Part shown: positions 1 to 64,000 of the stretch, piece by piece
How the letters are laid out: the number at the start of each line of letters is the position of its first letter
How positions within the stretch are numbered: position 1 is the first letter of the stretch
Assembly: GCA_016219275.1 (NCBI GenBank)
Contig: JACRBM010000096.1
Coordinates: 1-64,000, forward strand
Reading direction: 5' to 3'
Origin: Chloroflexota bacterium
GTDB taxonomy: Bacteria > Chloroflexota > Anaerolineae > UBA4142
DNA length: 64,000 nucleotides
The notes under the pieces: generated by a model
The model's database searches: none
Told to the model about the DNA's origin: nothing
What the model saw: the letters and a program-made list of their open reading frames with translations, nothing else
Position numbers and translations under genes: made by a program

Positions 1-16
1 CTGTTCCGGTGGGTGA

Positions 17-791
17 GATTCAAACCCCTGTCGGGAATTCATCGCGTTGCAACTTTGATAGGCCTTATTGCCAAATAACCGACGCTGATGAGTTTCAAAC
101 CCCTGTCGGGAATTCATCGCGTTGCAACAAACCCAAAAGGAACTCACGTCGAAGACGATGCAATCGTTTCAAACCCCTGTCGGGAATTCATCGCGTTGCA
201 ACGCCATGGACACCGCTGGTAGGAAAGCCGCAATCAAGTTTCAAACCCCTGTCGGGAATTCATCGCGTTGCAACACGTCGCACACATCTCGAAGAGCAAC
301 GACTTGAAAAAGTTTCAAACCCCTGTCGGGAATTCATCGCGTTGCAACCCGGCGAAAGGTGGCTGTTTGTGCCGTGCAACTCACGTTTCAAACCCCTGTC
401 GGGAATTCATCGCGTTGCAACGCGCCTCTGGGTGCGCTAGGAGATCAAGATGAAACGTTTCAAACCCCTGTCGGGAATTCATCGCGTTGCAACTAACCTA
501 GGTTGCAGATCCTAGAAGCAGTAAAATAGTTTCAAACCCCTGTCGGGAATTCATCGCGTTGCAACTCGAGAAGACAGAACCGGCTGGAATCACGGTCACG
601 GTGAGTTTCAAACCCCTGTCGGGAATTCATCGCGTTGCAACTTTCGATCGCATTGGTGCCCAACGCGTCCGCGCAGGGTCGTTTCAAACCCCTGTCGGGA
701 ATTCATCGCGTTGCAACTTGGATCACAATTCCGGTGGTACATCCAACCTCAGAAGTTTCAAACCCCTGTCGGGAATTCATCGCGTTGCAAC
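17..791 (-). CRISPR. CRISPR array, 11 repeats and 10 spacers
   Basis: Eleven copies of a 37-nt repeat occur at 17, 92, 166, 238, 312, 385, 457, 529, 605, 681 and 755 (left ends), separated by spacers of 35-39 nt. On the plus strand the repeat begins GTTTCAAACC and ends CGCGTTGCAAC. Its complement ends in TTTGAAAC, the usual form of the 3' end of type I/III repeats that becomes the crRNA 5' tag, so I infer transcription on the minus strand with the leader to the right. Ten repeats look identical; the one at 17-53 has A instead of T at position 18, which fits degeneration at the trailer end. Only 16 bases lie to its left, so continuation of the array cannot be excluded. The likely partners are Cas6 at 7139-7888 and the Cmr complex next to it. 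Confidence 0.97.
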
Positions 792-985
792 TCCACCTCT
801 CATAATCCACTTTTCGCTCTGTTTTTCTCGGACTTTTTTGTCGCCTTTTGCCTCTTTTCGCAAACCTCCGGCACGTATGGTGAAAAACCGACCACTTGCC
901 ATATTCGGCAAGCCGTTTTATGATGTCTGCATCTTATCACGAACCCTCTCGGAATTCAAGACCTAATTTTTCGCACGGAGGTCGA
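792..985. promoter_or_regulatory. CRISPR leader and divergent promoter region of the WYL gene
   Basis: This T-rich stretch (A-rich on the minus strand) sits between the last repeat and the WYL-domain gene, which is transcribed in the opposite direction. That is where a leader belongs if the array is read leftwards. It contains an inverted repeat CTTGCC-6 nt-GGCAAG at 895-912 that could be an operator. I could not fix a convincing -35/-10 pair. The role is inferred from position and composition. Confidence 0.6.
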
Positions 986-2746
986 ATGTCTCAACTGGCT
1001 TTTTTGATCCAAGATGTCTTTACCTTGCTCGCTTTTCTCTCTGCGAATGCCATTCACCCCATCGGCTCGCGTTATCTTCCCCCTTCTGCGCTAGCCAAGC
1101 TCAATCTGCTGCTCGTCGTTCCAGATGATCTCAACCTCAAGCGTCCTCACAATGCGGATGGACGTTGGCGCGCTGGGGTACGTGTCCACACCAGCGAGCG
1201 ATACGCCGAACGAATCCGCTTTATCCACTACCTCGCCGAATCCGCACATCTCGTCGCGCGCACCAACACCTTGCTCAAGCCAACTCCACGTGTCGCGGTA
1301 TGGCTCAACGCCTCACCCGCACAACGCGCCCAGGTGTTATTCCGTCCCGCCTTTCCAATCCAACCTACCCAGGAAGACGCCGAACGCTGGCGCGCCTTTG
1401 GCTTACCTGGCAAACACTTGCTCTCACCCTTGTCTGCTCTGGGGCAGTTGATCGCAATCCTGGCTCAAGTTCCCAATGGCGAACGGATCACGTGCAAAGC
1501 ATTACTCAAATTGCTCGCCTTGCCCTCCGATGACGATGGTGTGCCGGAGGATCAACCTGTCCAAATCCTCGGCGCGTGGCTCGAACTCTTGCGCTGGTTC
1601 GAGATCGTCACCAGCGGACAGGGCGAAACGACTCAAGTGACCAAACCTGGCGGCGCAATCATCGGGCAAACTGACCCCAAGCGAGTGGAAACCAATCACA
1701 AGACCCAGCCCCTTGCATGGTCCAAGTCGCGCGGCACAACGCTTCCCAATCTCATCGCTCCACTCGAAGCCGACTTTGCCATCCTTTTCGAATTAGGCGA
1801 TTACGCGACGCATCTTGCGACACTCCGCGAAGCGTCCGCGCACCAAACCCGTCGGCTCTATCAACTCGATGCCGCACGCGTGCGCTGCGCCATGGATCAT
1901 GGCAAGACCATTACCCAGGTTCAGTCCTTCCTCGAACGTGCCACCGATGATGCGCTACCGCGCATCGTCACCGATTGGTTGGATCAAATCAGTCTCGATT
2001 ACGGATGTGTCACAGTCCGTTCCGTGACTCTCCTTGAAGTACGGGACCCTAACCTGCTCGTTGAACTCACGCGCCGTAAATCTATTCGCCAATGTTTGCG
2101 CCGCACCCTGTCATCACGCGCCGTCGTCGTCCAACCGAGCCAGCTCAATGCCCTGGCGCGTCGTCTCGAACGTCACGGTTATCCTCCACGTCTGGAAATG
2201 CTCGATCACCCTGCCGCCCAAGCGCCAGGTCATCCACTCGCACAATTCGATCAGCCCACGCTCGCGCACCTTTACGTCTCAACCCGTCTCGCGCATCAAT
2301 TCAGCGACCGTATCCCGACATCTTATCGCCCGCCCGCTTCGATTCTGCTCGATCTCGAACACCAACTCACCGCGCATGATCGTGCGATTGCCGAAGAACT
2401 GATCCGTGAAGGGATCCAAGCGACGACCGACCGCCGACCGCCAACCGCCGAAATCAGCCCACTCGATTTTTCTGCTCACGGTGAACTGCAGTCCACCCTC
2501 CAACTCATCGAACGCGCACTCACAGACCAGGCACTTCTCGAAATCGTCTATCATTCCCCATACAACGACGAAACGACCACGCGGCTGGTTGAACCTTTGC
2601 GGTTGGAATATCGCGACCAGATTCCGTACCTCATCGCGTATTGCCATCGTGCTGGTGACGAGCGCACCTTTCGCGTGGCGCGCATTCAGCAACTCGCACT
2701 CGCTTCGACGCACAGGGCGCGCCAACGCGCCAGCCGCCGAAATTGA
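986..2746 (+). CDS. WYL-domain protein with helicase-associated (XPB/Ssl2-like) domain
   Basis: The product is 586 residues. ATG 986 is chosen because GGAGG lies 4 bases upstream; upstream in-frame codons lack a ribosome site. The middle (roughly residues 255-420) matches the Helicase_C_3/XPB-Ssl2 N-terminal-like domain found in stand-alone actinobacterial and Chloroflexota proteins. The last ~80 residues form a WYL domain (EIVYHSPYNDETTTRLVEPL, then YLIAYCHRAGDERTFRVARI). WYL domains bind ligands, possibly nucleic acid, and WYL proteins are known regulators of some CRISPR loci. The gene lies immediately beside, and divergent from, the CRISPR leader, so a role in controlling the array is a reasonable inference. 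No helicase motor motifs are present. Confidence 0.85.
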   Translation: MSQLAFLIQDVFTLLAFLSANAIHPIGSRYLPPSALAKLNLLLVVPDDLNLKRPHNADGRWRAGVRVHTSERYAERIRFIHYLAESAHLVARTNTLLKPTPRVAVWLNASPAQRAQVLFRPAFPIQPTQEDAERWRAFGLPGKHLLSPLSALGQLIAILAQVPNGERITCKALLKLLALPSDDDGVPEDQPVQILGAWLELLRWFEIVTSGQGETTQVTKPGGAIIGQTDPKRVETNHKTQPLAWSKSRGTTLPNLIAPLEADFAILFELGDYATHLATLREASAHQTRRLYQLDAARVRCAMDHGKTITQVQSFLERATDDALPRIVTDWLDQISLDYGCVTVRSVTLLEVRDPNLLVELTRRKSIRQCLRRTLSSRAVVVQPSQLNALARRLERHGYPPRLEMLDHPAAQAPGHPLAQFDQPTLAHLYVSTRLAHQFSDRIPTSYRPPASILLDLEHQLTAHDRAIAEELIREGIQATTDRRPPTAEISPLDFSAHGELQSTLQLIERALTDQALLEIVYHSPYNDETTTRLVEPLRLEYRDQIPYLIAYCHRAGDERTFRVARIQQLALASTHRARQRASRRN

Positions 2747-2938
2747 AAAGGGTGACCGATATCGGTCGCCCCTCCAATTTTCTGGTGCGCCTCGCATTCC
2801 TTTGCGGCAATGATTTATCCAATCATCCCCCACTCCCGCGCCCGTCTCACTCCCGGCGCGCCAATCGCTTCAATTTTTTTCACCGCGTCCTCGTCCAAAA
2901 AGTATACTGGGCACGGTCATTAATTGCGCTTTTTGGTT

Positions 2939-3008
2939 GTCACCCTGAGCGAAGCGAAGGGTAACGCAATTCGCTAGTCGCGAGATGCTTTGCTTCGCTC
3001 AGCATGAC
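2939..3008. repeat. Interspersed palindromic (REP-like) element
   Basis: The ends form an imperfect inverted repeat: GTCACCCTGAGCGAAGC on the left and the complement of GTCATGCTGAGCGAAGC on the right (15 of 17 match). Sequences of the CCTGAGCGAAGCGAAGG type are familiar as dispersed intergenic repeats in Chloroflexota and other genomes. It lies in the 365-bp gap after the WYL gene; I see no gene in that gap. Confidence 0.7.
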
Positions 3009-3076
3009 AAATTGGGTGGATATAAAACCGCAGTTTGTGCCCGTTGGCAGTATAGAACCGCACACCCCTTCGGTTA

Positions 3077-3106
3077 TGTGGGACGCACCATGTTGTGCGT
3101 CCCACA
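3077..3106. terminator. Perfect 12-bp stem-loop between convergent genes
   Basis: TGTGGGACGCAC (3077-3088) pairs with GTGCGTCCCACA (3095-3106) around a 6-nt loop. It lies just past the stop of the minus-strand gene at 3112 and downstream of the WYL gene, followed by AACTTTT on the plus strand. It is probably a transcription terminator, although the U-tract is short. Confidence 0.55.
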
Positions 3107-3111
3107 ACTTT

Positions 3112-3552
3112 TCAACCGAACAATCCGCCCAGAAACCTACCGATGCCACGGAGAATCGAAATCCCAATTCCCCCCAACACCGTCCACACCAGCACAATTG
3201 CGCCCAGTGCCGCGTGCGTGCCATCATCGCCATCGTCCACCATCACGGTAGTTACCGCATGGGTCAGCTCGCCGACACCGGCGAGAACGCCCGTGAGACC
3301 TGTTGCGATCTTGAGGAGGGCATCCGATTTAGGTGCCGTTTGATCCAAGGGCGGTGCTGGTGCGCCGGCGCTGCGAGACCCACTGGGCGGCGTGATTGTT
3401 GGTTTGGGTGTGGCTGTGCGCGTTGGTGTACGTGCCGCAGTCGGTCCAGTGCTCGATGCCGGTGGTGTAGCGGTTGTGGTCTGCTCCGTTGACTGGTCTA
3501 ATTGACTCGCTACGAAAACGACGATGAGTACGATGAGCAACAGACGAATCAT
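3112..3552 (-). CDS. Small membrane protein with Thr/Pro-rich linker, unknown function
   Basis: The product is 146 residues. Start ATG 3552 has GGAGG 7 bases upstream (complement of CACCTCC). It opens with a hydrophobic segment (MIRLLLIVLIVVFVASQ) that is a signal peptide or anchor. A low-complexity T/P/A/S stretch follows to about residue 70. The C-terminal half has a hydrophobic, glycine-rich segment (ALGAIVLVWTVLGGIGISIL) ending in FLGGLFG. Such Thr/Pro linkers are frequent in exported Chloroflexota proteins. I recognise no family. It is transcribed away from the kinase gene at 3832 and appears monocistronic. Confidence 0.7.
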   Translation of the reverse strand: MIRLLLIVLIVVFVASQLDQSTEQTTTATPPASSTGPTAARTPTRTATPKPTITPPSGSRSAGAPAPPLDQTAPKSDALLKIATGLTGVLAGVGELTHAVTTVMVDDGDDGTHAALGAIVLVWTVLGGIGISILRGIGRFLGGLFG

Positions 3553-3775
3553 GGTACACCTCCCAGTGATGGAATGGACTCCCATCACTCTCTCTGCGAT
3601 CTATTCCGATTTCCAACTGCATTATAGGAAAATGAGGGAATCGAAAGTAGAGGCGCGGCAATGGCACATTAGGTGATTTTCGCATTCGATACACGGGAGT
3701 GAGGGTGGAAACAATCCCTTGAGACATGCCTCATCTATGGCTAGCGCAAGGGATAAATTTACCTTGCGTCAAGGG

Positions 3776-3804
3776 TTGACAGGCAGTCTGACCTGGGTTA
3801 CTCT
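3776..3804 (+). promoter_or_regulatory. Possible promoter of the kinase-regulator operon
   Basis: TTGACA at 3776-3781 matches the -35 consensus perfectly, but the hexamer 17 nt further (TACTCT, 3799-3804) matches TATAAT at only three positions. Its position 28 bp upstream of the ATG at 3832 is plausible. Confidence 0.35.
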
Positions 3805-3831
3805 GGTAAAAGCATCGGGAAGGAATCGCTA

Positions 3832-6186
3832 ATGAACATAGACCAAGATTTCACAGCCGCATTTTTCTCCAGCTCGAATCAACGTAAAAGCCCGCGTGCG
3901 CGCTGGCTGGCATTTACCAAAAGGTATTTTGACCCAGTTGCCATTGCGTTCAGCGCCCTGCCGATCCTGATTGTTGCCTTTCCCTCACACCCTATCGCTT
4001 CCTCGGCAAGCGCCTTAGGGATTCTCGTGTTCGCGCTGATTGGTTTTAGTATCGAACGCAGTACTCTGCCGGGTCTGGTCGAGCGCTTGCCGCGTTTGCG
4101 ATGGTTATGGTCGTTCTTCGGCTTGGGCGCAGTCCTCGTGATCTATTTTCTCCTCTTACGCGGTTCACCCCTCGCCGTTGCCATGTCTCTCTGGCCGCTG
4201 TTAATCTCTGCGATGTACTTTACCTTGCGTTTGGTTAATCGGATCGCCTTTATTCCGTATATAGTCATACTTGCGGGAATCTTTCCACTCTACTCGTTAG
4301 GCGTTTCGCTGGCTGCACCCGCGCAAATTGATGTTGGACTCAGTATTGCCAATGCCTTGTGGCTGCTCATCGTATTAGCAGGCATTGTAGCGCACGTCCG
4401 TACTTGGGATCACTATGCGACGCGCTTTGAAACGTTCCGCGAGCTGGTTCGCTGGGCAGGCAGTTTAGACGCGCGGATCGAAGATGTGCAGGGTAGACTG
4501 AACATGCTAGGACAGAGTTTGCGGTTGGAGCGCCTGACTGTTTTACGGATCATGCGTCCCGCCGCACCGCCCGGTCAAGTGAAGCCAAGTGTCTATGGTC
4601 TGACACTTCCTGAAGGAGCGGATCCCCATGCGTTCCGCGTGCCCAAGCATGTTGAAATCATTGCCAAATATATTCCGGGAGACAAGCACGCGCACGCGAT
4701 CAAACCTTGGCCCCTGGCGCACGGCTTGTTAGCCAAAGCGTACCGCGACCGGCAAGCCGTGACGTGCCCAGATACACATACTCCTCTGTGGCGAGAATTT
4801 TTCTACAATCCACCCGACGCGGAAGCATACCAGGACACGCGCGCTGAATTCGTTCAACCGATCTTTGAAAGTCCAGATGGTGAGATCATTGGCTTTATTG
4901 ATCTCCAGAGCCGCACTCCACACAGCATTCATCGTGAAGAAGGCGATTACCTTGCCGCGCTGGCTGGTGCGATTGCGCCTTTGTTGACCGCCGAACGGTT
5001 AGGCAATCTACTGAGCGCGATTCAACACCTGCGCGATTCACTAAACAAGCGAGATAACGAACGCGAAGTGTTTGACTGCATCGCGCGATTTGCCATTGAC
5101 ATTTTGGATGTGGATGTTGTCACGTACTTTCGGCTTGGCTTTGGGAACGGCTGGCCTCTTACGCCGACTTGGCACATGGGCGCATGGTTTCCGGATTGGC
5201 TCACCACCGATTTATTTCGGCATCCCAACCCACCCCCCCTTTTCTATATTTCACAATGGGAATCGGTCTTTGAGCGCGAGTCCTTCAAAAACTATCATCT
5301 ACTCCCGCCTGACTATCGTGCGCCTCCCAAGGAATATTTCGTTACCCGCGAACAAATCGCTTCGACCGTATTCTTGCCCATTGGCACGCGCACGCGTCGG
5401 ATTGGCGCGCTCTTCCTGAATTATCGCAATCCACAATCGTTTAGCCCGGCAACGCGGCTCGCGCTAGAGATTTTTCGACAGACCATCTCGCCCCATCTGG
5501 AAAATACGCGTCAATTGGATCAGGCGCACGACGGGTTCGGACAGGTGAACCTGGTTTTACACGATTTGGTACGCGATTCGATCGCGACGCACACGGCGAT
5601 CAGTCCCCATTTGAGTCGGCTGGGCGAAGCCATCGAAGGCGAAGACTGTTATGCCGCGCGCGTGCATTTCCACAAGCTAGCGGAGCCGCTGCAAATGCAC
5701 ACCGATTACGTTAAAACGGCATCACTCAAGTTCAACCTTGCCGCCGGTAAGCTGCTCCGCAATGGAATGGAACTGGCACTGGCGACCGCCAACGGCGTGA
5801 TGGAACAACGCTACGCTGGACGTGGGATGCGCGTGCATGTTGATCCAGCGGTGGAACTATTGCCTGCCGATCTGCATCTCGCTCTGTTTAGCAATGTGAC
5901 CGAGGCAGCCCACAACGCGGTGCAGTCGGGGCGTGCCAGTTTTGTGAACATTGGTATATATTGCCAACCGAAGTGGGTGGAGGCGCAGATCACCAGTGAT
6001 GGCGACGCCTGGAATCCCGAGGCTCCTTCCAAGCCCTATTCGCGCCATGGCATTCACTCGCGCTTGAAACTCGCCGAAGCATTTATGCGCGCCGAATATG
6101 CGTGGACGCAAGAGGGGCGGCAGCTTACGCTACGGATTCCCATTCTGCCGCACGTCAATGGAAAGGATGTCTATGGTGGAGCATGA
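3832..6186 (+). CDS. Membrane-bound GAF sensor histidine kinase (NarX/HisKA_3-like)
   Basis: The product is 784 residues. About six hydrophobic segments lie between residues 35 and 195. Two GAF-like sensory regions follow (roughly 215-385 and 400-560; the second ends with LPIGTRTRRIGALFLNYRNP). The C-terminal transmitter has an H-box of the HisKA_3 type, VLHDLVRDSI with His577, a divergent N-box (NVTEAAHNAVQSG) and a G-box-like GDAWNP. It should autophosphorylate and pass phosphate to the regulator encoded immediately downstream with a 14-bp overlap. The divergent ATPase boxes leave activity uncertain. The signal is unknown. Confidence 0.8.
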   Translation: MNIDQDFTAAFFSSSNQRKSPRARWLAFTKRYFDPVAIAFSALPILIVAFPSHPIASSASALGILVFALIGFSIERSTLPGLVERLPRLRWLWSFFGLGAVLVIYFLLLRGSPLAVAMSLWPLLISAMYFTLRLVNRIAFIPYIVILAGIFPLYSLGVSLAAPAQIDVGLSIANALWLLIVLAGIVAHVRTWDHYATRFETFRELVRWAGSLDARIEDVQGRLNMLGQSLRLERLTVLRIMRPAAPPGQVKPSVYGLTLPEGADPHAFRVPKHVEIIAKYIPGDKHAHAIKPWPLAHGLLAKAYRDRQAVTCPDTHTPLWREFFYNPPDAEAYQDTRAEFVQPIFESPDGEIIGFIDLQSRTPHSIHREEGDYLAALAGAIAPLLTAERLGNLLSAIQHLRDSLNKRDNEREVFDCIARFAIDILDVDVVTYFRLGFGNGWPLTPTWHMGAWFPDWLTTDLFRHPNPPPLFYISQWESVFERESFKNYHLLPPDYRAPPKEYFVTREQIASTVFLPIGTRTRRIGALFLNYRNPQSFSPATRLALEIFRQTISPHLENTRQLDQAHDGFGQVNLVLHDLVRDSIATHTAISPHLSRLGEAIEGEDCYAARVHFHKLAEPLQMHTDYVKTASLKFNLAAGKLLRNGMELALATANGVMEQRYAGRGMRVHVDPAVELLPADLHLALFSNVTEAAHNAVQSGRASFVNIGIYCQPKWVEAQITSDGDAWNPEAPSKPYSRHGIHSRLKLAEAFMRAEYAWTQEGRQLTLRIPILPHVNGKDVYGGA

Positions 6187-6988
6187 TGGGCGCGCTAGGC
6201 GACGTGTGTTTGTAGTGGAAGATTCACCTCTGCAGAAAGTTGGCTTGGTGGATATTTTGCGTGAGCATGATTATGATGTTGTCGCTGAATGTGGCGATGC
6301 CGCCGGCGCGTTGGAATTTCTGACGCGCGATCATGCCTTTAGCTTAATTATGGTGGATAAGCAAATCCCAGAGGAAGCTGACGAGCGCCCAGCTGAAGGT
6401 GTCGGCACGAATTTACTGTTGACTATCGGCAAGACCTATCCATTCATCGGTCCACTTGTGTTGTATACCGCGCTCAATTCACCAAATCTTGGGGATATTC
6501 AACGCGTGTATCAAGCCGGCGCGTCGGCGCTGGCGATCCCACCCGGCGCGCTCATCGAAGAGTTTATCAAGGCACTCGAGTTAGTGACGACTGGGCATCA
6601 AGTGTTATCACCCTTGTTCAAACGGCTAGGCGTCGGTGCAGTGAATCCGCGCAATCAAAATCCGCTCGACCCGGTTGAGTACTATTGTGCGCGGCTCATT
6701 AGCGAACATCGGGGTAAGGAAGGCAGTGCCGACAAATGGGGTGCCGGGATGTCTGTCCACATCATTGACGAGATACTGGAGGATATTTACGAAAAATTGG
6801 GAATGTGTATCAAGGGATTTGCGGAGCTGCCCAAGGACAAGAAACAACTGATGCTCGCGCGGTGGTACCACGACCGGGCGGTAGAGTCATTCGGTACGGC
6901 TACACGCGTCGACTATGCACCGCGAAAAGCGCGCCGTCAAAAATGGCCGCTGGTGATCTTGGATGAAGATGAGATGACCACGTTATGA
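6173..6988 (+). CDS. Response regulator with divergent LuxR-like output
   Basis: The product is 271 residues. I choose ATG 6173 because GAAAGGA lies 5 bases upstream; 6158 and 6167 are alternatives. The receiver domain has the acidic pair in VVEDS (residues 16-17) and the phosphoacceptor Asp62 in MVDKQIP. The conserved lysine usually found near the end of a receiver is replaced (ALAIPPG). The C-terminal part (LDPVEYYCARLIS ... IIDEILEDIYEKLG) aligns loosely with a GerE/LuxR helix-turn-helix but is degenerate. It overlaps the kinase gene by 14 bp, so the two form a two-component pair. DNA binding by the output is inferred, not certain. Confidence 0.8.
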   Translation: MVEHDGRARRRVFVVEDSPLQKVGLVDILREHDYDVVAECGDAAGALEFLTRDHAFSLIMVDKQIPEEADERPAEGVGTNLLLTIGKTYPFIGPLVLYTALNSPNLGDIQRVYQAGASALAIPPGALIEEFIKALELVTTGHQVLSPLFKRLGVGAVNPRNQNPLDPVEYYCARLISEHRGKEGSADKWGAGMSVHIIDEILEDIYEKLGMCIKGFAELPKDKKQLMLARWYHDRAVESFGTATRVDYAPRKARRQKWPLVILDEDEMTTL

Positions 6989-7016
6989 TAGCTCGCGTAC
7001 TCTGATCGCGACACAG

Positions 7017-7054
7017 AAAAAACCTGTCGAGTGAATAACCACTCGGCAGGTTTT
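7017..7054. terminator. Bidirectional intrinsic terminator
   Basis: AACCTGTCGAGTG (7021-7033) pairs with CACTCGGCAGGTT (7040-7052) with one G-T wobble and a 6-nt loop. An A-run precedes it and a T-run follows, so it can work on both strands. It separates the plus-strand kinase-regulator operon from the convergent cas/cmr operon. Confidence 0.85.
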
Positions 7055-7138
7055 GTGATGGAAGAGCCAAGCAAGCGAACGAGAACGGAATCCCCGAAAG
7101 TTGTTCTCGTTCGTGATTTGTTTGACTTGCTTCCCTTC

Positions 7139-7888
7139 CTAGGTAAACAAGCGTTTCGTTTGTCCCATCCCCTGCGTCGTCTTGTGTCCCGTCCCGCAAA
7201 ACTCGGCATAGGACGCGAGCGCATTCAGTGGTGCAATACCTTCGCGATCCGGCTGATGCCGCATCACGCTGTACTGGACCGTACCGACAAATCCGATTTG
7301 CACAAAATCCTTAAACTGGACCGCGTGCGTCTCGCCCGCAAACCGCGTCACCGCGACCGATTGCTGCAGCCATTCCATCCAATCGTCCGCGATGTGGAGC
7401 GGCTCCGGCGCGAAGGCATTCCAGCGCGCGAGATAACTGGCAAACACCATCACCGGGTCGGGCAAGGGATAGTGCATCTCGTGTGAGCGAAAACTCGTCG
7501 GTGAATCGAAACGCAAGATGATGTTGGGCGTCTCGTCGGCATCTCGCGCAATCTGTGCGTACGATTTCTGGGTCACGCGCGGCGCACCCGCCAACGCAAG
7601 TGTTGCCCACGCGATTCGCACCTGTTGCACTTGGTCAATCCCAGTCTGCAACGCGGGCAACAACGCGTCATCTAACAGCGTGATACGAAAGTGCGCGGTC
7701 TGCGCGTCGTCGAGCATCAAGGGCGAGACCGTGTAGGGTTTAGGATCGTACTCATCGTGCACGCGCTTGGCAAGCGCCGTATCCCCGCGCTCTAGCCACT
7801 GGAAGAACGTAGCGTGGAGCGCGGGCGTGCAGTTTTCCGGGAGGGTTTGAGCGCGCGGGGCGAGGGTGAACATGATCGAGCAGGGCAT
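7139..7888 (-). CDS. cas6: CRISPR endoribonuclease Cas6
   Basis: The product is 249 residues, normal for Cas6. It is a RAMP-fold nuclease that cuts the precursor CRISPR transcript within each repeat to give crRNAs. The C-terminal glycine-rich loop GTGHKTTQGMGQTK (about residues 231-244) is the Cas6 signature. The start ATG 7888 shares one base with the cmr6 stop codon (TAATG), so it is translationally coupled as the last gene of the cmr operon. It presumably processes the array at 17-791, about 6 kb away. The catalytic residue cannot be assigned by eye. Confidence 0.92.
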   Translation of the reverse strand: MPCSIMFTLAPRAQTLPENCTPALHATFFQWLERGDTALAKRVHDEYDPKPYTVSPLMLDDAQTAHFRITLLDDALLPALQTGIDQVQQVRIAWATLALAGAPRVTQKSYAQIARDADETPNIILRFDSPTSFRSHEMHYPLPDPVMVFASYLARWNAFAPEPLHIADDWMEWLQQSVAVTRFAGETHAVQFKDFVQIGFVGTVQYSVMRHQPDREGIAPLNALASYAEFCGTGHKTTQGMGQTKRLFT

Positions 7889-8700
7889 TACGCTTGTACC
7901 TCGTTCACAAAACCGTACCCCGCGCTCGTCTTTGCGCCGACGCCCAGTTCACGAAGTGCGCGCCCAAGCCAATCGCGCGCCAATCCAGCGCACGCTTGAT
8001 CGTCGGGATGCTCGCGTCGGCGCGGCGCGACCGCGAATAAAAAGCGGCTGTTTTTTTCAAGCGTCAAAAAATAAACCGGGACGGGACGATGCCAATCTGC
8101 GGGCGGCGTGCGCCCGGTTTTGTCGAGATAGTACTCGCCGTAATGCGGGTTCATCACATCGAGTTTGATCTGCGGCGGCGCGAGCGGAATCGCGTCGAAA
8201 AAAATCACCGCGCCCGATTCGTCTTGCTTGCCAAACACACGCGCGCGTTCGGTCGCATCTTTGTCATTGATCTCCGCCCAACTGCTCGTCAGTCCTTTGA
8301 GCGCGCTCCCGGGAATGATCGGAAAGCCGTAAAGCCGATGCAATGCCAAGCCGGTCTCGCGCACGCTCGCGCCGCCCAACCCGACCGCCATTCGCCATTC
8401 GGGTTCTGCAGTAAATTCGAGCGCGTCGTGTTCTTCTAAAATTTTTGCCCAGCGCAAGTTGAATTGTTCCAACGCGGCGCGATAATTGGGCGATTGCCAA
8501 TTCACATCCGCGCGTTTTTTCGCGCTAAGATCCATTTCCCATTTTGGACCGCGCATGGTGTATGCCGCGAATTTGTCAAGCCATAAACCCGGATTCGCAC
8601 AATCGTTCGCGCCTTCACGCGCCCGCGCCATTCGTTTTGTGTCGCTGGGCAGTGGCAAGATGACGGGGGCGGAATTTAATCGCCGACCTTGACGATTCAT
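7888..8700 (-). CDS. cmr6: Type III-B CRISPR RAMP protein Cmr6
   Basis: The product is 270 residues. Start ATG 8700 has GGAGG 4 bases upstream and overlaps the cmr5 stop as ATGA. Open sequence continues upstream but only as a shadow of cmr5. Typical Cmr6 features are GFPIIPGSALKGLTSSWAE in the middle and the C-terminal glycine loop LGVGAKTSAGYGFV. Cmr6 (Cas7-like) caps the Cmr backbone near the crRNA 3' end together with Cmr1. The first ~60 residues are less conserved. Confidence 0.93.
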   Translation of the reverse strand: MNRQGRRLNSAPVILPLPSDTKRMARAREGANDCANPGLWLDKFAAYTMRGPKWEMDLSAKKRADVNWQSPNYRAALEQFNLRWAKILEEHDALEFTAEPEWRMAVGLGGASVRETGLALHRLYGFPIIPGSALKGLTSSWAEINDKDATERARVFGKQDESGAVIFFDAIPLAPPQIKLDVMNPHYGEYYLDKTGRTPPADWHRPVPVYFLTLEKNSRFLFAVAPRRREHPDDQACAGLARDWLGRALRELGVGAKTSAGYGFVNEVQA

Positions 8701-9071
8701 TCTTCCTCCACGCCGAACTCGGCTTCGGCAAAGCGTTTGAGCCAGGTCAAGTACGCCAGCGTCTCGACCATCGCGCGGCGATACATTGCGCTGTCCGTTC
8801 TGCCGATCCATTCGCGCGCGTCGAATTGCGCGTCCGCGATTTTCAAACGCGTCTTGAGCCACGACTCGAGATGCCGATACAACGTTTTTTCCGCGTCGCT
8901 CTTGGCGCTTAGAAACGCGAGCGTCTGCCCCAATCCATTCGTGAGAATGTATGACGGTGCTGTGCGCGCGATCGCAGAATATTTCTTCTGCTCGTTCGTC
9001 CTCACCTCTTTGATCGCCTGCCAAGCCGCGTGCGCGCGTTGTTGCTCAAGCGTTTGTTGATGGGTTGGCAT
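8697..9071 (-). CDS. cmr5: Type III-B small subunit Cmr5
   Basis: The product is 124 residues and mostly helical, as expected for the small subunit (Cas11-like) that lines the Cmr filament. The start of the family is recognisable in HQQTLEQQRAHAAWQAI. I choose ATG 9071, which has GGAGG 5 bases upstream; ATG 9074 is only 2 bases from it. The first 26 bp overlap cmr4 and the last 4 overlap cmr6. Confidence 0.92.
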   Translation of the reverse strand: MPTHQQTLEQQRAHAAWQAIKEVRTNEQKKYSAIARTAPSYILTNGLGQTLAFLSAKSDAEKTLYRHLESWLKTRLKIADAQFDAREWIGRTDSAMYRRAMVETLAYLTWLKRFAEAEFGVEEE

Positions 9072-10023
9072 CATTTCCTCCATTATAGCGCAAGCGCACC
9101 AAGCCGCGCCCGACCGTTTCATCGCCACCCAACTGCACGCGCGGCACGGCGTTGCACAGTGTCTTGACAAAACCGAGCACGTCCAAATTCTCACATCCAG
9201 CGCGCCGCGCCCGGCTCGCGAACAACGGCGCGTACAACACCGTATCGCTTGGCAAATGCTCTTCACTCCACAGCGCGCCCGATTCGACGGTTTTCGTTTC
9301 GCGCTTGAGTTTGATTCGATTGATCACTTCGGTTGCGTACTCGGTGAAATCGCGGAACGCATTGTCCGGCAAAACGACCAAACTCGTGGCGGCTTTGCCG
9401 CGCCAGAATTTGTATTCGTCGTTTTCATCCACAAACGGAAACGCATTGCCCGCGAACCACTTGCCCAATTCTTTTACCGCGTCGAGTAGACGCGCGGTAA
9501 AGGTAAACTCCTCGAGCGTAACCTGGTTGTCCGCGCTGACATCGTTGCCGGTCGCGACGAACGCTTCGTCCTCCTTTAAATCGCCGGGCAACAACGCGAA
9601 CTGCGTTTTGAATTTTTCAAACCCGCCCGCAAGTTTGGGATTGAGCGACGCGGCAGTTTGCAGATCGCGCTGAAAACGCGCGAGCGCAGTGCGCGAGGTC
9701 GTCCACGCAAACACGCCGAGAAGCGAACGCACCGGGAAAAGTAAAATCCGCGCGTCGCCCGGCGAAAACGCGCCGGCGTGCTCCGCCGCGCCGTTCGTTT
9801 CGGGACCGAACACGGCGAGCACTTGTTCTTTTTCCGCGTCGGTGGTCGCACGCGCCATTGCTTCGGCGCGCAGTTTGCCTTTCAAGCCGCTTGCCTGCAT
9901 CATCGGATAACCGGTGATGCGTTCGCGTTGCACCGGCAAATCTACCACGCCCAACCCGCTTCCACTGCCGGGGTGAAACGGCGTCTCCACATACAGATAC
10001 AACAACGCCGATGATTTAAACAT
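9046..10023 (-). CDS. cmr4: Type III-B backbone RAMP protein Cmr4 (Cas7-like, target RNA cleavage)
   Basis: The product is 325 residues. ATG 10023 has GGAGG 8 bases upstream and overlaps cmr3 by 8 bp. Family features are the N-terminal LYLYVETPFHPGSGSG, the ITGYPMMQASGLKGKLR glycine loop, ILLFPVRSLLGVFAW, and near the C-terminus VQLGGDETVGRGLVRL. Several Cmr4 copies form the filament and cleave bound target RNA at 6-nt intervals, using an aspartate in the thumb region; I cannot assign that residue with certainty. Confidence 0.95.
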   Translation of the reverse strand: MFKSSALLYLYVETPFHPGSGSGLGVVDLPVQRERITGYPMMQASGLKGKLRAEAMARATTDAEKEQVLAVFGPETNGAAEHAGAFSPGDARILLFPVRSLLGVFAWTTSRTALARFQRDLQTAASLNPKLAGGFEKFKTQFALLPGDLKEDEAFVATGNDVSADNQVTLEEFTFTARLLDAVKELGKWFAGNAFPFVDENDEYKFWRGKAATSLVVLPDNAFRDFTEYATEVINRIKLKRETKTVESGALWSEEHLPSDTVLYAPLFASRARRAGCENLDVLGFVKTLCNAVPRVQLGGDETVGRGLVRLRYNGGNDANPSTNA

Positions 10024-11116
10024 AGTCCCATCCTCCGAGAAATGTGATTCCGAATCCGAGCGCGCCGAGTGCGTCGTCCGTGATCGGCGCACGTTGTTTG
10101 ATTTGGTCGCGCGTGCCGCGCGCGAGTTTGCAGTACAGCACACTGCCGGCGGGAATGAAATTGCGAAGCGGCTTTTGCGTATTGTGTGCGACATCCCAGC
10201 CGCCGAGCGGTTGGGCGCGCGCAATCGCCGCGGCGATCAGTTCGATCTGCGCGCCGTGGAAAAAATTGTACGTTTTCCACGCGTTCAAATCCACCAACGC
10301 CGGCGTCGCGCAGTACACTTTGAAGCGCGGATCGAACGGCGCGTCGAGAGGCGCGAACGCGGGCGCGAGCGTTTCGTACCGCGCGCTTTTCAATTCGCCG
10401 CCGAGCGCGAGCGCGCCGGGCGCAGACACATCCGCCCCCGCGATTTCGACCGCGAGTCCCACATTTTCGCGCGCGCGCACCCACTCGATTTGAAACAAAT
10501 GCCCGCCGCCGTCGCCCTCACGCGGACATTTGCGGTCGCTGTCAATCCCGACGTGAAACCGGCTTTCGCGTTCGAACAGAAATTCGTCCGGCGTCGCGCG
10601 AAACGTTTCGCCGCGCAAGTAACGTCGCAATTCCGCTTCCGCCAACCAACCGGTCGCGGGTTTGCTCGCGCGCATCTCTTTTATCCAGAGTAACGGGTGA
10701 TCATTATCGGACGTGAATTGCACTTGCGTTTTGAGCGGTGCGGCGACGCGCAGAGCATCGCCCACTTGCATCACATCGGCAGGTATTGGAAAATAGCGCG
10801 TGATGTTTCCATCGCGCGCGTCGCGGCGCGCGACGGACAACGCGGTGAGCGCGAACGCGCCCAGGTCGCCGCCGTCGCCGTTCGCATCCGGCGGCTTGCC
10901 GATTTTCGCTTGCAACTCTTTCGCCTGGTCGGTCTGTCCCGCGAGGTACTCGGCGCGCGAAATGCCGGCGGCGGCAAAGTGAACTGCGCGCAACGCGCCG
11001 GCGACCGTGTGCGGACTCGGCGGAAAAAGCGTGCGCGCGCGATGATCCGCGCCAGCGGTGAACGGTCGTCCATCGCGAAACAACCACACGTCGGTCGGCT
11101 CGATAAACAGTCGCAT
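10016..11116 (-). CDS. cmr3: Type III-B protein Cmr3 (Cas5-like, binds the crRNA 5' tag)
   Basis: The product is 366 residues. ATG 11116 shares one base with the cmr2 stop (TAATG). The opening RLFIEPTDVWLFRDGRPF is the classic Cmr3 N-terminus, followed by LFPPSPHTVAGALRA. The C-terminus has the glycine-rich LGALGFGITFLGGWD. With Cmr2 it forms the foot of the complex and holds the crRNA 5' handle. Confidence 0.94.
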   Translation of the reverse strand: MRLFIEPTDVWLFRDGRPFTAGADHRARTLFPPSPHTVAGALRAVHFAAAGISRAEYLAGQTDQAKELQAKIGKPPDANGDGGDLGAFALTALSVARRDARDGNITRYFPIPADVMQVGDALRVAAPLKTQVQFTSDNDHPLLWIKEMRASKPATGWLAEAELRRYLRGETFRATPDEFLFERESRFHVGIDSDRKCPREGDGGGHLFQIEWVRARENVGLAVEIAGADVSAPGALALGGELKSARYETLAPAFAPLDAPFDPRFKVYCATPALVDLNAWKTYNFFHGAQIELIAAAIARAQPLGGWDVAHNTQKPLRNFIPAGSVLYCKLARGTRDQIKQRAPITDDALGALGFGITFLGGWDYV

Positions 11117-14094
11117 TATTCTTCGCCTCCTCCCTGCGCGAGGAATCGCGCAAGCAGTAGCCATTTGGCGAGTTCGACGATGCCGGACGCTGGCTCATTC
11201 GCCGCGTCCGGCGCGCGCGCGCGCCATTGTTCGAATAGCCAGCTCTGCCGCGGTGCATCGAGCGCGACCGCGAGCCGCGCGAGTTGCGGAGCGAGTGTGT
11301 TCGCTTGTTTGACGGCTTGCTCCGGTTCGAGCTGATCACCTTTGTGTCGTTTGAGCGCGCGCCGCAAGATCGCCTCCACCGCGTCCACCGGTTGATCGGT
11401 CAGCCCGCGCGCGAGATCGTAAACATCGTGCGCGATCTTGGCAGATAAATGATCGTCCGCGATGCGCGCGCGCAGACCGTCTATCCATTGCAAGGTGTCG
11501 AGCGGCGGTTGCTGTGGCTCATCGCCGCGTCCGTAGAAAAACTTCGCGCCGATGCGGAGTTCTTCGCCGGAACGTCGCAGAAAACGCACCGCGATCGCGT
11601 TGCGCCCGTACTCTTCTTTTGCCGATGCGAGCGCGTGGCGCGCGGCATCGAGCGCGGCATCGAGCGGTTGTAAATGGTGCGCGATCGCGATGCCGATGCT
11701 CGCGCTCGCCGTGGGTCCCATCGTCATCAACCAGGAATTTTTCCAGCGCACAAAGCCGGTGCGGTCCGGATCGGCAAACGTAACGGTCAGTTTGTCGTCC
11801 GCGCGCAATGCTTCGCCGCTAAAGAGTGCGCGCAGTTCGCGCGCCGTCGCGAGCGCGTGATCCACCGGCACGAACGCGAGCAGATCATCGCCGCCCGCGT
11901 ACACGACGCGACCAGGATGAATCTCTTCGATCACCCACCGCACACATTCGAGCGCGAAATCCGCGAGCGCGTGACTGATTGAAGTGTGCAATGCCGGGCT
12001 GAGGACGCGTTGCTGGGTCAACCACTGCGCCCACGCCGCGTCATTTTTCACGAACGGTGCGAGGCGTTCGACCGCGAGGGGATGCAAGGTTTGCGCGAAT
12101 CGCGGTGCGAGTTGTCCGCTGATCCATTTGCCCATCGCGTCGCCGTCGAGCGCGAGGATCGCGTAATACTTGGCGGGGCGCGCGATGCGCGCGTCATCGG
12201 CGGCGGCGGCGGCGGCGAGCAACGCGTTCAATTTCTCGCGCAGAGAATTGATCGTCGCGTCGGGTAATTGGATCGCGTAATCTTCCTCGACACGTTTTTG
12301 GGTGTACGATTCGCCAAACAACCAATCGCCGTCGTACTTGATCAGTTTTTCGGCGACGGCTTTTGAGCGCCCGAGTTCGCGCGCGCGTTTGGAGTTGAGC
12401 GGAATTGCGTTCGGCGCGGCAGTGCGCGGTATGTTTGCGCCGTCCAGCGCGGCGACAAAATTTTGCAACGCGTGATCAAGCGTGTCGTTCGTATCGAGTT
12501 GTGCGAACAGTTGATCGCGGAACGACGCGGTCGCGACCATGCTCGTCGAAGGAAAACCGGTGCGTTGCAAATCGTACTGATCGCGGAAGATGATCGAGTA
12601 AGCGAAACGTTTCGTCGCGCAGACGCCGCACAAGCGTTCGTGTCCATCCGGTTTGATCGTCGCGTAATTGCTTCGCAGAGGATGCTGTTGGTTGTCGTCC
12701 AATGCGCGCAACTTATCCGCGACGGTTTTCCAAAATTCTTTTTCGCCGAGCGCGTCCGAACGAATCGCCGCGCGAATCCCGCACACGGTGCACTTGGGTC
12801 CTTTTTCTTCGATAGGCGCAACCGCGCGGCGCAGTTTGCGCGCGTCCAAGCCGCGTTGCGCGAGCAGATGCAGATGTCCGTACACCGTGCCGAGATTGAT
12901 CATATTCGGCGCGGTCGCGCGATACGTTTCGAGAATCGCGTTGAATGCCCAGCCCGGCGGCGGATCGAGCAGATCGCGCACTTGCGCCTTTGATTTTTCA
13001 ACCGTGTCGTGCCACGCGTGCGCGCTCCAATACACTTGCGGAAATTGCGCGGCGTGATTGTCCCACAAGTTGATCCATTCCTGGTTCACATTCGCGCCAA
13101 CGAGTTGCGCGAGCGCGTCGCGCACGCGGTCAACCAAACTGGTCCACGCGGCGACGATTTCTTTTTGCACCTGCTCGCCGATGGCTTGAGCGTCGCCGGC
13201 AGGCACGAGCGCGACGAATTTGTTCGGCAGGGTCGCCATTGTCAGATTGCCGGGCGTAATGCCGGGAATCTGCTTGTCGTTGGCAAGCCAGTGATCTACG
13301 AGCGGTTGCCCGCGCAATGCCGGGTAAAGGATTGCGTCGGGACCGTACGTTTCCGCGAGCACGCGCATCCCGCGCCACGCGAGGTACGCGAGAATGTAAC
13401 TGCCCATCCACAAATCCTGGGTGCGTCGCGCGGTCGCGATAAATTCCTGCGCGCCGGCGAGGTTGAAGACGAGGAGCGCGGGATGCGGCAACGCGCTCGC
13501 GACCGCCGCCGTCGCATCGAGGTGTTGCGCGAGCGGATGATCGCAGATGCGTGTGTCCGCCGGCAGAAGTAGCCATTCGCGTTTCAATTCGTCCGGCAAC
13601 TGATTGGCGATGGTCTGGTGCAAATTGCGCCACGTCCAGAGATAGCGCGTGTGTTCATCGGGAGATGGCGGCGCGGCGTTCACTGCGTTTTGCATCGCGG
13701 TTGGAATGATGTGATGCGCGTCCGTCGCGCGCAGTTCGTTCAAAAACAGCAATCGCCCGGAGAGGGGATGACGCACGAATGGCGCGGCGTGATATTCTGT
13801 CGGCTCGACGCGCACCTCGCGCGCAAACGCGGCGCGATCCATTGCGGTTGCAATCTGATCGGCTGATTTAACCAGTTGCCATTCGTTGATCTGGTCAAGT
13901 GCGCGTCTAAATTGGTTGCTTGATAGCCCTGCCAATGTCGCCGCGTCGTTTTGGAAAATTTCGCGAAAGCGCGCATCTCCCAACAGAACGTTGAGGAATT
14001 GCATCGTGCGTTGTTCGTGGTGTTGCAAACCCAAGACTTTATCCGGCGGATCGTGCAACAGCGCGATGATTTTGGTTGCCCAAGCGGTGTTCAT
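11116..14094 (-). CDS. cmr2: Cmr2/Cas10: HD plus GGDD cyclase subunit
   Basis: The product is 992 residues. The N-terminus has LLHDPPDK (His14-Asp15), the start of the HD domain, with a further ICDHPLAQHLD segment near residue 185. A zinc-finger region has Cys435/Cys438 and Cys489/Cys492 (CTVCG and CGVC). The second palm carries an intact GGDD at residues 734-737 in VVYAGGDDLLAF. In this family GGDD makes cyclic oligoadenylate when the complex binds target RNA, so signalling is predicted here. The start overlaps cmr1 by 4 bp (ATGA). No CARF-domain receiver is seen in the window, which is odd for a signalling Cas10. Confidence 0.95.
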   Translation of the reverse strand: MNTAWATKIIALLHDPPDKVLGLQHHEQRTMQFLNVLLGDARFREIFQNDAATLAGLSSNQFRRALDQINEWQLVKSADQIATAMDRAAFAREVRVEPTEYHAAPFVRHPLSGRLLFLNELRATDAHHIIPTAMQNAVNAAPPSPDEHTRYLWTWRNLHQTIANQLPDELKREWLLLPADTRICDHPLAQHLDATAAVASALPHPALLVFNLAGAQEFIATARRTQDLWMGSYILAYLAWRGMRVLAETYGPDAILYPALRGQPLVDHWLANDKQIPGITPGNLTMATLPNKFVALVPAGDAQAIGEQVQKEIVAAWTSLVDRVRDALAQLVGANVNQEWINLWDNHAAQFPQVYWSAHAWHDTVEKSKAQVRDLLDPPPGWAFNAILETYRATAPNMINLGTVYGHLHLLAQRGLDARKLRRAVAPIEEKGPKCTVCGIRAAIRSDALGEKEFWKTVADKLRALDDNQQHPLRSNYATIKPDGHERLCGVCATKRFAYSIIFRDQYDLQRTGFPSTSMVATASFRDQLFAQLDTNDTLDHALQNFVAALDGANIPRTAAPNAIPLNSKRARELGRSKAVAEKLIKYDGDWLFGESYTQKRVEEDYAIQLPDATINSLREKLNALLAAAAAADDARIARPAKYYAILALDGDAMGKWISGQLAPRFAQTLHPLAVERLAPFVKNDAAWAQWLTQQRVLSPALHTSISHALADFALECVRWVIEEIHPGRVVYAGGDDLLAFVPVDHALATARELRALFSGEALRADDKLTVTFADPDRTGFVRWKNSWLMTMGPTASASIGIAIAHHLQPLDAALDAARHALASAKEEYGRNAIAVRFLRRSGEELRIGAKFFYGRGDEPQQPPLDTLQWIDGLRARIADDHLSAKIAHDVYDLARGLTDQPVDAVEAILRRALKRHKGDQLEPEQAVKQANTLAPQLARLAVALDAPRQSWLFEQWRARAPDAANEPASGIVELAKWLLLARFLAQGGGEE

Positions 14095-15374
14095 CGAAAA
14101 TCCACCTCCGTGGTATTGCCGAGCGACGCGATGAAATCATCAATCAAGTTGAGTGATGGCGTGTTGGCAAAAACCGCATTGCCCTCGCGACGCAATTTTA
14201 ATTTTTCGGGGCGGCTTCTGCCTTCACGTTCAAGCATACCCAGCAAACGCGCTTTGAAATAAACCAGGACAATGACGAACTGTCCATTCGCCAAACGCGT
14301 CAATCGAAAACTCAATGGCGAAGCGCGGCGTTCGTGTGTTTCGCCTTCGAGCGTGCCGGTCGCTTCTTTGCGCGCTTGACGATTGGCTTTGCGGGACGCC
14401 TCTTGCTCACTCATTCCTTCTTTCAAAAATTGTTGGTACAAATGCGCTTGGTATTCCTGTTGGAGTGACCGATAATAAAATACGATCGGCAGACCGAACG
14501 CGGCGCGTTGAACTGGGTCAAGCGAATCGCTCTGCATGTCCACTGCGGCTTTGACCGTTGCATAATCAGATTCAGGTTTGCGACTGCGAAAATTTTTAAA
14601 CGCTTGCCCGATCGCTTCGAGCGCGGTTTGCCAATTTGGAAACGGCGCGCGATTCCACACGCGAATCGAACAGGTTTGCGGATGCAAAATATCGAACGCG
14701 GGCAGAGCGGCGATTTCGTTTTGATCGCACCACGCATTGCAGCGCAGTGCGGCGCGACACTGGTGGATGCCATCGGCGAGTTCGCGTTGCAATTCCGCCG
14801 CGGTGTGTGCGCGCGTTTCCCACGCCGGCAAGCCGCTTGGTATTTGCGTGGGATCGGTGGGATGAAGCGCGAGGTTGCCGCCGCCGCGACGCGCGCGCGC
14901 GCCCAGTCCGCCCAGGTGCGTCAACAACCACAGTGCCGCGAGCGATGCGCGCATCATCGTTTCATCATCGGTTTGATTTTGCCTTGGCACGCGACGCGTT
15001 TGTAGTTCAAGTGAAAAGGTTTTTCCGTTCGGCAAAAACGCCTGACGCTTTTGCCGCAAGACCGACCAGAACATGTACGCCGCGCCGCCGGGATCGCCTT
15101 CACGCGCGGGTGGTGTGACCGGCGGCGATTCGGCGGTCAAATTACCGGCGAGTTTGACGAGGATGCGCGACGCGGCGGTTGTGTCGCCAAACAGATCGCC
15201 TTCGGCGTGTTGCAGAGCGCGCACGTCGTCGCCATGAATGCCGGCGTAGAGCGCGCGATACCAAAAGCGCAGTGCGCCGCGCACCGACGCCGGGCGCAGT
15301 TCAACATCTTGATCTTGATCCGCGCCGCCGAGAAAAAGCGGGGTCAAAGTTTCAAGTGTGAAGTTCAGATGCAT
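14091..15374 (-). CDS. cmr1: Type III-B RAMP protein Cmr1
   Basis: The product is 427 residues. The N-terminus FTLETLTPLFLGGADQD and ELRPASVRGALRFWYRAL are diagnostic for Cmr1. A second glycine-rich stretch, HLGGLGARARRGGGNL, follows near residue 160. ATG 15374 has GGAGG 4 bases upstream and lies inside the end of the DUF4062 gene (23-bp overlap). Cmr1 sits at the head of the Cmr complex with Cmr6 and takes part in target binding. Confidence 0.94.
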   Translation of the reverse strand: MHLNFTLETLTPLFLGGADQDQDVELRPASVRGALRFWYRALYAGIHGDDVRALQHAEGDLFGDTTAASRILVKLAGNLTAESPPVTPPAREGDPGGAAYMFWSVLRQKRQAFLPNGKTFSLELQTRRVPRQNQTDDETMMRASLAALWLLTHLGGLGARARRGGGNLALHPTDPTQIPSGLPAWETRAHTAAELQRELADGIHQCRAALRCNAWCDQNEIAALPAFDILHPQTCSIRVWNRAPFPNWQTALEAIGQAFKNFRSRKPESDYATVKAAVDMQSDSLDPVQRAAFGLPIVFYYRSLQQEYQAHLYQQFLKEGMSEQEASRKANRQARKEATGTLEGETHERRASPLSFRLTRLANGQFVIVLVYFKARLLGMLEREGRSRPEKLKLRREGNAVFANTPSLNLIDDFIASLGNTTEVDFR

Positions 15375-16485
15375 GTTGCCTCCGTCTAACTTGTACCAAT
15401 TTGAGTATTTTTACAATTTGTTCCGCTTGGTCGCTCAATCCAATTTCTTCTGAGTATTCTTTGGCACGATTCAAATTTTCTCTTTCGATTTCGTATCCTT
15501 CTATCACTATTTCTTCCACATCCTCATCGGCAATTGTCTCTGAACCCCCATCTGTTGCCAAAGGTTTATCCTTTTCTGATGTCTCGTTGGAATCCGGATC
15601 AGATTCTTCAGTGACATACTTTTCGCGTGTAACTATTTTGGAGGAAAGGTAGTCGAAATAATAACGAACGAAGCGCTCCAGTTTTTCACGGCGAGTTTTC
15701 CCACGCAGGGTTTCTTGCACTAGAGATACTAAAGAATCTCTTACACACACCCGGGTATCATCGGTATCATCGTATTGGATCCAATCTGATGTCACAAGAG
15801 TCGTCAACGGCCTGTAAATTTCATTTTTGTTTGTACACCCAGATACAACAACAAGCGCATCAAAAGATGCGTTTGGTTCAAACAGCACGATGGACTGAAG
15901 CAAATTCTTCGCGCGCAATTCCAACGTCTGTAGATCTTGATAGGATTTGGTGGGGGTTTGGGTTCGCGGATATCGCTTTTCGACGAACTTCGCCAAGTCT
16001 TGAACAACAAGTTGTTCAAGTTGCTCTGGCGTAGTGAACCGGGCATTGGTGTGGTTAGCATCCAATAGCCGCTTGAAATCTGATAACTTTTTATATTTGT
16101 CCGGATCTCGGTCAACAATAATATCCAGTGCCATGTCTTTCATATACACATGGATTTCGTCGACTTGATTGAACGCGGATCGATACTCCAACTCAGTCAT
16201 TCCATAACCGGTGATTGTATCAATACTTCCATAGCGTTCCGCGATAATTCCGATGTAATAGTTACAACGACGCAACTCAGCGAGCATTACTTCTCTGGGA
16301 GGTGGGGTTTGACTACCAAAAAATTCCATCCCGGTAAAATCAAAAGGTATTCCCAAAGCCAGAAACATTGGCTTTTCAATATGCAAAGCATGAATCACGG
16401 TTGCACGTTCTTTTCTTAGATCTTCCCAGGTTGAACTAAGAAAAATCCGCAATGGCTGGGGAGACACGATTAGGTGAATTGTCAT
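15352..16485 (-). CDS. DUF4062 protein, candidate ancillary effector of the Cmr operon
   Basis: The product is 377 residues. ATG 16485 with AGGGG 4 bases upstream is preferred over a TTG 18 bases earlier that overlaps the previous stop. Residues about 10-110 form a DUF4062 domain: LRIFLSSTWEDLRKERATVI, then RRCNYYIGIIAERYG and GYGMTELEYRSA. DUF4062 is regarded as related to the TIR fold and often precedes other signalling modules. The rest is an unassigned helical region with an acidic, Ser/Glu/Asp-rich stretch around residues 300-340. It overlaps cmr1 by 23 bp, so it is an integral part of the operon. A defence effector or sensor role is inferred; enzymatic activity is unproven. Confidence 0.75.
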   Translation of the reverse strand: MTIHLIVSPQPLRIFLSSTWEDLRKERATVIHALHIEKPMFLALGIPFDFTGMEFFGSQTPPPREVMLAELRRCNYYIGIIAERYGSIDTITGYGMTELEYRSAFNQVDEIHVYMKDMALDIIVDRDPDKYKKLSDFKRLLDANHTNARFTTPEQLEQLVVQDLAKFVEKRYPRTQTPTKSYQDLQTLELRAKNLLQSIVLFEPNASFDALVVVSGCTNKNEIYRPLTTLVTSDWIQYDDTDDTRVCVRDSLVSLVQETLRGKTRREKLERFVRYYFDYLSSKIVTREKYVTEESDPDSNETSEKDKPLATDGGSETIADEDVEEIVIEGYEIERENLNRAKEYSEEIGLSDQAEQIVKILKLVQVRRRQHASELHT

Positions 16486-16499
16486 AGTACCCCTGTTTA

Positions 16500-17624
16500 T
16501 CAAGCGCGTTTCAGCATCGGGTCGCCGAAATACAGGCGCACCTGATCAATCGCATCCAACGCATCGGCATCCGTCATCTGCCGGCGCGCGCTCCACGATT
16601 GATATGCCGCATCCGTTTTGCCGTACAATCGTCCGGCGAGTCCCGCGCCTTTTTTCGCGAGTTGATCCATCGCCACGGGCATCACTTGATTCGCTTCAAT
16701 TATGGCGGCGGCGTGACGCATCAAGCCCATCACCATTTCAGTTTGCAGAGACAGGAGCGCAAGATTGCGATGATAGCACGACAGTTTGTGCGTGCGCTTT
16801 TTCGCGAGGCCGAACAAACCCGGAAACCACAATGCGCGTCCGCGCGCCAAGCCGTAGAGCAGATGTCCGTCCGCCGTGTAGCGCGTCTTGAGTTTGGCTT
16901 CATCTAAATTGTGCAGAGCATCGGTTTGCCAGGTCGCGTGCCAACTGCACAACCCTTCGAGCGCGCGATGCACCGCGCCATTGGGTGAATTCGCGATGGA
17001 AGCGTCTCCACCATCGCCTTTGATGATCGTTACCAGTGTAAATGGTTTGCCGGGACGCGTGCCTTGCACCGCGCCTGCGCCTAACGCCATCTCGCGCAAA
17101 CGATCCAGCGCGTGCGCGGCGATCACATCGAGCGGCGCGCTCATCGCCGAACCGTCGCGCCAGGTCACATTATAAATTCCGGTCGCGCGCGCATCTTGCG
17201 CCGTATCCACCGCGAGATCCAGGGTTGCATCCTCCTGGGTGAGCGAGACGGTAACCAGGAACGCGATGCCGTGCGCGAAGAAAAATCCTTCTGCGCTCGC
17301 GCGTCCGTTCAGCCAATCGGCGCGGATTTTTGCAATGTTGGTGTGGAACGGCGCGAGATAATCCCACGCGAGATTGCCTTTGACGTTTGCCGGTTCGACA
17401 TTGCCGAAATAGTGGTACCAAAAGTGATGGCGTCCCTTGCCTTTTTGCAAAGGCCATGGCGGTTCCCACGCACTCGCACCTTCAATCGCCTTTTCAAACT
17501 CAGCCGCGTATTTTGTTTTCTGTCCCAGAAAAGCCATCGGCGCGGTTGCACCGGCAGGAGTCAAGAGAGTCGGATATGTTTCCGTCCAAATCAACGCGAC
17601 GCGAATTTCGTTCAAAGTGACCAT
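16500..17624 (-). CDS. Unrecognised protein, first gene of the cmr operon
   Basis: The product is 374 residues. ATG 17624 lies 9 bases after AGGAAGG. I recognise no family. Visible features are a WEPPWPLQKGKGRHHFWYHYF segment near residue 55 (long aromatic/basic run), a beta-rich middle containing FFFAHGIAFLVTVSL, and a helical C-terminus (residues ~270-374). There is no signal peptide, membrane segment or P-loop. The next gene begins 14 bp beyond its stop, so it is the leader cistron of the type III-B operon. It may act with the DUF4062 protein as an ancillary or signalling component. Confidence 0.7.
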   Translation of the reverse strand: MVTLNEIRVALIWTETYPTLLTPAGATAPMAFLGQKTKYAAEFEKAIEGASAWEPPWPLQKGKGRHHFWYHYFGNVEPANVKGNLAWDYLAPFHTNIAKIRADWLNGRASAEGFFFAHGIAFLVTVSLTQEDATLDLAVDTAQDARATGIYNVTWRDGSAMSAPLDVIAAHALDRLREMALGAGAVQGTRPGKPFTLVTIIKGDGGDASIANSPNGAVHRALEGLCSWHATWQTDALHNLDEAKLKTRYTADGHLLYGLARGRALWFPGLFGLAKKRTHKLSCYHRNLALLSLQTEMVMGLMRHAAAIIEANQVMPVAMDQLAKKGAGLAGRLYGKTDAAYQSWSARRQMTDADALDAIDQVRLYFGDPMLKRA

Positions 17625-17812
17625 TGACGCCAACCTTCCTTTTGGTTATACTATGGGCGACTTTGTAAGAAGCATCTGCCCATCGGCGGAGTGTACCGAC
17701 AGGTACGCGCGCAAGTGCCTTGTGCATCTTCCGCTCTTACTTGCAAGTGCCGTCCCCAGGGGACAGCACACAAACATCGAGTTGGCGGTTCGGTCACGAG
17801 CCGCCAATTTTT

Positions 17813-19360
17813 TCATTCCTGCTCGACCAGAATTCTGCGCTTGCCCATGCGTTGGATGATCGCGCTTTTTTCGATTTCCGTTGGGCTATGTAAAATCCCC
17901 GATGTCTCCCACTCGAATTTCAGCATGCCTGCATTGATGCCCTCGCGCATGATGAACGCCATATCCCCGGCATTGTCAGTTTGATCAAGCAAGTTGGAGA
18001 AGGCATTCGTAATTTGTTGGAGTTTAGTCGAAACGACTGTATATCGAATCGCGGGCGCAACCCACACTTTGGAACGACTTGCGCGTTCGCGTTCGAGGAT
18101 GAATACGCGTTGCTCTTCTGCGCCGATCCGGATTGTGGCTTGCTCCAACGCAAATCCCATTTTATTGCCCGCGAGTTTTTGCATGGTTTGGATTTCACTG
18201 TCATTCTCGGTCGGCACGTTGCGTAACAATGTCCACCGAATCAATTTGCCCCCGCCATACCACACCGACCACGCTAACACACCCAGCAGGACTGATCCGC
18301 TCCACACGATCATAATATCGCGCAAGCCATACCCAGTGAGATAGTCGCGCGGGGGACCCAGCCATCTGATCCAGGTTGTAAGGTACGGATACGCGAACGC
18401 GGCGAATCCCGAAAAAAGCACAGCGAGCATCCAAAACTCCGGGCTTTTGAGTTCGAGGGTGCTGGCTTCTTTGGGGAACACGCGTGTTTTGAAGAATCGA
18501 AACGCGGCAACCATCAAAAAACCCGGTAAAAGTAAGAATGAAGGCACGCCGATCGCGATGAGAATTTCCGATTCACCGAGAACGCCAACATTGAATTTGT
18601 GCGATGTGGTCAAGGTGCCTTTCCAGGTCTGGTTGCCGCTTTGCCAGGTCACCTCGGTCTCCAAGACCAACGCATGTTTGCCCGATTGCACTTGTTCAGC
18701 GCCCTCAACCTGGTATTCCAATACCACCGCTTCTTGCGGCGCAAGGAGGATTTGTTGATTGGCCTTTTCTGGCAGAATGATGTTGACAAACGCCGGCTTG
18801 TGGACGAGAACCCGTGTGATCGTAATGGGAACAGTCGCGATATTGTTGACAATGAGGTAAACAAAACCGGTACGCCGTTCCTGCACGGTTTCGAGCGTGG
18901 TTTCGATGCGCGCCTGTGCGATTTTTTCAAGCGGTTCGGATGAACGATCTTGAATATCGAGCACGCCTCTGGCAATGTTTGCGATGGATTGATTCGCCAG
19001 GGTGGTAGTGTAATCAACACGCAGATGGAGTGTGCCGGTGGCATTGCCATTCGGTTTTTTCGCGACAGTGACTGTCCAAGCTGCCGTCGCCTGGGGTACG
19101 AGCGCATTACTTACCGGGGATTTGATCACAACATCCACACCCGCATCGCCAAACCAGGTCAAGTTCAAGCCCTGAAGCGTAGTGGTCAATGGATTCGTGA
19201 ACGTGATTAACACTTCAGTTTGTTCACCCGGCGCAAGTTTGAGTGTGGCGGGTGTGACAGTAAGCGTGATCGTAGGCGTCTGCGCATGGGCATCTAGTTG
19301 ACTGCCCAGAACTGTGCCAAGTGCAATTAGAGCGGCAAGCCAAATCTGTTTTAGCCACAT
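17813..19360 (-). CDS. Exported CARDB/NEW3-type protein with C-terminal membrane segments
   Basis: The product is 515 residues. ATG 19360 has GGAGG 4 bases upstream. A clear signal peptide (LAALIALGTVLGSQLDAHAQ) is followed by Ig-like beta domains of the kind that carry LKLAPGEQTEVLITFTNPL. Three hydrophobic segments follow (ILIAIGVPSFLLLPGFLMVA, MLAVLFSGFAAFAYPYL and SGSVLLGVLAWSVWYG). A cytoplasmic C-terminal ~130 residues complete it. It is probably an envelope protein; function is unknown. The 188-bp gap to the cmr operon holds no recognisable gene. Confidence 0.75.
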   Translation of the reverse strand: MWLKQIWLAALIALGTVLGSQLDAHAQTPTITLTVTPATLKLAPGEQTEVLITFTNPLTTTLQGLNLTWFGDAGVDVVIKSPVSNALVPQATAAWTVTVAKKPNGNATGTLHLRVDYTTTLANQSIANIARGVLDIQDRSSEPLEKIAQARIETTLETVQERRTGFVYLIVNNIATVPITITRVLVHKPAFVNIILPEKANQQILLAPQEAVVLEYQVEGAEQVQSGKHALVLETEVTWQSGNQTWKGTLTTSHKFNVGVLGESEILIAIGVPSFLLLPGFLMVAAFRFFKTRVFPKEASTLELKSPEFWMLAVLFSGFAAFAYPYLTTWIRWLGPPRDYLTGYGLRDIMIVWSGSVLLGVLAWSVWYGGGKLIRWTLLRNVPTENDSEIQTMQKLAGNKMGFALEQATIRIGAEEQRVFILERERASRSKVWVAPAIRYTVVSTKLQQITNAFSNLLDQTDNAGDMAFIMREGINAGMLKFEWETSGILHSPTEIEKSAIIQRMGKRRILVEQE

Positions 19361-19781
19361 CGTTCCTCCGCGAGTCCAACCAAAAGCGCAGGCATTGTGT
19401 GCAGAATTATTTCGAGCACCGCGACAAAGCGATATTTTTCCTTGCCCTTTGTGTTTTCAAGTGATTCTGCAAACAACACAATGCGCCACAACTCCGAAAC
19501 GCGCGCAACGCACGCGCGGCTCAGAATTGTGGCGCTTTTCTTTCAGCGTCTCGATTCGTCAACGAGTGAACCCAACCCAAATGGCTGGGTTCGCCATCAA
19601 GCATCACCGATCCGACTCCTCGACTGTCAGGTCTACGGTAGTTCTGTTCGGCTTGCAAGTCCATTATACTTTGAACTGGTACGTATCGCAAATTAAATTT
19701 GGACGACGGATTTCAGTTTTTGGACTGGGAAATCCGGAGAGACTGACTGGCTCCGCCGACACTCTCTCCAAACCTCGACAT
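19361..19781. other. Intergenic stretch with no supported gene
   Basis: These 421 bp lie between two minus-strand exported-protein genes. It presumably carries the terminator of the upstream gene and the promoter of the gene starting at 19360, but I could not identify either convincingly. Short open frames on the plus strand have no ribosome site. Confidence 0.5.
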
Positions 19782-21572
19782 TTATCTGTCGAATATCCTT
19801 ATCGTTGACGGTGTGCGACTGGGAGTTGGGCTAGCGGCGGACGTGCGGTCCAGCGCGAGCACATATCCACTCGATTGATCGTCGCGGCTCACAAAAGGTA
19901 AGAATATGATCCAGGGAATCTGTCCTGAATTGGTCACGGTTGGATAGGTCCCGCCGATTGCATTGCCACAACTGTTCCCACTCCAACGTAATTGATAGTA
20001 GTAGGTTTGCCCACTTGCGATGTCGGTGTCCGAAAAAGAATAGTTGGTTGGCGTAGACCAAATCGCGCAATTCGATTGGCTGGGTTGCGTGTGGATGAGC
20101 GCCCACGCGGTTGGATTCTGTGTGCCGATCTGATCTAGGGCGGTTGTGCGCCAGATTTGAAACGCGTCGGTCTTGTATTCCTGCGTCGTAGTCCATGTAA
20201 TCCAGTTGCCGTCGCTGGTCCACTGCGCGCGGAAGGCAGAAAACGTCGTTTGAGGTACGCTGGTTGGCGTGCTCGTCGGCGTACTGGTTCGTGTCGCGGT
20301 CGGTGTGCTCGTTGCCGTGCTAGTCCGCGTCGCGGTCGGTGTGCTCGTTGCCGTGCTAGTCCGCGTCGCGGTCGGTGTGCTCGTTACCGTGTTCGTCGGC
20401 GTGCTAGTCCGCGTCGCGGTCGGTGTGCTCGTTGCTGTGTTCGTCGGTGTGGTGGTGCGCGTCGTGGTTGGTGTACTCGTTGCCGTGCTCGTCGGCGTGT
20501 TGGTTCGCGTCGCGGTTGGTGTGCTCATCGCCGTGTTCGTCGGCGTGTTGGTTCGCGTCGTGGTTGGTGTACTCGTTGCCGTGCTCGTCGGCGTGTTGGT
20601 TCGCGTCGCGGTCGGAGTACTCGTTGGCGTACTGATCGGCGTACTGGTTCGCGTTGCCGTCGGGGTGGTTGTGGACGTGTTGGTTGGTGTGCTGGTTCGC
20701 GTTGCTGTCGGTGTGTTCGTTGGCGTGCTGGTTCGCGTCGGCGTGCTGGTCGCGGTGGGCGTGTTCGTCGGCGTGTTGGTGCGCGTCGCGGTTGGTGTGG
20801 TCGTGGGTGTACTCGTTGGGGTTGGCGTGAAAATCAACACAAGATTGATATTGGAAACCGGCTGATCGTTTGCTGTGTCTACGAGCATCAGCGAAGCACT
20901 GCCATCCGCGCCGCCCTGAACCGATAGCCGAATCGTATCGCCGCCGGACGCGGAATAGGCAAAGTAGGTGCTCAGGTCCGGCACACGAATATTCCCCAGG
21001 TTGATAAACCAATAACCCGACGTATCTACCAGTGCCGATGCGGTCGCCGACAATCCTGAACTCCCGGCACTGTCAATATCCGCCAGATTGAGGTACACCA
21101 TCGCGCCAGCGGCGGGCGTGATGCCATCGTTTTTGAAAACGAGACCATAGATCGTATCCGACCCAGGTAGTCCCAGTGTTGGACCTGTTGAAATCGTATA
21201 ATGTGCGCCGCCATTGTCATCCACCGTACTCCCAGCAACTATGTCGAAATAATACATGGTGTTGGGGTCGAGACCCGCCAGCGTCACATAGTGCGTCGTG
21301 CCGGCGAAGGTTGCGCCGCGATCATCGTTCGCGGTCGTACCCAGCGCGCTCGTGGTTCCATAGTTGACCGTACCCGTACTCGGTTGATCGGAGACCCAGG
21401 ATACGGTGAAGGACACGTCACGCACATTGGTGAGCATCACTGACGAGATTATCGGAGCGGCGGATGTGGTATGCACGCGCAGAGCCATGACGAATACCGT
21501 CGCCAGAAGGATGCCTTTGACAAAAGGAGAAAGGGACACGCGCGACAAGATGGACATGAGGATACAATCCAC
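19782..21572 (-). CDS. Secreted fibronectin-type III protein with long TPT-repeat stalk
   Basis: The product is 596 residues from a GTG at 21572, with GAGG about 8 bases upstream; ATG 21557 is an alternative. It has a signal peptide ending near TTSAAP. A fibronectin-like domain follows ([20 protein letters not shown], then [15 protein letters not shown]), then a carboxypeptidase-regulatory-like beta module. A stalk of about 190 residues of [11 protein letters not shown]-type repeats leads to a C-terminal domain. Its N-terminal part is clearly paralogous to the C-terminus of the giant protein encoded just upstream. It is probably a cell-surface protein; the partner or substrate is unknown. Confidence 0.8.
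20265..20830 (-). repeat. Tandem coding repeats (Thr-Pro-Thr stalk)
   Basis: Degenerate units of mostly 24-48 bp encode TPTxTPTATRTxTPT. Neighbouring units share long identical blocks, so copy number is likely to vary by slippage or recombination. It lies inside the gene at 19782-21572. Confidence 0.9.
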
Positions 21573-21574
21573 GC

Positions 21575-21616
21575 GCTCAACCTCGCCAAGATCATGCGAT
21601 CTTGGCGAGGTTGAGC
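21575..21616. promoter_or_regulatory. Perfect 19-bp stem-loop between two exported-protein genes
   Basis: GCTCAACCTCGCCAAGATC (21575-21593) pairs perfectly with 21598-21616 around an ATGC loop. It begins 8 bp after the stop of the giant gene and ends 3 bp before the GTG of the next. On the minus strand the GAGG that would serve as ribosome site of the downstream gene lies in the 3' arm. No U-tract follows, so it may be a processing or translation-control structure rather than a terminator. Confidence 0.7.
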
Positions 21617-21623
21617 AAGCATT

Positions 21624-24600
21624 CTATTTCGTCACAAAGGGGAAATAGAATGGCAGGTTCATCCACCGCAACGTGATTGGTGGCGCAGGCGCGCGCGCGC
21701 TGGTATCCCCACTGCGAGCACCCCAGCCGTTCCCCGCGCCGTCAACCTGAATCGTCAGCGTATCGCCGTTCGATGAGTACGCGTAATACCCGCTCGACGA
21801 ACTCTGACGCAAGTTGCCGAGGTTCGCTTGCCAGTAGCCAAACCGATCCACGACTGCCGAAAGCGACGCGGAAGTTCCCGTTGTGCCGGTCTTGTTTTGA
21901 TCGGTGATGGTGATGTAGACCAACGCGCCTTCCGCCGGCGTCGTGCTATTCGGCTTGAACACCTGCCCATAGATCACATCCGAACTGGGCAAACCCAAGA
22001 TCGCGCCGGTCTTGAATGTATAGTGTGCTCCTTTGTTGTTGTCAACTGTGCTATCGGACACCAGGTCAAAGTAGTACGTGGTATTCGGTGACAGGTTGAA
22101 CAGTGTAACGTGATGTGAGGTGGCGACCGTCAACGCGTTGCGATCATCGTACGCAGTGTTGCCTAACGCGCTCGCCGTTCCAAAGTTGACCCAGCCCTGC
22201 GCCGCGCGATCAGTCACCCACGAGATCGTCGCGCTCGTGTCGCGCAGATTCGTCACTTGAACTTGAGTGATGCTGGGTACGTTTTTGAGATTGCGTTGCG
22301 CTTTGGGCGCGAGTGGCGCGCGCGGCGCGGCTTGCGCCGACCCACCTGGCACGTACGCGCTGGGTTGCGTGCACTTGACGAAATATCCCTTGTTCGCTTC
22401 AATCGCAAAATCATTGAACGACACATTGTTCAAGTGCGAATCCCAGCCGCCATTCAACCACCGGTCCGCTTCGGGGCAGTTGCCGCCTTGCGTGTTCATG
22501 CCGTCTGTCAAACTCTCGGCGGTCTGTGCGCTCGGCGCGTACGGCACGCCGACCAGATTCCAACCGGTGAACAGACTCAGCGGAATACCTTGCGTGAGTC
22601 CCGTGCCCTGGTACGACCAGGTATTCGCCTTGTTGCACTTGAGGAAATAGCCCATCCCTTGCTGGATCGGGAAATCGTTGAACGGCAAGCCGATCACATG
22701 CGAATCCCAGCCACTGCTGTACCATCGGTCCACTTCGGTACAACCGCCGCCTTGATTATTGATCGCGTTCGCCAAACTCGACGCAGTGTGTGTGATCGTT
22801 GGGCTGATCGGGAGACTGACCAAATTCCAGCCACTCGAAAACAGCAAACTCGTATTCACGTACGCGTACGCCGTCGCATTGTTCGGAAACGCGCCGGCTT
22901 GTCCGCCGCACGTATCGCCTGCCCAGGTTAGCTTGTAATAGTAAGTCTGCCCAGCGACGACCGTCGTATCGGTAAAGTTGTAGGCGTACGGCGTCGTCGT
23001 ACTCGCGCAATTCGATTGACTGGGCTGGGTGCGGACCGCCGTCCACGCCGCCGGGTTGATCGTCGGCGAACGCCACACCTGGAACTTGTCCGTCTTGGAT
23101 TCAGAGATTGTGGACCAGTTGACCTGCACTGTATTCGCCGACCATTGCGCGGAGAACGCCGAAACGTTCGTGCCGGCGGACGGCGTGGGCGTTGGCGTCG
23201 GCGATGGCGTTGCCGAGCCAACCTGCTCGCGTGTTTTTTCTTCGAGCGCGATCTCGTTGAGGCGCGGCGCAGTGCAAGATGAGCAGACGATGCCGACCGT
23301 GATCACACCATCGGTGTACTGCGCCGGATCAATCGGGCATTGCACGCGTTGAAGTGTATTGACTGGCAGATTCCAACACGCCGTGATCGGACTGCCATCC
23401 ACGCTCACTCCTTGCACGCGCGTACTCGACGCGCCATCGTAGAGCGTGAGGTTGAGCAGATAGTTTTTGGCTGGGTTGAGCCGACTGAATTGATAGTTCA
23501 GAGTGTTGCCGAACACGGTGCGGAATGTGTTCACTGCCTCACTCCCGCCCAAACTACTGGCAAACGGTGTGTTAGTCGCCAGATAGCCATACCCACGCGC
23601 GGCGTCGTACGCGACATCACTCGCGCCGCCGGCATCAATGTAGATGTACTCGATCGGTGTGAGCGTGACCTGACTGACGAACGCCGGACCGATGCTCGAA
23701 CCGGCTTTGCGAAAACGCGTCGGTGCGGCAGCACTACCACTTTGCCGTTGGAAACTGACGACGACGGAACCATCGCTGTACGCGGTGGCTGGTACGAGCA
23801 ACGAAAGCGTATTCGGCTGTGCGTCCACCATCGGCACGACACGCCCACTATCCGCGCCGTCAAAGAGCACGAGTTGGTTGAACGTATCACCCTCTTGATA
23901 GAATGTCGCGTCGAGGTGATAGAACCGACCGGGTTGCAAACCGTCAAAGCGATATTGCACCACGCCCGATCCGTCGTACCGCACCGTCTTGGTAATCGTC
24001 GCGCCGCCAAAGTCGAACGTCGAACCATTGAGATAGCCCGCGCCGTTCGCATTCGTGTACGCGGCGTCACTTGCGCCGCCGGCGTCCAGGTTCTGCGCGT
24101 TGATGCCGACGAACACGGTTCGCGTCGTCACATTGTTCGACTCGACCGATTCGGTGATCGTACTCAAACTGTCCGCGGTGATCGTGATCGTGTGCGTGCC
24201 AAACACGGTCGGCGCAAAACTGCGCGTCAGCGTGAGCGTGTTCGTGGCTGGGATCGTAGCGGTTGCCAGGTCTTGGTTATCAGAATAGCCGCCGCCCCGC
24301 GCGTTAAAGTTGGTATAGTGACTCGCCGCGTTCGTTTCACCAGTGTTCGAAATGGTGATCGTCGCGGTGATCGGCTCACCGACGACACGGTCGGTCGCCG
24401 AGAGCGCGATGGACGCGACGCGCAGATCGGGTTTCGTTTTGATGTAGAGCGTTTGCGAAACGACATTGTTGTTTTCGAGTGTCTCACTAATCGCGTTCGG
24501 CGGGTCCACCACCGCGTAGAGTGTTTGCGTGCGCGTGAATCCTTCCGTGTTCCAGTTGAAGGTCGCGGTGGTTGAACCACCGCCTGGGATCGTCGCGACG

Positions 24601-27600
24601 TAGGAACTGTCAATCAGGCGACCACCGGCGCTGGGATTCCCAGCATAGTAACTGACGACGGCGGACGACGCGGCTTGCGCGCCAGTGTTGCGTACTGTGA
24701 CGGTGATCGGAATCGTGTTGCCTTCTGAGGCGAGACAACTGGGACCACCCGGACAACCCAGGACGAGGTCGCTGGGTGTGACAACGAGGTCGAGTCCTGC
24801 TCCGGGTGTGAGACCCAGGTTGGTGAGCAAAACATCCGCCTGGCGATCAATCGTCACGCGCAGTGGCACATCAACCGATGTGCTGATCGGACGCGAGATG
24901 ACGTACTCATTGACCGCGCTCGCAAAGTTGGGAATGTTGATCGTCGTCGGTTGTGTGATCGTTTGCGTGGCAGAGTAGATCGTTTGATTGTTAATGTCCA
25001 CGCGCAAATTCGTTGCGCCGCCCGCGCCGACGTTTGTAACGAGCGCATCCATTGTGGAGGACGCGTATGTTTGCGAGACGACGCGTGTGTACGACGTTTG
25101 GTTGCCCCCGCCGGCAAACGCGAGACGCCGCGCGAATTGCATTACGTAGTTTTGTCCCGGCGAAGTGACGGTGTCGGGCACGGTGTAGCGGATGGTGTTC
25201 GCGTCGGGTTTCTCGGCGAGGTAGAATGCAACTTGTTGAGCACTCGCAGATGGATTTGTTGACCAACCGGGTGTAATGTTTTGGTATTCGATACGGATGC
25301 GACCAGCACCGCCCGCGCCACCAGTTGTTGGATCACCGCTACTGCTACCAGTGCCACCGGCTCCACCAAAGGCTGTTATCAAATTCGTTCCGAGCGTCAT
25401 TTGTTGCGCTTTGATTAGAATCGAACCACCGGCACCACCACCACCACCAGCACCGCTACTGTATCCGCCGACGTTTGTTCGGCTTCCACCATTTCCACCA
25501 TTGGCAATGATATTTCCAGAAACTGTCATCATGCGGCTGGAGATGTAGATTATTCCACCGCCACCGCCACCGCCCATTCCGTTCCAGTCATTAGGATTGC
25601 TATCTGAACAAGCCGCACCGCCACCACCACCTCCCAAAACCATGTTTGTCAAATCTGAAGTGCCTGCCGCTAACCCTCCATTCCCACTCGTGCCTCCATA
25701 GGTACCGCCAACGGCGTTATTCCCTGATGTTCCATTGCCTCCACCAGCACCTGGACGACAGGCACTACCTCCTGATCCAGTGAAATTACCTGCTCCTCCG
25801 CCGTTTCCATTGGACGCGCCAGATTGTATCCCTGTGCCATTTGTTCCGCTCCCTTGATAACCTGTTGCCGGTCCCTGATTTCCATGAACACCCGTTCCAC
25901 CAGAAAAGCCTGTACCAGTACCCGGAGAGAAACTATTATTAGACGCACTGGTACCGTTGGCAACAATGGTTCCATTGATTGTTGTGGTTCCATTTGCAAG
26001 GAATACGACAATCCCGCCCGTCCAACCATCCCAAGGCGTTGCGGTAATTAACCCGCCACTTTCCACTGTAACATTGCGGTATTGGCGTACTTTGATTGCT
26101 TGAGCGCGCCCGTTTGTATTGTCATACGCATAACTGAGTGGTTTAGCCAGTGTCCAGTTTGTTGTTGAATTTATCGCGGTGATTGTGTTGAATTCCCAAC
26201 GCCCAACATTGGCTGTCTCACGTGATTGGTGGAAAAGAATAAGATCACCAACTGCAAACCCTGTTGAACCCCCAGTGTTTGCTGTAGTACCGCTTGCAGT
26301 AACATTGGTTCGCACCAAATCGGCGTAGACCGTCATTCCTGATGTAACTACCAAATCGCCATCGCGTCCGTCGCCAAACACTTGCGCCGACGCTGTCCCC
26401 GCATTGAAATCCGCGCAGTACTTGCCCACACCCTTCAGCGTCGTTCCATCCGCCGCGTAAACCTTGCACGGCTCAATCGTTACCGTGTCGGGTTGGAAGT
26501 TGTGTGTGAAATCAACCGTGCTGAATTGCGCCACGTTGCCGTACACACGCACCGTCTTGTCGAGCGGACGATTCGTAATATCAAACGCGAACGCGGACGC
26601 GGCGGAAGTTGACACCGTGCCATTCACCGGCACCGTTACCGTTTGATGCGCGGGATCGTTCGAGCGAATCGTGAGCGACATCGAAACTGCGCCGGCAAGC
26701 GTTGTCGTGTCGAGCGATGCCACAACCGGCGTTGTGCCTGCCGGCGGAACGGTGATGATGCCATTCGCACCGGACAGTGTAAGTTTCGGATCGGACGAAT
26801 TGACGACGACGTTCAGCGGCATAATGCCGGTGTTGACGATAGAAATCGTCTGTTGTGGTTGCGCGCCTTGTGTTACCGTGCCAATGTTCCAGGTCGCGGG
26901 CGAGGTGTTCAAGACCGGTGCAGGATCAACATCAAACGTCGAGAGCGGACGCGCGCGCGTGTCAATCACATTGCCTTCACTGTCCGTCCACGACGCGAGC
27001 ATCAAATAATCAATCGTCGCGTTGTACGTTGGCGAGAACGTCGCGGTTGACCAGGTTACCGGCACAATCGTCGGACCCGCTTGAAGCGTCAGTGTGTACG
27101 GCAAATGCGCGACGACCGCGCCGCCGCCAACAATATCCACGTAGAGATTCGCGTTTTGAATTGTTTGCGTGTGTGGATTGTTGACAACCAGGTGCGTGGT
27201 GTTGTTGCCGGACGACGCGAACCTGGTTTGCGATACAATATCCACACTGAGGTTTCGCAACATTGATGATGAGTACGGCGTCAAGTTCTCGCTGAGCGCA
27301 GACATTTCCCGCGTCGTGATGAAACGATGACTGCCTTGCATATCGCTGTAACTGACGACGATGACCGGCATTGTGTACGGATCGTTGTTGACCGTGAACT
27401 TGAACGTATCGCGCGGCGTGTACGCGGCGACGGTAAAACTTTCGCCGGTGAGAATCGTTCCCGTGTCGAATCCAACTTGCAAACCTTCACTGCCGACGGC
27501 AATCGGCAGAGGCGCGTGATAACTCGAACCCAGGGCGAGCGAGCCGCTCGCGCTACCATCGCTCCAATTCATCGCGGTTGTGCCAGAGCCAACGACGCCG

Positions 27601-30395
27601 GGGATAGACACGGTAAAGGTGTACACCTTGTCTGCGCCGCCGGTGAAATCGCCGGTCGAGTACACTTTGGCGGTGCTGTTCGTCCAATTTGTCAGCGTCG
27701 GTTTTTTGACAAGACTACCAACCGCGACGTGCGCGCCCGGTCGAACGCGCCCATTGCCGCCAATGGTGTTGTCGTTGATCGTTGTCGTCGCGTCGGGCGA
27801 GTACATCACCGCTTGCATTCCGAACGCATCGAACGTGCCGTTGTTTTGCAGAGCGAGTTTGACCGTGACCGTGTTGCCCACGCGCGCGATGGTATAGCCC
27901 GCGAGAATTTCCGGGTTCGGATGGGACGCGGGATCGTTCTTGTTCGTGCCGTACTGCAACTCGATGCGGTCAGGGTACCCATCGCGATCGGAATCGCGAT
28001 TGAAGCGAAAGAGCAAAGCGGAACTCGCTTGCGCGTTCAGATCGCGCAATTGCGTGTTGCCCGCGTCCGCTTGCGTCAAGTACACATTCCACCACGCAAT
28101 TTCGGACAAGAAATGTTCATTCCATTGCGGCGTCGTTCCGTTGAATTCAGGCGTGTACATCGCGTTCATCAAGCCATCGCTATCCATCCCGATTGGGAAA
28201 TAGCGCGCGATCACCTCTTGCACATTCTCGGTGCCCCAGGTTGGCAAAACGTATTGGTCAACGAGTTCGTCGTTATCGTTCACGCCGTCGTCAACGTAAA
28301 TCGTTACACCGCTGTTGATCGCGTCCTGGTAAAAGAGTTGGTCAACACCGTACGAAAAATCCGCGAGCGTAACGACCAACTTTTCGCCCAGGTCAATGCG
28401 TTTCATCTGGTCAAGCGTGAGATGAACGGCGGGTGTCGAAGCGAATGTTTTGACATCGCCGGGAAAAACATTTTCAAGTTTGCCGTTCGGAAATTGTTGC
28501 CACGCCGGATACGAAATGATCGGGTTCGGGTCATCGCCCAAATAAATGTTAAAGATCAAGCCGGTGATTTCGCGCGCGTACTCCGACCCGGCATTTTTGA
28601 TCGTGTAGTTGAACGTCAGATTCGCGGCATAACTCGAATCGGTTGCCCAAGCGGTGCTCCAATTTTCGCCGGTCGCAAAAGCGTTGGACTCTGAGAGCGT
28701 ATGCTCCTCGTAATCTTCCTGGGTTGTTGTCTGTGCACCACCCCAAGACTGTCCGCTTGCATGTGTTTCCGTGAAGCGTTGTTGTGAGATGGCATAACTG
28801 ATGCCGCGCAGCTCACGAGCGAGCAAATCATTATTGGAGTTGGTAGTGTACCAAGTACCACTTGGAGATTGAGAAGGTGTCTGGAATTCACCGCGTTGAG
28901 CAGACATTGATGTAGCAAGGATTTCTGGCGATTGGGTGAACGCGCACTCATTAGTGGTGTTTGGGGTCGAGGGGCGGTTGCCCTGGTTTTGAAAACAGGC
29001 AGGATACTTTTGCTGGCGTTTGTACTCATCCAGTTTCTGTTTGATTTCCTTGGCCCATTCATCACCACCTTCCTTTATCATGTAGATCCCACCGCCAACT
29101 TCTCCAACGCAAGCCAGAAGCCCAACTCCACTCAAGCCTTCAATGCATACTCCGGCGCCTTTGATGACTAATGCTCCTCCCAGGAAGATCTTTCCTGTAC
29201 TCCAAGCAAAGTCTTGCAGAAAGCCCTTGGGTGCAGAAGGCTTCTGCACTAGCTGCTTGGGAGTAACTGGTGTTTCAATAGATTGCGATACCTCCTCCCA
29301 GTTGTTCCATGTCACTGTGTTCGCTACGCTTGTGCTGTGTCCACGCGTTGTTGCGCTACCGTACGTCTTTTCCGTCTGCGTCATCTGTCCTTGTTGCGTC
29401 GTGATCGTCGTCACGCGTTCAACTTTCCACGAACTGGGAATGACGGACACTTCGGGTATTGGAAACGCGGCGACAAACGGACTATCGTACGGCGGCTTGA
29501 CCCAGGTTGGCATCTCGGCAAAAATCACGCCCCAGTCCACTGCGCGCGGCAACGCGCCGTAACCACAACCGCCGCCACTTCCGGGGCAGTTTGTCAAGCC
29601 GAACAACTTTTGCCCATCGTCAAACTTGTCGCGCGCGGTGGATTCGCGGTTCGGGTTCAAGCCAAAAACGTAGACCTCCACCGCGTCGGGCACGGAATCG
29701 TAATCGGAATCGTAGCAACCGGTTTGGTTGGGGGGCCACCCGGCAAACGGTTTGCCGGACGCGGGGCGCGTCGCGCGCGTGTGCAAAATCCAATCGCGGA
29801 GTGCGTTCACTTCGTCGCCATCGTTCACGCGGTCGTTGTCGCTATCGGCAAGGTTTGCGTTCGTGCACCACCAACCTTCTTCCGTGTCGTTCAAGCCGTC
29901 GTTGTCGGAATCGGTCGCGGTGGCGGCAAGGATTTGCGCGGAGGTTGCGGTGGCAGCCAGCGGCGCGCGGCTCGCGGTCTGCAAGCGCGCAGTCAGTTCC
30001 GTCTTGCGCGGCTGGAATTGCAGTTTCGCCAGGTTCTCCAACTGCGCGCGGTCGGCAATCACTGTCGCATCTGTTTTCGTGGATGCGAGAATTGTCACGC
30101 CCAGTTTCTTGAGCCGCGCAAGATCGGCGTTGCCGCGAATGCGAACCGTCGTGCGGTACGGACCAACCGGCTGTTGCAGTGTCGCTTCGATCTCGTACAT
30201 CGGCGCGAGGTCCATCGGAATTTCGCGCAACAATGGTTGTGAATCGAGTGGCGCGATATAGAGCGTAAGGTCATCGCTCTGCGAACCGAGTTCGCTACTC
30301 GGCGATCGGAGCGGCGCGGCAAATGAACGCGGCGCGGGCAGAGAGGCGACAATCAACGACACGATCACGATTGCATAAAGTGTTTTGCGAAACAT
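21624..30395 (-). CDS. Giant secreted multidomain surface protein (about 2,923 residues)
   Basis: ATG 30395 has GGAGG 4 bases upstream and opens a signal peptide (ending about PRSFAAP). Residues 162-196 carry thrombospondin-3/EF-hand-like calcium motifs (DSDNDGLNDTEE, DSDNDRVNDGDE). A long central part contains further DxDxDG-type repeats and beta domains. Residues ~1510-1700 are very glycine-rich (GGGGGGGIIYISS, GAGGGGGAGG). CARDB-like domains follow near 1865-2015 (ITVTVRNTGAQAASSAVVSY) with malectin-like segments after that. A short TPTPTP linker sits near 2410, and a fibronectin-type III plus regulatory-like module lies at the C-terminus. It is probably an adhesin or cell-surface/extracellular-matrix protein. 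No enzyme motif is recognised. Confidence 0.85.
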   Translation of the reverse strand: MFRKTLYAIVIVSLIVASLPAPRSFAAPLRSPSSELGSQSDDLTLYIAPLDSQPLLREIPMDLAPMYEIEATLQQPVGPYRTTVRIRGNADLARLKKLGVTILASTKTDATVIADRAQLENLAKLQFQPRKTELTARLQTASRAPLAATATSAQILAATATDSDNDGLNDTEEGWWCTNANLADSDNDRVNDGDEVNALRDWILHTRATRPASGKPFAGWPPNQTGCYDSDYDSVPDAVEVYVFGLNPNRESTARDKFDDGQKLFGLTNCPGSGGGCGYGALPRAVDWGVIFAEMPTWVKPPYDSPFVAAFPIPEVSVIPSSWKVERVTTITTQQGQMTQTEKTYGSATTRGHSTSVANTVTWNNWEEVSQSIETPVTPKQLVQKPSAPKGFLQDFAWSTGKIFLGGALVIKGAGVCIEGLSGVGLLACVGEVGGGIYMIKEGGDEWAKEIKQKLDEYKRQQKYPACFQNQGNRPSTPNTTNECAFTQSPEILATSMSAQRGEFQTPSQSPSGTWYTTNSNNDLLARELRGISYAISQQRFTETHASGQSWGGAQTTTQEDYEEHTLSESNAFATGENWSTAWATDSSYAANLTFNYTIKNAGSEYAREITGLIFNIYLGDDPNPIISYPAWQQFPNGKLENVFPGDVKTFASTPAVHLTLDQMKRIDLGEKLVVTLADFSYGVDQLFYQDAINSGVTIYVDDGVNDNDELVDQYVLPTWGTENVQEVIARYFPIGMDSDGLMNAMYTPEFNGTTPQWNEHFLSEIAWWNVYLTQADAGNTQLRDLNAQASSALLFRFNRDSDRDGYPDRIELQYGTNKNDPASHPNPEILAGYTIARVGNTVTVKLALQNNGTFDAFGMQAVMYSPDATTTINDNTIGGNGRVRPGAHVAVGSLVKKPTLTNWTNSTAKVYSTGDFTGGADKVYTFTVSIPGVVGSGTTAMNWSDGSASGSLALGSSYHAPLPIAVGSEGLQVGFDTGTILTGESFTVAAYTPRDTFKFTVNNDPYTMPVIVVSYSDMQGSHRFITTREMSALSENLTPYSSSMLRNLSVDIVSQTRFASSGNNTTHLVVNNPHTQTIQNANLYVDIVGGGAVVAHLPYTLTLQAGPTIVPVTWSTATFSPTYNATIDYLMLASWTDSEGNVIDTRARPLSTFDVDPAPVLNTSPATWNIGTVTQGAQPQQTISIVNTGIMPLNVVVNSSDPKLTLSGANGIITVPPAGTTPVVASLDTTTLAGAVSMSLTIRSNDPAHQTVTVPVNGTVSTSAASAFAFDITNRPLDKTVRVYGNVAQFSTVDFTHNFQPDTVTIEPCKVYAADGTTLKGVGKYCADFNAGTASAQVFGDGRDGDLVVTSGMTVYADLVRTNVTASGTTANTGGSTGFAVGDLILFHQSRETANVGRWEFNTITAINSTTNWTLAKPLSYAYDNTNGRAQAIKVRQYRNVTVESGGLITATPWDGWTGGIVVFLANGTTTINGTIVANGTSASNNSFSPGTGTGFSGGTGVHGNQGPATGYQGSGTNGTGIQSGASNGNGGGAGNFTGSGGSACRPGAGGGNGTSGNNAVGGTYGGTSGNGGLAAGTSDLTNMVLGGGGGGAACSDSNPNDWNGMGGGGGGGIIYISSRMMTVSGNIIANGGNGGSRTNVGGYSSGAGGGGGAGGSILIKAQQMTLGTNLITAFGGAGGTGSSSGDPTTGGAGGAGRIRIEYQNITPGWSTNPSASAQQVAFYLAEKPDANTIRYTVPDTVTSPGQNYVMQFARRLAFAGGGNQTSYTRVVSQTYASSTMDALVTNVGAGGATNLRVDINNQTIYSATQTITQPTTINIPNFASAVNEYVISRPISTSVDVPLRVTIDRQADVLLTNLGLTPGAGLDLVVTPSDLVLGCPGGPSCLASEGNTIPITVTVRNTGAQAASSAVVSYYAGNPSAGGRLIDSSYVATIPGGGSTTATFNWNTEGFTRTQTLYAVVDPPNAISETLENNNVVSQTLYIKTKPDLRVASIALSATDRVVGEPITATITISNTGETNAASHYTNFNARGGGYSDNQDLATATIPATNTLTLTRSFAPTVFGTHTITITADSLSTITESVESNNVTTRTVFVGINAQNLDAGGASDAAYTNANGAGYLNGSTFDFGGATITKTVRYDGSGVVQYRFDGLQPGRFYHLDATFYQEGDTFNQLVLFDGADSGRVVPMVDAQPNTLSLLVPATAYSDGSVVVSFQRQSGSAAAPTRFRKAGSSIGPAFVSQVTLTPIEYIYIDAGGASDVAYDAARGYGYLATNTPFASSLGGSEAVNTFRTVFGNTLNYQFSRLNPAKNYLLNLTLYDGASSTRVQGVSVDGSPITACWNLPVNTLQRVQCPIDPAQYTDGVITVGIVCSSCTAPRLNEIALEEKTREQVGSATPSPTPTPTPSAGTNVSAFSAQWSANTVQVNWSTISESKTDKFQVWRSPTINPAAWTAVRTQPSQSNCASTTTPYAYNFTDTTVVAGQTYYYKLTWAGDTCGGQAGAFPNNATAYAYVNTSLLFSSGWNLVSLPISPTITHTASSLANAINNQGGGCTEVDRWYSSGWDSHVIGLPFNDFPIQQGMGYFLKCNKANTWSYQGTGLTQGIPLSLFTGWNLVGVPYAPSAQTAESLTDGMNTQGGNCPEADRWLNGGWDSHLNNVSFNDFAIEANKGYFVKCTQPSAYVPGGSAQAAPRAPLAPKAQRNLKNVPSITQVQVTNLRDTSATISWVTDRAAQGWVNFGTASALGNTAYDDRNALTVATSHHVTLFNLSPNTTYYFDLVSDSTVDNNKGAHYTFKTGAILGLPSSDVIYGQVFKPNSTTPAEGALVYITITDQNKTGTTGTSASLSAVVDRFGYWQANLGNLRQSSSSGYYAYSSNGDTLTIQVDGAGNGWGARSGDTSARAPAPPITLRWMNLPFYFPFVTK

Positions 30396-30478
30396 GATGC
30401 CTCCAGCAAAAATTATTTCAATGAATGTGGGGGGACACAGACGACGCGGTGAAAACGGGCGACACTTTTGCCCGCCAT

Positions 30479-31183
30479 CTATTCTGATGCAATTTCGCAC
30501 CAATTCCTTGCGGCTGACGTTGTGGTGAGTGACTCGTTCTCGCGCACTCGGAAATCTATTTGACTGACTCGCCACGCGTGCACAGCGGCTTGCGTGCGAT
30601 TGGCGACGCCTAGTTTCGTCAGAATCGAAGTCATGTGATTCTTGATCGTCTTTTCGCGCAGGTTGAGCGCATAGGCGATTTGCTTGTTGCTCTTGCCCTG
30701 GGTCAGATGCTCAAGCACCTGATTCTCGCGGCGCGAGAGCGGACGGCGCGAACGACTCGCGGAACCGGTGGTTGCTCGGCGAAAGCGATGTCGCCGGTTG
30801 AGTTCACAATTCTGCTCTACCACTGTGCGAATTTCGCGGGACAATTCTTCGAGAGGAATGGTTTTGACAACAAACGCGCAATGCTGAACGTTCAACTTGC
30901 CGAGTTGTGCTTGGTCGCGGTCGTCTTCCGATAAGACGATCACGGTGGATTGTGGGAACCGGGCAATAAGCCGGCTCAAGGTGTTGCGATTACTTTGATC
31001 AGACCAATCGAGTCCAATCAGGATCGCGTTGGGATGGCCGTCGTCATCCGATGCCATTAGGCGCGCGGCATCGGCGTATGCGATTTGAGGCTGCGTCTTG
31101 AACGCGTGCTCAAGGAGTGATTGCAGACCTACCCGATAAATTGCGGATTGATCTATGACGATGACCGCAATGTTTAGAGTCAT
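30479..31183 (-). CDS. NarL/LuxR-family response regulator
   Basis: The product is 234 residues. ATG 31183 is chosen over upstream in-frame codons because a GGAG lies close before it and the receiver domain begins here. The phosphoacceptor is Asp59 (LIGLDWSD) and the conserved lysine is present (FVVKTIPLEEL). The C-terminal GerE helix-turn-helix is complete: PLSRRENQVLEHLTQGKSN and KTIKNHMTSILTKLGVANRT. It ends 83 bp before the giant surface-protein gene on the same strand and may regulate it. No kinase gene is adjacent. Confidence 0.88.
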   Translation of the reverse strand: MTLNIAVIVIDQSAIYRVGLQSLLEHAFKTQPQIAYADAARLMASDDDGHPNAILIGLDWSDQSNRNTLSRLIARFPQSTVIVLSEDDRDQAQLGKLNVQHCAFVVKTIPLEELSREIRTVVEQNCELNRRHRFRRATTGSASRSRRPLSRRENQVLEHLTQGKSNKQIAYALNLREKTIKNHMTSILTKLGVANRTQAAVHAWRVSQIDFRVRENESLTTTSAARNWCEIASE

Positions 31184-31242
31184 GCTCCGTTGCTCCCAGT
31201 TTGGTATTTGTTCGTTGCCAGTGGATCGGCGCAAGAAAACAA

Positions 31243-31295
31243 AAAGCACCTGTCGTCGAACGCGTAAAATTTACGCGCCCGACGACAGGTGCTTT
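31243..31295 (-). terminator. Strong intrinsic terminator
   Basis: AAAGCACCTGTCGTCG (31243-31258) pairs perfectly with 31280-31295, enclosing a second palindrome built on CGCGTAAA/TTTACGCG. On the minus strand the stem is followed by a TTTTTGTTTT tract. Confidence 0.9.
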
Positions 31296-31409
31296 CTAGT
31301 TCTACGCGCGCGCCATCACGCGCGCAGATGCCAACTGACCAATTCGGTCAGCGGTATGGCATACCACGAAACCAGAATCCGCAACCTAAGGGGCAAAGAT
31401 AGACTTACA
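31243..31409 (-). ncRNA. Candidate structured small RNA or attenuated leader
   Basis: A strong promoter on the minus strand should start transcription near 31409, and a long terminator hairpin ends at 31243. Between them are several hairpins, seen on the minus strand: CTGACC/GGTCAG with a GAATT loop, GGTATG/CATACC, and GCGCGCG/CGCGCGC with a TGATGG loop. No ribosome site or convincing reading frame lies inside. The transcript would be about 165 nt. The response-regulator gene starts 60 bp after the terminator, so this could be a riboswitch-like attenuator. I recognise no known RNA family. Confidence 0.55.
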
Positions 31410-31415
31410 ATCGTG

Positions 31416-31444
31416 ATTATAGCAGGGTGCGCTGGGATTGGCAA
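31416..31444 (-). promoter_or_regulatory. Near-consensus promoter on the minus strand
   Basis: Read on the minus strand: TTGCCA (31444-31439), a 17-nt spacer, then a perfect TATAAT (31421-31416). Transcription would begin near 31409 and run into the structured leader and terminator before the response-regulator gene. Confidence 0.8.
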
Positions 31445-31517
31445 ATCCCCGAATCACCGCATCCAAAATGATACGGAAGACCGCACGGCAAAAACGTTGT
31501 GACGCCCCCCGCGCTTT

Positions 31518-31545
31518 TTGTGGTTCTGCGCCAATGTGATATACT
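31518..31545 (+). promoter_or_regulatory. Possible promoter of the first receptor gene
   Basis: TATACT at 31540-31545 is a good -10 element; TTGTGG, 16 nt upstream, is a poor -35. Position upstream of the leader hairpin and the TTG at 31725 is plausible. Confidence 0.35.
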
Positions 31546-31639
31546 GAAATTGTAAGCTGGTCTTTGTCCCCGGTAAGTGCTTGATTAGTTTGTGCTAGTC
31601 TCTTTTTGACGACGGAAGGCACACGATGGCGCATTGTTT

Positions 31640-31704
31640 CAACGGGCAAGGGCGAAGGTAGCAAACCGACAGTTGCTGTTTGCTCGATTCGTCCTTGCCC
31701 GTTG
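31640..31704 (+). promoter_or_regulatory. Nested leader hairpin before the first DGR target gene
   Basis: CAACGGGCAAGG (31640-31651) pairs with CCTTGCCCGTTG (31693-31704). Inside it AGCAAAC (31660-31666) pairs with GTTTGCT (31678-31684). The structure ends 10 nt before the GGAG ribosome site at 31715, so it may affect translation or mRNA stability. No T-tract follows. Confidence 0.5.
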
Positions 31705-31724
31705 TCTATTACCCGGAGCATCCC

Positions 31725-34526
31725 TTGTCCAAGAAACCCACTTTCCCCAAGAAACGTACCCCAACCAAGCGCGGTTCTTCAACGCCGACGATCGGCACGA
31801 TGAAAGGCGGCACCGCCGCGCGTGATATTTATTGCGCCGATTTTGTCGGCGGCAATCAAAGAATCACCTACGGCTATTCCGCGCGCGAGGTCGAACGCTT
31901 GATCGAAAAGGTGCTTGCGTTTCTCCAAGCCGGCGCGACGTTTCTGCCGAGTGGCGACACGGTGCGCGCAGAATTGGATGGCGAGTCGCTGACGTTCCAA
32001 CCCGACGCGATCACAAAACTTGCTCGGCAGCGCAGCGAGCGTTCGTACTTGCTCGCGCTTATCGTGCATCGCGAGTACCGCGATTGGGCGACCAAATTCA
32101 TTCCGCTTGCCGCGCAAATGGACAAGATCACCGAGATGCCCATTGCGTTTTCCGAATTTCGGATCCCGTCACCCGGCGCGGGACCCGAAGCGCGCCTAGA
32201 GACGGTACCACTCGCTGACATCACTGAGGCATTGGCAAAACATTCCGCGTTCGTGATCCTGGGTGAACCGGGCGCGGGTAAAACGACAACACTCCAAAAG
32301 ATCGCGTTCGAAGCGGCACGCAAATTGCTGAGTGGCGAGCCAGGACCCGTGCCGCTCTTTGTGCGGCTGAGCATGCAAGCCGAACGCACTCCGTTTGACT
32401 TTCTAGAAACCGAGTGGCGCCAACGCACCGGGAGCGATTTGGCAGATGCACTCTCTGCCGGGCGCGTGTTGTTGCTCGCGGACGGCATCAACGAATTGCC
32501 CCTCGGACCCGAACGGGACAAGCGATTGAAAGCGTGGCGCTTGTTCCTAAATGAATACTGCGAATCGAGTCAGGTCGTTTTTACGAGCCGCGAAAAGGAT
32601 TACGATCAGCAATTGAATTTGCCGCGTGTGCGTGTCGAACCGCTCGACGACGCACGCATCACGGATTATCTGCAACGCAACGACGCGCAAGGTCTCGCCG
32701 CGTATTTGGATGATCCCCGGTCGCGGTTGCGCGAGATGGCGGGCAACCCCTTCAACCTCTGGCTGCTCACGCTCAAATACAAAGACAACCAAACTGGAAT
32801 GGAGAATCGCGGACAGTTGTTGGATTGGTTTGTCCAGAGTCTGCTCAAACGCGAAAAAGATCAAGCTCACAGCGATTGGATCCATCGCCGCGTGCAGATG
32901 ACCGCGCTCGCGCAATTGGCGTATCAGATGCAAAAGCAGGGGCAAGGACTGACGTTTCCGTTCAAAATTGCGGAAGCTGCCCTGCCCACGACCGTAGACC
33001 TTGCTGGCGAAGACATTCCAATCAGACCGTTGACGTTGTTCCGCCTCGCGCGCGCGGCGACGATTCTCGACCCAGGGATTGATCCGGACATTCGCTTTTA
33101 TCACCACCTCCTCCAAGAATATTTTGCCGCGCTCGAATTGCGCCGCCGTTTTGATGCGAGCGAAGACTTGGGCGCACTGTGGAAATGCAAACGACTCGCG
33201 AGCGAAATGCCGGCGGCACAAGTAGGCGATTGGGACCCACTGCCCGAACCACCCGCGACCGGCTGGGAAGTGACGACGATTCTGGCATGCGGTTTGGCGC
33301 ACGCCCCAGCCCGCTTGATTGAAGCGGTGCGCCCGCACAACCCTGTGCTTGCTGGGCGAATGTTGGACGAGGCGGGAATGGCGAAACCGGATGCGGTGAC
33401 AAAACTGGTGCGTGCAGATTTGCTCGCCGACCTATACGATCCCGCTGTGCATTTACGCGCGCGCTTGCAAGCGGGGTTTGCGCTCGGACGCATTGGCGAT
33501 CCGCGCTTTGAACCGCAAATGCTGAACGGCGTCAAGGTGATTGTGCCGACGATGGTGCGTGTGCCCGCAGGCAAGTACGTTATTGGCGATGATGCCAGTC
33601 AGTACGACGACGAAAAACCGCAACATGAAATTGAACTGCCCGCGTTTGAGATTGGCAAGTGGTCGGTGACGAACGCGGAGTACGCGTGTTTCATTGACGC
33701 CAGTGGCTACAAAGACGAACGGTACTGGAAAACGGATTTGGCGAAACGCTGGTTGCGCGGTGAAGATGTAACGGGTGGTCAATTCGCCAGTTGGCTTCGA
33801 CTTTGGAAGGCACTTCAGGAGACGCCCAACTGGAAGGAACAACTTGAACGCACCGGGAGTTATTCGCCCGAGCAATTGAAAACGTACGAACAGGTTGCCG
33901 GCTTGAGCGAAGAAGAATTGAAAACAGAACTGGGCAAGAGTCTGTCGAACAAATCGCGCGAGCAACCGCAATGGTGGAATGACGCGCAGTACAACAATCC
34001 AGCGCAGCCCGTTGTTGGCATCACCTGGTTTGAAGCGAACGCGTACTGCGCGTGGCTTTCCGAAATGACCGCGCGCGAATATCGTTTGCCCAGCGAAGTC
34101 GAATGGGAAGCCGCCGCGTGCGGTCTCCCTTCGCCCTCTCAGGGAGAAGGGTTGGGGATGAGGGTCAGAACGTATCCCTGGGGCGACGACTGGGACGCGG
34201 CGTGTGCAAACACGATTGAAGGACGCGTGATGCGACCCTCACCGGTCGGCGCGTACCGCGCCGCGGGTGGCGTGGGAGAATGCGGCGCGGAAGATCAATC
34301 TGGAAATACCTGGGATTGGATGAGCACCCAGTATCGTGATTATCCATACCAAGCCGAAGACCGGGAGAATCCAGAAGCAGAAGGCGAGCGCGTTGTCCGT
34401 GGCGGCTCGTGGCTCAATGTTGCGTTCGCTGCGCGCTGGGCGATTCGCGACAGGCTCGTACCTGATAACTTCACCAACAATCTCGGTTTTCGGTTGTGTT
34501 CTCCTGGCTCTATTCCTGCATCCTGA
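31725..34526 (+). CDS. STAND NTPase with DGR-diversified FGE-type C-terminus (target 1)
   Basis: The product is 933 residues from TTG 31725, with CGGAG 6 bases upstream; ATG 31800 would remove a basic N-terminus seen in all relatives. Residues ~26-45 hold the family motif GGTAARDIYCADFVGGNQ. The NTPase has a P-loop at ~180 (GEPGAGKTTT), Walker B LLLADGINELP and sensor VVFTSRE. A helical middle region leads to an FGE-sulfatase/C-type-lectin-like domain from about residue 609 (VPAGKYVIGDD to GGSW...GFRLC). VR1 lies in the last 42 codons. A short element is inserted in frame at 34122-34168. By family it should be a signalling receptor of a biological-conflict or defence type; the ligand is unknown. 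Confidence 0.9.
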   Translation: MSKKPTFPKKRTPTKRGSSTPTIGTMKGGTAARDIYCADFVGGNQRITYGYSAREVERLIEKVLAFLQAGATFLPSGDTVRAELDGESLTFQPDAITKLARQRSERSYLLALIVHREYRDWATKFIPLAAQMDKITEMPIAFSEFRIPSPGAGPEARLETVPLADITEALAKHSAFVILGEPGAGKTTTLQKIAFEAARKLLSGEPGPVPLFVRLSMQAERTPFDFLETEWRQRTGSDLADALSAGRVLLLADGINELPLGPERDKRLKAWRLFLNEYCESSQVVFTSREKDYDQQLNLPRVRVEPLDDARITDYLQRNDAQGLAAYLDDPRSRLREMAGNPFNLWLLTLKYKDNQTGMENRGQLLDWFVQSLLKREKDQAHSDWIHRRVQMTALAQLAYQMQKQGQGLTFPFKIAEAALPTTVDLAGEDIPIRPLTLFRLARAATILDPGIDPDIRFYHHLLQEYFAALELRRRFDASEDLGALWKCKRLASEMPAAQVGDWDPLPEPPATGWEVTTILACGLAHAPARLIEAVRPHNPVLAGRMLDEAGMAKPDAVTKLVRADLLADLYDPAVHLRARLQAGFALGRIGDPRFEPQMLNGVKVIVPTMVRVPAGKYVIGDDASQYDDEKPQHEIELPAFEIGKWSVTNAEYACFIDASGYKDERYWKTDLAKRWLRGEDVTGGQFASWLRLWKALQETPNWKEQLERTGSYSPEQLKTYEQVAGLSEEELKTELGKSLSNKSREQPQWWNDAQYNNPAQPVVGITWFEANAYCAWLSEMTAREYRLPSEVEWEAAACGLPSPSQGEGLGMRVRTYPWGDDWDAACANTIEGRVMRPSPVGAYRAAGGVGECGAEDQSGNTWDWMSTQYRDYPYQAEDRENPEAEGERVVRGGSWLNVAFAARWAIRDRLVPDNFTNNLGFRLCSPGSIPAS
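34122..34168. repeat. In-frame palindromic insertion in the FGE domain
   Basis: TCTCCCT (34124-34130) pairs with AGGGAGA (34141-34147), followed by GGGGATGAGGG. This resembles the dispersed CCCTCTC/GAGAGGG intergenic elements of many genomes. It encodes about 11 extra residues (PSPSQGEGLGM) just before the conserved YPWG, where the other two receptors read GVDGREYPWG and HVDGRAYPWG. Confidence 0.65.
34400..34510 (+). repeat. DGR variable repeat VR1
   Basis: This 111-bp segment aligns without gaps to the template repeat at 39639-39749. Of 26 template adenines in the mutable core, 13 are changed (AAC to CTC, TTC, GAC and ACC, for example). Two thymines also differ (TGT to TGG, and the first base of TAT to A). 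It encodes the ligand-site end of the receptor, from GGSW to the CSPGS tail. Confidence 0.97.
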
Positions 34527-34573
34527 TTTCTGGGTTCTGATTTCTGGTAACTGAATTTCTGAGGAAAGGGGCG

Positions 34574-34596
34574 TGGGGAAAACGACGTTTTCCCCA
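34574..34596. promoter_or_regulatory. DGR-associated DNA hairpin after VR1
   Basis: TGGGGAAAAC (34574-34583) pairs with GTTTTCCCCA (34587-34596), loop GAC. The same structure follows VR2 and VR3 at nearly the same distance. In the well-studied Bordetella phage DGR a hairpin or cruciform downstream of the target repeat enhances retrohoming, so an equivalent role is likely. Confidence 0.8.
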
Positions 34597-34629
34597 CTGG
34601 GTACGAAAATTTTTGTGTGGAGGAAAACA

Positions 34630-35157
34630 ATGCCAAAGAAACTCGTAACGAAAAAGAAGACGCCGGCTAAAGCCAAGCCGCGCGCAACAAGAGGCATCAA
34701 CATCAACAAGATGACTGGCGGTGTGGTGGGCAACATCAGAGCCAAGCGCGTGATTGTCGGCAACCAAACCAATTACTACGACAATCGCAAAATCGCCATC
34801 GCGACGCCCCAGCAATTCATCGCCGAGGCGGAAAAACTCCAAGCGCAAATCGCGCAGGTCAAGCAACTGCCCGCGTTGCCGACCGCGCAAGCGCCACTCG
34901 TGCTCGCCGCTGAACAAAATGTGCAGATGGCTACGGCGGAAGCGAAAAAGGACAAGCCGAATCCGAACGTCATCAATGAAAATCTCAAGACGGCTGCCGC
35001 CACCATGGATTTGATCGGCAAGACAGTTGCCGCGGCGCAGGGTGTGGGGCAAAAAATCACGCAAGCTGTGGATGGGATCGATTTCCCTCGGTTTGCCATG
35101 GGCGCGGCGACACTCGGTGACCTCGCGCTCAAGGTGTTTAACGCGATTCCGAAATGA
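34630..35157 (+). CDS. Small protein sharing the receptors' N-terminal motif
   Basis: The product is 175 residues. ATG 34630 has GGAGG 6 bases upstream. A very basic start (MPKKLVTKKKTPAKAKPR) is followed by NKMTGGVVGNIRAKRVIVG and NQTNYYDN, the same motif as in the NTPase proteins at 35241 (GNIKSDRDVILGNQINQYS) and 39947 (GKMTGGTIAQGDIRTERDF). The rest is helical with Ala/Gln-rich segments and ends in a moderately hydrophobic helix (FPRFAMGAATLGDLALKVF). No NTPase, FGE or VR is present. It lies between targets 1 and 2 and could be an adaptor or effector joined to the receptors through the shared motif. Function is unknown. Confidence 0.75.
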   Translation: MPKKLVTKKKTPAKAKPRATRGININKMTGGVVGNIRAKRVIVGNQTNYYDNRKIAIATPQQFIAEAEKLQAQIAQVKQLPALPTAQAPLVLAAEQNVQMATAEAKKDKPNPNVINENLKTAAATMDLIGKTVAAAQGVGQKITQAVDGIDFPRFAMGAATLGDLALKVFNAIPK

Positions 35158-35168
35158 CGAAGGACAGA

Positions 35169-35207
35169 GGACGGAAGACGGATAGCCGAAGAATTCATCT
35201 TCCGTCC
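35169..35207. repeat. Short inverted repeat between genes
   Basis: GGACGGAAGA (35169-35178) pairs with TCTTCCGTCC (35198-35207). The surrounding GACGGAAGACGG-type low-complexity sequence looks like a dispersed intergenic element. It may also slow transcription into the next gene. Confidence 0.5.
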
Positions 35208-35240
35208 GTCGTCCCCGGTCATCCATCGAATTGAGGTCCT

Positions 35241-38051
35241 ATGCCACGTAAACCCAGTTCGCCCAAACAGACGGGCAACATCAAGTCTGACCGCGACGTG
35301 ATTCTCGGCAATCAGATCAACCAGTACTCATCCGCCGATCTCACGCGCGTCGAAGCGCAGCTTGGGCAGATTATTGCATTGTTGCGGGTGCGAGACACAA
35401 CGCTACATGTCGAAGGCGATGTGCGCGATTCGGTTATCGTTGTTGGCGGATCGAGCAATACCGTGAGTTTCCGGGCGCGCGATTTGCCATTGTTGCGTGC
35501 GCTCTCCGCTGGGGATTCGCATCGCCGCGAAGAAATCTATCTCACCGAAATGATTCTCGACAAAACACACGCGCGTTGGGATCGGCTCTACCTACCGCTT
35601 GCCGGTCGGCTAGGTCCTGCCCAAATGCCGAGTGATGTGTTCGAGACCAAGATGCGCTTCGCCGACAGCGCAGACCCAGGTATCAGCGCCGCTGGCATTC
35701 CACTTACCGATGTGCGCGACGCGCTTACCGAATTGAACAAGCCGCGTCTCGTCATCCTCGGTGAGCCAGGGGCAGGCAAGACGACGACGCTCGAACGACT
35801 CATGCTTGACCTTGCCCTCGCGCGTCTGCGCGAGCCGCACAAGAACAAACTTCCCTTCCATACCGAACTTGCCGATTTCATCGGCGAGCGCCAACAGCCA
35901 GAAGAATTTCTTGAAGCAAAATGGGGCAAGAGCGGTCTCGCCCAAACCTATGCGGACGCCATTCTCACCGGACAGGTTTGCTTTTTGCTCGACGGCATCA
36001 ATCAAATGCCGTGGGCTGACCGCAACGAGCGCATCATGCGCTGGGCGCGTTGGGCGCGCGCATTGGCATCAAGCAATTGGGCTGTGTTCACTTGCCGGAC
36101 AGCCGATTTCGTTCCTCTGCTCGGCTTGCCCGAAGTCCGTGTGCAGACACTCGACAATGACCAGATTCGCCGGTACTTTGGACTCCGCTTCGGAGAGCCG
36201 CGCGCGACCGACCTCTGGCTCGTATTCGAGCATCGTCTGCGCGGGAGCGAGGACCGCTTTCAGCGTGTCGCGCGTAATCCCTTCATGCTCGCGCAATTGG
36301 TAGCGCGTTGCGACGAAGGCAAACCACTCACCGACAGCCGTGCCCTGTTGATGCAAGATTTGGCAAAACGACTGCTCGACCGTGAATTGGCGAATCAACC
36401 GGAAGGAAGCCCACTCACTGCTGACCCGATTGAGACGTTCGGTGTGGCAATGGATGAGTTGAGCCGGATTGCGTATGACGCGCAAGCGCGTGGGGAGAGC
36501 ACCAATTTCACGCGCGCTCAACTTGAGCACGTGTTGCTGGGTGAGCCGGAGCGCGCGCGTCTTTCGCTGGATAGAGTAATTCATCTTGCAACGCGTGCGA
36601 CGATTATTGAGGACAAGCGCGACCAAGGGTACGCATTTTATCACCAACTCTTGCTCGAGTATTTTGCCGCGCGCGAACTCTTACGCCGATTCCGCGCCGG
36701 CGAAACCCTGGCGCAACATTGGCGCGTCGGTTGGCGGGTATGGCACTTTATGCCGAAACGCTTGCAGCGGGGACAACGAATGGACCCGCCGCCTACTACG
36801 GGCTGGGAAGAACCCGTGGTAATGGCAGCGGGAATGGCGGTCAAAGATGCGCCGCGTTTCATTGACACGGTGCAAAAAGACAACCTGCCGCTTGCCGGGC
36901 GCTGTCTGGCGGAAATTGATACTTCGAGCAAAGAAATGAAATCGCTCGTGAGTGAAGTACGCATGTTGCTTCTTCAGCGTCAACGCGATTCATTCGCACA
37001 TCTTCGCGGGCGCATCAGTGCGGGTTTGGCGCTTGGCGAACTAGGACACCCCGAACTCGTTCCGCAGAAATTCGAGTGTGAAGGACGCGTGGTGTGGGCA
37101 ATCGTTCCTCCAATGCAACCCGTTCCCGCTGGCGAATTTATTCGCGGAAGTGAGCGCGGCAAATCCAAGTATGCAGATGAGTTCACGAATGAACGGCGCA
37201 TTGCACTTCCCGAATTCAACATTGCGCGTTACCCGGTGACGAATGCCGAGTATGAATTGTTCATTGACGACGGCGGCTACAGAACCGACCGGTGGTGGAG
37301 TGATGCCGGATGCGTGTGGAAGCAAGGTGGACCCGACGCGCATAAGAACGCGATGGAAGACTTGCTGGCATACCGAAAACGCATTCAAACAGAGAAAGAA
37401 AGTCTGGAGGCGCGTGCCAAGCGATTGAACTGGGTACCACAAACGTACCGATACTGGAATGAAGTTATTGCGCTTTCAGACGAACAAGCCGAAGAACGTA
37501 TACGTCAGCAATTCGACCGTCCCTTTGACCGTCCTGGATACTGGGAGGATCGAGATGGGTTAGCGAGTCCGGGGAAACCCGTGGTTGGCGTGAATTGGTA
37601 CGAAGCCGAAGCGTACTGCAATTGGTTGTCTGCGATCACTAAACGTGAATTCCGGTTGCCCCAGGAAATGGAATGGGAAAAAGCCGCGCGCGGCGTGGAT
37701 GGACGCGAATATCCGTGGGGCGAAAAATTTGATTCCGCGTTGTGCAACACGAACGAGAGTCACATTTACACGACGACGCCAGTCGGTTTGTATCCCGGTG
37801 GCGTTTCGCCGTTCGGTCTGTTCGATGCGAGCGGGAATGTTTGGGAATGGACGGGAGACTGGTACCAAATGTATCCCGGCGGTAACGAGTTAGACGATTT
37901 CGGAGAGAAATTTCGCGTTGTTCGTGGCGGCTCGTGGCTCATTGTTGCGGGCAATGCGCGCTGTGCGTATCGCGGCAGGTTCGTACCTGTTGACTTCAAC
38001 GGCAGTGTCGGTTTTCGGTTGTGTTCTCCTGGCTCTATTCCTGCATCCTGA
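35241..38051 (+). CDS. STAND NTPase with DGR-diversified FGE-type C-terminus (target 2)
   Basis: The product is 936 residues. ATG 35241 has GAGG 6 bases upstream. The N-terminus carries GNIKSDRDVILGNQINQYS, then a beta-helix-like stretch (LHVEGDVRDSVIVVGGSSN). The NTPase has P-loop GEPGAGKTTT at residue 174, Walker B CFLLDGINQMP and sensor AVFTCRT. The FGE-like domain begins near residue 623 (VPAGEFIRGSERG ... YPVTNAEYELFID) and includes EYPWGEKFDS and ASGNVWEWTGDW. VR2 covers its last 42 codons. Domain order matches targets 1 and 3, so all three are paralogous receptors using one template. Confidence 0.92.
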   Translation: MPRKPSSPKQTGNIKSDRDVILGNQINQYSSADLTRVEAQLGQIIALLRVRDTTLHVEGDVRDSVIVVGGSSNTVSFRARDLPLLRALSAGDSHRREEIYLTEMILDKTHARWDRLYLPLAGRLGPAQMPSDVFETKMRFADSADPGISAAGIPLTDVRDALTELNKPRLVILGEPGAGKTTTLERLMLDLALARLREPHKNKLPFHTELADFIGERQQPEEFLEAKWGKSGLAQTYADAILTGQVCFLLDGINQMPWADRNERIMRWARWARALASSNWAVFTCRTADFVPLLGLPEVRVQTLDNDQIRRYFGLRFGEPRATDLWLVFEHRLRGSEDRFQRVARNPFMLAQLVARCDEGKPLTDSRALLMQDLAKRLLDRELANQPEGSPLTADPIETFGVAMDELSRIAYDAQARGESTNFTRAQLEHVLLGEPERARLSLDRVIHLATRATIIEDKRDQGYAFYHQLLLEYFAARELLRRFRAGETLAQHWRVGWRVWHFMPKRLQRGQRMDPPPTTGWEEPVVMAAGMAVKDAPRFIDTVQKDNLPLAGRCLAEIDTSSKEMKSLVSEVRMLLLQRQRDSFAHLRGRISAGLALGELGHPELVPQKFECEGRVVWAIVPPMQPVPAGEFIRGSERGKSKYADEFTNERRIALPEFNIARYPVTNAEYELFIDDGGYRTDRWWSDAGCVWKQGGPDAHKNAMEDLLAYRKRIQTEKESLEARAKRLNWVPQTYRYWNEVIALSDEQAEERIRQQFDRPFDRPGYWEDRDGLASPGKPVVGVNWYEAEAYCNWLSAITKREFRLPQEMEWEKAARGVDGREYPWGEKFDSALCNTNESHIYTTTPVGLYPGGVSPFGLFDASGNVWEWTGDWYQMYPGGNELDDFGEKFRVVRGGSWLIVAGNARCAYRGRFVPVDFNGSVGFRLCSPGSIPAS
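37926..38036 (+). repeat. DGR variable repeat VR2
   Basis: It aligns over 111 bp to the template repeat with no gap. In the core 16 of 26 template adenines are replaced, and every non-adenine position is identical. This is the cleanest of the three VRs and by itself demonstrates adenine-specific mutagenesis. Confidence 0.98.
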
Positions 38052-38097
38052 CTTCTGGGTTCTGGATTCTGGGAACTGGTTTCTAAGGAAAGGGGTG

Positions 38098-38120
38098 TGG
38101 GGAAAACGTCGTTTTCCCCA
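38098..38120. promoter_or_regulatory. DGR-associated DNA hairpin after VR2
   Basis: TGGGGAAAAC (38098-38107) pairs with GTTTTCCCCA (38111-38120), loop GTC. The stem is identical to those after VR1 and VR3 while the loop differs. Confidence 0.8.
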
Positions 38121-38184
38121 CTGGGTACAAAAATTTTTCGCGTGTAGGGCAATTTTCAAAATTGCCTTACGCCGAGAGGAGCAG

Positions 38185-39255
38185 ATGAAAACCTTCAAAC
38201 ACCTGTATCCACAAATCACCGCGTTTGAGAATTTGTGGCTTGCGTTCAAAGGCGCGGCGCGTAGCAAGCGGCGTAATCCGCACATCGCCGAGTTCGAGTT
38301 CCACCTTGAACGCAACCTGGTCGAAGTGCAAACGGAACTCGCCGCGCAAACGTATCGCCCCGGCGCGTATCGCAACTTTATGATCTACGATCCCAAGCCG
38401 CGGCTCATCTCCGCCGCGCCGTTTCGAGATCGCGTCGTGCATCACGCGCTCTGCCAGGTTATCGAGCCGATCTTTGAACGGCGTTTCATTCACGATTCGT
38501 ATGCCTGTCGCAAGGACAAGGGCACGCACGCCGCGCTCGACCGCGCGCAGGAATTCGCGCGCGAATTTCCATACGTCTTGCAGTGCGACCTGGAGCATTT
38601 CTTTCCAACTGTGGATCACGCCATTCTGCGTGCGACGCTCGCGCACGTCGTCGCCGATCCGCAAACGCTCTGGCTCGCGGACCAGATTCTTAACGGCGGC
38701 GCGAGCGTTCATGCCGATGAACCGCCGCGCTATTTTGCGGGCGACGATTTGTTCGCCGCCAATCGCGCGCATGGACTGCCGATTGGAAATCTTACCTCCC
38801 AGTTTTGGGCAAACGTCTATCTCAGTCCGCTCGATCAATTTATCAAACGTGAATTGAAATGCACGGGTTACGTTCGCTACGTGGACGATTTTCTGCTCTT
38901 TGCGCCAGACAAACCGACGCTACACGCTTGGCGCGCTCGCGTGATCGAGTTCGCCGCCACGTTGCGCCAAACCTTGCACGAGGAACGCGCGGCGGTGTTT
39001 CCAACTAATACCGGCATTCCATTCCTGGGTTGGCGCATCTATCCCGATCATCGCCGGCTCAAACGACGCAACGGACTCGCGTTTCAACGACGCTTTGCGC
39101 GTTTGCGCGCGCAGTACGCCGCCGGAAAAGTCGGACGGGACAAACTGGATGCGGCGATCAACGGTTGGGTCGCGCACGTTATGCACGGCGACACGTGGGG
39201 CTTGCGCCGCGCGCTCTTGTCGCGCGTCGTCGTGCCGAGGGCGTGCGCAGTATGA
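38185..39255 (+). CDS. DGR reverse transcriptase
   Basis: The product is 356 residues. ATG 38185 is preceded by GAGGAG. It is a retroelement-type RT: the fingers region has PKPRLISAAPFRDRVVHHAL, the palm has the first catalytic Asp in VLQCDLEHFFPTVDH, and the DGR signature GLPIGNLTSQFWANVYL lies near residue 198. The YVDD box is at residues 232-235 (GYVRYVDDFLLF) and the thumb start at PFLGWRIYPDHRRLKRRN. DGR RTs copy the template RNA with adenine-specific errors, and the cDNA replaces the VR. It overlaps the next gene as ATGA. Confidence 0.96.
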   Translation: MKTFKHLYPQITAFENLWLAFKGAARSKRRNPHIAEFEFHLERNLVEVQTELAAQTYRPGAYRNFMIYDPKPRLISAAPFRDRVVHHALCQVIEPIFERRFIHDSYACRKDKGTHAALDRAQEFAREFPYVLQCDLEHFFPTVDHAILRATLAHVVADPQTLWLADQILNGGASVHADEPPRYFAGDDLFAANRAHGLPIGNLTSQFWANVYLSPLDQFIKRELKCTGYVRYVDDFLLFAPDKPTLHAWRARVIEFAATLRQTLHEERAAVFPTNTGIPFLGWRIYPDHRRLKRRNGLAFQRRFARLRAQYAAGKVGRDKLDAAINGWVAHVMHGDTWGLRRALLSRVVVPRACAV

Positions 39256-39590
39256 AAGATTCACCCATCTTTAGCAAAACCTACGACCTGGTCGCGTGGG
39301 TGATTCCACAGACGATCAAGTTTCCGCGCCACCAACGCTTTGTGATGGCGGCGACGATTCAACAAGAAGCGATCCGGTTCCAAGCGTTGCTGATCGAAGC
39401 GGCGCACCAGCGTCCCGCGCACGAAACGTTGAAACGCGCGGATGCCGAACTGGACAAACTGCGAACGCATATTCGGCTCTGCCTTGATTTGGAATTGCTG
39501 ACGCCGGGACAGTACGAACACGTCGCGCGAATGTTGACGGAGATTGGACGACTGTTGGGCGGTTGGTTGAGATCGGTCGCGTCCGCGTAG
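39252..39590 (+). CDS. avd: Avd-like DGR accessory protein (four-helix bundle)
   Basis: The product is 112 residues, translationally coupled to the RT (ATGA overlap). Its sequence is almost entirely amphipathic helix: SKTYDLVAWVIPQTIKFPRH, RFVMAATIQQEAIRFQALLIEA and ADAELDKLRTHIRLCLDL. This matches the bAvd/S23-type four-helix bundle proteins that bind the RT and the template RNA as a pentamer in known DGRs. The template repeat lies 48 bp downstream. Confidence 0.9.
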   Translation: MKDSPIFSKTYDLVAWVIPQTIKFPRHQRFVMAATIQQEAIRFQALLIEAAHQRPAHETLKRADAELDKLRTHIRLCLDLELLTPGQYEHVARMLTEIGRLLGGWLRSVASA

Positions 39591-39638
39591 GGGCGGGGTG
39601 ATCCCGCTCGTACACGATGGGGGACAAACCACGAATAA

Positions 39639-39749
39639 GGCGGCTCGTGGAACAATGATGCGAACAATGCGCGCTGTGCGTATCGCAACAGGAACGTACC
39701 TGATAACTTCAACAACAATATCGGTTTTCGGTTGTGTTCTCATGACTCT
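39639..39749 (+). repeat. DGR template repeat (TR)
   Basis: This non-coding 111-bp repeat begins GGCGGCTCGTGG and ends with CATGACTCT. It is rich in AAC/AAT codons, which would be translated as Asn and are ideal for adenine mutagenesis. It has 26 adenines between 39651 and 39740, and all three VRs match it elsewhere with only three exceptions in total. The last nine bases differ from all VRs only at two adenines (39742 C, 39745 G), probably marking the IMH/IMH* boundary. Confidence 0.97.
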
Positions 39750-39946
39750 CAAGGCGGGGACGGCAACTCTCGTCGTTATCGGACGCGAGACGGATCCCAA
39801 ATTAGAGCCAGCGCGGTTTGTTCCCGGCTGAAAACTTGTCCGCTCGGCACTTTCGATACGGAGTGAGGTCAGCCAAATATCGAAACTATCCCTTCCCTCT
39901 GGTAGCCCTGTGGGGCGAACGTTGGAATGGGATTTCAGGTGAAACT

Positions 39947-42583
39947 ATGGCAAAACGTAAAGTGTCAAAAACTCAAATCGGCAAAATGACTGGCGGCACC
40001 ATCGCCCAGGGCGACATTCGCACCGAACGCGATTTCATCGGACGCGACAAGATCAACAACATCACCGTCATCATCGGGATGAACGGCTATATGCCTGCGC
40101 CCGATCTCGCGCTACTCCGCGATGACTATCGCGCGCATCTCCGCCGCAATTATCGCGCACTCGACTTCAAAGGCATCCCGCAATTGGATAACCTCTCGCG
40201 CGAACTGTTGCTCGAAGAAGTCTACGTCCCGCTCGTCGCGCGCGGCGAACTGCCGTCCGGCGAAACCTGGGAACGGCGACTCGCCGGACGCAAACTGGAC
40301 GATCTGCCCGAACATGCCGAGGTAATGCTGGCAAAAGGCGAAGCCGCGCCGGTGCGCGTCGAGCAGGCGCTCGCGCAGAAATCGCGCGTCGTCGTCATTG
40401 GCGATCCAGGGTCGGGCAAGTCCACACTACTCAAACATCTCGCGCTCCGTTTGGCGTCCGAGCCAAACGCCCCACTGCCGATTCTCGTCCCGCTCAACGC
40501 GTATGCGGACGCGCTCTCACGCGGCGACCGCAATTTACAAACGTACCTCGCCGAGTATTTCGCCGGACTGGGGCATGGCATCGCGAACCTCGCGCCCTTG
40601 TTCGACGATTCGCTGGCGAAAGGGCAAGCCGTGATTCTGCTTGACGGCTTGGACGAAGTGCAACGCGACCGCGCCCATCTCGTCGCCCGCGTCGAAGCGT
40701 TCGCGCACGAGGCGATTGCGCGCGGCAACAAACTTGTCGTCACAAGCCGCGTCGTCGGGTACCGCGAATCACCGCTCGACGCGCAAGCGTGGTCGCTCTT
40801 TACGCTGTTGGATTTTGACCGCGCCGCGATCGAAGAGTTTGCGACTAAATGGTGCTGGTCGTTTGAAAAGAGCGTGCGCGGCGACACACCCGAAGCCCAC
40901 GCCTCGGCAGAGGAAGAACGCAAGTCGCTGCTCGAATCCATTGACGCGAATCCTGGCGTCGCGCGGCTGGCGAGCAATCCGCTCCTGCTCACGATTCTCG
41001 CGCTCATCAAACGGCAAGGCGTCTCGCTCCCGAATCGCCGTGTCGAGTTGTACGAATTGTATTTGCGGACGCTGATTACCGCGTGGAGCAAAGCGCGCGC
41101 ACTCGACAAACGCCCAGTCGGTCCGCCGCTCGACTATCTCGAAACGATTGGCGTGCTCGGTCCGCTCGCGCTCTGGTTACGCGAGGAAAATCCGACGGCT
41201 GGGATTGTGTCGGAGGAACGTTTGCGCGGTTGGCTGTCCAAGCATTTTCAAGGCGATGAGTGGGGGATGAAACCCGGTCCCGCCGCCGTCCACGCGCGCG
41301 AATTTTTGGCAAGCGTCCGCACCTATTCAAACCTTCTGCTCGAACGCGGGCAAGGACGGTACGGGTTCATTCACCTCACCTTTGAAGAGGCGCTTGCGGC
41401 GCGCGGACTCGTGCGGCTGGGCGAAATGAGTGTCAACGATAGTTTGGCGATCATTCGCGCGCATCTCACTGATCCCGGCTGGCGCGAGACGATTCTGCTT
41501 TCCGTCGGCGTGTGGGGCTTGGTACGCGAAGAGTGGCGCAAAGCCGGTGAGGTTGCGCGTGCGATTCTTCAAGTGGAATGCGACACCGAACACGCGGGCA
41601 AGAACATTCTGCTTGCGGGTGCGTGCCTCGAAGATGTAGGCGAACGGGGACTGGGGCGCGTCGCCGCGCAAGAAATCACCGATGCGCTCCTTGCCGCGTA
41701 CCGGAACCGCGCACTCCCGCCCACCGTCCAACGCGATGCCGGGTTTATCCTGGGTCGAATCGGCTGGACGCCGCCCGACTTGGACGCGTTCATTCCAATC
41801 CCGGCTGGCGAATTTCTGTACGGCGATGACAAACGCCGAATCAAGTTCGAGAAACCGTTTGCGATTGCCAAGTATCCAGTGACGAACCGGCAGTTTCGCA
41901 AGTTTGTCGAAGCGAAGGGGTACGACCGCCGCGAGTTATGGAGCGACGAAGGTTGGTCGTGGCGCACGGGAACCTGGGATAGCCAAGCGCCGGATTATCT
42001 GAAGGATTGGCTTGCTAAGCGTCCGGCGGAACAACGGTGCGAACCATTTTGGTGGCACGATATAAAATGGAATAATCCGCTTGCGCCGGTGGTTGGCGTG
42101 TCTTGGTTTGAGGCAGAGGCATATTGCAATTGGTTGTCGAAAGAACTGGGCAAGCCGGTTCGTTTGCCGACCGAAGAGGAATGGGAACGCGCCGCGCGGC
42201 ACGTGGATGGACGCGCGTATCCGTGGGGGGATCGCTTTGATCACAATCGTTTGAGCGCGGCTGAATTTTGGGCGGGCAAAGACAATTTAGATTGGAACAA
42301 GTGGTACGAAGCAAAGGGTTATGAAGTTGCCACTACAACCGTAGTTGGACAATTCCCGGAAGGAAATAGCCAACCTGGGATCAGTGATCTCAGTGGAAAT
42401 GTGTGGGAGTGGACTGGTTCGTGGTACGAAGACAAAAAAGAAAACCGCGTTGTCCGTGGCGGCTCGTGGAACAATGGTGCGAGCGATGCGCGCTGTGCGT
42501 TTCGCCTCAGGGGTGTACCTGTTCTCTTCTACGGCAGTTTCGGTTTTCGGTTGTGTTCTCCTGGCTCTATTCCTGCATTCTGA
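39947..42583 (+). CDS. NACHT-like STAND NTPase with DGR-diversified FGE-type C-terminus (target 3)
   Basis: The product is 878 residues. ATG 39947 has AGGTG upstream and begins MAKRKVSK, parallel to the basic starts of its relatives. The shared motif GKMTGGTIAQGDIRTERDFIG follows in two parts. The NTPase has P-loop GDPGSGKSTLL at residue 152, Walker B VILLDGLDEVQ and sensor LVVTSRVVGYRE, closer to classical NACHT than targets 1 and 2. The FGE-like domain starts near residue 612 (IPAGEFLYGDDKR) and includes YPWGDRFDH and SGNVWEWTGSW. VR3 lies in the last 42 codons. Confidence 0.93.
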   Translation: MAKRKVSKTQIGKMTGGTIAQGDIRTERDFIGRDKINNITVIIGMNGYMPAPDLALLRDDYRAHLRRNYRALDFKGIPQLDNLSRELLLEEVYVPLVARGELPSGETWERRLAGRKLDDLPEHAEVMLAKGEAAPVRVEQALAQKSRVVVIGDPGSGKSTLLKHLALRLASEPNAPLPILVPLNAYADALSRGDRNLQTYLAEYFAGLGHGIANLAPLFDDSLAKGQAVILLDGLDEVQRDRAHLVARVEAFAHEAIARGNKLVVTSRVVGYRESPLDAQAWSLFTLLDFDRAAIEEFATKWCWSFEKSVRGDTPEAHASAEEERKSLLESIDANPGVARLASNPLLLTILALIKRQGVSLPNRRVELYELYLRTLITAWSKARALDKRPVGPPLDYLETIGVLGPLALWLREENPTAGIVSEERLRGWLSKHFQGDEWGMKPGPAAVHAREFLASVRTYSNLLLERGQGRYGFIHLTFEEALAARGLVRLGEMSVNDSLAIIRAHLTDPGWRETILLSVGVWGLVREEWRKAGEVARAILQVECDTEHAGKNILLAGACLEDVGERGLGRVAAQEITDALLAAYRNRALPPTVQRDAGFILGRIGWTPPDLDAFIPIPAGEFLYGDDKRRIKFEKPFAIAKYPVTNRQFRKFVEAKGYDRRELWSDEGWSWRTGTWDSQAPDYLKDWLAKRPAEQRCEPFWWHDIKWNNPLAPVVGVSWFEAEAYCNWLSKELGKPVRLPTEEEWERAARHVDGRAYPWGDRFDHNRLSAAEFWAGKDNLDWNKWYEAKGYEVATTTVVGQFPEGNSQPGISDLSGNVWEWTGSWYEDKKENRVVRGGSWNNGASDARCAFRLRGVPVLFYGSFGFRLCSPGSIPAF
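42458..42568 (+). repeat. DGR variable repeat VR3
   Basis: It aligns over 111 bp to the template repeat without gaps. In the core 16 of 26 adenines are changed, and one non-adenine position differs (the C of one AAC is T, giving GGT). Confidence 0.97.
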
Positions 42584-42628
42584 TTCCTGGGTTCTGATTG
42601 CTGGGGACTGGTTTCTAGGAAAGGGGCT

Positions 42629-42651
42629 TGGGGAAAACTACGTTTTCCCCA
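42629..42651 (+). terminator. DGR-associated hairpin after VR3, also a likely terminator
   Basis: TGGGGAAAAC (42629-42638) pairs with GTTTTCCCCA (42642-42651), loop TAC. The stem is identical to the two other DGR hairpins. Here it is followed by ACTTTTTTG, so it should also end the transcript of the last target gene. Confidence 0.75.
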
Positions 42652-42737
42652 ACTTTTTTGAAATCGGCTTATTCTTGTGGATATGGCATTTGATTAAGTG
42701 CACGTGTCGTGCTCGGTGCATGCGGAAGAGGAAAAGC

Positions 42738-42769
42738 AAACGGCGTCTCGTTTGAATGAGGCGCCGTTT
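42738..42769. terminator. Bidirectional stem-loop terminator
   Basis: AAACGGCGTCTC (42738-42749) pairs with GAGGCGCCGTTT (42758-42769) with one mismatch. It lies between the last DGR target gene and the convergent toxin-antitoxin operon. Confidence 0.7.
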
Positions 42770-42786
42770 CATTTGCTGAGAACGAT

Positions 42787-43089
42787 CTACCGTGTGGACT
42801 CAATCAGTTTGCGAATGGCTTTGGACAGGTTTTGATCGAGCGCGCGAAGCAGTTTGACGTGGGGTTTGGAGAATGAGATCATGTGTCGTTCGACTGGCTC
42901 GGTCGCGGGCTTGCGCCCCGCGCCGGGACGCGCCCCACCGTGAGTGAACTTGACCCGTCCGGCAAAACGATTCGGTTTGGCTTTGCTATAGTCCAGATCG
43001 TAATGCGGTTTGAGTTCGTAATCGTCCAGTTCGGCAATGTGTTCGCCTGGACCGCTGGGGACGTGTTTAGAAACGCGATTTTTCTTCAT
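42787..43089 (-). CDS. Antitoxin partner of the BrnT-type toxin (module 1)
   Basis: The product is 100 residues. ATG 43089 lies 10 bases after AAAGGAG; an ATG 9 bases earlier is too close to it. It contains AELDDYELKPHYDLDYSKAK, the basic KFTHGGARPGAGRKP stretch, and a C-terminal ribbon-helix-helix-like segment (HVKLLRALDQNLSKAIRKLI). It overlaps the toxin gene by 23 bp. By analogy with BrnA-type antitoxins it should neutralise the toxin and repress the operon. It is closely similar to the protein encoded at 48883-49179. Confidence 0.8.
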   Translation of the reverse strand: MKKNRVSKHVPSGPGEHIAELDDYELKPHYDLDYSKAKPNRFAGRVKFTHGGARPGAGRKPATEPVERHMISFSKPHVKLLRALDQNLSKAIRKLIESTR

Positions 43090-43366
43090 ACAGTTCATGC
43101 TCCTTTCCGTCAGCCAAGCGTGCGCTAATAATGCGGATGCGGTCGTGCGCGCGTTGGATGAACGAAATGAATAGCAAGCGCTTTCTATTAGAGTAACCGA
43201 TAAGGATTTCGCGTGGCTCGTCATCCGAGTGCCATTCGTCGTCGAAGATATAGGCAAAGTTGTCGTCAAAAGCGGTTTGTGCTTCTTCAAAGCCAACTTT
43301 GTGATCCTTGAGGTTGCGCGCCGCTTTCGGGGCACTCCACTCGAATTCGATGTAAGCAGGTGGCAT
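43067..43366 (-). CDS. brnT: BrnT-family ribonuclease toxin (module 1)
   Basis: The product is 99 residues, typical for BrnT. ATG 43366 has AAAGGAG 5 bases upstream. Family motifs are FEWSAPKAARNLKDHKVGFEE, AQTAFDDNFAYIFDDEWHSDD, a central LIGYSNRKRLLFISF and the C-terminal IRIISARLADGKEHELYEE. BrnT has a RelE-like fold and cleaves RNA to arrest growth. Toxin first, antitoxin second is the usual order for this family. Confidence 0.9.
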   Translation of the reverse strand: MPPAYIEFEWSAPKAARNLKDHKVGFEEAQTAFDDNFAYIFDDEWHSDDEPREILIGYSNRKRLLFISFIQRAHDRIRIISARLADGKEHELYEEKSRF

Positions 43367-43387
43367 CGGTGCTCCTTTACATTTTGA

Positions 43388-43416
43388 ATTATATTACAGT
43401 TTTTCAAGTGCGTCAA
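43388..43416 (-). promoter_or_regulatory. Strong promoter of toxin-antitoxin module 1
   Basis: On the minus strand: TTGACG (43416-43411), 17-nt spacer, perfect TATAAT (43393-43388). An inverted repeat TTGAA/TTCAA overlaps the -10 region and could be the autoregulatory operator. Confidence 0.85.
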
Positions 43417-43896
43417 GCGAGGGTTGGAACCTGGAACCGATAGTCCATTCCATTCAATCCATACAGTCGAAAGTTGATCCGCGTCGTCTGCACGCGTGTC
43501 GTGTCATGACTGGGCCGCGTGAATTTTCGCGCGCGCAGAATCGCGACGCCAATGCCGTACACTTTCATGGCGTTGTGCGATTTGCCAGTCACCATCTATT
43601 TGAGTAATTTGCTTACGGCGTGATTGGTAGTCAATGTGATTCTCAGGGCAGGGGAGTGTGGCGAACCGCGTTTTTGCAAATCGTCATATCGCATAATCGC
43701 TATTATATCGAGAACAGCCGTAGATGGCGAGTGGATATCCACAGCCGCTGAACCCATAACCACGAAAAATTTGCATGGGCTGAATAGTAACAATCGCGAC
43801 GGATGATCGTTTGTTGCGTCAAGCGAAACGGCTTGGCGCACAATTGCGTGTCCGGGTCGCCAATCCTTTGGCATGGATTGAGGAGATGACAGAAAA
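43417..43896. other. Intergenic stretch with no supported gene
   Basis: Two short open frames exist on the minus strand (43413-43595 and 43596-43910), but neither has a clear ribosome site or a recognisable sequence. They may be remnants of a small gene. The 3' part probably holds the promoter for the gene at 43897. Confidence 0.4.
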
Positions 43897-44109
43897 ATGA
43901 GCACACCCATAATGACTCAAGAACAAATCCGTGCGACTTGGCTAGCCGCACTCATGGAACGTCTCGGTCCTGATGGGATGATTCGCTTCCTGCTACAGTT
44001 CGAAACTGGCTCAGGTGATTATTCCACGGAGCGGCATCGTTGGCTCGATCACCTAACCATTGACCAAGCGATTGAGCGAGTCCAACAGAACCAAGAGCCG
44101 GCGCAATAG
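43897..44109 (+). CDS. Small conserved-type hypothetical protein
   Basis: The product is 70 residues. It is helical, with a central MERLGPDGMIRFLLQFETGS and GDYSTERHRWLDHLTIDQAI. Short proteins of this kind (LGP..MIRFLxQFETGSGDY) are familiar in cyanobacteria and Chloroflexota, often near toxin or DUF genes, but without a known function. A GAGGAG lies 12 bases before the ATG, which is rather far. A terminator follows at 44187. Confidence 0.6.
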   Translation: MSTPIMTQEQIRATWLAALMERLGPDGMIRFLLQFETGSGDYSTERHRWLDHLTIDQAIERVQQNQEPAQ

Positions 44110-44186
44110 TGGTGTCCACAGACACGTTTGCCCAAGCGCAATTTTTGCGCTCGCTTCGGAAGATCGCCAACTTGCGCGCGCAAACG

Positions 44187-44219
44187 AAAAAGCACCGGCT
44201 CACTGCCAGTGCTTTTTTT
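44187..44219. terminator. Bidirectional intrinsic terminator
   Basis: AAAAAGCAC (44187-44195) pairs with GTGCTTTTT (44209-44217), followed by more T. T-runs exist on both strands. It separates the plus-strand gene ending at 44109 from the minus-strand gene ending at 44224. Confidence 0.85.
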
Positions 44220-44223
44220 CTTT

Positions 44224-44553
44224 CTACGCGTTTTTATGCTCCACCTCATCGCGCAGACCCAGTTCGTAGAACCGACCCGGTTCGAGTCCCTCTGGATTGT
44301 CGGTCAGGTAGAGGACGACAAAGCACCCAGCGTTCTCGCCCAAGTTGAAATTGTGCGGCACTTTGCCCTTGATTCCCGCAAACTCGGCGACTATTTCAAG
44401 GTTCTTGGCTTGTGGCGCGACAAGCAACAGCATCACGTTCGTGCGTTCCAGCAACGCCCTAAGATTGGCGAGTTTTCTTGGGGGTCGTGCGGTCAACGGA
44501 TCGGGCGTCGGGGCGCTTGCCGATGTAGCGACTGGGTCGGTGTCGCCTTCCAT
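44224..44553 (-). CDS. Hypothetical small protein
   Basis: The product is 109 residues if ATG 44553 is used, with GGAAG 9 bases upstream; the frame is open to 44682. After a Pro/Thr-rich start it has a compact part, NVMLLLVAPQAKNLEIVAEF and GCFVVLYLTDNPEG. No family is recognised. Its stop is 5 bp from a bidirectional terminator, which supports that it is transcribed. It overlaps the next frame by 95 bp. Confidence 0.45.
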   Translation of the reverse strand: MEGDTDPVATSASAPTPDPLTARPPRKLANLRALLERTNVMLLLVAPQAKNLEIVAEFAGIKGKVPHNFNLGENAGCFVVLYLTDNPEGLEPGRFYELGLRDEVEHKNA

Positions 44554-44719
44554 TCTTGGTTTCTTCCCAGCGGAATCGGTAGTAGATGCTTGTGACACGT
44601 TTGCCTCGATAGATTTTTGCTTCGATCCGTCCCCCCATTTCCAGCGGAGTTGCGAGTCGTCGTTCTTGGGGAGTCTCGTCAATATCGCTCAGATCGTCCC
44701 TCAAGTCTGCGCCCCCCAA
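44459..44719 (-). CDS. Hypothetical small basic protein
   Basis: The product is 86 residues from TTG 44719, or 59 from ATG 44638. The core, GGRIEAKIYRGKRVTSIYYR and FRWEETKNGRRHRPSRYIGK, has a plausible globular, basic composition and could bind nucleic acid. The start is uncertain because a stem-loop (CCCCAAAG/CTTTGGGG, 44714-44734) covers the TTG. It overlaps the gene at 44224 in another frame. No family assigned. Confidence 0.4.
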   Translation of the reverse strand: MGGADLRDDLSDIDETPQERRLATPLEMGGRIEAKIYRGKRVTSIYYRFRWEETKNGRRHRPSRYIGKRPDARSVDRTTPKKTRQS

Positions 44720-44754
44720 AGCAAAACTTTGGGGAGCTTGACTTGCGGGACTGA

Positions 44755-45486
44755 TTAGTTTGGGGCTTCGCCAGCTTTAGCGTCACTACCGAACGCTCTT
44801 TGGGGACCACCGATCGGTGGAGTCGCGGGACGATTGCCTTGTCCGTTGCCGGGTGGAGTTATTGGCGCGCGATTGCTTTGTCCGTTGCCGCCCGGCTTGG
44901 CGTTGAGCATCCGTTCGGTCTGTCCGAGCACTTCGCCGCGCAGTTGACCGGCGTACTGCTTCGCCTTTTCGTCCGCAATCGCGGTCATTTCATCCTTGAG
45001 TTGCTGATACGCCATATCGCGGATCGTGTCGGAGTGTCCGCCGATCTTGATCGAGTGCAGCACTTCCGGCGACGTGATATAGTCGGCGATCTTGGCGATG
45101 AGATTGACCGCCGTCGCAATGCCGACCAACGCGACCGGAGCCGCTTTGTCCATCATGCCCGCGCCCGTGGCGTTCGTCACGTCCGACAGGAACGCGATCA
45201 GCACGAAGAACGTATCGAGCACCGCGGCGACGATGGACACGGCTTTTTGCGGCGTGCCTTCCGCCTTTTTGACAAAGTTGAAGAACCAGTAGAGCATCCC
45301 GCCTTCAAAGATCACCAATCCCAGCACTGGGATGACGAACTTGAGTACCGAATTGTCTTCGGCGACCGTGGTGTAGAGAATGTGCCACGACCGATAACCA
45401 GTCCAACCGAGCACGACCAAGCCGAACAGCCAACCGATCCCGTTGATCACCAACGCCGAGATCGAACCCGCCGTACCCTTTTTCAT
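44755..45486 (-). CDS. Membrane protein with Gly/Asn/Pro-rich tail
   Basis: The product is 243 residues. ATG 45486 has GGAGG about 5 bases upstream and overlaps the preceding gene's stop as ATGA. Four hydrophobic segments are visible (ALVINGIGWLFGLVVLGWTG, FVIPVLGLVIFEGGMLYWFF, VSIVAAVLDTFFVLIAFL and APVALVGIATAVNLIAKI). A cytoplasmic-looking helix and a PGGNGQSNR-type tail follow. Function is unknown; it could belong to the mobile element since it shares the divergent control region with the portal gene. Confidence 0.7.
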   Translation of the reverse strand: MKKGTAGSISALVINGIGWLFGLVVLGWTGYRSWHILYTTVAEDNSVLKFVIPVLGLVIFEGGMLYWFFNFVKKAEGTPQKAVSIVAAVLDTFFVLIAFLSDVTNATGAGMMDKAAPVALVGIATAVNLIAKIADYITSPEVLHSIKIGGHSDTIRDMAYQQLKDEMTAIADEKAKQYAGQLRGEVLGQTERMLNAKPGGNGQSNRAPITPPGNGQGNRPATPPIGGPQRAFGSDAKAGEAPN

Positions 45487-45707
45487 GTTGACCCTCCCAG
45501 TTTGGCGAGAACTTGACGCAAAAGTTCTGCCAACATTTTAACTTGCCCTTCAACTCGCGCGAGCCGAGCTGAAACCGTTGGAATCCCGATACGCTCGCGG
45601 ATCGCATCCTTGACGAATTCGCTCGCTTCGCCGTCGCTCAGGTCGTCAAGCACCTTGGCGATGTCCTGGTCATCCTCGCCCAGGCGAAATTTGAAAAACC
45701 TGCGCAT
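45483..45707 (-). CDS. Small protein, possible ribbon-helix-helix regulator
   Basis: The product is 74 residues. ATG 45707 has GGAG 5 bases upstream. The N-terminus FFKFRLGEDDQDIAKVLDDL with EASEFVKDAIRERIG resembles the strand-helix-helix arrangement of small DNA-binding proteins. The C-terminus is a coiled-coil-like helix (RLARVEGQVKMLAELLRQVL). It is the first gene of the leftward operon beside the palindrome at 45760-45779, so it may be the repressor acting there. This function is inferred. Confidence 0.6.
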   Translation of the reverse strand: MRRFFKFRLGEDDQDIAKVLDDLSDGEASEFVKDAIRERIGIPTVSARLARVEGQVKMLAELLRQVLAKLGGST

Positions 45708-45737
45708 CCTGGCTCCCCGTTGCAACAGTGTGCCCAC

Positions 45738-45801
45738 AGTGTACCATATTACACAAAACGTGTCAATACATATTGACACAACTCGTGGAAAGTGATATAC
45801 A
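45738..45801. promoter_or_regulatory. Palindromic operator with divergent overlapping promoters
   Basis: GTGTCAATA (45760-45768) and TATTGACAC (45771-45779) form a perfect palindrome. Its right arm supplies TTGACA (45773-45778) for a plus promoter with a 17-nt spacer and TATACA (45796-45801). Its left arm supplies TTGACA on the minus strand (45766-45761), 17 nt from TACACT (45743-45738). One bound protein would block both promoters. The plus start site falls near 45808, two bases before the portal ATG. Confidence 0.8.
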
Positions 45802-45809
45802 TAGAATCA

Positions 45810-48038
45810 ATGGCGCGCGTGAAGACCTCCCTCAAAACCAAACCGGCTAGCCCATCTCCCGCGACGGTTCCAGTGACCAAGGACGAACTGTACGCGCGAG
45901 TGGGCGCTTCGCCATTTTTCAAGGGCGAAGCAGAGTCGGCGTCGCGGATCATCGCGTCGCTCGGCGGCGTGCGCGATGCGCTCGACGGGAAAGCAAGTCC
46001 GCAAAATGCGATTGAGGCGCTGGCGACAGCGATGGACGAAACGTATGCGGCGATGACTTCGGCATCCCAGGAAGCGCAGCCGCCGCCGTCGGAGTGGTTG
46101 GCGGGTTTTCGCTTCGTGGACTATCTCTACAAAACGAACGGGGACATCGCGCAGACCATCGATATTCCCACTGACATGCTTTGCAAACAAGTGCATTACT
46201 CGTGCGATGACGATGGCGCGCAACATGCCTGGCAAGAGTTGTGGGGTGGGGTAGATGCGCCGGGGTTGCTGGGTATTGATATTACCGCGCTGTTCGAAGA
46301 ATTCTTCTACGAGAACGAAACCTACTTCAACACGTTTCCCCTCGAAATCTGGAACGGGGACACCCCAGTTGGGATCGCCATGCTTGAGCCGCATTCGATG
46401 TGGGTCGGGCGAAGCGTGACCAACAACTTTGGCTACTCGTTGATGATGCCCGGCAAGTTCGAAGAAGCCAAGTTCAAGGATATGGTTCATCCGTTGGCGT
46501 ACAGTTCGTTTGTCGTGGATCAAAATGTGCAAACTGGGCGGTACACGCGTGTACCAATTGCCCCTGAAAGTATGCGTCCGATCTACGGACGCAAGTTTGC
46601 GTTCCAGCGTTACGCGACGCCGCTCTTGATGAAGTGCGGTCGCAATGCGCTCAATCGTTTGATGAACGAGGAACTGCGACGTGGAACGACCGAAGGTTTT
46701 CTGAATCAGATCTTGTTGATCACCGTCGGCGCGAAAGAGGACTCGCCGCAAGTTATCAAGTCCAAGATCAATCAGATGAATAGCAAGATGGCGGCGCAAA
46801 AGAACGAGCGCACTGGTTTGCTCGTGTCGGACTATACGACCAAAGGCGAGATTCTTGCGCCCAAGAGCGTTGAAGAACTGATGGGCACGGCGACGTGGGC
46901 GGAAATTACGCAGGCGATTTTCCGCGACCTGGGTTTCAGTGTTTTCTTTTTGACAGGCGAGTTACCCGGCACGAATCCACGCGGCGGCGCGCAAATGGAG
47001 ATCAACGTTCAATTTGCGATCGAACGTTGGAAACACAAGCAGCGCAAAATCCTAGAGTGGTTCGCCTACTTTTCGCGCAAGTTCGCGTTGCGTCAAAAGA
47101 GCCATGCGCTATTGAAATACCTACCCAAGTTTTCGATGGACCAGATCGGCATTGAGCAGACCCAGGCAATCAAAGAGCGGATCGTTCCAATGTACATGGC
47201 GGGACTGCTCGATCCCCAGCAAGCCCTAGCGGGAGCCGGGTATAACTATAGTCTGGTCGTGAAGAACAAGCGCGAAGCGGCGGCAAACGCAGAACTCTTT
47301 GAGCCGCCTACCATCTACAAACAAGAAGCGATCAACTCGAATGGCGATTCGAAAGAGACGGCGTTTTCCCCGCGTGGACGCCAACCCGACGCACAAAACC
47401 TGGACCGCATCAATGCGGCGCGTAACCCAGTGAAAGACTCGGCGCGCGATTGGACTGACGAGATCAATACGCAATTCGACGCGATGGTTGTCAGCGGCGA
47501 CCGCGTTGCGTTTGCCAACTGGATGAAGGCGCAACTGCGTGAACGACTCGATCAGGCGTATGCCGACGGCGTGCAGCGTGGCGGCGGGAGTGAGATTGAC
47601 GCCCAGTGGCGCGACGCGACTCCTTACGGCGCAAACTTTCACCTTGGTCGGATGGATGGATTCGCACCGGCATTGATTGCCGCCGCGTCCGAAGACTTGG
47701 AGTACTTGCGTTATCGTGCGCTGCTGTATTCGAGTGCGTCGCGCACGCTGTATTTGCTGGGCTATCAGCAAGCGATGAAAGGGCAGGGCGCAAAGAGTTG
47801 GCAACGCGTGACGCACTCGGAATTATCCGAGTCGGGACCGTGCCCCAAGTGCATCGCAGACTCGGCGCAAATCCATCCGATTGACGAGCCATACTTTGAG
47901 TTACACGCGCATTCGATTTGTTCGGCGCAAACGGTTGACTTTCACTTTGGCGCGCGCCCGCGCGCGTCGGCGCCATTGCCAGATTACGGCGCGATGACCG
48001 TTCATCGGTTGCGGAGGTTTCCAACAGCACAAGGGTAA
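45810..48038 (+). CDS. Phage portal protein fused to MuF-like head protein
   Basis: The product is 742 residues from ATG 45810. No ribosome site precedes it, and the mRNA probably starts 1-2 bases upstream, so translation may be leaderless; a GTG at 45792 is the alternative. The first ~480 residues are a portal (DYLYKTNGDIAQTIDIPTDM, WAEITQAIFRDLGFSVFFL, GTNPRGGAQMEINVQFAIER). The C-terminal third looks like a minor head/MuF domain ending in GPCPKCIADSAQIHPIDEPY with ELHAHSIC. The portal forms the dodecameric DNA entry ring of the capsid. It is encoded first, without an upstream terminase. Confidence 0.85.
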   Translation: MARVKTSLKTKPASPSPATVPVTKDELYARVGASPFFKGEAESASRIIASLGGVRDALDGKASPQNAIEALATAMDETYAAMTSASQEAQPPPSEWLAGFRFVDYLYKTNGDIAQTIDIPTDMLCKQVHYSCDDDGAQHAWQELWGGVDAPGLLGIDITALFEEFFYENETYFNTFPLEIWNGDTPVGIAMLEPHSMWVGRSVTNNFGYSLMMPGKFEEAKFKDMVHPLAYSSFVVDQNVQTGRYTRVPIAPESMRPIYGRKFAFQRYATPLLMKCGRNALNRLMNEELRRGTTEGFLNQILLITVGAKEDSPQVIKSKINQMNSKMAAQKNERTGLLVSDYTTKGEILAPKSVEELMGTATWAEITQAIFRDLGFSVFFLTGELPGTNPRGGAQMEINVQFAIERWKHKQRKILEWFAYFSRKFALRQKSHALLKYLPKFSMDQIGIEQTQAIKERIVPMYMAGLLDPQQALAGAGYNYSLVVKNKREAAANAELFEPPTIYKQEAINSNGDSKETAFSPRGRQPDAQNLDRINAARNPVKDSARDWTDEINTQFDAMVVSGDRVAFANWMKAQLRERLDQAYADGVQRGGGSEIDAQWRDATPYGANFHLGRMDGFAPALIAAASEDLEYLRYRALLYSSASRTLYLLGYQQAMKGQGAKSWQRVTHSELSESGPCPKCIADSAQIHPIDEPYFELHAHSICSAQTVDFHFGARPRASAPLPDYGAMTVHRLRRFPTAQG

Positions 48039-48058
48039 GCGATCAAGGGAGGGGGCAA

Positions 48059-48367
48059 GTGATTACAGGGTGCAATGTGCATTTCGTCGGCAAGACGGGC
48101 AAGCATTATCTCGCCACGATCGAGCAAGAACATTACGATTGGAAAAGCAAAACGGTCTCAGTGGATTTAATCGTCTTCGTGCGCGAGTTACAATCGGTCA
48201 AATTCTTGAGCGGCGTTCGGATGGACCAGGACGACAAAGCGCCGGGGACATTTCACTGGATTGAAGACTGGGGCGCACCGCCAACCTTTGAAGAATTGAG
48301 TAAACCAAATGACGAGCACAGCGGCGACGCTGGTTCAGCAAATCTACAACCATCTCAAGCGCAATGA
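48059..48367 (+). CDS. Small phage protein, unknown
   Basis: The product is 102 residues from GTG 48059, with GGAGGGGG just upstream. It contains a beta-rich core (VHFVGKTGKHYLATIEQEHY, VSVDLIVFVRELQSVKFLSG). No family recognised. It follows the portal gene by 20 bp and overlaps the next gene by 59 bp. Confidence 0.65.
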   Translation: MITGCNVHFVGKTGKHYLATIEQEHYDWKSKTVSVDLIVFVRELQSVKFLSGVRMDQDDKAPGTFHWIEDWGAPPTFEELSKPNDEHSGDAGSANLQPSQAQ

Positions 48368-48524
48368 GCACGACTTGAACACGACCTTGCACGGCGAACT
48401 CATGGTGACGTTCGCGCACGGAGCCGTCACTAAGGTGGAATTGCTCAAGCGCGCGAACGTATCTGCCGATCCGAATGCAACGCTATCGGCGGCGATGCCG
48501 ACCAAACCCACGTCAACCACGTAG
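48309..48524 (+). CDS. Small phage protein, unknown
   Basis: The product is 71 residues. The ATG lies inside the end of the previous gene. The N-terminal half is helical (LVQQIYNHLKRNEHDLNTTL) and is followed by VTFAHGAVTKVELLKRANV. No family recognised; reality rests on position in the head-gene operon. Confidence 0.5.
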   Translation: MTSTAATLVQQIYNHLKRNEHDLNTTLHGELMVTFAHGAVTKVELLKRANVSADPNATLSAAMPTKPTSTT

Positions 48525-48541
48525 ACCTCCAAAATTCATGC

Positions 48542-48570
48542 TTGACGACCTCGATTATATATGATACAAT
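48542..48570 (+). promoter_or_regulatory. Promoter of toxin-antitoxin module 2
   Basis: TTGACG (48542-48547), 17-nt AT-rich spacer, TACAAT (48565-48570). The -35 hexamer and spacing are the same as in the promoter of module 1 at 43388-43416. Confidence 0.8.
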
Positions 48571-48605
48571 CAAGATATCGAAACCGCTGGAGCAAACCGC
48601 GAAGC

Positions 48606-48905
48606 ATGTCGCATCCGTTTTACGATTTTGAGTGGAACGCCGCCAAAGCCGCAGCAAATCTGAAAAAGCACGGCGTCAGTTTTGAAGAAGGCGCGACGGC
48701 GTTTGAGGACGACCATGCGTACATCCAAGCCGATGAACTACATTCCGATGAGGAGGCGCGACAAACCCTACTGGGGTACTCGGAGCGCAATCGTTTGTTG
48801 GCCGTCTCATTTGCACCACGCGCGCCCAACCTGATTCGGATTATTAGTGTTCGCAAGGCGACCCCCAGAGAGCGAGAGTGCTATGAAGAAACAAGTGATG
48901 TCTAA
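48606..48905 (+). CDS. brnT: BrnT-family ribonuclease toxin (module 2, inside the prophage)
   Basis: The product is 99 residues, the same length as module 1 toxin. ATG 48606 begins at the family's usual place (YDFEWNAAKAAANLKKHGVS); an upstream in-frame ATG at 48561 overlaps the promoter. Further motifs are FEEGATAFEDDHAYIQADEL, HSDEEARQTLLGYSERNRLL and LIRIISVRKATPRERECYEE. A BrnT toxin cleaves RNA. The module has its own promoter within the head-gene cluster. Confidence 0.9.
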   Translation: MSHPFYDFEWNAAKAAANLKKHGVSFEEGATAFEDDHAYIQADELHSDEEARQTLLGYSERNRLLAVSFAPRAPNLIRIISVRKATPRERECYEETSDV

Positions 48906-49179
48906 AATCAATCCCAATGCGCCGTACATTCCCGAATTGGATGATTACGAACTGCCGGCAGAGTTCAAATTTGATCGGCGCAAAATGAAACGCAATCCGT
49001 ACGCTGGGCACGTCAAATTGACACACGGCGGCGCGCGTCCCGGCGCGGGGCGCAAACCGCTCGCCGAGCCGGTCGAGCGGCACACGATTACGCTCTTCAA
49101 ATCACACGCGAAATTTCTGCGCGGATTGGATAGCAATCTGTCAGCGGCGATTCGCAAGTTGATTGCGAAAGCCAAGTAG
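48883..49179 (+). CDS. Antitoxin partner of BrnT (module 2)
   Basis: The product is 98 residues. ATG 48883 lies inside the toxin gene with a 23-bp overlap, the same overlap as in module 1. It shares ELDDYELPAEFKFDRRKMKR, KLTHGGARPGAGRKPLAEPV and the C-terminal helix HAKFLRGLDSNLSAAIRKLI with the antitoxin of module 1. It should neutralise the toxin and repress the promoter at 48542. Confidence 0.82.
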   Translation: MKKQVMSKINPNAPYIPELDDYELPAEFKFDRRKMKRNPYAGHVKLTHGGARPGAGRKPLAEPVERHTITLFKSHAKFLRGLDSNLSAAIRKLIAKAK

Positions 49180-49433
49180 CCCGGAACCGCGTCCGTGTCC
49201 TACTTGCGCGGTCTGCTCTTGGGATAGCCGACGCGCCGTGGCGGTTTGGCGAACCGTTTGACATCAGCGGTGCGGATCACGCCGAAGGCGAGGCGCGTCC
49301 GACCTTGTTCGCGGGTATGCGTTCTGCCGGTTCGACTATCCGGCATATCTTTCGACGGCATCTCGCAGGTGGCTGATCGTCGGGCGCGCTGCGATTGACG
49401 AACGATCGGTTTGTCAGTTAGAACCACCAGTGG

Positions 49434-49462
49434 TTGATTAACACAGATAACTGTGGTATAAT
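49434..49462 (+). promoter_or_regulatory. Near-consensus promoter of the phage structural operon
   Basis: TTGATT (49434-49439), 17-nt spacer, perfect TATAAT (49457-49462). The spacer contains an inverted repeat CACAG-ATAA-CTGTG, a possible repressor site. The 254-bp gap before it, back to the antitoxin stop, holds no clear gene. Confidence 0.8.
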
Positions 49463-49503
49463 TTTTACACCAATCAAATACTCTGTATGAAGTGCTCACG
49501 GCT

Positions 49504-49534
49504 AACGCCGACGGACTTGTCCGTCGGCGTTTTT
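49504..49534 (+). terminator. Intrinsic terminator acting as a possible attenuator
   Basis: AACGCCGACGGA (49504-49515) pairs perfectly with TCCGTCGGCGTT (49520-49531), followed by TTT. It lies about 35 nt after the predicted start site and 16 nt before the first structural gene. Transcription from the promoter at 49434 would therefore stop unless antiterminated. Confidence 0.85.
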
Positions 49535-49550
49535 CATTTTCGGAGGTTGC

Positions 49551-49880
49551 ATGAAAAAGAAAACCATGGCGGCGACGCCCGCCGCGACCCAGCACGCGTT
49601 TGCGTCCGCCGCACAGACGGACAGCGTGCAGTTGATTTACGCCTCGGCGTTCGCCGATGCGGTCAAGCAGCTCAACGCGTCGCTGACCGAAGGCAACTCG
49701 TTGAGCGCGCAACTCCGCGCGCGCGCGACCGAGTTGAATCAGTTGGGAGACCTGGTGGATACCACGCTGGCGGCATCGCAAGCCGAACCCGGCGAGGACG
49801 ACGAAGCAAAAGAAGACCCTGAGAAGCCAACGACCGAGGCGGCGAAAGATGAAGACAAGTCCGCCGCAGAAGCGAAGTAG
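49551..49880 (+). CDS. Small phage protein with acidic tail
   Basis: The product is 109 residues. ATG 49551 has CGGAGG 4 bases upstream. Ala/Gln-rich helices (LIYASAFADAVKQLNASLTE, QLRARATELNQLGDLVDTTL) are followed by a charged, disordered tail rich in Glu, Asp, Lys and Ala. It could be a scaffold-like or head-assembly helper; no family is recognised. Confidence 0.6.
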   Translation: MKKKTMAATPAATQHAFASAAQTDSVQLIYASAFADAVKQLNASLTEGNSLSAQLRARATELNQLGDLVDTTLAASQAEPGEDDEAKEDPEKPTTEAAKDEDKSAAEAK

Positions 49881-49888
49881 AGGTTGCG

Positions 49889-50974
49889 ATGCCTCAAGTC
49901 AAGTTTGAACAAATCAATGTGAGCGATCTCACCGAAGCGCAACTCACGGTCGTCGGCTCGGATCGCGGACGGCTGCTGCGTTTTCAAGGCGCGATTCTCG
50001 CGCGCGCTGAGGTGAACAAGAACCGCGATGAGATTGATGCCGCGGGGATCGGCGAAGTCGCCGCCACTTTGCCTTTGCTCGCGATAGACGACGAGCACAA
50101 GGAAAAAATCGTCGTCGGTTATTTCACCGATGCGCGCAATGTTGGCGGCGCATTGGAAACGGACGGCATCATTTTCGCCGACCGTTTCCCGGAAGTTGCC
50201 GACGATGTGATGCGCGGCAAAGCGTTTTTGTCCATCGAGGCGGACGCCCGGATTGCGACGTGCTCGGTGTGCGGCAGCAGTTTTGCGAACGACGCGCAGT
50301 ACTGCGATCACTTGGCGAATCGCCTGAGCGGCAAGGCGGTCCGCAAGTTAAGCGGGATGTCGGCGGTGGGTGGTGGAGTGACGCGCAATCCCGCTGGCAC
50401 GAACACCAAGTTTGACCAGAACCGCATTGTCTTCATGGCGTCGTTGGCGAGTGAGTCGAGTGAGTCAGACAAGCCCAGTGCGCCGAGTGCGCCAAGCGCA
50501 CGCGAAGCGATTGCGCTTGGTCCCGCCAAGGCGGACGAACAAAAGCAAGCGAACGCGGCGCTCGCCGCGCAACGACTGCTCGCCGCATTCACGAGCGACC
50601 TGGGTGCGCCACCGTCGTTGACGATGTATCGCCCAGTCCTTTCACCGCTGACCTACGTCGAAAACCCGGCGTGGATTGACGAGCTGGTCGCGCGTGTGAC
50701 TAAGCAAGTTACCGAGTCCATGCAGGCGGCATTGCAACAAGCGCAAGCCGCGGTGACTCCACCGCCAACTCCACCGGCGACTCCACCGCCAACTCCACCG
50801 GTGCAAGACCAGAAACGCGAAGACGTAAAGCGCGTGCTCGCCGATAAACTCGGCGAGAGCGATAAAGGCACGGAAAAAGTTACGGCGTCCGCCAAGCCAG
50901 TCGGTGTCGGGCTGATGGGTGTTGCGTTGGACGCGCAAACTACCACGCCAACTGTCATCAAAGCCAGTTGGTAA
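49889..50974 (+). CDS. Putative prohead protease/scaffold protein
   Basis: The product is 361 residues. The N-terminal ~170 residues look like a phage head-maturation module (PLLAIDDEHKEKIVVGYFTD, GIIFADRFPEVADDVMRGKA, FLSIEADARI). A Cys motif CSVCGSSFANDAQYCDHL could bind a metal. The C-terminal part is a low-complexity, scaffold-like region with an Ala/Gln helix and PPPTPPATPP linker. Position immediately before decoration and capsid genes fits a protease-scaffold fusion. Catalytic residues cannot be assigned by eye, so the protease call is inference. Confidence 0.55.
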   Translation: MPQVKFEQINVSDLTEAQLTVVGSDRGRLLRFQGAILARAEVNKNRDEIDAAGIGEVAATLPLLAIDDEHKEKIVVGYFTDARNVGGALETDGIIFADRFPEVADDVMRGKAFLSIEADARIATCSVCGSSFANDAQYCDHLANRLSGKAVRKLSGMSAVGGGVTRNPAGTNTKFDQNRIVFMASLASESSESDKPSAPSAPSAREAIALGPAKADEQKQANAALAAQRLLAAFTSDLGAPPSLTMYRPVLSPLTYVENPAWIDELVARVTKQVTESMQAALQQAQAAVTPPPTPPATPPPTPPVQDQKREDVKRVLADKLGESDKGTEKVTASAKPVGVGLMGVALDAQTTTPTVIKASW

Positions 50975-50996
50975 TTCAAAAGGAGCCCACAGCAAA

Positions 50997-51452
50997 ATGG
51001 CTGATCAAGATTTTTTCCAGATTGCTGACGCTTCCCGCGCGTTCATGCTCGGCGGAACCGCCAAGAATGCCGCTGAACTGTGCGAGGGGAAGCTGGTCGT
51101 CCGCAACACGGACGGCACGATTCAGCAAGCGATTGCGACGGATAAACCTCACGGCTTTGCGTTTTTCCGCCGTGTGTTTACCTACCGCCCAACGTCCAAG
51201 TATGCCGACGCCGGCGAGCAGGTCTCGTATGCGGCGGGCGAAGTACTGGCGCTGGCAGACAAGGGTTTCTTCGTCGGCGCGACGTTGCCCGCCGTCGGCG
51301 ACGAACTGTACTCGGCTGCCGGCGGATTGATGGCGACGGCGGGCACCAACAAGATCGGCAAAGTGATCGGTACTGGCGACCGTCCATCCGCCCCGAGCAC
51401 GACGGAAAATTTCGTCGTGATTCTGTGTCACTTTAGTGGCAAGGACATTTAA
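50997..51452 (+). CDS. Capsid decoration (head-stabilising) protein
   Basis: The product is 151 residues. ATG 50997 has AGGAG about 11 bases upstream. It is a beta-rich protein with repeated Gly/Val/Thr stretches (ELCEGKLVVRNTDGTIQQAI, VSYAAGEVLALADKGFFVGA). Proteins of this size and composition encoded directly before the major capsid gene are usually capsid cement proteins. No exact family is claimed. Confidence 0.6.
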   Translation: MADQDFFQIADASRAFMLGGTAKNAAELCEGKLVVRNTDGTIQQAIATDKPHGFAFFRRVFTYRPTSKYADAGEQVSYAAGEVLALADKGFFVGATLPAVGDELYSAAGGLMATAGTNKIGKVIGTGDRPSAPSTTENFVVILCHFSGKDI

Positions 51453-51463
51453 GGAGTAGCCAC

Positions 51464-52414
51464 ATGGAAGCAAAATTTTTCGAACTGTTGACGATCAATA
51501 AACGTGGTCAGCTCGACGTGCGCGGCAGCGCCGAACTCACAGCCGTGCAACAACTCATGCGCGAAACCGGCATGAGTAATTCGAAGCCAGTCCACGAAAT
51601 GATGGGCGCGGGTGTGCGCGAACCGATCCGCTTGCTCTCGCGCTACAAAGAGTGGGCGTTCTACTTTTTCCAGGACTGGAACGTGACGCCGGGCGAAGAC
51701 AACCGCATTCCGGTGGATCACCCTATTGGCACGTCGTTCATCACCTCGCCCGAGGCGCGTCCCTACGCCATCACGCCGGGCACTCAACTGTGGGTGGTCC
51801 CTTCCTTCTTTGAAGTCAAAGGCATGTTGCGGATGCCCTGGCGTTTGCTCAAGACAGCGGCGTGGCCGATCTTGCAACGCCGCCTCGAAGAAGTCTCTGA
51901 CGATATGTCGCGCAAGCGCGACAACGGCGCGAAAGCCGCGATGGACTTGGCGATTGCGACCACGACGGGGCACACGTTTTCGTCAACGGGCGGCAAACTG
52001 AACAAATCTGCGGTTGACGCGGCGGTGACCGCCGCCATGGCAGTCAATTTTCCGATCACACAAATGGCTCTCAATCCAGCGCGCTTGACGGACATGGCTG
52101 GGTGGACGAACGGTTCGATGACGGCGATCCCGTTCTTCTGGGGACCGGACTCGAAGAAAGAGGAAGTGTACTCCAAGCTCTACGCGGATGGCTACGCGGG
52201 TTTGCGCTACGTGTTGTCGCACAACATCCCGGTGGACGAAGTGTTCCTTTCCGGCGAGCCGTCGGAAGTTGGCTACCACCAGATGTACGGCCAGGCGGAA
52301 AGTGCGTCGGATGTCAACATTGAAGATGGGGTTGACTTGCACGTCGTCCGCGAGGATCACAGCTACTACGTGGGCAACCCGTACAATCTGTGGAAAATCA
52401 ACATCACGGCGTAA
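51464..52414 (+). CDS. Major capsid protein (HK97-fold)
   Basis: The product is 316 residues. ATG 51464 has AAGGAG about 7 bases upstream. Position after the protease and decoration genes, length and sequence (N-terminal helix, then RYKEWAFYFFQDWNVTPGED, a spine-helix-like ILQRRLEEVSDDMSRKRDNG, and GVDLHVVREDHSYYVGNPYN at the C-terminus) fit a short HK97-type capsid subunit. It would be the most abundant virion protein. Confidence 0.75.
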   Translation: MEAKFFELLTINKRGQLDVRGSAELTAVQQLMRETGMSNSKPVHEMMGAGVREPIRLLSRYKEWAFYFFQDWNVTPGEDNRIPVDHPIGTSFITSPEARPYAITPGTQLWVVPSFFEVKGMLRMPWRLLKTAAWPILQRRLEEVSDDMSRKRDNGAKAAMDLAIATTTGHTFSSTGGKLNKSAVDAAVTAAMAVNFPITQMALNPARLTDMAGWTNGSMTAIPFFWGPDSKKEEVYSKLYADGYAGLRYVLSHNIPVDEVFLSGEPSEVGYHQMYGQAESASDVNIEDGVDLHVVREDHSYYVGNPYNLWKINITA

Positions 52415-52447
52415 GCCGCACTTTGGGAGACCGACTAGGAGGAAACC

Positions 52448-52993
52448 ATGGGAACCAGAAAAACCACAAAGACCGCGGGGGCCGTGAAGCTGACGCCGGC
52501 CCCTGATCCCAGCAATGCGCTCTTGCTGAAAAACTTGTCTAACACCGTGATCGTCATCAAGTCGTCCAAGCCAGACCTGGAAGACGTGTCCGTGCAAATC
52601 CACGGCGAAATCGTGCTGGATCAAATTTGGCTGGACAATCGTTCCGTGCAGGCGCTCATCTTGCGCGGGATGCTCGCCTACGAATGGGTGGACAAGTATT
52701 ACCAGACGGCGGTGCTGCCCGATGCTGGGAGCGCGCCGACCGAGATCATCCCGGACGACAGCTACGAGCGCGAGTTTGCGCGCCAAATCGCATTTGGTCC
52801 TAAAGAGCCGGGGCTGCAATACATTGCCGTGACGCGGACGGTCGAAAGCACAGGGGAAATTGACGTGCGCTACATGAAGGAACACTTTTTGAAAGTGCTG
52901 CGCCTGGCGTTGTGGTATGAAGAACGACTCAAGCAACGCAAGCCGATCATCGACGCGCTCAAGGAGCGCATTGACGTGATTCGGAGCATGTGA
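52448..52993 (+). CDS. Phage head-tail region protein, unknown
   Basis: The product is 181 residues. ATG 52448 has AGGAGG 5 bases upstream. After a basic start it has a beta-rich part (NTVIVIKSSKPDLEDVSVQI) and a C-terminal helix (ALWYEERLKQRKPIIDALKE). No family is recognised. Its TGA overlaps the next gene's ATG (TGATG), so the two are coupled. Confidence 0.65.
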   Translation: MGTRKTTKTAGAVKLTPAPDPSNALLLKNLSNTVIVIKSSKPDLEDVSVQIHGEIVLDQIWLDNRSVQALILRGMLAYEWVDKYYQTAVLPDAGSAPTEIIPDDSYEREFARQIAFGPKEPGLQYIAVTRTVESTGEIDVRYMKEHFLKVLRLALWYEERLKQRKPIIDALKERIDVIRSM

Positions 52994-53817
52994 TGTACGA
53001 CTTGGCGCGGGATGGGGTGGATGACTTTTATGCGCGGCGGCCGGGCGCACAACGCCTGGTCCGCCGCGAACCCTTGTCGGGGATCGTCGACGGCGCAAAT
53101 AAGACGTTCATCGCGCAGCATCCGACCTGGCTGTTGAGTTCGCTCAAGGTCTACGTTGGCGACACGGTGTACACCAGCGCCGACTTGACATGCGACCCCG
53201 ACGGCGGCGTGATTCAATTTCCCACCGCGCCGACCGTGCAGCCACTCGCCGATTACACCGTCGTGCCGTTGACCAAGCAGCAAATCGTGTACTTCGTGTG
53301 GGCTGGGTTTGACTTGATGGAAGTGTTGTGGACACGCGGTTTTTCGTTGAGCAAGAACAACCTGCTCTACGAACCAGCTACCTACACCGACGCGAGTATT
53401 TACATCTGTCAACGCGCCCAGGATGGGACTGTCGTTGATCCGACGATTGGCGCGGTCAAGTTCTCGGAAAGCCACCCGCAAAAAATGGTGATCGCGCAAT
53501 GCACCGAGTTAGCGTACATGGACTCGCTGTTCTCCGAAGCCGCCGCGTCGGACATCAGTTACCGCGAACGCATTACCGGCATCGCGCTCGATTCGAGCTT
53601 GCGTCCGCGCAATCTCAAACTCGCACGCGAAGTGTTGTTCGCCAGCGTGCGAAATGCGATCTACGCCGCGATGGAAGAAGCCGGCGACATTGGACAGTTC
53701 TCCGCGCAAACACTACCGCCGCACAGCGCGGATTACGAAGCGTTCTGGCACTGGCAAAAGGATTCGCCGTATGGCGGACTGACTGTGCCTGGGACGCTCA
53801 GGTGGAACTTGGCATGA
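52993..53817 (+). CDS. Phage head-tail connector-region protein
   Basis: The product is 274 residues. ATG 52993 has CGGAG 6 bases upstream. The N-terminal part contains a short beta module (GIVDGANKTFIAQHPTWLLS, LKVYVGDTVYTSADLTCDPD). The C-terminal half is helical (MVIAQCTELAYMDSLFSEAA, AREVLFASVRNAIYAAMEEA). Location after the capsid suggests a head-completion or neck protein, but the family is not recognised. It overlaps the methyltransferase gene by 4 bp. Confidence 0.6.
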   Translation: MYDLARDGVDDFYARRPGAQRLVRREPLSGIVDGANKTFIAQHPTWLLSSLKVYVGDTVYTSADLTCDPDGGVIQFPTAPTVQPLADYTVVPLTKQQIVYFVWAGFDLMEVLWTRGFSLSKNNLLYEPATYTDASIYICQRAQDGTVVDPTIGAVKFSESHPQKMVIAQCTELAYMDSLFSEAAASDISYRERITGIALDSSLRPRNLKLAREVLFASVRNAIYAAMEEAGDIGQFSAQTLPPHSADYEAFWHWQKDSPYGGLTVPGTLRWNLA

Positions 53818-54557
53818 ACACGAGCGAACTGAGACGCGGCGACTGTCTGCAACTGCTTGCCGATATGCCAGATGATAGCGTGGACATTGTGGTTACGTCG
53901 CCGCCCTACAACCAATTGGGCAAACGCATTCCCAGGCAAGGCACTGGGATGCACAAGACCAGCAAGTTCATCGCCAAGGTCGGCGCGATCGGCTACTCCG
54001 ACGACATGCCCGAGCCAGAGTATCAGGAGTGGATTCGGTGTGTGGTGCGCGAGTGTCTGCGTGTCGCGCGCGGCTTGGTATGGGTAAATCACAAGACGCG
54101 CTACCGCGACGGGGTCGGCATCCACCCGCTTTCTTTTCTGGGCGAGTTTCCGCTGTACTCCGAAGTGATCTGGAATCGCAAGATCAGCATGGCGATGAAC
54201 GCGAAACGCTTCTCGCCCGCGCACGAGTACGTCTTTGGTTTTGGCGAGCCGCATTACTGGGATGATGCGTCGAATCGGCTTATGTCAGTGTGGAGCATTA
54301 TGCCTGAGACTGGCAAGACCGAACATCCGTGCCCATTCCCCGAACAACTGGTCGCGCGCTTGATTCATGCGTCGTGCCCGGTCAATGGCGCTGTGCTTGA
54401 TCCGTTCGCCGGCAGCGGCACGGTTGCGGCGGTCGCCGTGAAACTGGGACGCAATGCCATCGGCTTCGACGTGAATGAAGCGTACTTGCGCGGAGCAGAG
54501 CGGCGCGTCGAACGCGCCAAGATTCAGGCGCACTTTGCGGAGCTGGTCCATGCTTAA
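53814..54557 (+). CDS. Beta-class N4/N6 DNA methyltransferase
   Basis: The product is 247 residues. The catalytic motif IV TSPPYN (residues 28-33) comes before the AdoMet-binding motif DPFAGSGT (from Asp196), the order of beta-class amino-methyltransferases. No nuclease or specificity subunit is adjacent, so it is an orphan enzyme. The start ATG overlaps the previous stop (ATGA). Its position inside the virion gene operon suggests it protects phage DNA against host restriction or marks it at packaging time. Confidence 0.92.
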   Translation: MNTSELRRGDCLQLLADMPDDSVDIVVTSPPYNQLGKRIPRQGTGMHKTSKFIAKVGAIGYSDDMPEPEYQEWIRCVVRECLRVARGLVWVNHKTRYRDGVGIHPLSFLGEFPLYSEVIWNRKISMAMNAKRFSPAHEYVFGFGEPHYWDDASNRLMSVWSIMPETGKTEHPCPFPEQLVARLIHASCPVNGAVLDPFAGSGTVAAVAVKLGRNAIGFDVNEAYLRGAERRVERAKIQAHFAELVHA

Positions 54558-55014
54558 CTATTGGAATGGACGCAATAACTCGCAACTCACCCTGACGCGC
54601 CAACTCGGTCCGCGTTTGCTCGCGCGTTATCCATCTCAGCAGAACTGCACCGCGCCCGATTGTGGCTGGGATGAATTCACGCAGAGCGCCAAGAAGACGG
54701 GCTGCCCAGTTTGTCACGGCAAGGGGCGCATTGCCGGTTGGACCGATTACTATTTTCGCGCGCGCGTCAAGTGGAACGCCGCCGTGCAACTTGCTTTCGC
54801 GCAACCCACATCGGGAATCGAGATGGGCGATTTGACGTTGACCGTCTCGCCCTACGACAAGGAATTGATGGAGCGCGTGTTGAATTTGGACGACGCGTAC
54901 ATCGAAGTGGACGGTAAGCAGATTCGTCCCAGCGCGATTCAACGCTTGGACGTGCCAACCGTCGGGGAGGAATATCAAGTTGTCTGCCATCTGTACAACC
55001 CAGGCGAAGACTGA
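54550..55014 (+). CDS. Phage neck/adaptor-region protein with Cys motifs
   Basis: The product is 154 residues. ATG 54550 has GGAG 7 bases upstream and overlaps the methyltransferase by 8 bp. The N-terminal half contains CTAPDCGWDEF and CPVCHGKGRIAGW, a four-cysteine zinc-ribbon-like pair as seen in some head-closure proteins. The C-terminal half is beta-rich (DLTLTVSPYDKELMERVLNL). Function is inferred from position only. Confidence 0.65.
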   Translation: MLNYWNGRNNSQLTLTRQLGPRLLARYPSQQNCTAPDCGWDEFTQSAKKTGCPVCHGKGRIAGWTDYYFRARVKWNAAVQLAFAQPTSGIEMGDLTLTVSPYDKELMERVLNLDDAYIEVDGKQIRPSAIQRLDVPTVGEEYQVVCHLYNPGED

Positions 55015-55258
55015 CGATAGTTTGTCGGCGAAGGTCGAGCAGTACGCCAAAGAGTACGCCGTGTTGAACCATCTGCGGCGCGCCGCCGCGTGCATGATTC
55101 TCGCCGAACTGGATGTGAAGTTTCCGCCGAGCGACGAACGCATTGCGGTTCGCAAAGCTGTGATGGACTCGCTTGGATGGTATTCGAGAGAGGTCCAGCG
55201 TTGGGTATCACAAGGACTGGCGGACTCCGCAACGCCATCGCCAAACTCACGCGACTAG
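54980..55258 (+). CDS. Small phage protein, unknown
   Basis: The product is 92 residues from TTG 54980, with GGAGG 9 bases upstream; no ATG is available at a comparable place. It is helical (AKVEQYAKEYAVLNHLRRAA, ERIAVRKAVMDSLGWYSREV). It overlaps the previous gene by 35 bp and the next by 58 bp, which is unusual even for phage genes. Confidence 0.55.
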   Translation: MSAICTTQAKTDDSLSAKVEQYAKEYAVLNHLRRAAACMILAELDVKFPPSDERIAVRKAVMDSLGWYSREVQRWVSQGLADSATPSPNSRD

Positions 55259-56367
55259 CGAACAAGCTTGAACACCCAGAGGATTTGACGCGCCAACTTG
55301 CCGCCGCGATGGTCGCGCAACTGGGGAACGTGGTGCCGACGGGTGACGCGCTCGACGCCGAGCCGACCTTGATGTGGTCGGCGTTTCAGCACGCGACTAT
55401 TCACGGTACACACGCCTCGATTGGCGATACGAGCATCTTAACAAACGAATGGAAGCGCGGCGCGCCAAAGAACACCATCGGCGACTTTTTGCGCTGGATG
55501 ATTCAGACCGAGCAAGGGTATCTCGGTCGGCGACGCGGCGACAATATGGGCACGCGCAAACACATGGTCAAGATGGTGACGTGGCGCAAGCGCAAGCCCT
55601 ATCGCTTTGGCAGAAACGTCAAGCGCAAACGCGCGCGGGCAAAGGCGAACAAAGAACGTTTCGAGCGCGAGTATCCCAAGTTCAAGGCGCAATTTACCGA
55701 AGCGTTCATGTATCGCCGCGCGACCAACCTGTACGATCCGTGGGACAAACTCGGAGCGGGAGTGAATCTATCGCGGAAGGAATTGCGCCAAGCGGCGGCA
55801 AGGGCAACGCGCGAGATGAAACGCGGCACAGCACCATCGAAGCGCAGGCAACTTTCGTTGTTCCTCACTCACTTCAAGCGACACATCGTTCCGAAAAACC
55901 GCAATCCTTACCCGATGGATTTTCGAAGTTTCGAGGAACTTTACAAATCCAAGTCGCCCAAAGTTAGGGCGGACAGAGCGGCGAAGAAAAAATACCGCAA
56001 AGAACAATTGCGCCGCCGAAAAATCAGCAAGGGCGTGCGCGCATATTACGACCAACATCCGCCCAAGTGGAAAGCGGTCGAGCGGAAACGCGCGCTCGTG
56101 GTCATCAAGCAAACACGCAAAGGTAATCAGCTGTCCACGAAGCGGCGCGCGACATTCAGAAAAGCCATCGTCAAAGTTCTTAAAACACCAGGACTGATCC
56201 ACACTCAAGCCAGGGAGAAGATTGATTTCATTCTCGGTCCCAGGTTGAAGGGCGCGATGCAGAATCAAAAGCGCGAGACCGTCGAGACCAATACCGAAAA
56301 GGCATCGCTCATTGAATCGCTCAGAAAGAGGATCAGAGAGCGCCACGCCGCGCATCAAGCGAAGTAG
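55201..56367 (+). CDS. Basic phage tail-completion-type protein
   Basis: The product is 388 residues if TTG 55201 is used (AGAGAGG 7 bases upstream); the frame is open further back. The first ~85 residues (LRNAIAKLTRLANKLEHPED, then MWSAFQHATIHGTHASIGDT) resemble virion-morphogenesis/tail-completion proteins. The long remainder is strongly basic (Lys/Arg-rich) with no recognisable domain, unlike typical family members of 130-180 residues. The basic extension may bind DNA or RNA. The start is uncertain. Confidence 0.55.
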   Translation: MGITRTGGLRNAIAKLTRLANKLEHPEDLTRQLAAAMVAQLGNVVPTGDALDAEPTLMWSAFQHATIHGTHASIGDTSILTNEWKRGAPKNTIGDFLRWMIQTEQGYLGRRRGDNMGTRKHMVKMVTWRKRKPYRFGRNVKRKRARAKANKERFEREYPKFKAQFTEAFMYRRATNLYDPWDKLGAGVNLSRKELRQAAARATREMKRGTAPSKRRQLSLFLTHFKRHIVPKNRNPYPMDFRSFEELYKSKSPKVRADRAAKKKYRKEQLRRRKISKGVRAYYDQHPPKWKAVERKRALVVIKQTRKGNQLSTKRRATFRKAIVKVLKTPGLIHTQAREKIDFILGPRLKGAMQNQKRETVETNTEKASLIESLRKRIRERHAAHQAK

Positions 56368-56372
56368 TCGAA

Positions 56373-56654
56373 ATGAGTAAGAAGCAAAACAACACCAACA
56401 AAATCTATCTCGGCAATCACAAGCCCGATCGCGCCGGAGCGTGGTTCGAGTTGCCGCGCAAAGCCAAGATCAAACTGGCGCAGGAGCGACGCGCCGGCAA
56501 CTTTGGCGGCACGCCGGGTCGTGCGCCGTACTGGTGGGCGATCAACTATGGTTTGGCGTCGGCGCGCATCGAGAAGCGTTTGTTTCTCCAACGCGCCGTC
56601 TCACAATTTCGATTGCAGGCGCGCGCGATCACGCGCGTGTGGCTGAGGTCATAA
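56373..56654 (+). CDS. Small basic phage protein
   Basis: The product is 93 residues. It begins 5 bp after the previous stop. It contains AGAWFELPRKAKIKLAQERR and GGTPGRAPYWWAINYGLASA. No family is recognised; short basic genes in this position often help tail completion. Confidence 0.6.
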   Translation: MSKKQNNTNKIYLGNHKPDRAGAWFELPRKAKIKLAQERRAGNFGGTPGRAPYWWAINYGLASARIEKRLFLQRAVSQFRLQARAITRVWLRS

Positions 56655-56658
56655 GCCC

Positions 56659-57168
56659 ATGTTGGACTTGAGGAATGTCGAACGCAGTTTGTACGAGCAC
56701 GTCAAGGGCTTGCTCACCGCCCCGACCGGTGGACTGCCGGTGCCGTACAACGTGTACGGCGAAGACGCCTACACCAATTCCAGCTTTGCGCCGGTGTTTC
56801 CCTATGTCTGGATGCTGGGGTTTCGCGTTCGTCCCCGCAAGTCGCGCTTGCCGCTCATCATCGTGGATGTGGGAAACACTCGCCACTCGCCGTTCGAAAT
56901 GGGCAATCGCAATGGCGCGATGGCATTCGCACAACTCAACATCTTTGCCAACACGCGCGGCGAACGCGATGACCTCGCGGCGTATCTGCTCAAGCAAGTC
57001 GAGAACGTTCCGGTGTATGACTATACCCCGGCGACGCCGACGTTTCTGTGGAACGCCGAACTGCTCGACAAACTATCTCAACGTAACAGCATCGGCGAAG
57101 ATGCTGGCAAAGAAGGCAGTCTTACCAACTGGATGACCGTCGCCTACGGTTTCCAACTCAAGGAGTAG
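56659..57168 (+). CDS. Tail terminator-like protein
   Basis: The product is 169 residues. ATG 56659 has GAGG 10 bases upstream and is 4 bp after the previous stop. N-terminal helix (LRNVERSLYEHVKGLL) and a beta-sheet part (PLIIVDVGNTRHSPFEMGN, AQLNIFANTRGERDDLAAYL) fit the fold and size of tail terminator proteins, which lie immediately before the tail tube gene, as here. Confidence 0.6.
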   Translation: MLDLRNVERSLYEHVKGLLTAPTGGLPVPYNVYGEDAYTNSSFAPVFPYVWMLGFRVRPRKSRLPLIIVDVGNTRHSPFEMGNRNGAMAFAQLNIFANTRGERDDLAAYLLKQVENVPVYDYTPATPTFLWNAELLDKLSQRNSIGEDAGKEGSLTNWMTVAYGFQLKE

Positions 57169-57173
57169 ACAGA

Positions 57174-58178
57174 ATGGCATTTACCAATCCCGCCGATGTT
57201 GCGCTGCTCGCGCATCGGTTTCAACCCATCATCTTGAACACGGCGACCGCCGAAGAATTGCTGGTCAGCCGCTTGCAGAGTTACGAACCCAGCATCCGCG
57301 CGAACATGGAAACGCACGAGGAACTGGGCAACGTGGATCCCGTCGGATACACGAGTGATGCGCCCGAGTTCAGCGTCACGCTGGAAGAAAACGTTCACTC
57401 GTCCAACCTGGACTTGCTGCTCGCGGGCAAGGACGTGCAGACGATTACGGCGTGGAATTTGGCGGACTACATCAACAACGGCGTCATCACGACCTACTTG
57501 CTCGAACGCACGAATGCGCCGGTGACGACCATCGCCGGCGAGTTGGAGTTTACCAACTGCGTCGTGTCCGATATCGTATGGTCGTGGCGTGTGCAGCAAG
57601 CCATCACCGCGCAGTACACCTTGCTCGGTCGCTTTGGCAACCGCTACAAAGCTGCCAACGTGATCCACACCTGGCAAGCGCCGAATACGTCTGCGCCCGG
57701 CGGAATCAAGGCGAAAGACGCGCGCTTGTTCTTGGGCGGCGCGACGGCGACTGACCGTGTGTACCGCTTGCAGGCGTTCACGCTGCGCGCGTCGTTCCGC
57801 GCCCAGCAAGTTCCCGAAATTGGCTCGCGCAACCTGGCTGGCACGGTCACGAATGTGCCGCAAGTGCGACTTGACGTTGAGTTTGCCGCCGCCGATCCGC
57901 AGCCCGACTCGACGTTCTTCAGCACCGGCGCAACCAAGTCGGACTATGCCAACCCGACGCTGCTGACGGGCAGTGCGATCCGCGTCTACGATCCCAATGC
58001 GGCGGAAGGCGCGACGGTCTTGCGCGCGTGGTCGCTCGAAAACCTGATCGTCGGCGATGCGAACCCAGTGCGCGCCCAAGTTCGCAACATGGCAACCAAG
58101 CGATACTCGCTCGTGGTCCCGAAAGTGACGACGGCGGGCAGCGCGGGGGTCAGGCTTTTCGTGGGTGACATTGTTTAA
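57174..58178 (+). CDS. Tail tube protein
   Basis: The product is 334 residues. ATG 57174 has AAGGAG about 9 bases upstream. It is beta-rich throughout (LEENVHSSNLDLLLAGKDVQ, AVTTIAGELEF-like strands, SLVVPKVTTAGSAG at the end). Position between tail terminator and tail chaperone is diagnostic for the major tail protein that stacks around the tape measure. Confidence 0.65.
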   Translation: MAFTNPADVALLAHRFQPIILNTATAEELLVSRLQSYEPSIRANMETHEELGNVDPVGYTSDAPEFSVTLEENVHSSNLDLLLAGKDVQTITAWNLADYINNGVITTYLLERTNAPVTTIAGELEFTNCVVSDIVWSWRVQQAITAQYTLLGRFGNRYKAANVIHTWQAPNTSAPGGIKAKDARLFLGGATATDRVYRLQAFTLRASFRAQQVPEIGSRNLAGTVTNVPQVRLDVEFAAADPQPDSTFFSTGATKSDYANPTLLTGSAIRVYDPNAAEGATVLRAWSLENLIVGDANPVRAQVRNMATKRYSLVVPKVTTAGSAGVRLFVGDIV

Positions 58179-58185
58179 TCGTGCG

Positions 58186-58220
58186 CCGAGCGCAAGCAAA
58201 GTGATTGCGCTTGCGCTTGG
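58186..58220. promoter_or_regulatory. Stem-loop between tail tube and chaperone genes
   Basis: GCGCAAGC (58190-58197) pairs with GCTTGCGC (58209-58216), extended by weaker pairs to 58186 and 58220. No T-run follows. It probably protects or partly separates the abundant tube mRNA from the rarely needed chaperone message. Confidence 0.5.
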
Positions 58221-58241
58221 CGAATTCAAACGGAGGAAAAG

Positions 58242-58985
58242 ATGGTTGAGGAAAAACAGGTTATGTGGAAAGTCAGCGTGGACGATATGTTCCGCTGGGT
58301 CATTGCGGTGAATGTCCTGGGTCGTCCGTATTGGATTCGTGCGTTGTCCGATACGGACACCCAGGAACGCGACGCCTACGCGTTGCGCGTGATGGCGTTG
58401 CGCCGCAAAGCTCTGTCGACGCCGGGAACGGATGAACACTTGGTCTATATCGAAGGACTCGCCGATGAAGACGACGACGTTCTGCGCTCGGTCGTGCTCG
58501 CGGGCGATGTGCGCGACTGGGTGCGTGAAGTTCAGCAAGTCATTCAACCCCAACTTTACCCCTTCCCCGACAACGCGACCGACGAAGAAAAAGCCGAAAC
58601 ACTTGCCCGGCGCGACGCCGAACCCGAACGTATCCGCAAACTGCGTGTGGACTGGGTGAACGAACGCGCCGAGCCGCGCAAAAAGCAACTCGCCGAGTTC
58701 GATCACGCGACGTTGGTGCGGCTCGCCAAAGAACGCCAGATCGTCGCGCAGACGCGTGCGATGTACGACAAGGCGTTCATGGATTACACGATTTATCTTG
58801 CGTACTTTCGGGACGCCCAATGCACTCAGCGCGCTTTCGAATCGGTCGAACAAGTCGGACAGCAAGCCCCCTTTGCCACAGATGCGATGGCGGACCAGTA
58901 CATTGAGGAAATGGAGCGCATCACGCCGGAGGACTTGCAGTATTTTTTATCGATGAACGACTCCAAGGATTCTTCATCAACCTAG
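58242..58985 (+). CDS. Tail assembly chaperone, short (G-like) form
   Basis: The product is 247 residues. ATG 58242 has GGAGG 5 bases upstream. It is charged and helical (QVIQPQLYPFPDNATDEEKA, LAEFDHATLVRLAKERQIVA). Its place between tube and tape measure, followed by a -1 frameshift extension, is typical of the lambda gpG/gpGT system, in which a small fraction of ribosomes makes the longer form. The chaperone binds the tape measure before tube assembly and is not in the virion. Confidence 0.75.
   Translation: MVEEKQVMWKVSVDDMFRWVIAVNVLGRPYWIRALSDTDTQERDAYALRVMALRRKALSTPGTDEHLVYIEGLADEDDDVLRSVVLAGDVRDWVREVQQVIQPQLYPFPDNATDEEKAETLARRDAEPERIRKLRVDWVNERAEPRKKQLAEFDHATLVRLAKERQIVAQTRAMYDKAFMDYTIYLAYFRDAQCTQRAFESVEQVGQQAPFATDAMADQYIEEMERITPEDLQYFLSMNDSKDSSST
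58943..58949 (+). promoter_or_regulatory. -1 ribosomal frameshift slippery site (T TTT TTA)
   Basis: The heptamer is in the exact phase needed (zero frame ..TAT TTT TTA). Slippage by one base moves ribosomes into an open frame that runs past the zero-frame stop at 58985 to a TGA at 59207-59209. Confidence 0.85.
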
Positions 58986-59209
58986 AAGGATTCCATCTTC
59001 AACTTGGCGCTGACCCGCGCCGAATTCCTTGGTGGTGGACGCACGCCTTGGCGATGTATCGCCAAGTCAAGGGCATCCTGGAAGCGAGCGCGCTCGACCA
59101 CGAGAAGATGGTTGCGCCCAAAGAGTACTGGTTCAATCAACAAGAACTCGACGCCTGGTACGAGTCGCGGCGCGACAAGGCGGCGAGACTCCCGAACGGT
59201 GACACATGA
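58949..59209 (+). CDS. Tail assembly chaperone, frameshift extension (T-like part)
   Basis: Read in the -1 frame after the slippery site, this adds 86 residues: IDERLQGFFINLEGFHLQLG, ADPRRIPWWWTHALAMYRQV, KGILEASALDHEKMVAPKEY and so on. It has no start codon or ribosome site of its own. The stop overlaps the tape-measure ATG (ATGA). This is the gpT-like domain that should contact the tail tube subunits. The joined product is about 322 residues. Confidence 0.8.
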   Translation: MDERLQGFFINLEGFHLQLGADPRRIPWWWTHALAMYRQVKGILEASALDHEKMVAPKEYWFNQQELDAWYESRRDKAARLPNGDT

Positions 59210-62200
59210 GCGACGAACAAGTTCAGGCACAAGGCAGCGACAGTTCGCTGAATGAAATCATCGGCATTGACGTTGCGTTAGACGCCAATGCGGGCAAGGC
59301 AGTCATCGAATTGGTGACTGCCTTGCAATCGTTAGACACCACACTGACCAACCTGGGTAGTAAGGATCTCGGTTCGTTCTCAAGTCGGTTTATTCAGCAA
59401 CAAGCGGCGATGCAAGCGAGCATCCGCGCGACGAATGAGCTGCTGATTACCCAGCGCGAGTTGATGGGCGCGCAAGCGACTGCGCCCGCCGCCGCGCAAA
59501 CCTTTCCCTCTGTCGCGCAACGGCTTGGACGTGATGAGGGCGGGAGCTACGCCAGCCGCTACGCTACCGTGTCCGAAGCGACGGCGATTGAAAACTCGGT
59601 GCGCGCGCGCCTGTCGCGGAGTACCGGCGAGTCGTACACTCCTTCGCCAATCACGAGTATTCGCAATGGAGTTGTGTACGAGAATGTGCCATTTCAACCG
59701 CGCTCGGTCTATCCGACGGGCAAGATCGTTCCTGGGTATGGACCTGGGACGATGGATGTTGAAGGCGCTGCCGAACTCGAACGCCACAATGCGCGGAAAG
59801 CCAAGCGTATCGCCGCGGCTGAACTTAAAGCCAAGCAAGTTGATCTTGGCGCGATCCCGCCCGGTGCGATCAAGTTCGAAAGCTATGAGCAATGGGACTC
59901 ACTACGCACGCCCTACTTCAAACGCAACATCGAGGGTGCGGACTATCTCATTCCCGAACCCGTTGAAACGCCCAAACCCAAGAAAATTCGCGGAGCGGAA
60001 GCGAAGGCGCGCTCCGCTCGCCGCGTCGTCGAGGACAGCGACCTGGGTGACGTGGTAGGTTCGTCGGTCGGACCGTTGGACCTTGCCGCGCGCGAACGCG
60101 CTGGTAGAGTCGGACTGCCCGGTGTTGACTTGTCGGGCAAACACGTCGTCGTTCCGCACCGCACACAAGAACTCAGGTCAGCGCCCGAAGCCGAATCGAG
60201 TGAAGCAAAACCGCGTCGCAAACGCCGAACCAAAGCGGAGATGCAAGCGACAGAAGAAAGACTGAAGCAACAAATCCGCGACGAGTCAGCGGCATTTGTT
60301 GAGTCAGCCGAACGTCTATATCCCGACGTTGAAATCCAGGACATTGGCGGATTCCAAGTTCCGGTTCGCAAGGCAAATAACGCGGCGCGAAATCTTGTGA
60401 CTGACAGCGGCAGAGTGTTGCCTATTCCAACTGCGCCGCCCAGCCCATCGCCGAACATTCCGCCGGCGCAGCCACACGTCGCGCCGAACATTCCGAACGC
60501 ACTTGGTCCGTCGTCAATCCCAATGAGCGTACCGTCATGGTCGCAGACCGCGACGACTCGGCGCGCAACGCAACCGGCGACACCGCCATCGGTTCCGCCA
60601 ACTCAGCCGCCCCCTCCGTTGACTCCTGGGAACAACACGCCGCAAGGCGCGTTTTCCCAACTGCCCTCGCCGCCGCTCGTTGACCGCATGTTGGCGTACA
60701 AGCATGGCGTCATGCGTTCGAGCGCCGATTTCCAGGCAATGAATCCTGAAACTCAAGATCAGTTGATTCAAAGCGTATTGTCTGGCTATGGGCACGAAGG
60801 GGTATTCCGGGCGAACAAGTGGATGCCAAGATCGTGGCAACTCAGCCAAGCCGAGCAAGATATTTTGCTCGAGTCGCCGATTGAAAGAACATTCCGACAA
60901 CACGCCAATCCAAACACAGGCGTGCTCAATACGGATGCGTTTTCGAATCAGTTGGCGCGCGAGCGACTGGGATTCACTGTGCAAAACTGGCAGCGCGCGC
61001 AAACGATGCGTCCCGACTGGGCAAAAGAGCAGGCACGCCAAGCCTTGCTCGCCGTGCCCGAAGAAGAAGTGGTCAAGGCATTCACGAACGGCACGATGAC
61101 TGCCGCGCAGATGACGCAGTTGTTGAACGACAAAGCCACTGCCGCGTCGCGCACGATGTCGGGTTGGCAGCGGGTCTTCAATGGACTTGAGTTTTCAATG
61201 GTGCGTTCCATCATGGTGATGGGCGTCATGTGGGGCACTATTCAAACTGGGGGACAAGCGGTTGCCGCGCTGACGGACAATTTTCTCAAGCTCGACAAAG
61301 CATCGTCGCAAGCGGCGTATGCGTCGGGTCGCTCCATCGGCGAGATGCGCGGACAGGCGCTTGACGCGATGATCACTGGCGCGAAGTACGGGCAAGGTCC
61401 GACCGAAGCGATCAATGCGTTCACCCAAGCCTCGCGCTACACCAAAGATACGAGCGATCAGCAAAGATTGGTGGATACCAGCGCAAAGATGGCGGTGATG
61501 ACGGGCGGCGATCAAGCCAAGATGATGAAAGACCTCATCACGATCACGCGCCAGTGGAATTTGTCGACCGCCGAAACGACGCGCGTGCTCGATGTGTCCG
61601 CTGCTGCCGTCAAGAACACCAATGCGAATCTCGGCGACTTTGTTGAATCGATGGCGCAAGGCGCAATCGTCGGCAAGGAAATGGGCTGGTCGCTTGAGCA
61701 AACCGCTGGGATGTACGCGGGCTTTTTGCAGATGAGCGGCAAGGGCGCGGGTGAAGCGACGACGTTCTTTGAACGCTTGACGACGATCGGTTCGCGTCCG
61801 ACGGACTTGAAACAACTGAATGACATCGGCGTCTACACGCGCGATCAGAACGGTGAACTGCTGCGTTCGTCGCAGATCCTTGACCAGCTTGCGGCAAAGT
61901 GGAGCAGGCTGTCGGATACCCAAAAGCGCATGGCGTCGGACTCGATGGCAGGGCAGCGCCAACTCGACAATTTCTTGGTGCTCATCAACAACTATGCCAA
62001 GTTGACGGACTATCAAAAAGAATTCGCCAACTCTGCCGGCGAAGGCGAACGCGCGGTCACGACCATGATGAGCAACATCAGCGATCAAGCGGGTCGCGTG
62101 TTCCCGGCTATCGGTGCGCTGGTGACGGCGGCGCTGACGCCTGATAGCGAAACAATGGCGTGGTGGACGAATTGGCTCAGGGGGATTGCCGACTCTGCCG

Positions 62201-64000
62201 GCGCACTGGCGGCGGTCAGCTCCAAGAAGGGAAGTTCGCCGGGACTCAAGTACGCCATGGACCAGGGTGCGGGCTTTGACGTTGCAGTATACGAAGCACT
62301 GGGATGGAATGATTCAGCAGACGCGCGACTCCGCGAAGCCATCGCCACAGCCAGCAAGATTGATAATAGCAAGTATCGCGGTTATGGCGCTGAACGCGCA
62401 CTGCGCCTGGAAGACGCCGAAAAAGAGTTGCGCTTGGACCCGACTTCGGTTGGCATGTCGGAATCTGAAATCATTCGAGAGATTGAAGGGCGAGCCGCGA
62501 CCCTGGGTTGGCAGAAAAAGGATCTCCGTTCTACCAGCCAGCTGTGGAATTCGATTATTGGCGCTGGCTATCGTGCGCCCGAAGATGGCGCGGCGGCGAT
62601 CAATGGTGCGCCCGGCACATCGCGCCCGTCGGGTTTTGAGCCGACTGCGTTCAAGTTCGGCAATCTCGACATCACCAAGTACACGCGCGCCGAAGTGGAC
62701 TCGCTTTCTCAGATGTCGGAAAACTTGAGCAAACAGTATCTTGCCGCGATTGCGCCGCTCGACAAGAACGGTGAGTACGCCAAAAAGATCAAGGAAGAAT
62801 GGGCGAACACGGCAGTCGTACTGCGTCTGGTCAATGGCGAATTGATGACGTTGACCGGACCCGCCGCCGCATTCCTGGGTCAGACCGAGAAGATCAAAGA
62901 GAATCTTCAGCGACCGAACATCCAAACAATGCCGGAGCTGAACAAGCAAACCGCGCCCAAGCTGCAAGGTTATCTCAAACAATACGAAGGACTGTTGACG
63001 AATCTCGGCGTCAAGCAAACTCCGCAAGACTATCTGATGTTCGGACAGGGCGGGCAACTTTACAAGTACTTTACGTCGTCCGAAGCGATGACCTTGGCGA
63101 TGGAGTTGTTGCGCGAGGAAATCAAAAAGAACACTGACGAGCAAGGCAAGCTGCGCGGGCATTACAACATCCCGACCGCGTTTGGCTACAAGCCGCCGAC
63201 GCCGTGGGAATACTACGACAAGACGGGCGCGCGCGACATGGGTCCCGTCAACTATCCTTGGCTATTCAAAGATGGTCCGACCGACAAGGACGGCAAGCCG
63301 TTGATCGGGTCGGTGCCAAGTGGGATCACAAACACGTATGCCACCACATTCGGCGCATCGGTGGACCGGTTCGACGTGGCAGTGACTCGCTTGCTAACTG
63401 GGGCTAGTCCCGACGGCAGCAAAAGCGGGAGCGCGTCGGCGCTCCAAACCTGGGCGCGCGGCGAGAATAACGTTTCCCCGGCGAGTTCGCCGGCGGGCGC
63501 GCTGCGCGGCGCATCGGCGCTGCAAGCCCGGGCGCGCGAGGAAAGTCAAGTTGATGGCGCTCCGTACAACGGACGCGGAACTTACGCACCTGGCTTTGGC
63601 TTTACCGATTTTGCGCCAACTCAATCGCGTGGAGTTGACCTTCAAGACGAATTCCGCGATGACATTTTCTCGAAATACAACTTTACCAATCAGTCGAGAA
63701 GTGTTTTGGCAAGTGTGCCGCTCTATCTGAATGACAAAGATAGCCGCGAAGGATACACGGAATATCGTGAACGCGACGACGGCAAAGTCGAAGACATCGC
63801 GGTCGTCCTGCAATCTGCCAAGGTTGGGCAGTTCCGCGATACGTCCGTGCATGAATTTGCTCATGCCTGGTTCTTTACGATGGACAAGGCGATGCGCGAC
63901 CAATTTGTATCGGCTGCGCGTGATGCGACCAAATCGTCTACCCCCGAACTCGCCAAGCTCATCTCTGGGACGAAGGACGAAGAACTGTATGCGACCATCG
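59206..64000 (+). CDS. Tail tape-measure protein with embedded HExxH motif (partial)
   Basis: The frame is open from ATG 59206 to the window edge, at least 1,598 residues. A coiled-coil N-terminus leads to a Pro/Ser-rich linker (roughly residues 400-480). The TP901-type tape-measure region then spans about 690-950 (SAKMAVMTGGDQAKMMKDLI, GEATTFFERLTTIGSRPTDL), with a hydrophobic segment near 665 (MVRSIMVMGVMWGTI). Farther on, DTSVHEFAHAW has His1549-Glu1550 and His1553, a zinc-metallopeptidase signature. Its length sets tail length; the peptidase may help cell-wall penetration. The 3' end lies outside the window. Confidence 0.88.
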   Translation, partial: MSDEQVQAQGSDSSLNEIIGIDVALDANAGKAVIELVTALQSLDTTLTNLGSKDLGSFSSRFIQQQAAMQASIRATNELLITQRELMGAQATAPAAAQTFPSVAQRLGRDEGGSYASRYATVSEATAIENSVRARLSRSTGESYTPSPITSIRNGVVYENVPFQPRSVYPTGKIVPGYGPGTMDVEGAAELERHNARKAKRIAAAELKAKQVDLGAIPPGAIKFESYEQWDSLRTPYFKRNIEGADYLIPEPVETPKPKKIRGAEAKARSARRVVEDSDLGDVVGSSVGPLDLAARERAGRVGLPGVDLSGKHVVVPHRTQELRSAPEAESSEAKPRRKRRTKAEMQATEERLKQQIRDESAAFVESAERLYPDVEIQDIGGFQVPVRKANNAARNLVTDSGRVLPIPTAPPSPSPNIPPAQPHVAPNIPNALGPSSIPMSVPSWSQTATTRRATQPATPPSVPPTQPPPPLTPGNNTPQGAFSQLPSPPLVDRMLAYKHGVMRSSADFQAMNPETQDQLIQSVLSGYGHEGVFRANKWMPRSWQLSQAEQDILLESPIERTFRQHANPNTGVLNTDAFSNQLARERLGFTVQNWQRAQTMRPDWAKEQARQALLAVPEEEVVKAFTNGTMTAAQMTQLLNDKATAASRTMSGWQRVFNGLEFSMVRSIMVMGVMWGTIQTGGQAVAALTDNFLKLDKASSQAAYASGRSIGEMRGQALDAMITGAKYGQGPTEAINAFTQASRYTKDTSDQQRLVDTSAKMAVMTGGDQAKMMKDLITITRQWNLSTAETTRVLDVSAAAVKNTNANLGDFVESMAQGAIVGKEMGWSLEQTAGMYAGFLQMSGKGAGEATTFFERLTTIGSRPTDLKQLNDIGVYTRDQNGELLRSSQILDQLAAKWSRLSDTQKRMASDSMAGQRQLDNFLVLINNYAKLTDYQKEFANSAGEGERAVTTMMSNISDQAGRVFPAIGALVTAALTPDSETMAWWTNWLRGIADSAGALAAVSSKKGSSPGLKYAMDQGAGFDVAVYEALGWNDSADARLREAIATASKIDNSKYRGYGAERALRLEDAEKELRLDPTSVGMSESEIIREIEGRAATLGWQKKDLRSTSQLWNSIIGAGYRAPEDGAAAINGAPGTSRPSGFEPTAFKFGNLDITKYTRAEVDSLSQMSENLSKQYLAAIAPLDKNGEYAKKIKEEWANTAVVLRLVNGELMTLTGPAAAFLGQTEKIKENLQRPNIQTMPELNKQTAPKLQGYLKQYEGLLTNLGVKQTPQDYLMFGQGGQLYKYFTSSEAMTLAMELLREEIKKNTDEQGKLRGHYNIPTAFGYKPPTPWEYYDKTGARDMGPVNYPWLFKDGPTDKDGKPLIGSVPSGITNTYATTFGASVDRFDVAVTRLLTGASPDGSKSGSASALQTWARGENNVSPASSPAGALRGASALQARAREESQVDGAPYNGRGTYAPGFGFTDFAPTQSRGVDLQDEFRDDIFSKYNFTNQSRSVLASVPLYLNDKDSREGYTEYRERDDGKVEDIAVVLQSAKVGQFRDTSVHEFAHAWFFTMDKAMRDQFVSAARDATKSSTPELAKLISGTKDEELYATI

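Follow-up and report, generated by a model that had tools for sequence, protein, structure and literature searches.

A short leader on the minus strand, placed ahead of an orphan regulator gene, may act as a transcription attenuator of that gene, a reading in which we place about even confidence on the basis of the sequence. In the window (the whole stretch of 64,000 nucleotides that was analyzed), this leader, its promoter and its intrinsic terminator precede a same-strand gene for which a scan for sigma-70-like promoters detected no promoter of its own, the layout that characterizes an attenuator. The features concerned are the following:

31416–31444, minus strand: sigma-70-type promoter (TTGCCA-17-TATAAT with an extended -10 TG), by sequence match.
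31240–31409, minus strand: predicted short transcript of ~170 nt (attenuated leader or small RNA [sRNA]), from the promoter and terminator positions.
31276–31395, minus strand: possible antiterminator fold, in which 31395-31370 would pair with 31301-31276, enclosing two hairpins and excluding the lower terminator stem.
31302–31327, minus strand: GC-rich hairpin CUGCGCGCGUGAUGGCGCGCGCGUAG, which explains the structural excess of the 5' part.
31240–31298, minus strand: intrinsic terminator, 28 pairs without a break and a U-rich tail that reaches about 31236, by stem search and folding.
30479–31183, minus strand: orphan LuxR/NarL-type regulator with a degenerate receiver (phospho-Asp to Gly), by GerE match and alignment.
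21624–30395, minus strand: gene for a giant secreted multidomain protein of about 2,900 amino acids, with ATG at 30395 and GGAGG.

The promoter, already proposed in a sequence-only reading of this DNA, holds up well beyond chance. Its -35 element lies at 31444-31439 and its -10 element at 31421-31416, with a TG ahead of the latter and a spacer of 17 nt. The match scores 11/12, a score reached by just two sites in the window and expected at 0.05 per 64 kb per strand in first-order Markov sequence; none of 40 simulated strands had an 11/12 site with an extended -10 TG. It is also the sole site of at least 9/12 within 31180-31760, and the interval between terminator and regulator contains no promoter-like site at that threshold, in a scan that covered sigma-70-like types and that a regulator promoter of another type may escape. 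The transcript is predicted to start at about 31409.

About 110 bp past this predicted start begins the terminator stem, made of 24 Watson-Crick and 4 G-U pairs closed by a loop of 3 and followed by the tail UUUUUGUUUU. U-tailed stems in 20 simulated 64-kb strands had at most 12 pairs. The sequence-only reading had thus been right about a strong terminator with a T-tract, but the perfect 16-bp stem that it described was too short. The stem departs from a perfect palindrome at four positions, each of them G-U in the minus-strand RNA but A-C in RNA of the opposite strand, and the hairpin is therefore more stable on the minus strand (-47.5 versus -39.1 kcal/mol), a predicted bias that agrees with a terminator for leftward transcription. 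Promoter and terminator are co-oriented, 120-200 bp apart and both far beyond chance. The regulator ATG follows at 31183, about 57-60 nt after the terminator and with GGGAG/GGAGC upstream, so that the coordinates proposed earlier proved correct, as did the layout of a promoter, a leader and a strong intrinsic terminator followed 60 bp later by a gene on the same strand.

The leader itself appears less structured than had been supposed. Although a 174-nt stretch folds at -92.5 kcal/mol (z = -10.0 versus shuffles), most of this is the contribution of the terminator: the 113 nt ahead of it give z = -2.8, with 1.4% of shuffles equal or better, and once the GC hairpin is removed this part gives z = -0.5, with 30% of shuffles as good. 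The several stable hairpins described earlier accordingly reduce to two that are worth naming in the predicted fold, the terminator and the GC hairpin at 31327-31302, while the remaining leader folds like shuffled sequence. In the nascent RNA before the 3' arm of the terminator is made, the pairing of 31395-31370 with the 5' arm reaches a predicted probability of about 0.9-1 for most paired arm bases, and this nascent RNA, taken over its full length, is predicted to be better folded than 99.8% of its shuffles. Such mutually exclusive alternative pairing is what an attenuator needs, but the predicted gain is not exceptional: it was matched by 38% of shuffled terminator arms and by 23% of the 5' domains after shuffling, and only when the shuffling was limited to the first 42 nt of the leader did the share fall to 3%. 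The last figure is suggestive; the modeled antiterminator pairing is mostly not beyond chance. Upon base-by-base extension, the terminator invades from the loop and the alternative is fully displaced by 31242, inside the U-tract. At equilibrium, the terminator fold is favored by about 34 kcal/mol, and termination is predicted to occur without the help of an effector. Leader-peptide attenuation was considered and rejected, as the leader offers frames of 21-26 codons, none with a convincing ribosome-binding site or a run of a single amino acid.

The regulator encoded downstream has 234 residues and a GerE domain of the LuxR family (E = 2.9e-22), with a full-length similarity to NarL/MadR-type proteins that stays below the cut-off. 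The earlier description of a LuxR-type response regulator calls for a proviso: in an alignment with seven homologues, the aspartate that a phosphorylation-dependent response regulator conserves as phospho-acceptor is replaced by Gly (AILIGLD versus VVLMDIR), and Ile stands at the first Asp of the acidic pocket; the second Asp and the Lys are retained. Because the regulator has no phospho-acceptor aspartate, its amount is more likely than phosphorylation to determine its activity, an arrangement consistent with tight transcriptional control. Its best homologues among 396 genomes of the class share 28-36% identity, a scan of contigs in GTDB gave none better, and neither search found an orthologous regulator locus. 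The gene for the giant secreted protein starts 84 bp past the regulator and, judging by this layout, is a probable operon partner. Homologues of its N-terminal part, the portion searched, occur in few relatives only (63% in genome G010 and 50% in G015). Traced through this gene, conservation of the leader was not seen, as neither of these two loci has the regulator or a comparable strong terminator in front.

Searches for relatives of the leader RNA were negative at every level. Rfam gave no match at the gathering score, as anticipated by the sequence-only reading, which had recognized no known family. Up to E = 5 no riboswitch was matched, and the matches below the cut-off were hairpin driven and attributable to chance; the leader thus matches no described aptamer family. 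Neither sequence nor covariance model found a second copy in the same genome. No homologue turned up in 60 relatives, in 20 genomes from the order or in 400 from the phylum, and 396 genomes from the class lacked one both by sequence and by a covariance model of the branched fold; these samples overlap and hold no second species of the genus. As that model rests on one sequence, its negative result excludes close structural relatives only. Phages, plasmids and viral contigs gave no match either, which together with the single genomic copy led us to reject a mobile or repeated element. Weak DNA matches in three genomes are about what a search of some 400 genomes would be expected to give: those in G273 and G342 cover the GC hairpin only and are at chance level (the stretch in G273 is, by eye, a sensor-kinase-like coding sequence), and that in G410 comprises 24 nt round the small palindrome GGTATGNCATACC, partly within the end of an open reading frame and otherwise unlike the leader. 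An operator reading of GGTATGCCATACC, a GntR-like dyad, was likewise not supported, with 17 genome matches at up to 2 mismatches against 11 for a reversed control. For the structural conservation in relatives that the sequence-only reading had set as a test, these searches yielded no comparable locus; that no relative of the RNA turned up argues against a widespread RNA family.

In the attenuator reading, RNA polymerase would start at about 31409 and make a leader of about 170 nt; most rounds would stop at the 28-bp terminator and release a short RNA, and only read-through transcripts would reach the regulator and probably also the giant surface-protein gene. The level of read-through would be set by a protein, by an sRNA or by mere basal leakage. 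Of this, the sequences and the order of promoter and terminator, the lack of a second promoter-like site and the degeneracy of the receiver are observed. Use of the promoter, efficient termination, dependence of the regulator on read-through and the setting of read-through by one of these means are inferred. This reading is favored by a promoter and a terminator that are co-oriented and both far beyond chance, by the close and co-directional position of the regulator, which has a ribosome-binding site but, between it and the terminator, no promoter-like site of at least 9/12, by the G-U wobbles that favor the minus-strand RNA in folding, by the predicted alternative pairing of the terminator 5' arm and its full displacement only as the U-tract is made, and by the missing phospho-Asp of the receiver. 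Against it, a 28-bp terminator looks built for a complete stop rather than for switching, the modeled alternative pairing is no stronger than with shuffled terminator arms (the 38% above), and no relative among the genomes searched carries the element.

Sequence alone cannot separate the attenuator from an independent sRNA or a fixed insulator. The main rival is an independent sRNA of ~170 nt that has a strong promoter and terminator to itself and base-pairs with other RNAs, the regulator being a neighbor with an unrecognized promoter; we regard it as possible but clearly the less probable of the two. The near-consensus promoter, the very strong terminator, the unstructured 5' end and the want of a convincing ribosome-binding site in the leader open reading frames all suit an sRNA, whose unpaired 5' stretch UCUUUGCCCCUUAGG could base-pair to ribosome-binding sites rich in purines, but the scan for sigma-70-like promoters offers no other site for the regulator, and neither a homologue nor a second genomic copy was found. 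Long strong hairpins occur at gene ends or between genes elsewhere in the window (21575-21616, 49504-49531 and 42733-42774), where they are usual at gene ends, and the long stem may therefore be a habit of this genome. A fixed insulator would draw on this: the terminator would only keep transcription that starts in the upstream promoter region, or antisense to the divergent NACHT gene, out of the regulator operon, and the short transcript would be functionless. This is unlikely, as a near-consensus promoter 120 bp upstream and pointed at the terminator would then serve nothing. Far less probable still is a ligand-binding riboswitch whose 5' domain senses a small molecule and toggles between the antiterminator and the terminator. 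Folding does predict a closed and branched alternative that uses the 5' arm of the terminator, in a nascent RNA that outfolds nearly all of its shuffles (99.8%), but the permissive Rfam search matched no riboswitch, the 5' domain without the GC hairpin folds like shuffled sequence, the single-sequence covariance model found no structural relative in the 396 class genomes, the complete terminator exceeds the alternative in stability by about 34 kcal/mol, and the gene downstream is a regulator, neither a metabolic gene nor a transporter. The sequence-only reading had left the choice between a riboswitch-type attenuator and an independent sRNA; the attenuator-like layout stands, but a riboswitch in particular finds no specific support in a mostly unstructured leader with an antiterminator not clearly beyond chance and no homologue. 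Only slightly less improbable than the small-molecule version is a new, lineage-specific RNA switch in which the modeled 31395-31276 fold would sense a signal (a metabolite, a protein or a partner sRNA) and open the terminator for an unphosphorylatable regulator and the 2,900-residue surface protein.

Returning to the attenuator, other leaders of this sort are known to give off functional short RNAs as well. In the Rli51 leader of Listeria mpl, premature termination frees a short RNA of 121 nt (PMC11394854). The two cases are alike in a short RNA formed by premature termination in a 5' leader ahead of a same-strand gene and in predicted terminator and antiterminator folds. They differ in that the antiterminator is reported as the stabler fold for Rli51, whereas here it is the terminator, and in that trans action has been shown for Rli51 while the present RNA is a prediction from DNA; no sequence relation is expected. 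In Escherichia coli, RNA sequencing revealed premature 3' ends in 5' untranslated regions (UTRs) and 5'-UTR-derived sRNAs such as ChiZ and IspZ, some of these ends involving Rho or upstream open reading frames (PMC7815308). The predicted leader RNA resembles these as a short stable RNA from transcription ending in a 5' UTR, but it has an intrinsic terminator and no convincing upstream open reading frame. With 6S RNA (RF00013) it shares a similar length, a strong promoter and stability, but its predicted structure differs from the rod with a central bubble that 6S forms, and a 6S identity was rejected since the sole RF00013 match of the genome is on another contig (C106, 66 bits).

On its other side, the leader adjoins a divergently transcribed NACHT-FGE gene. 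By sequence, this gene and its like clearly belong to a diversity-generating retroelement (DGR) that spans 34389-42651, with a reverse transcriptase within 37918-39255 on the plus strand, a template repeat at about 39639-39749 and variable repeats at about 34401-34511, 37926-38036 and 42458-42568; template adenines account for 51 of the 54 differences that separate the variable repeats from the template. Its three target genes encode NACHT-FGE-sulfatase proteins (31680-34526, 35241-38051 and 39818-42583). DGR variable repeats are known to have a target-site hairpin downstream. Here, the hairpin TGGGGAAAACGNCGTTTTCCCCA or a close version follows each variable repeat (about 34590-34620, 38115-38145 and 42628-42652), is common to the three targets, is absent after the template repeat and may, by its resemblance, be such a target-site hairpin. 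DGR-linked FGS effector domains have been described in conflict systems, namely, the cyanobacterial and gammaproteobacterial VMAP systems (PMC7159879), from which the present genes differ by the NACHT fusion. Between two of the targets, a small lysine-rich open reading frame of 194 amino acids (34573-35157, plus strand) has no Pfam or NCBIfam match and is a possible accessory protein. Other repeats in the window include a second long, imperfect inverted repeat at 31640-31704 (27-nt arms, 85%, no U-tract), which lies just ahead of GGAG at about 31715 within the 5' leader of the divergent NACHT-FGE gene; the 20-bp hairpin at 21575-21616, near which the giant gene ends; and degenerate tandem repeats at 14-795 and 20259-20829, with shifted copies about 72-76% identical.

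The leader or sRNA described here is a real feature, above chance and of a familiar kind, as yet unclassified and found in a single genome. Provided that it is transcribed, it makes a clean candidate case of an orphan regulator controlled by transcription attenuation, in a lineage that has been little studied, and it would illustrate how control can be exerted over a regulator that lacks a phosphorylation site.
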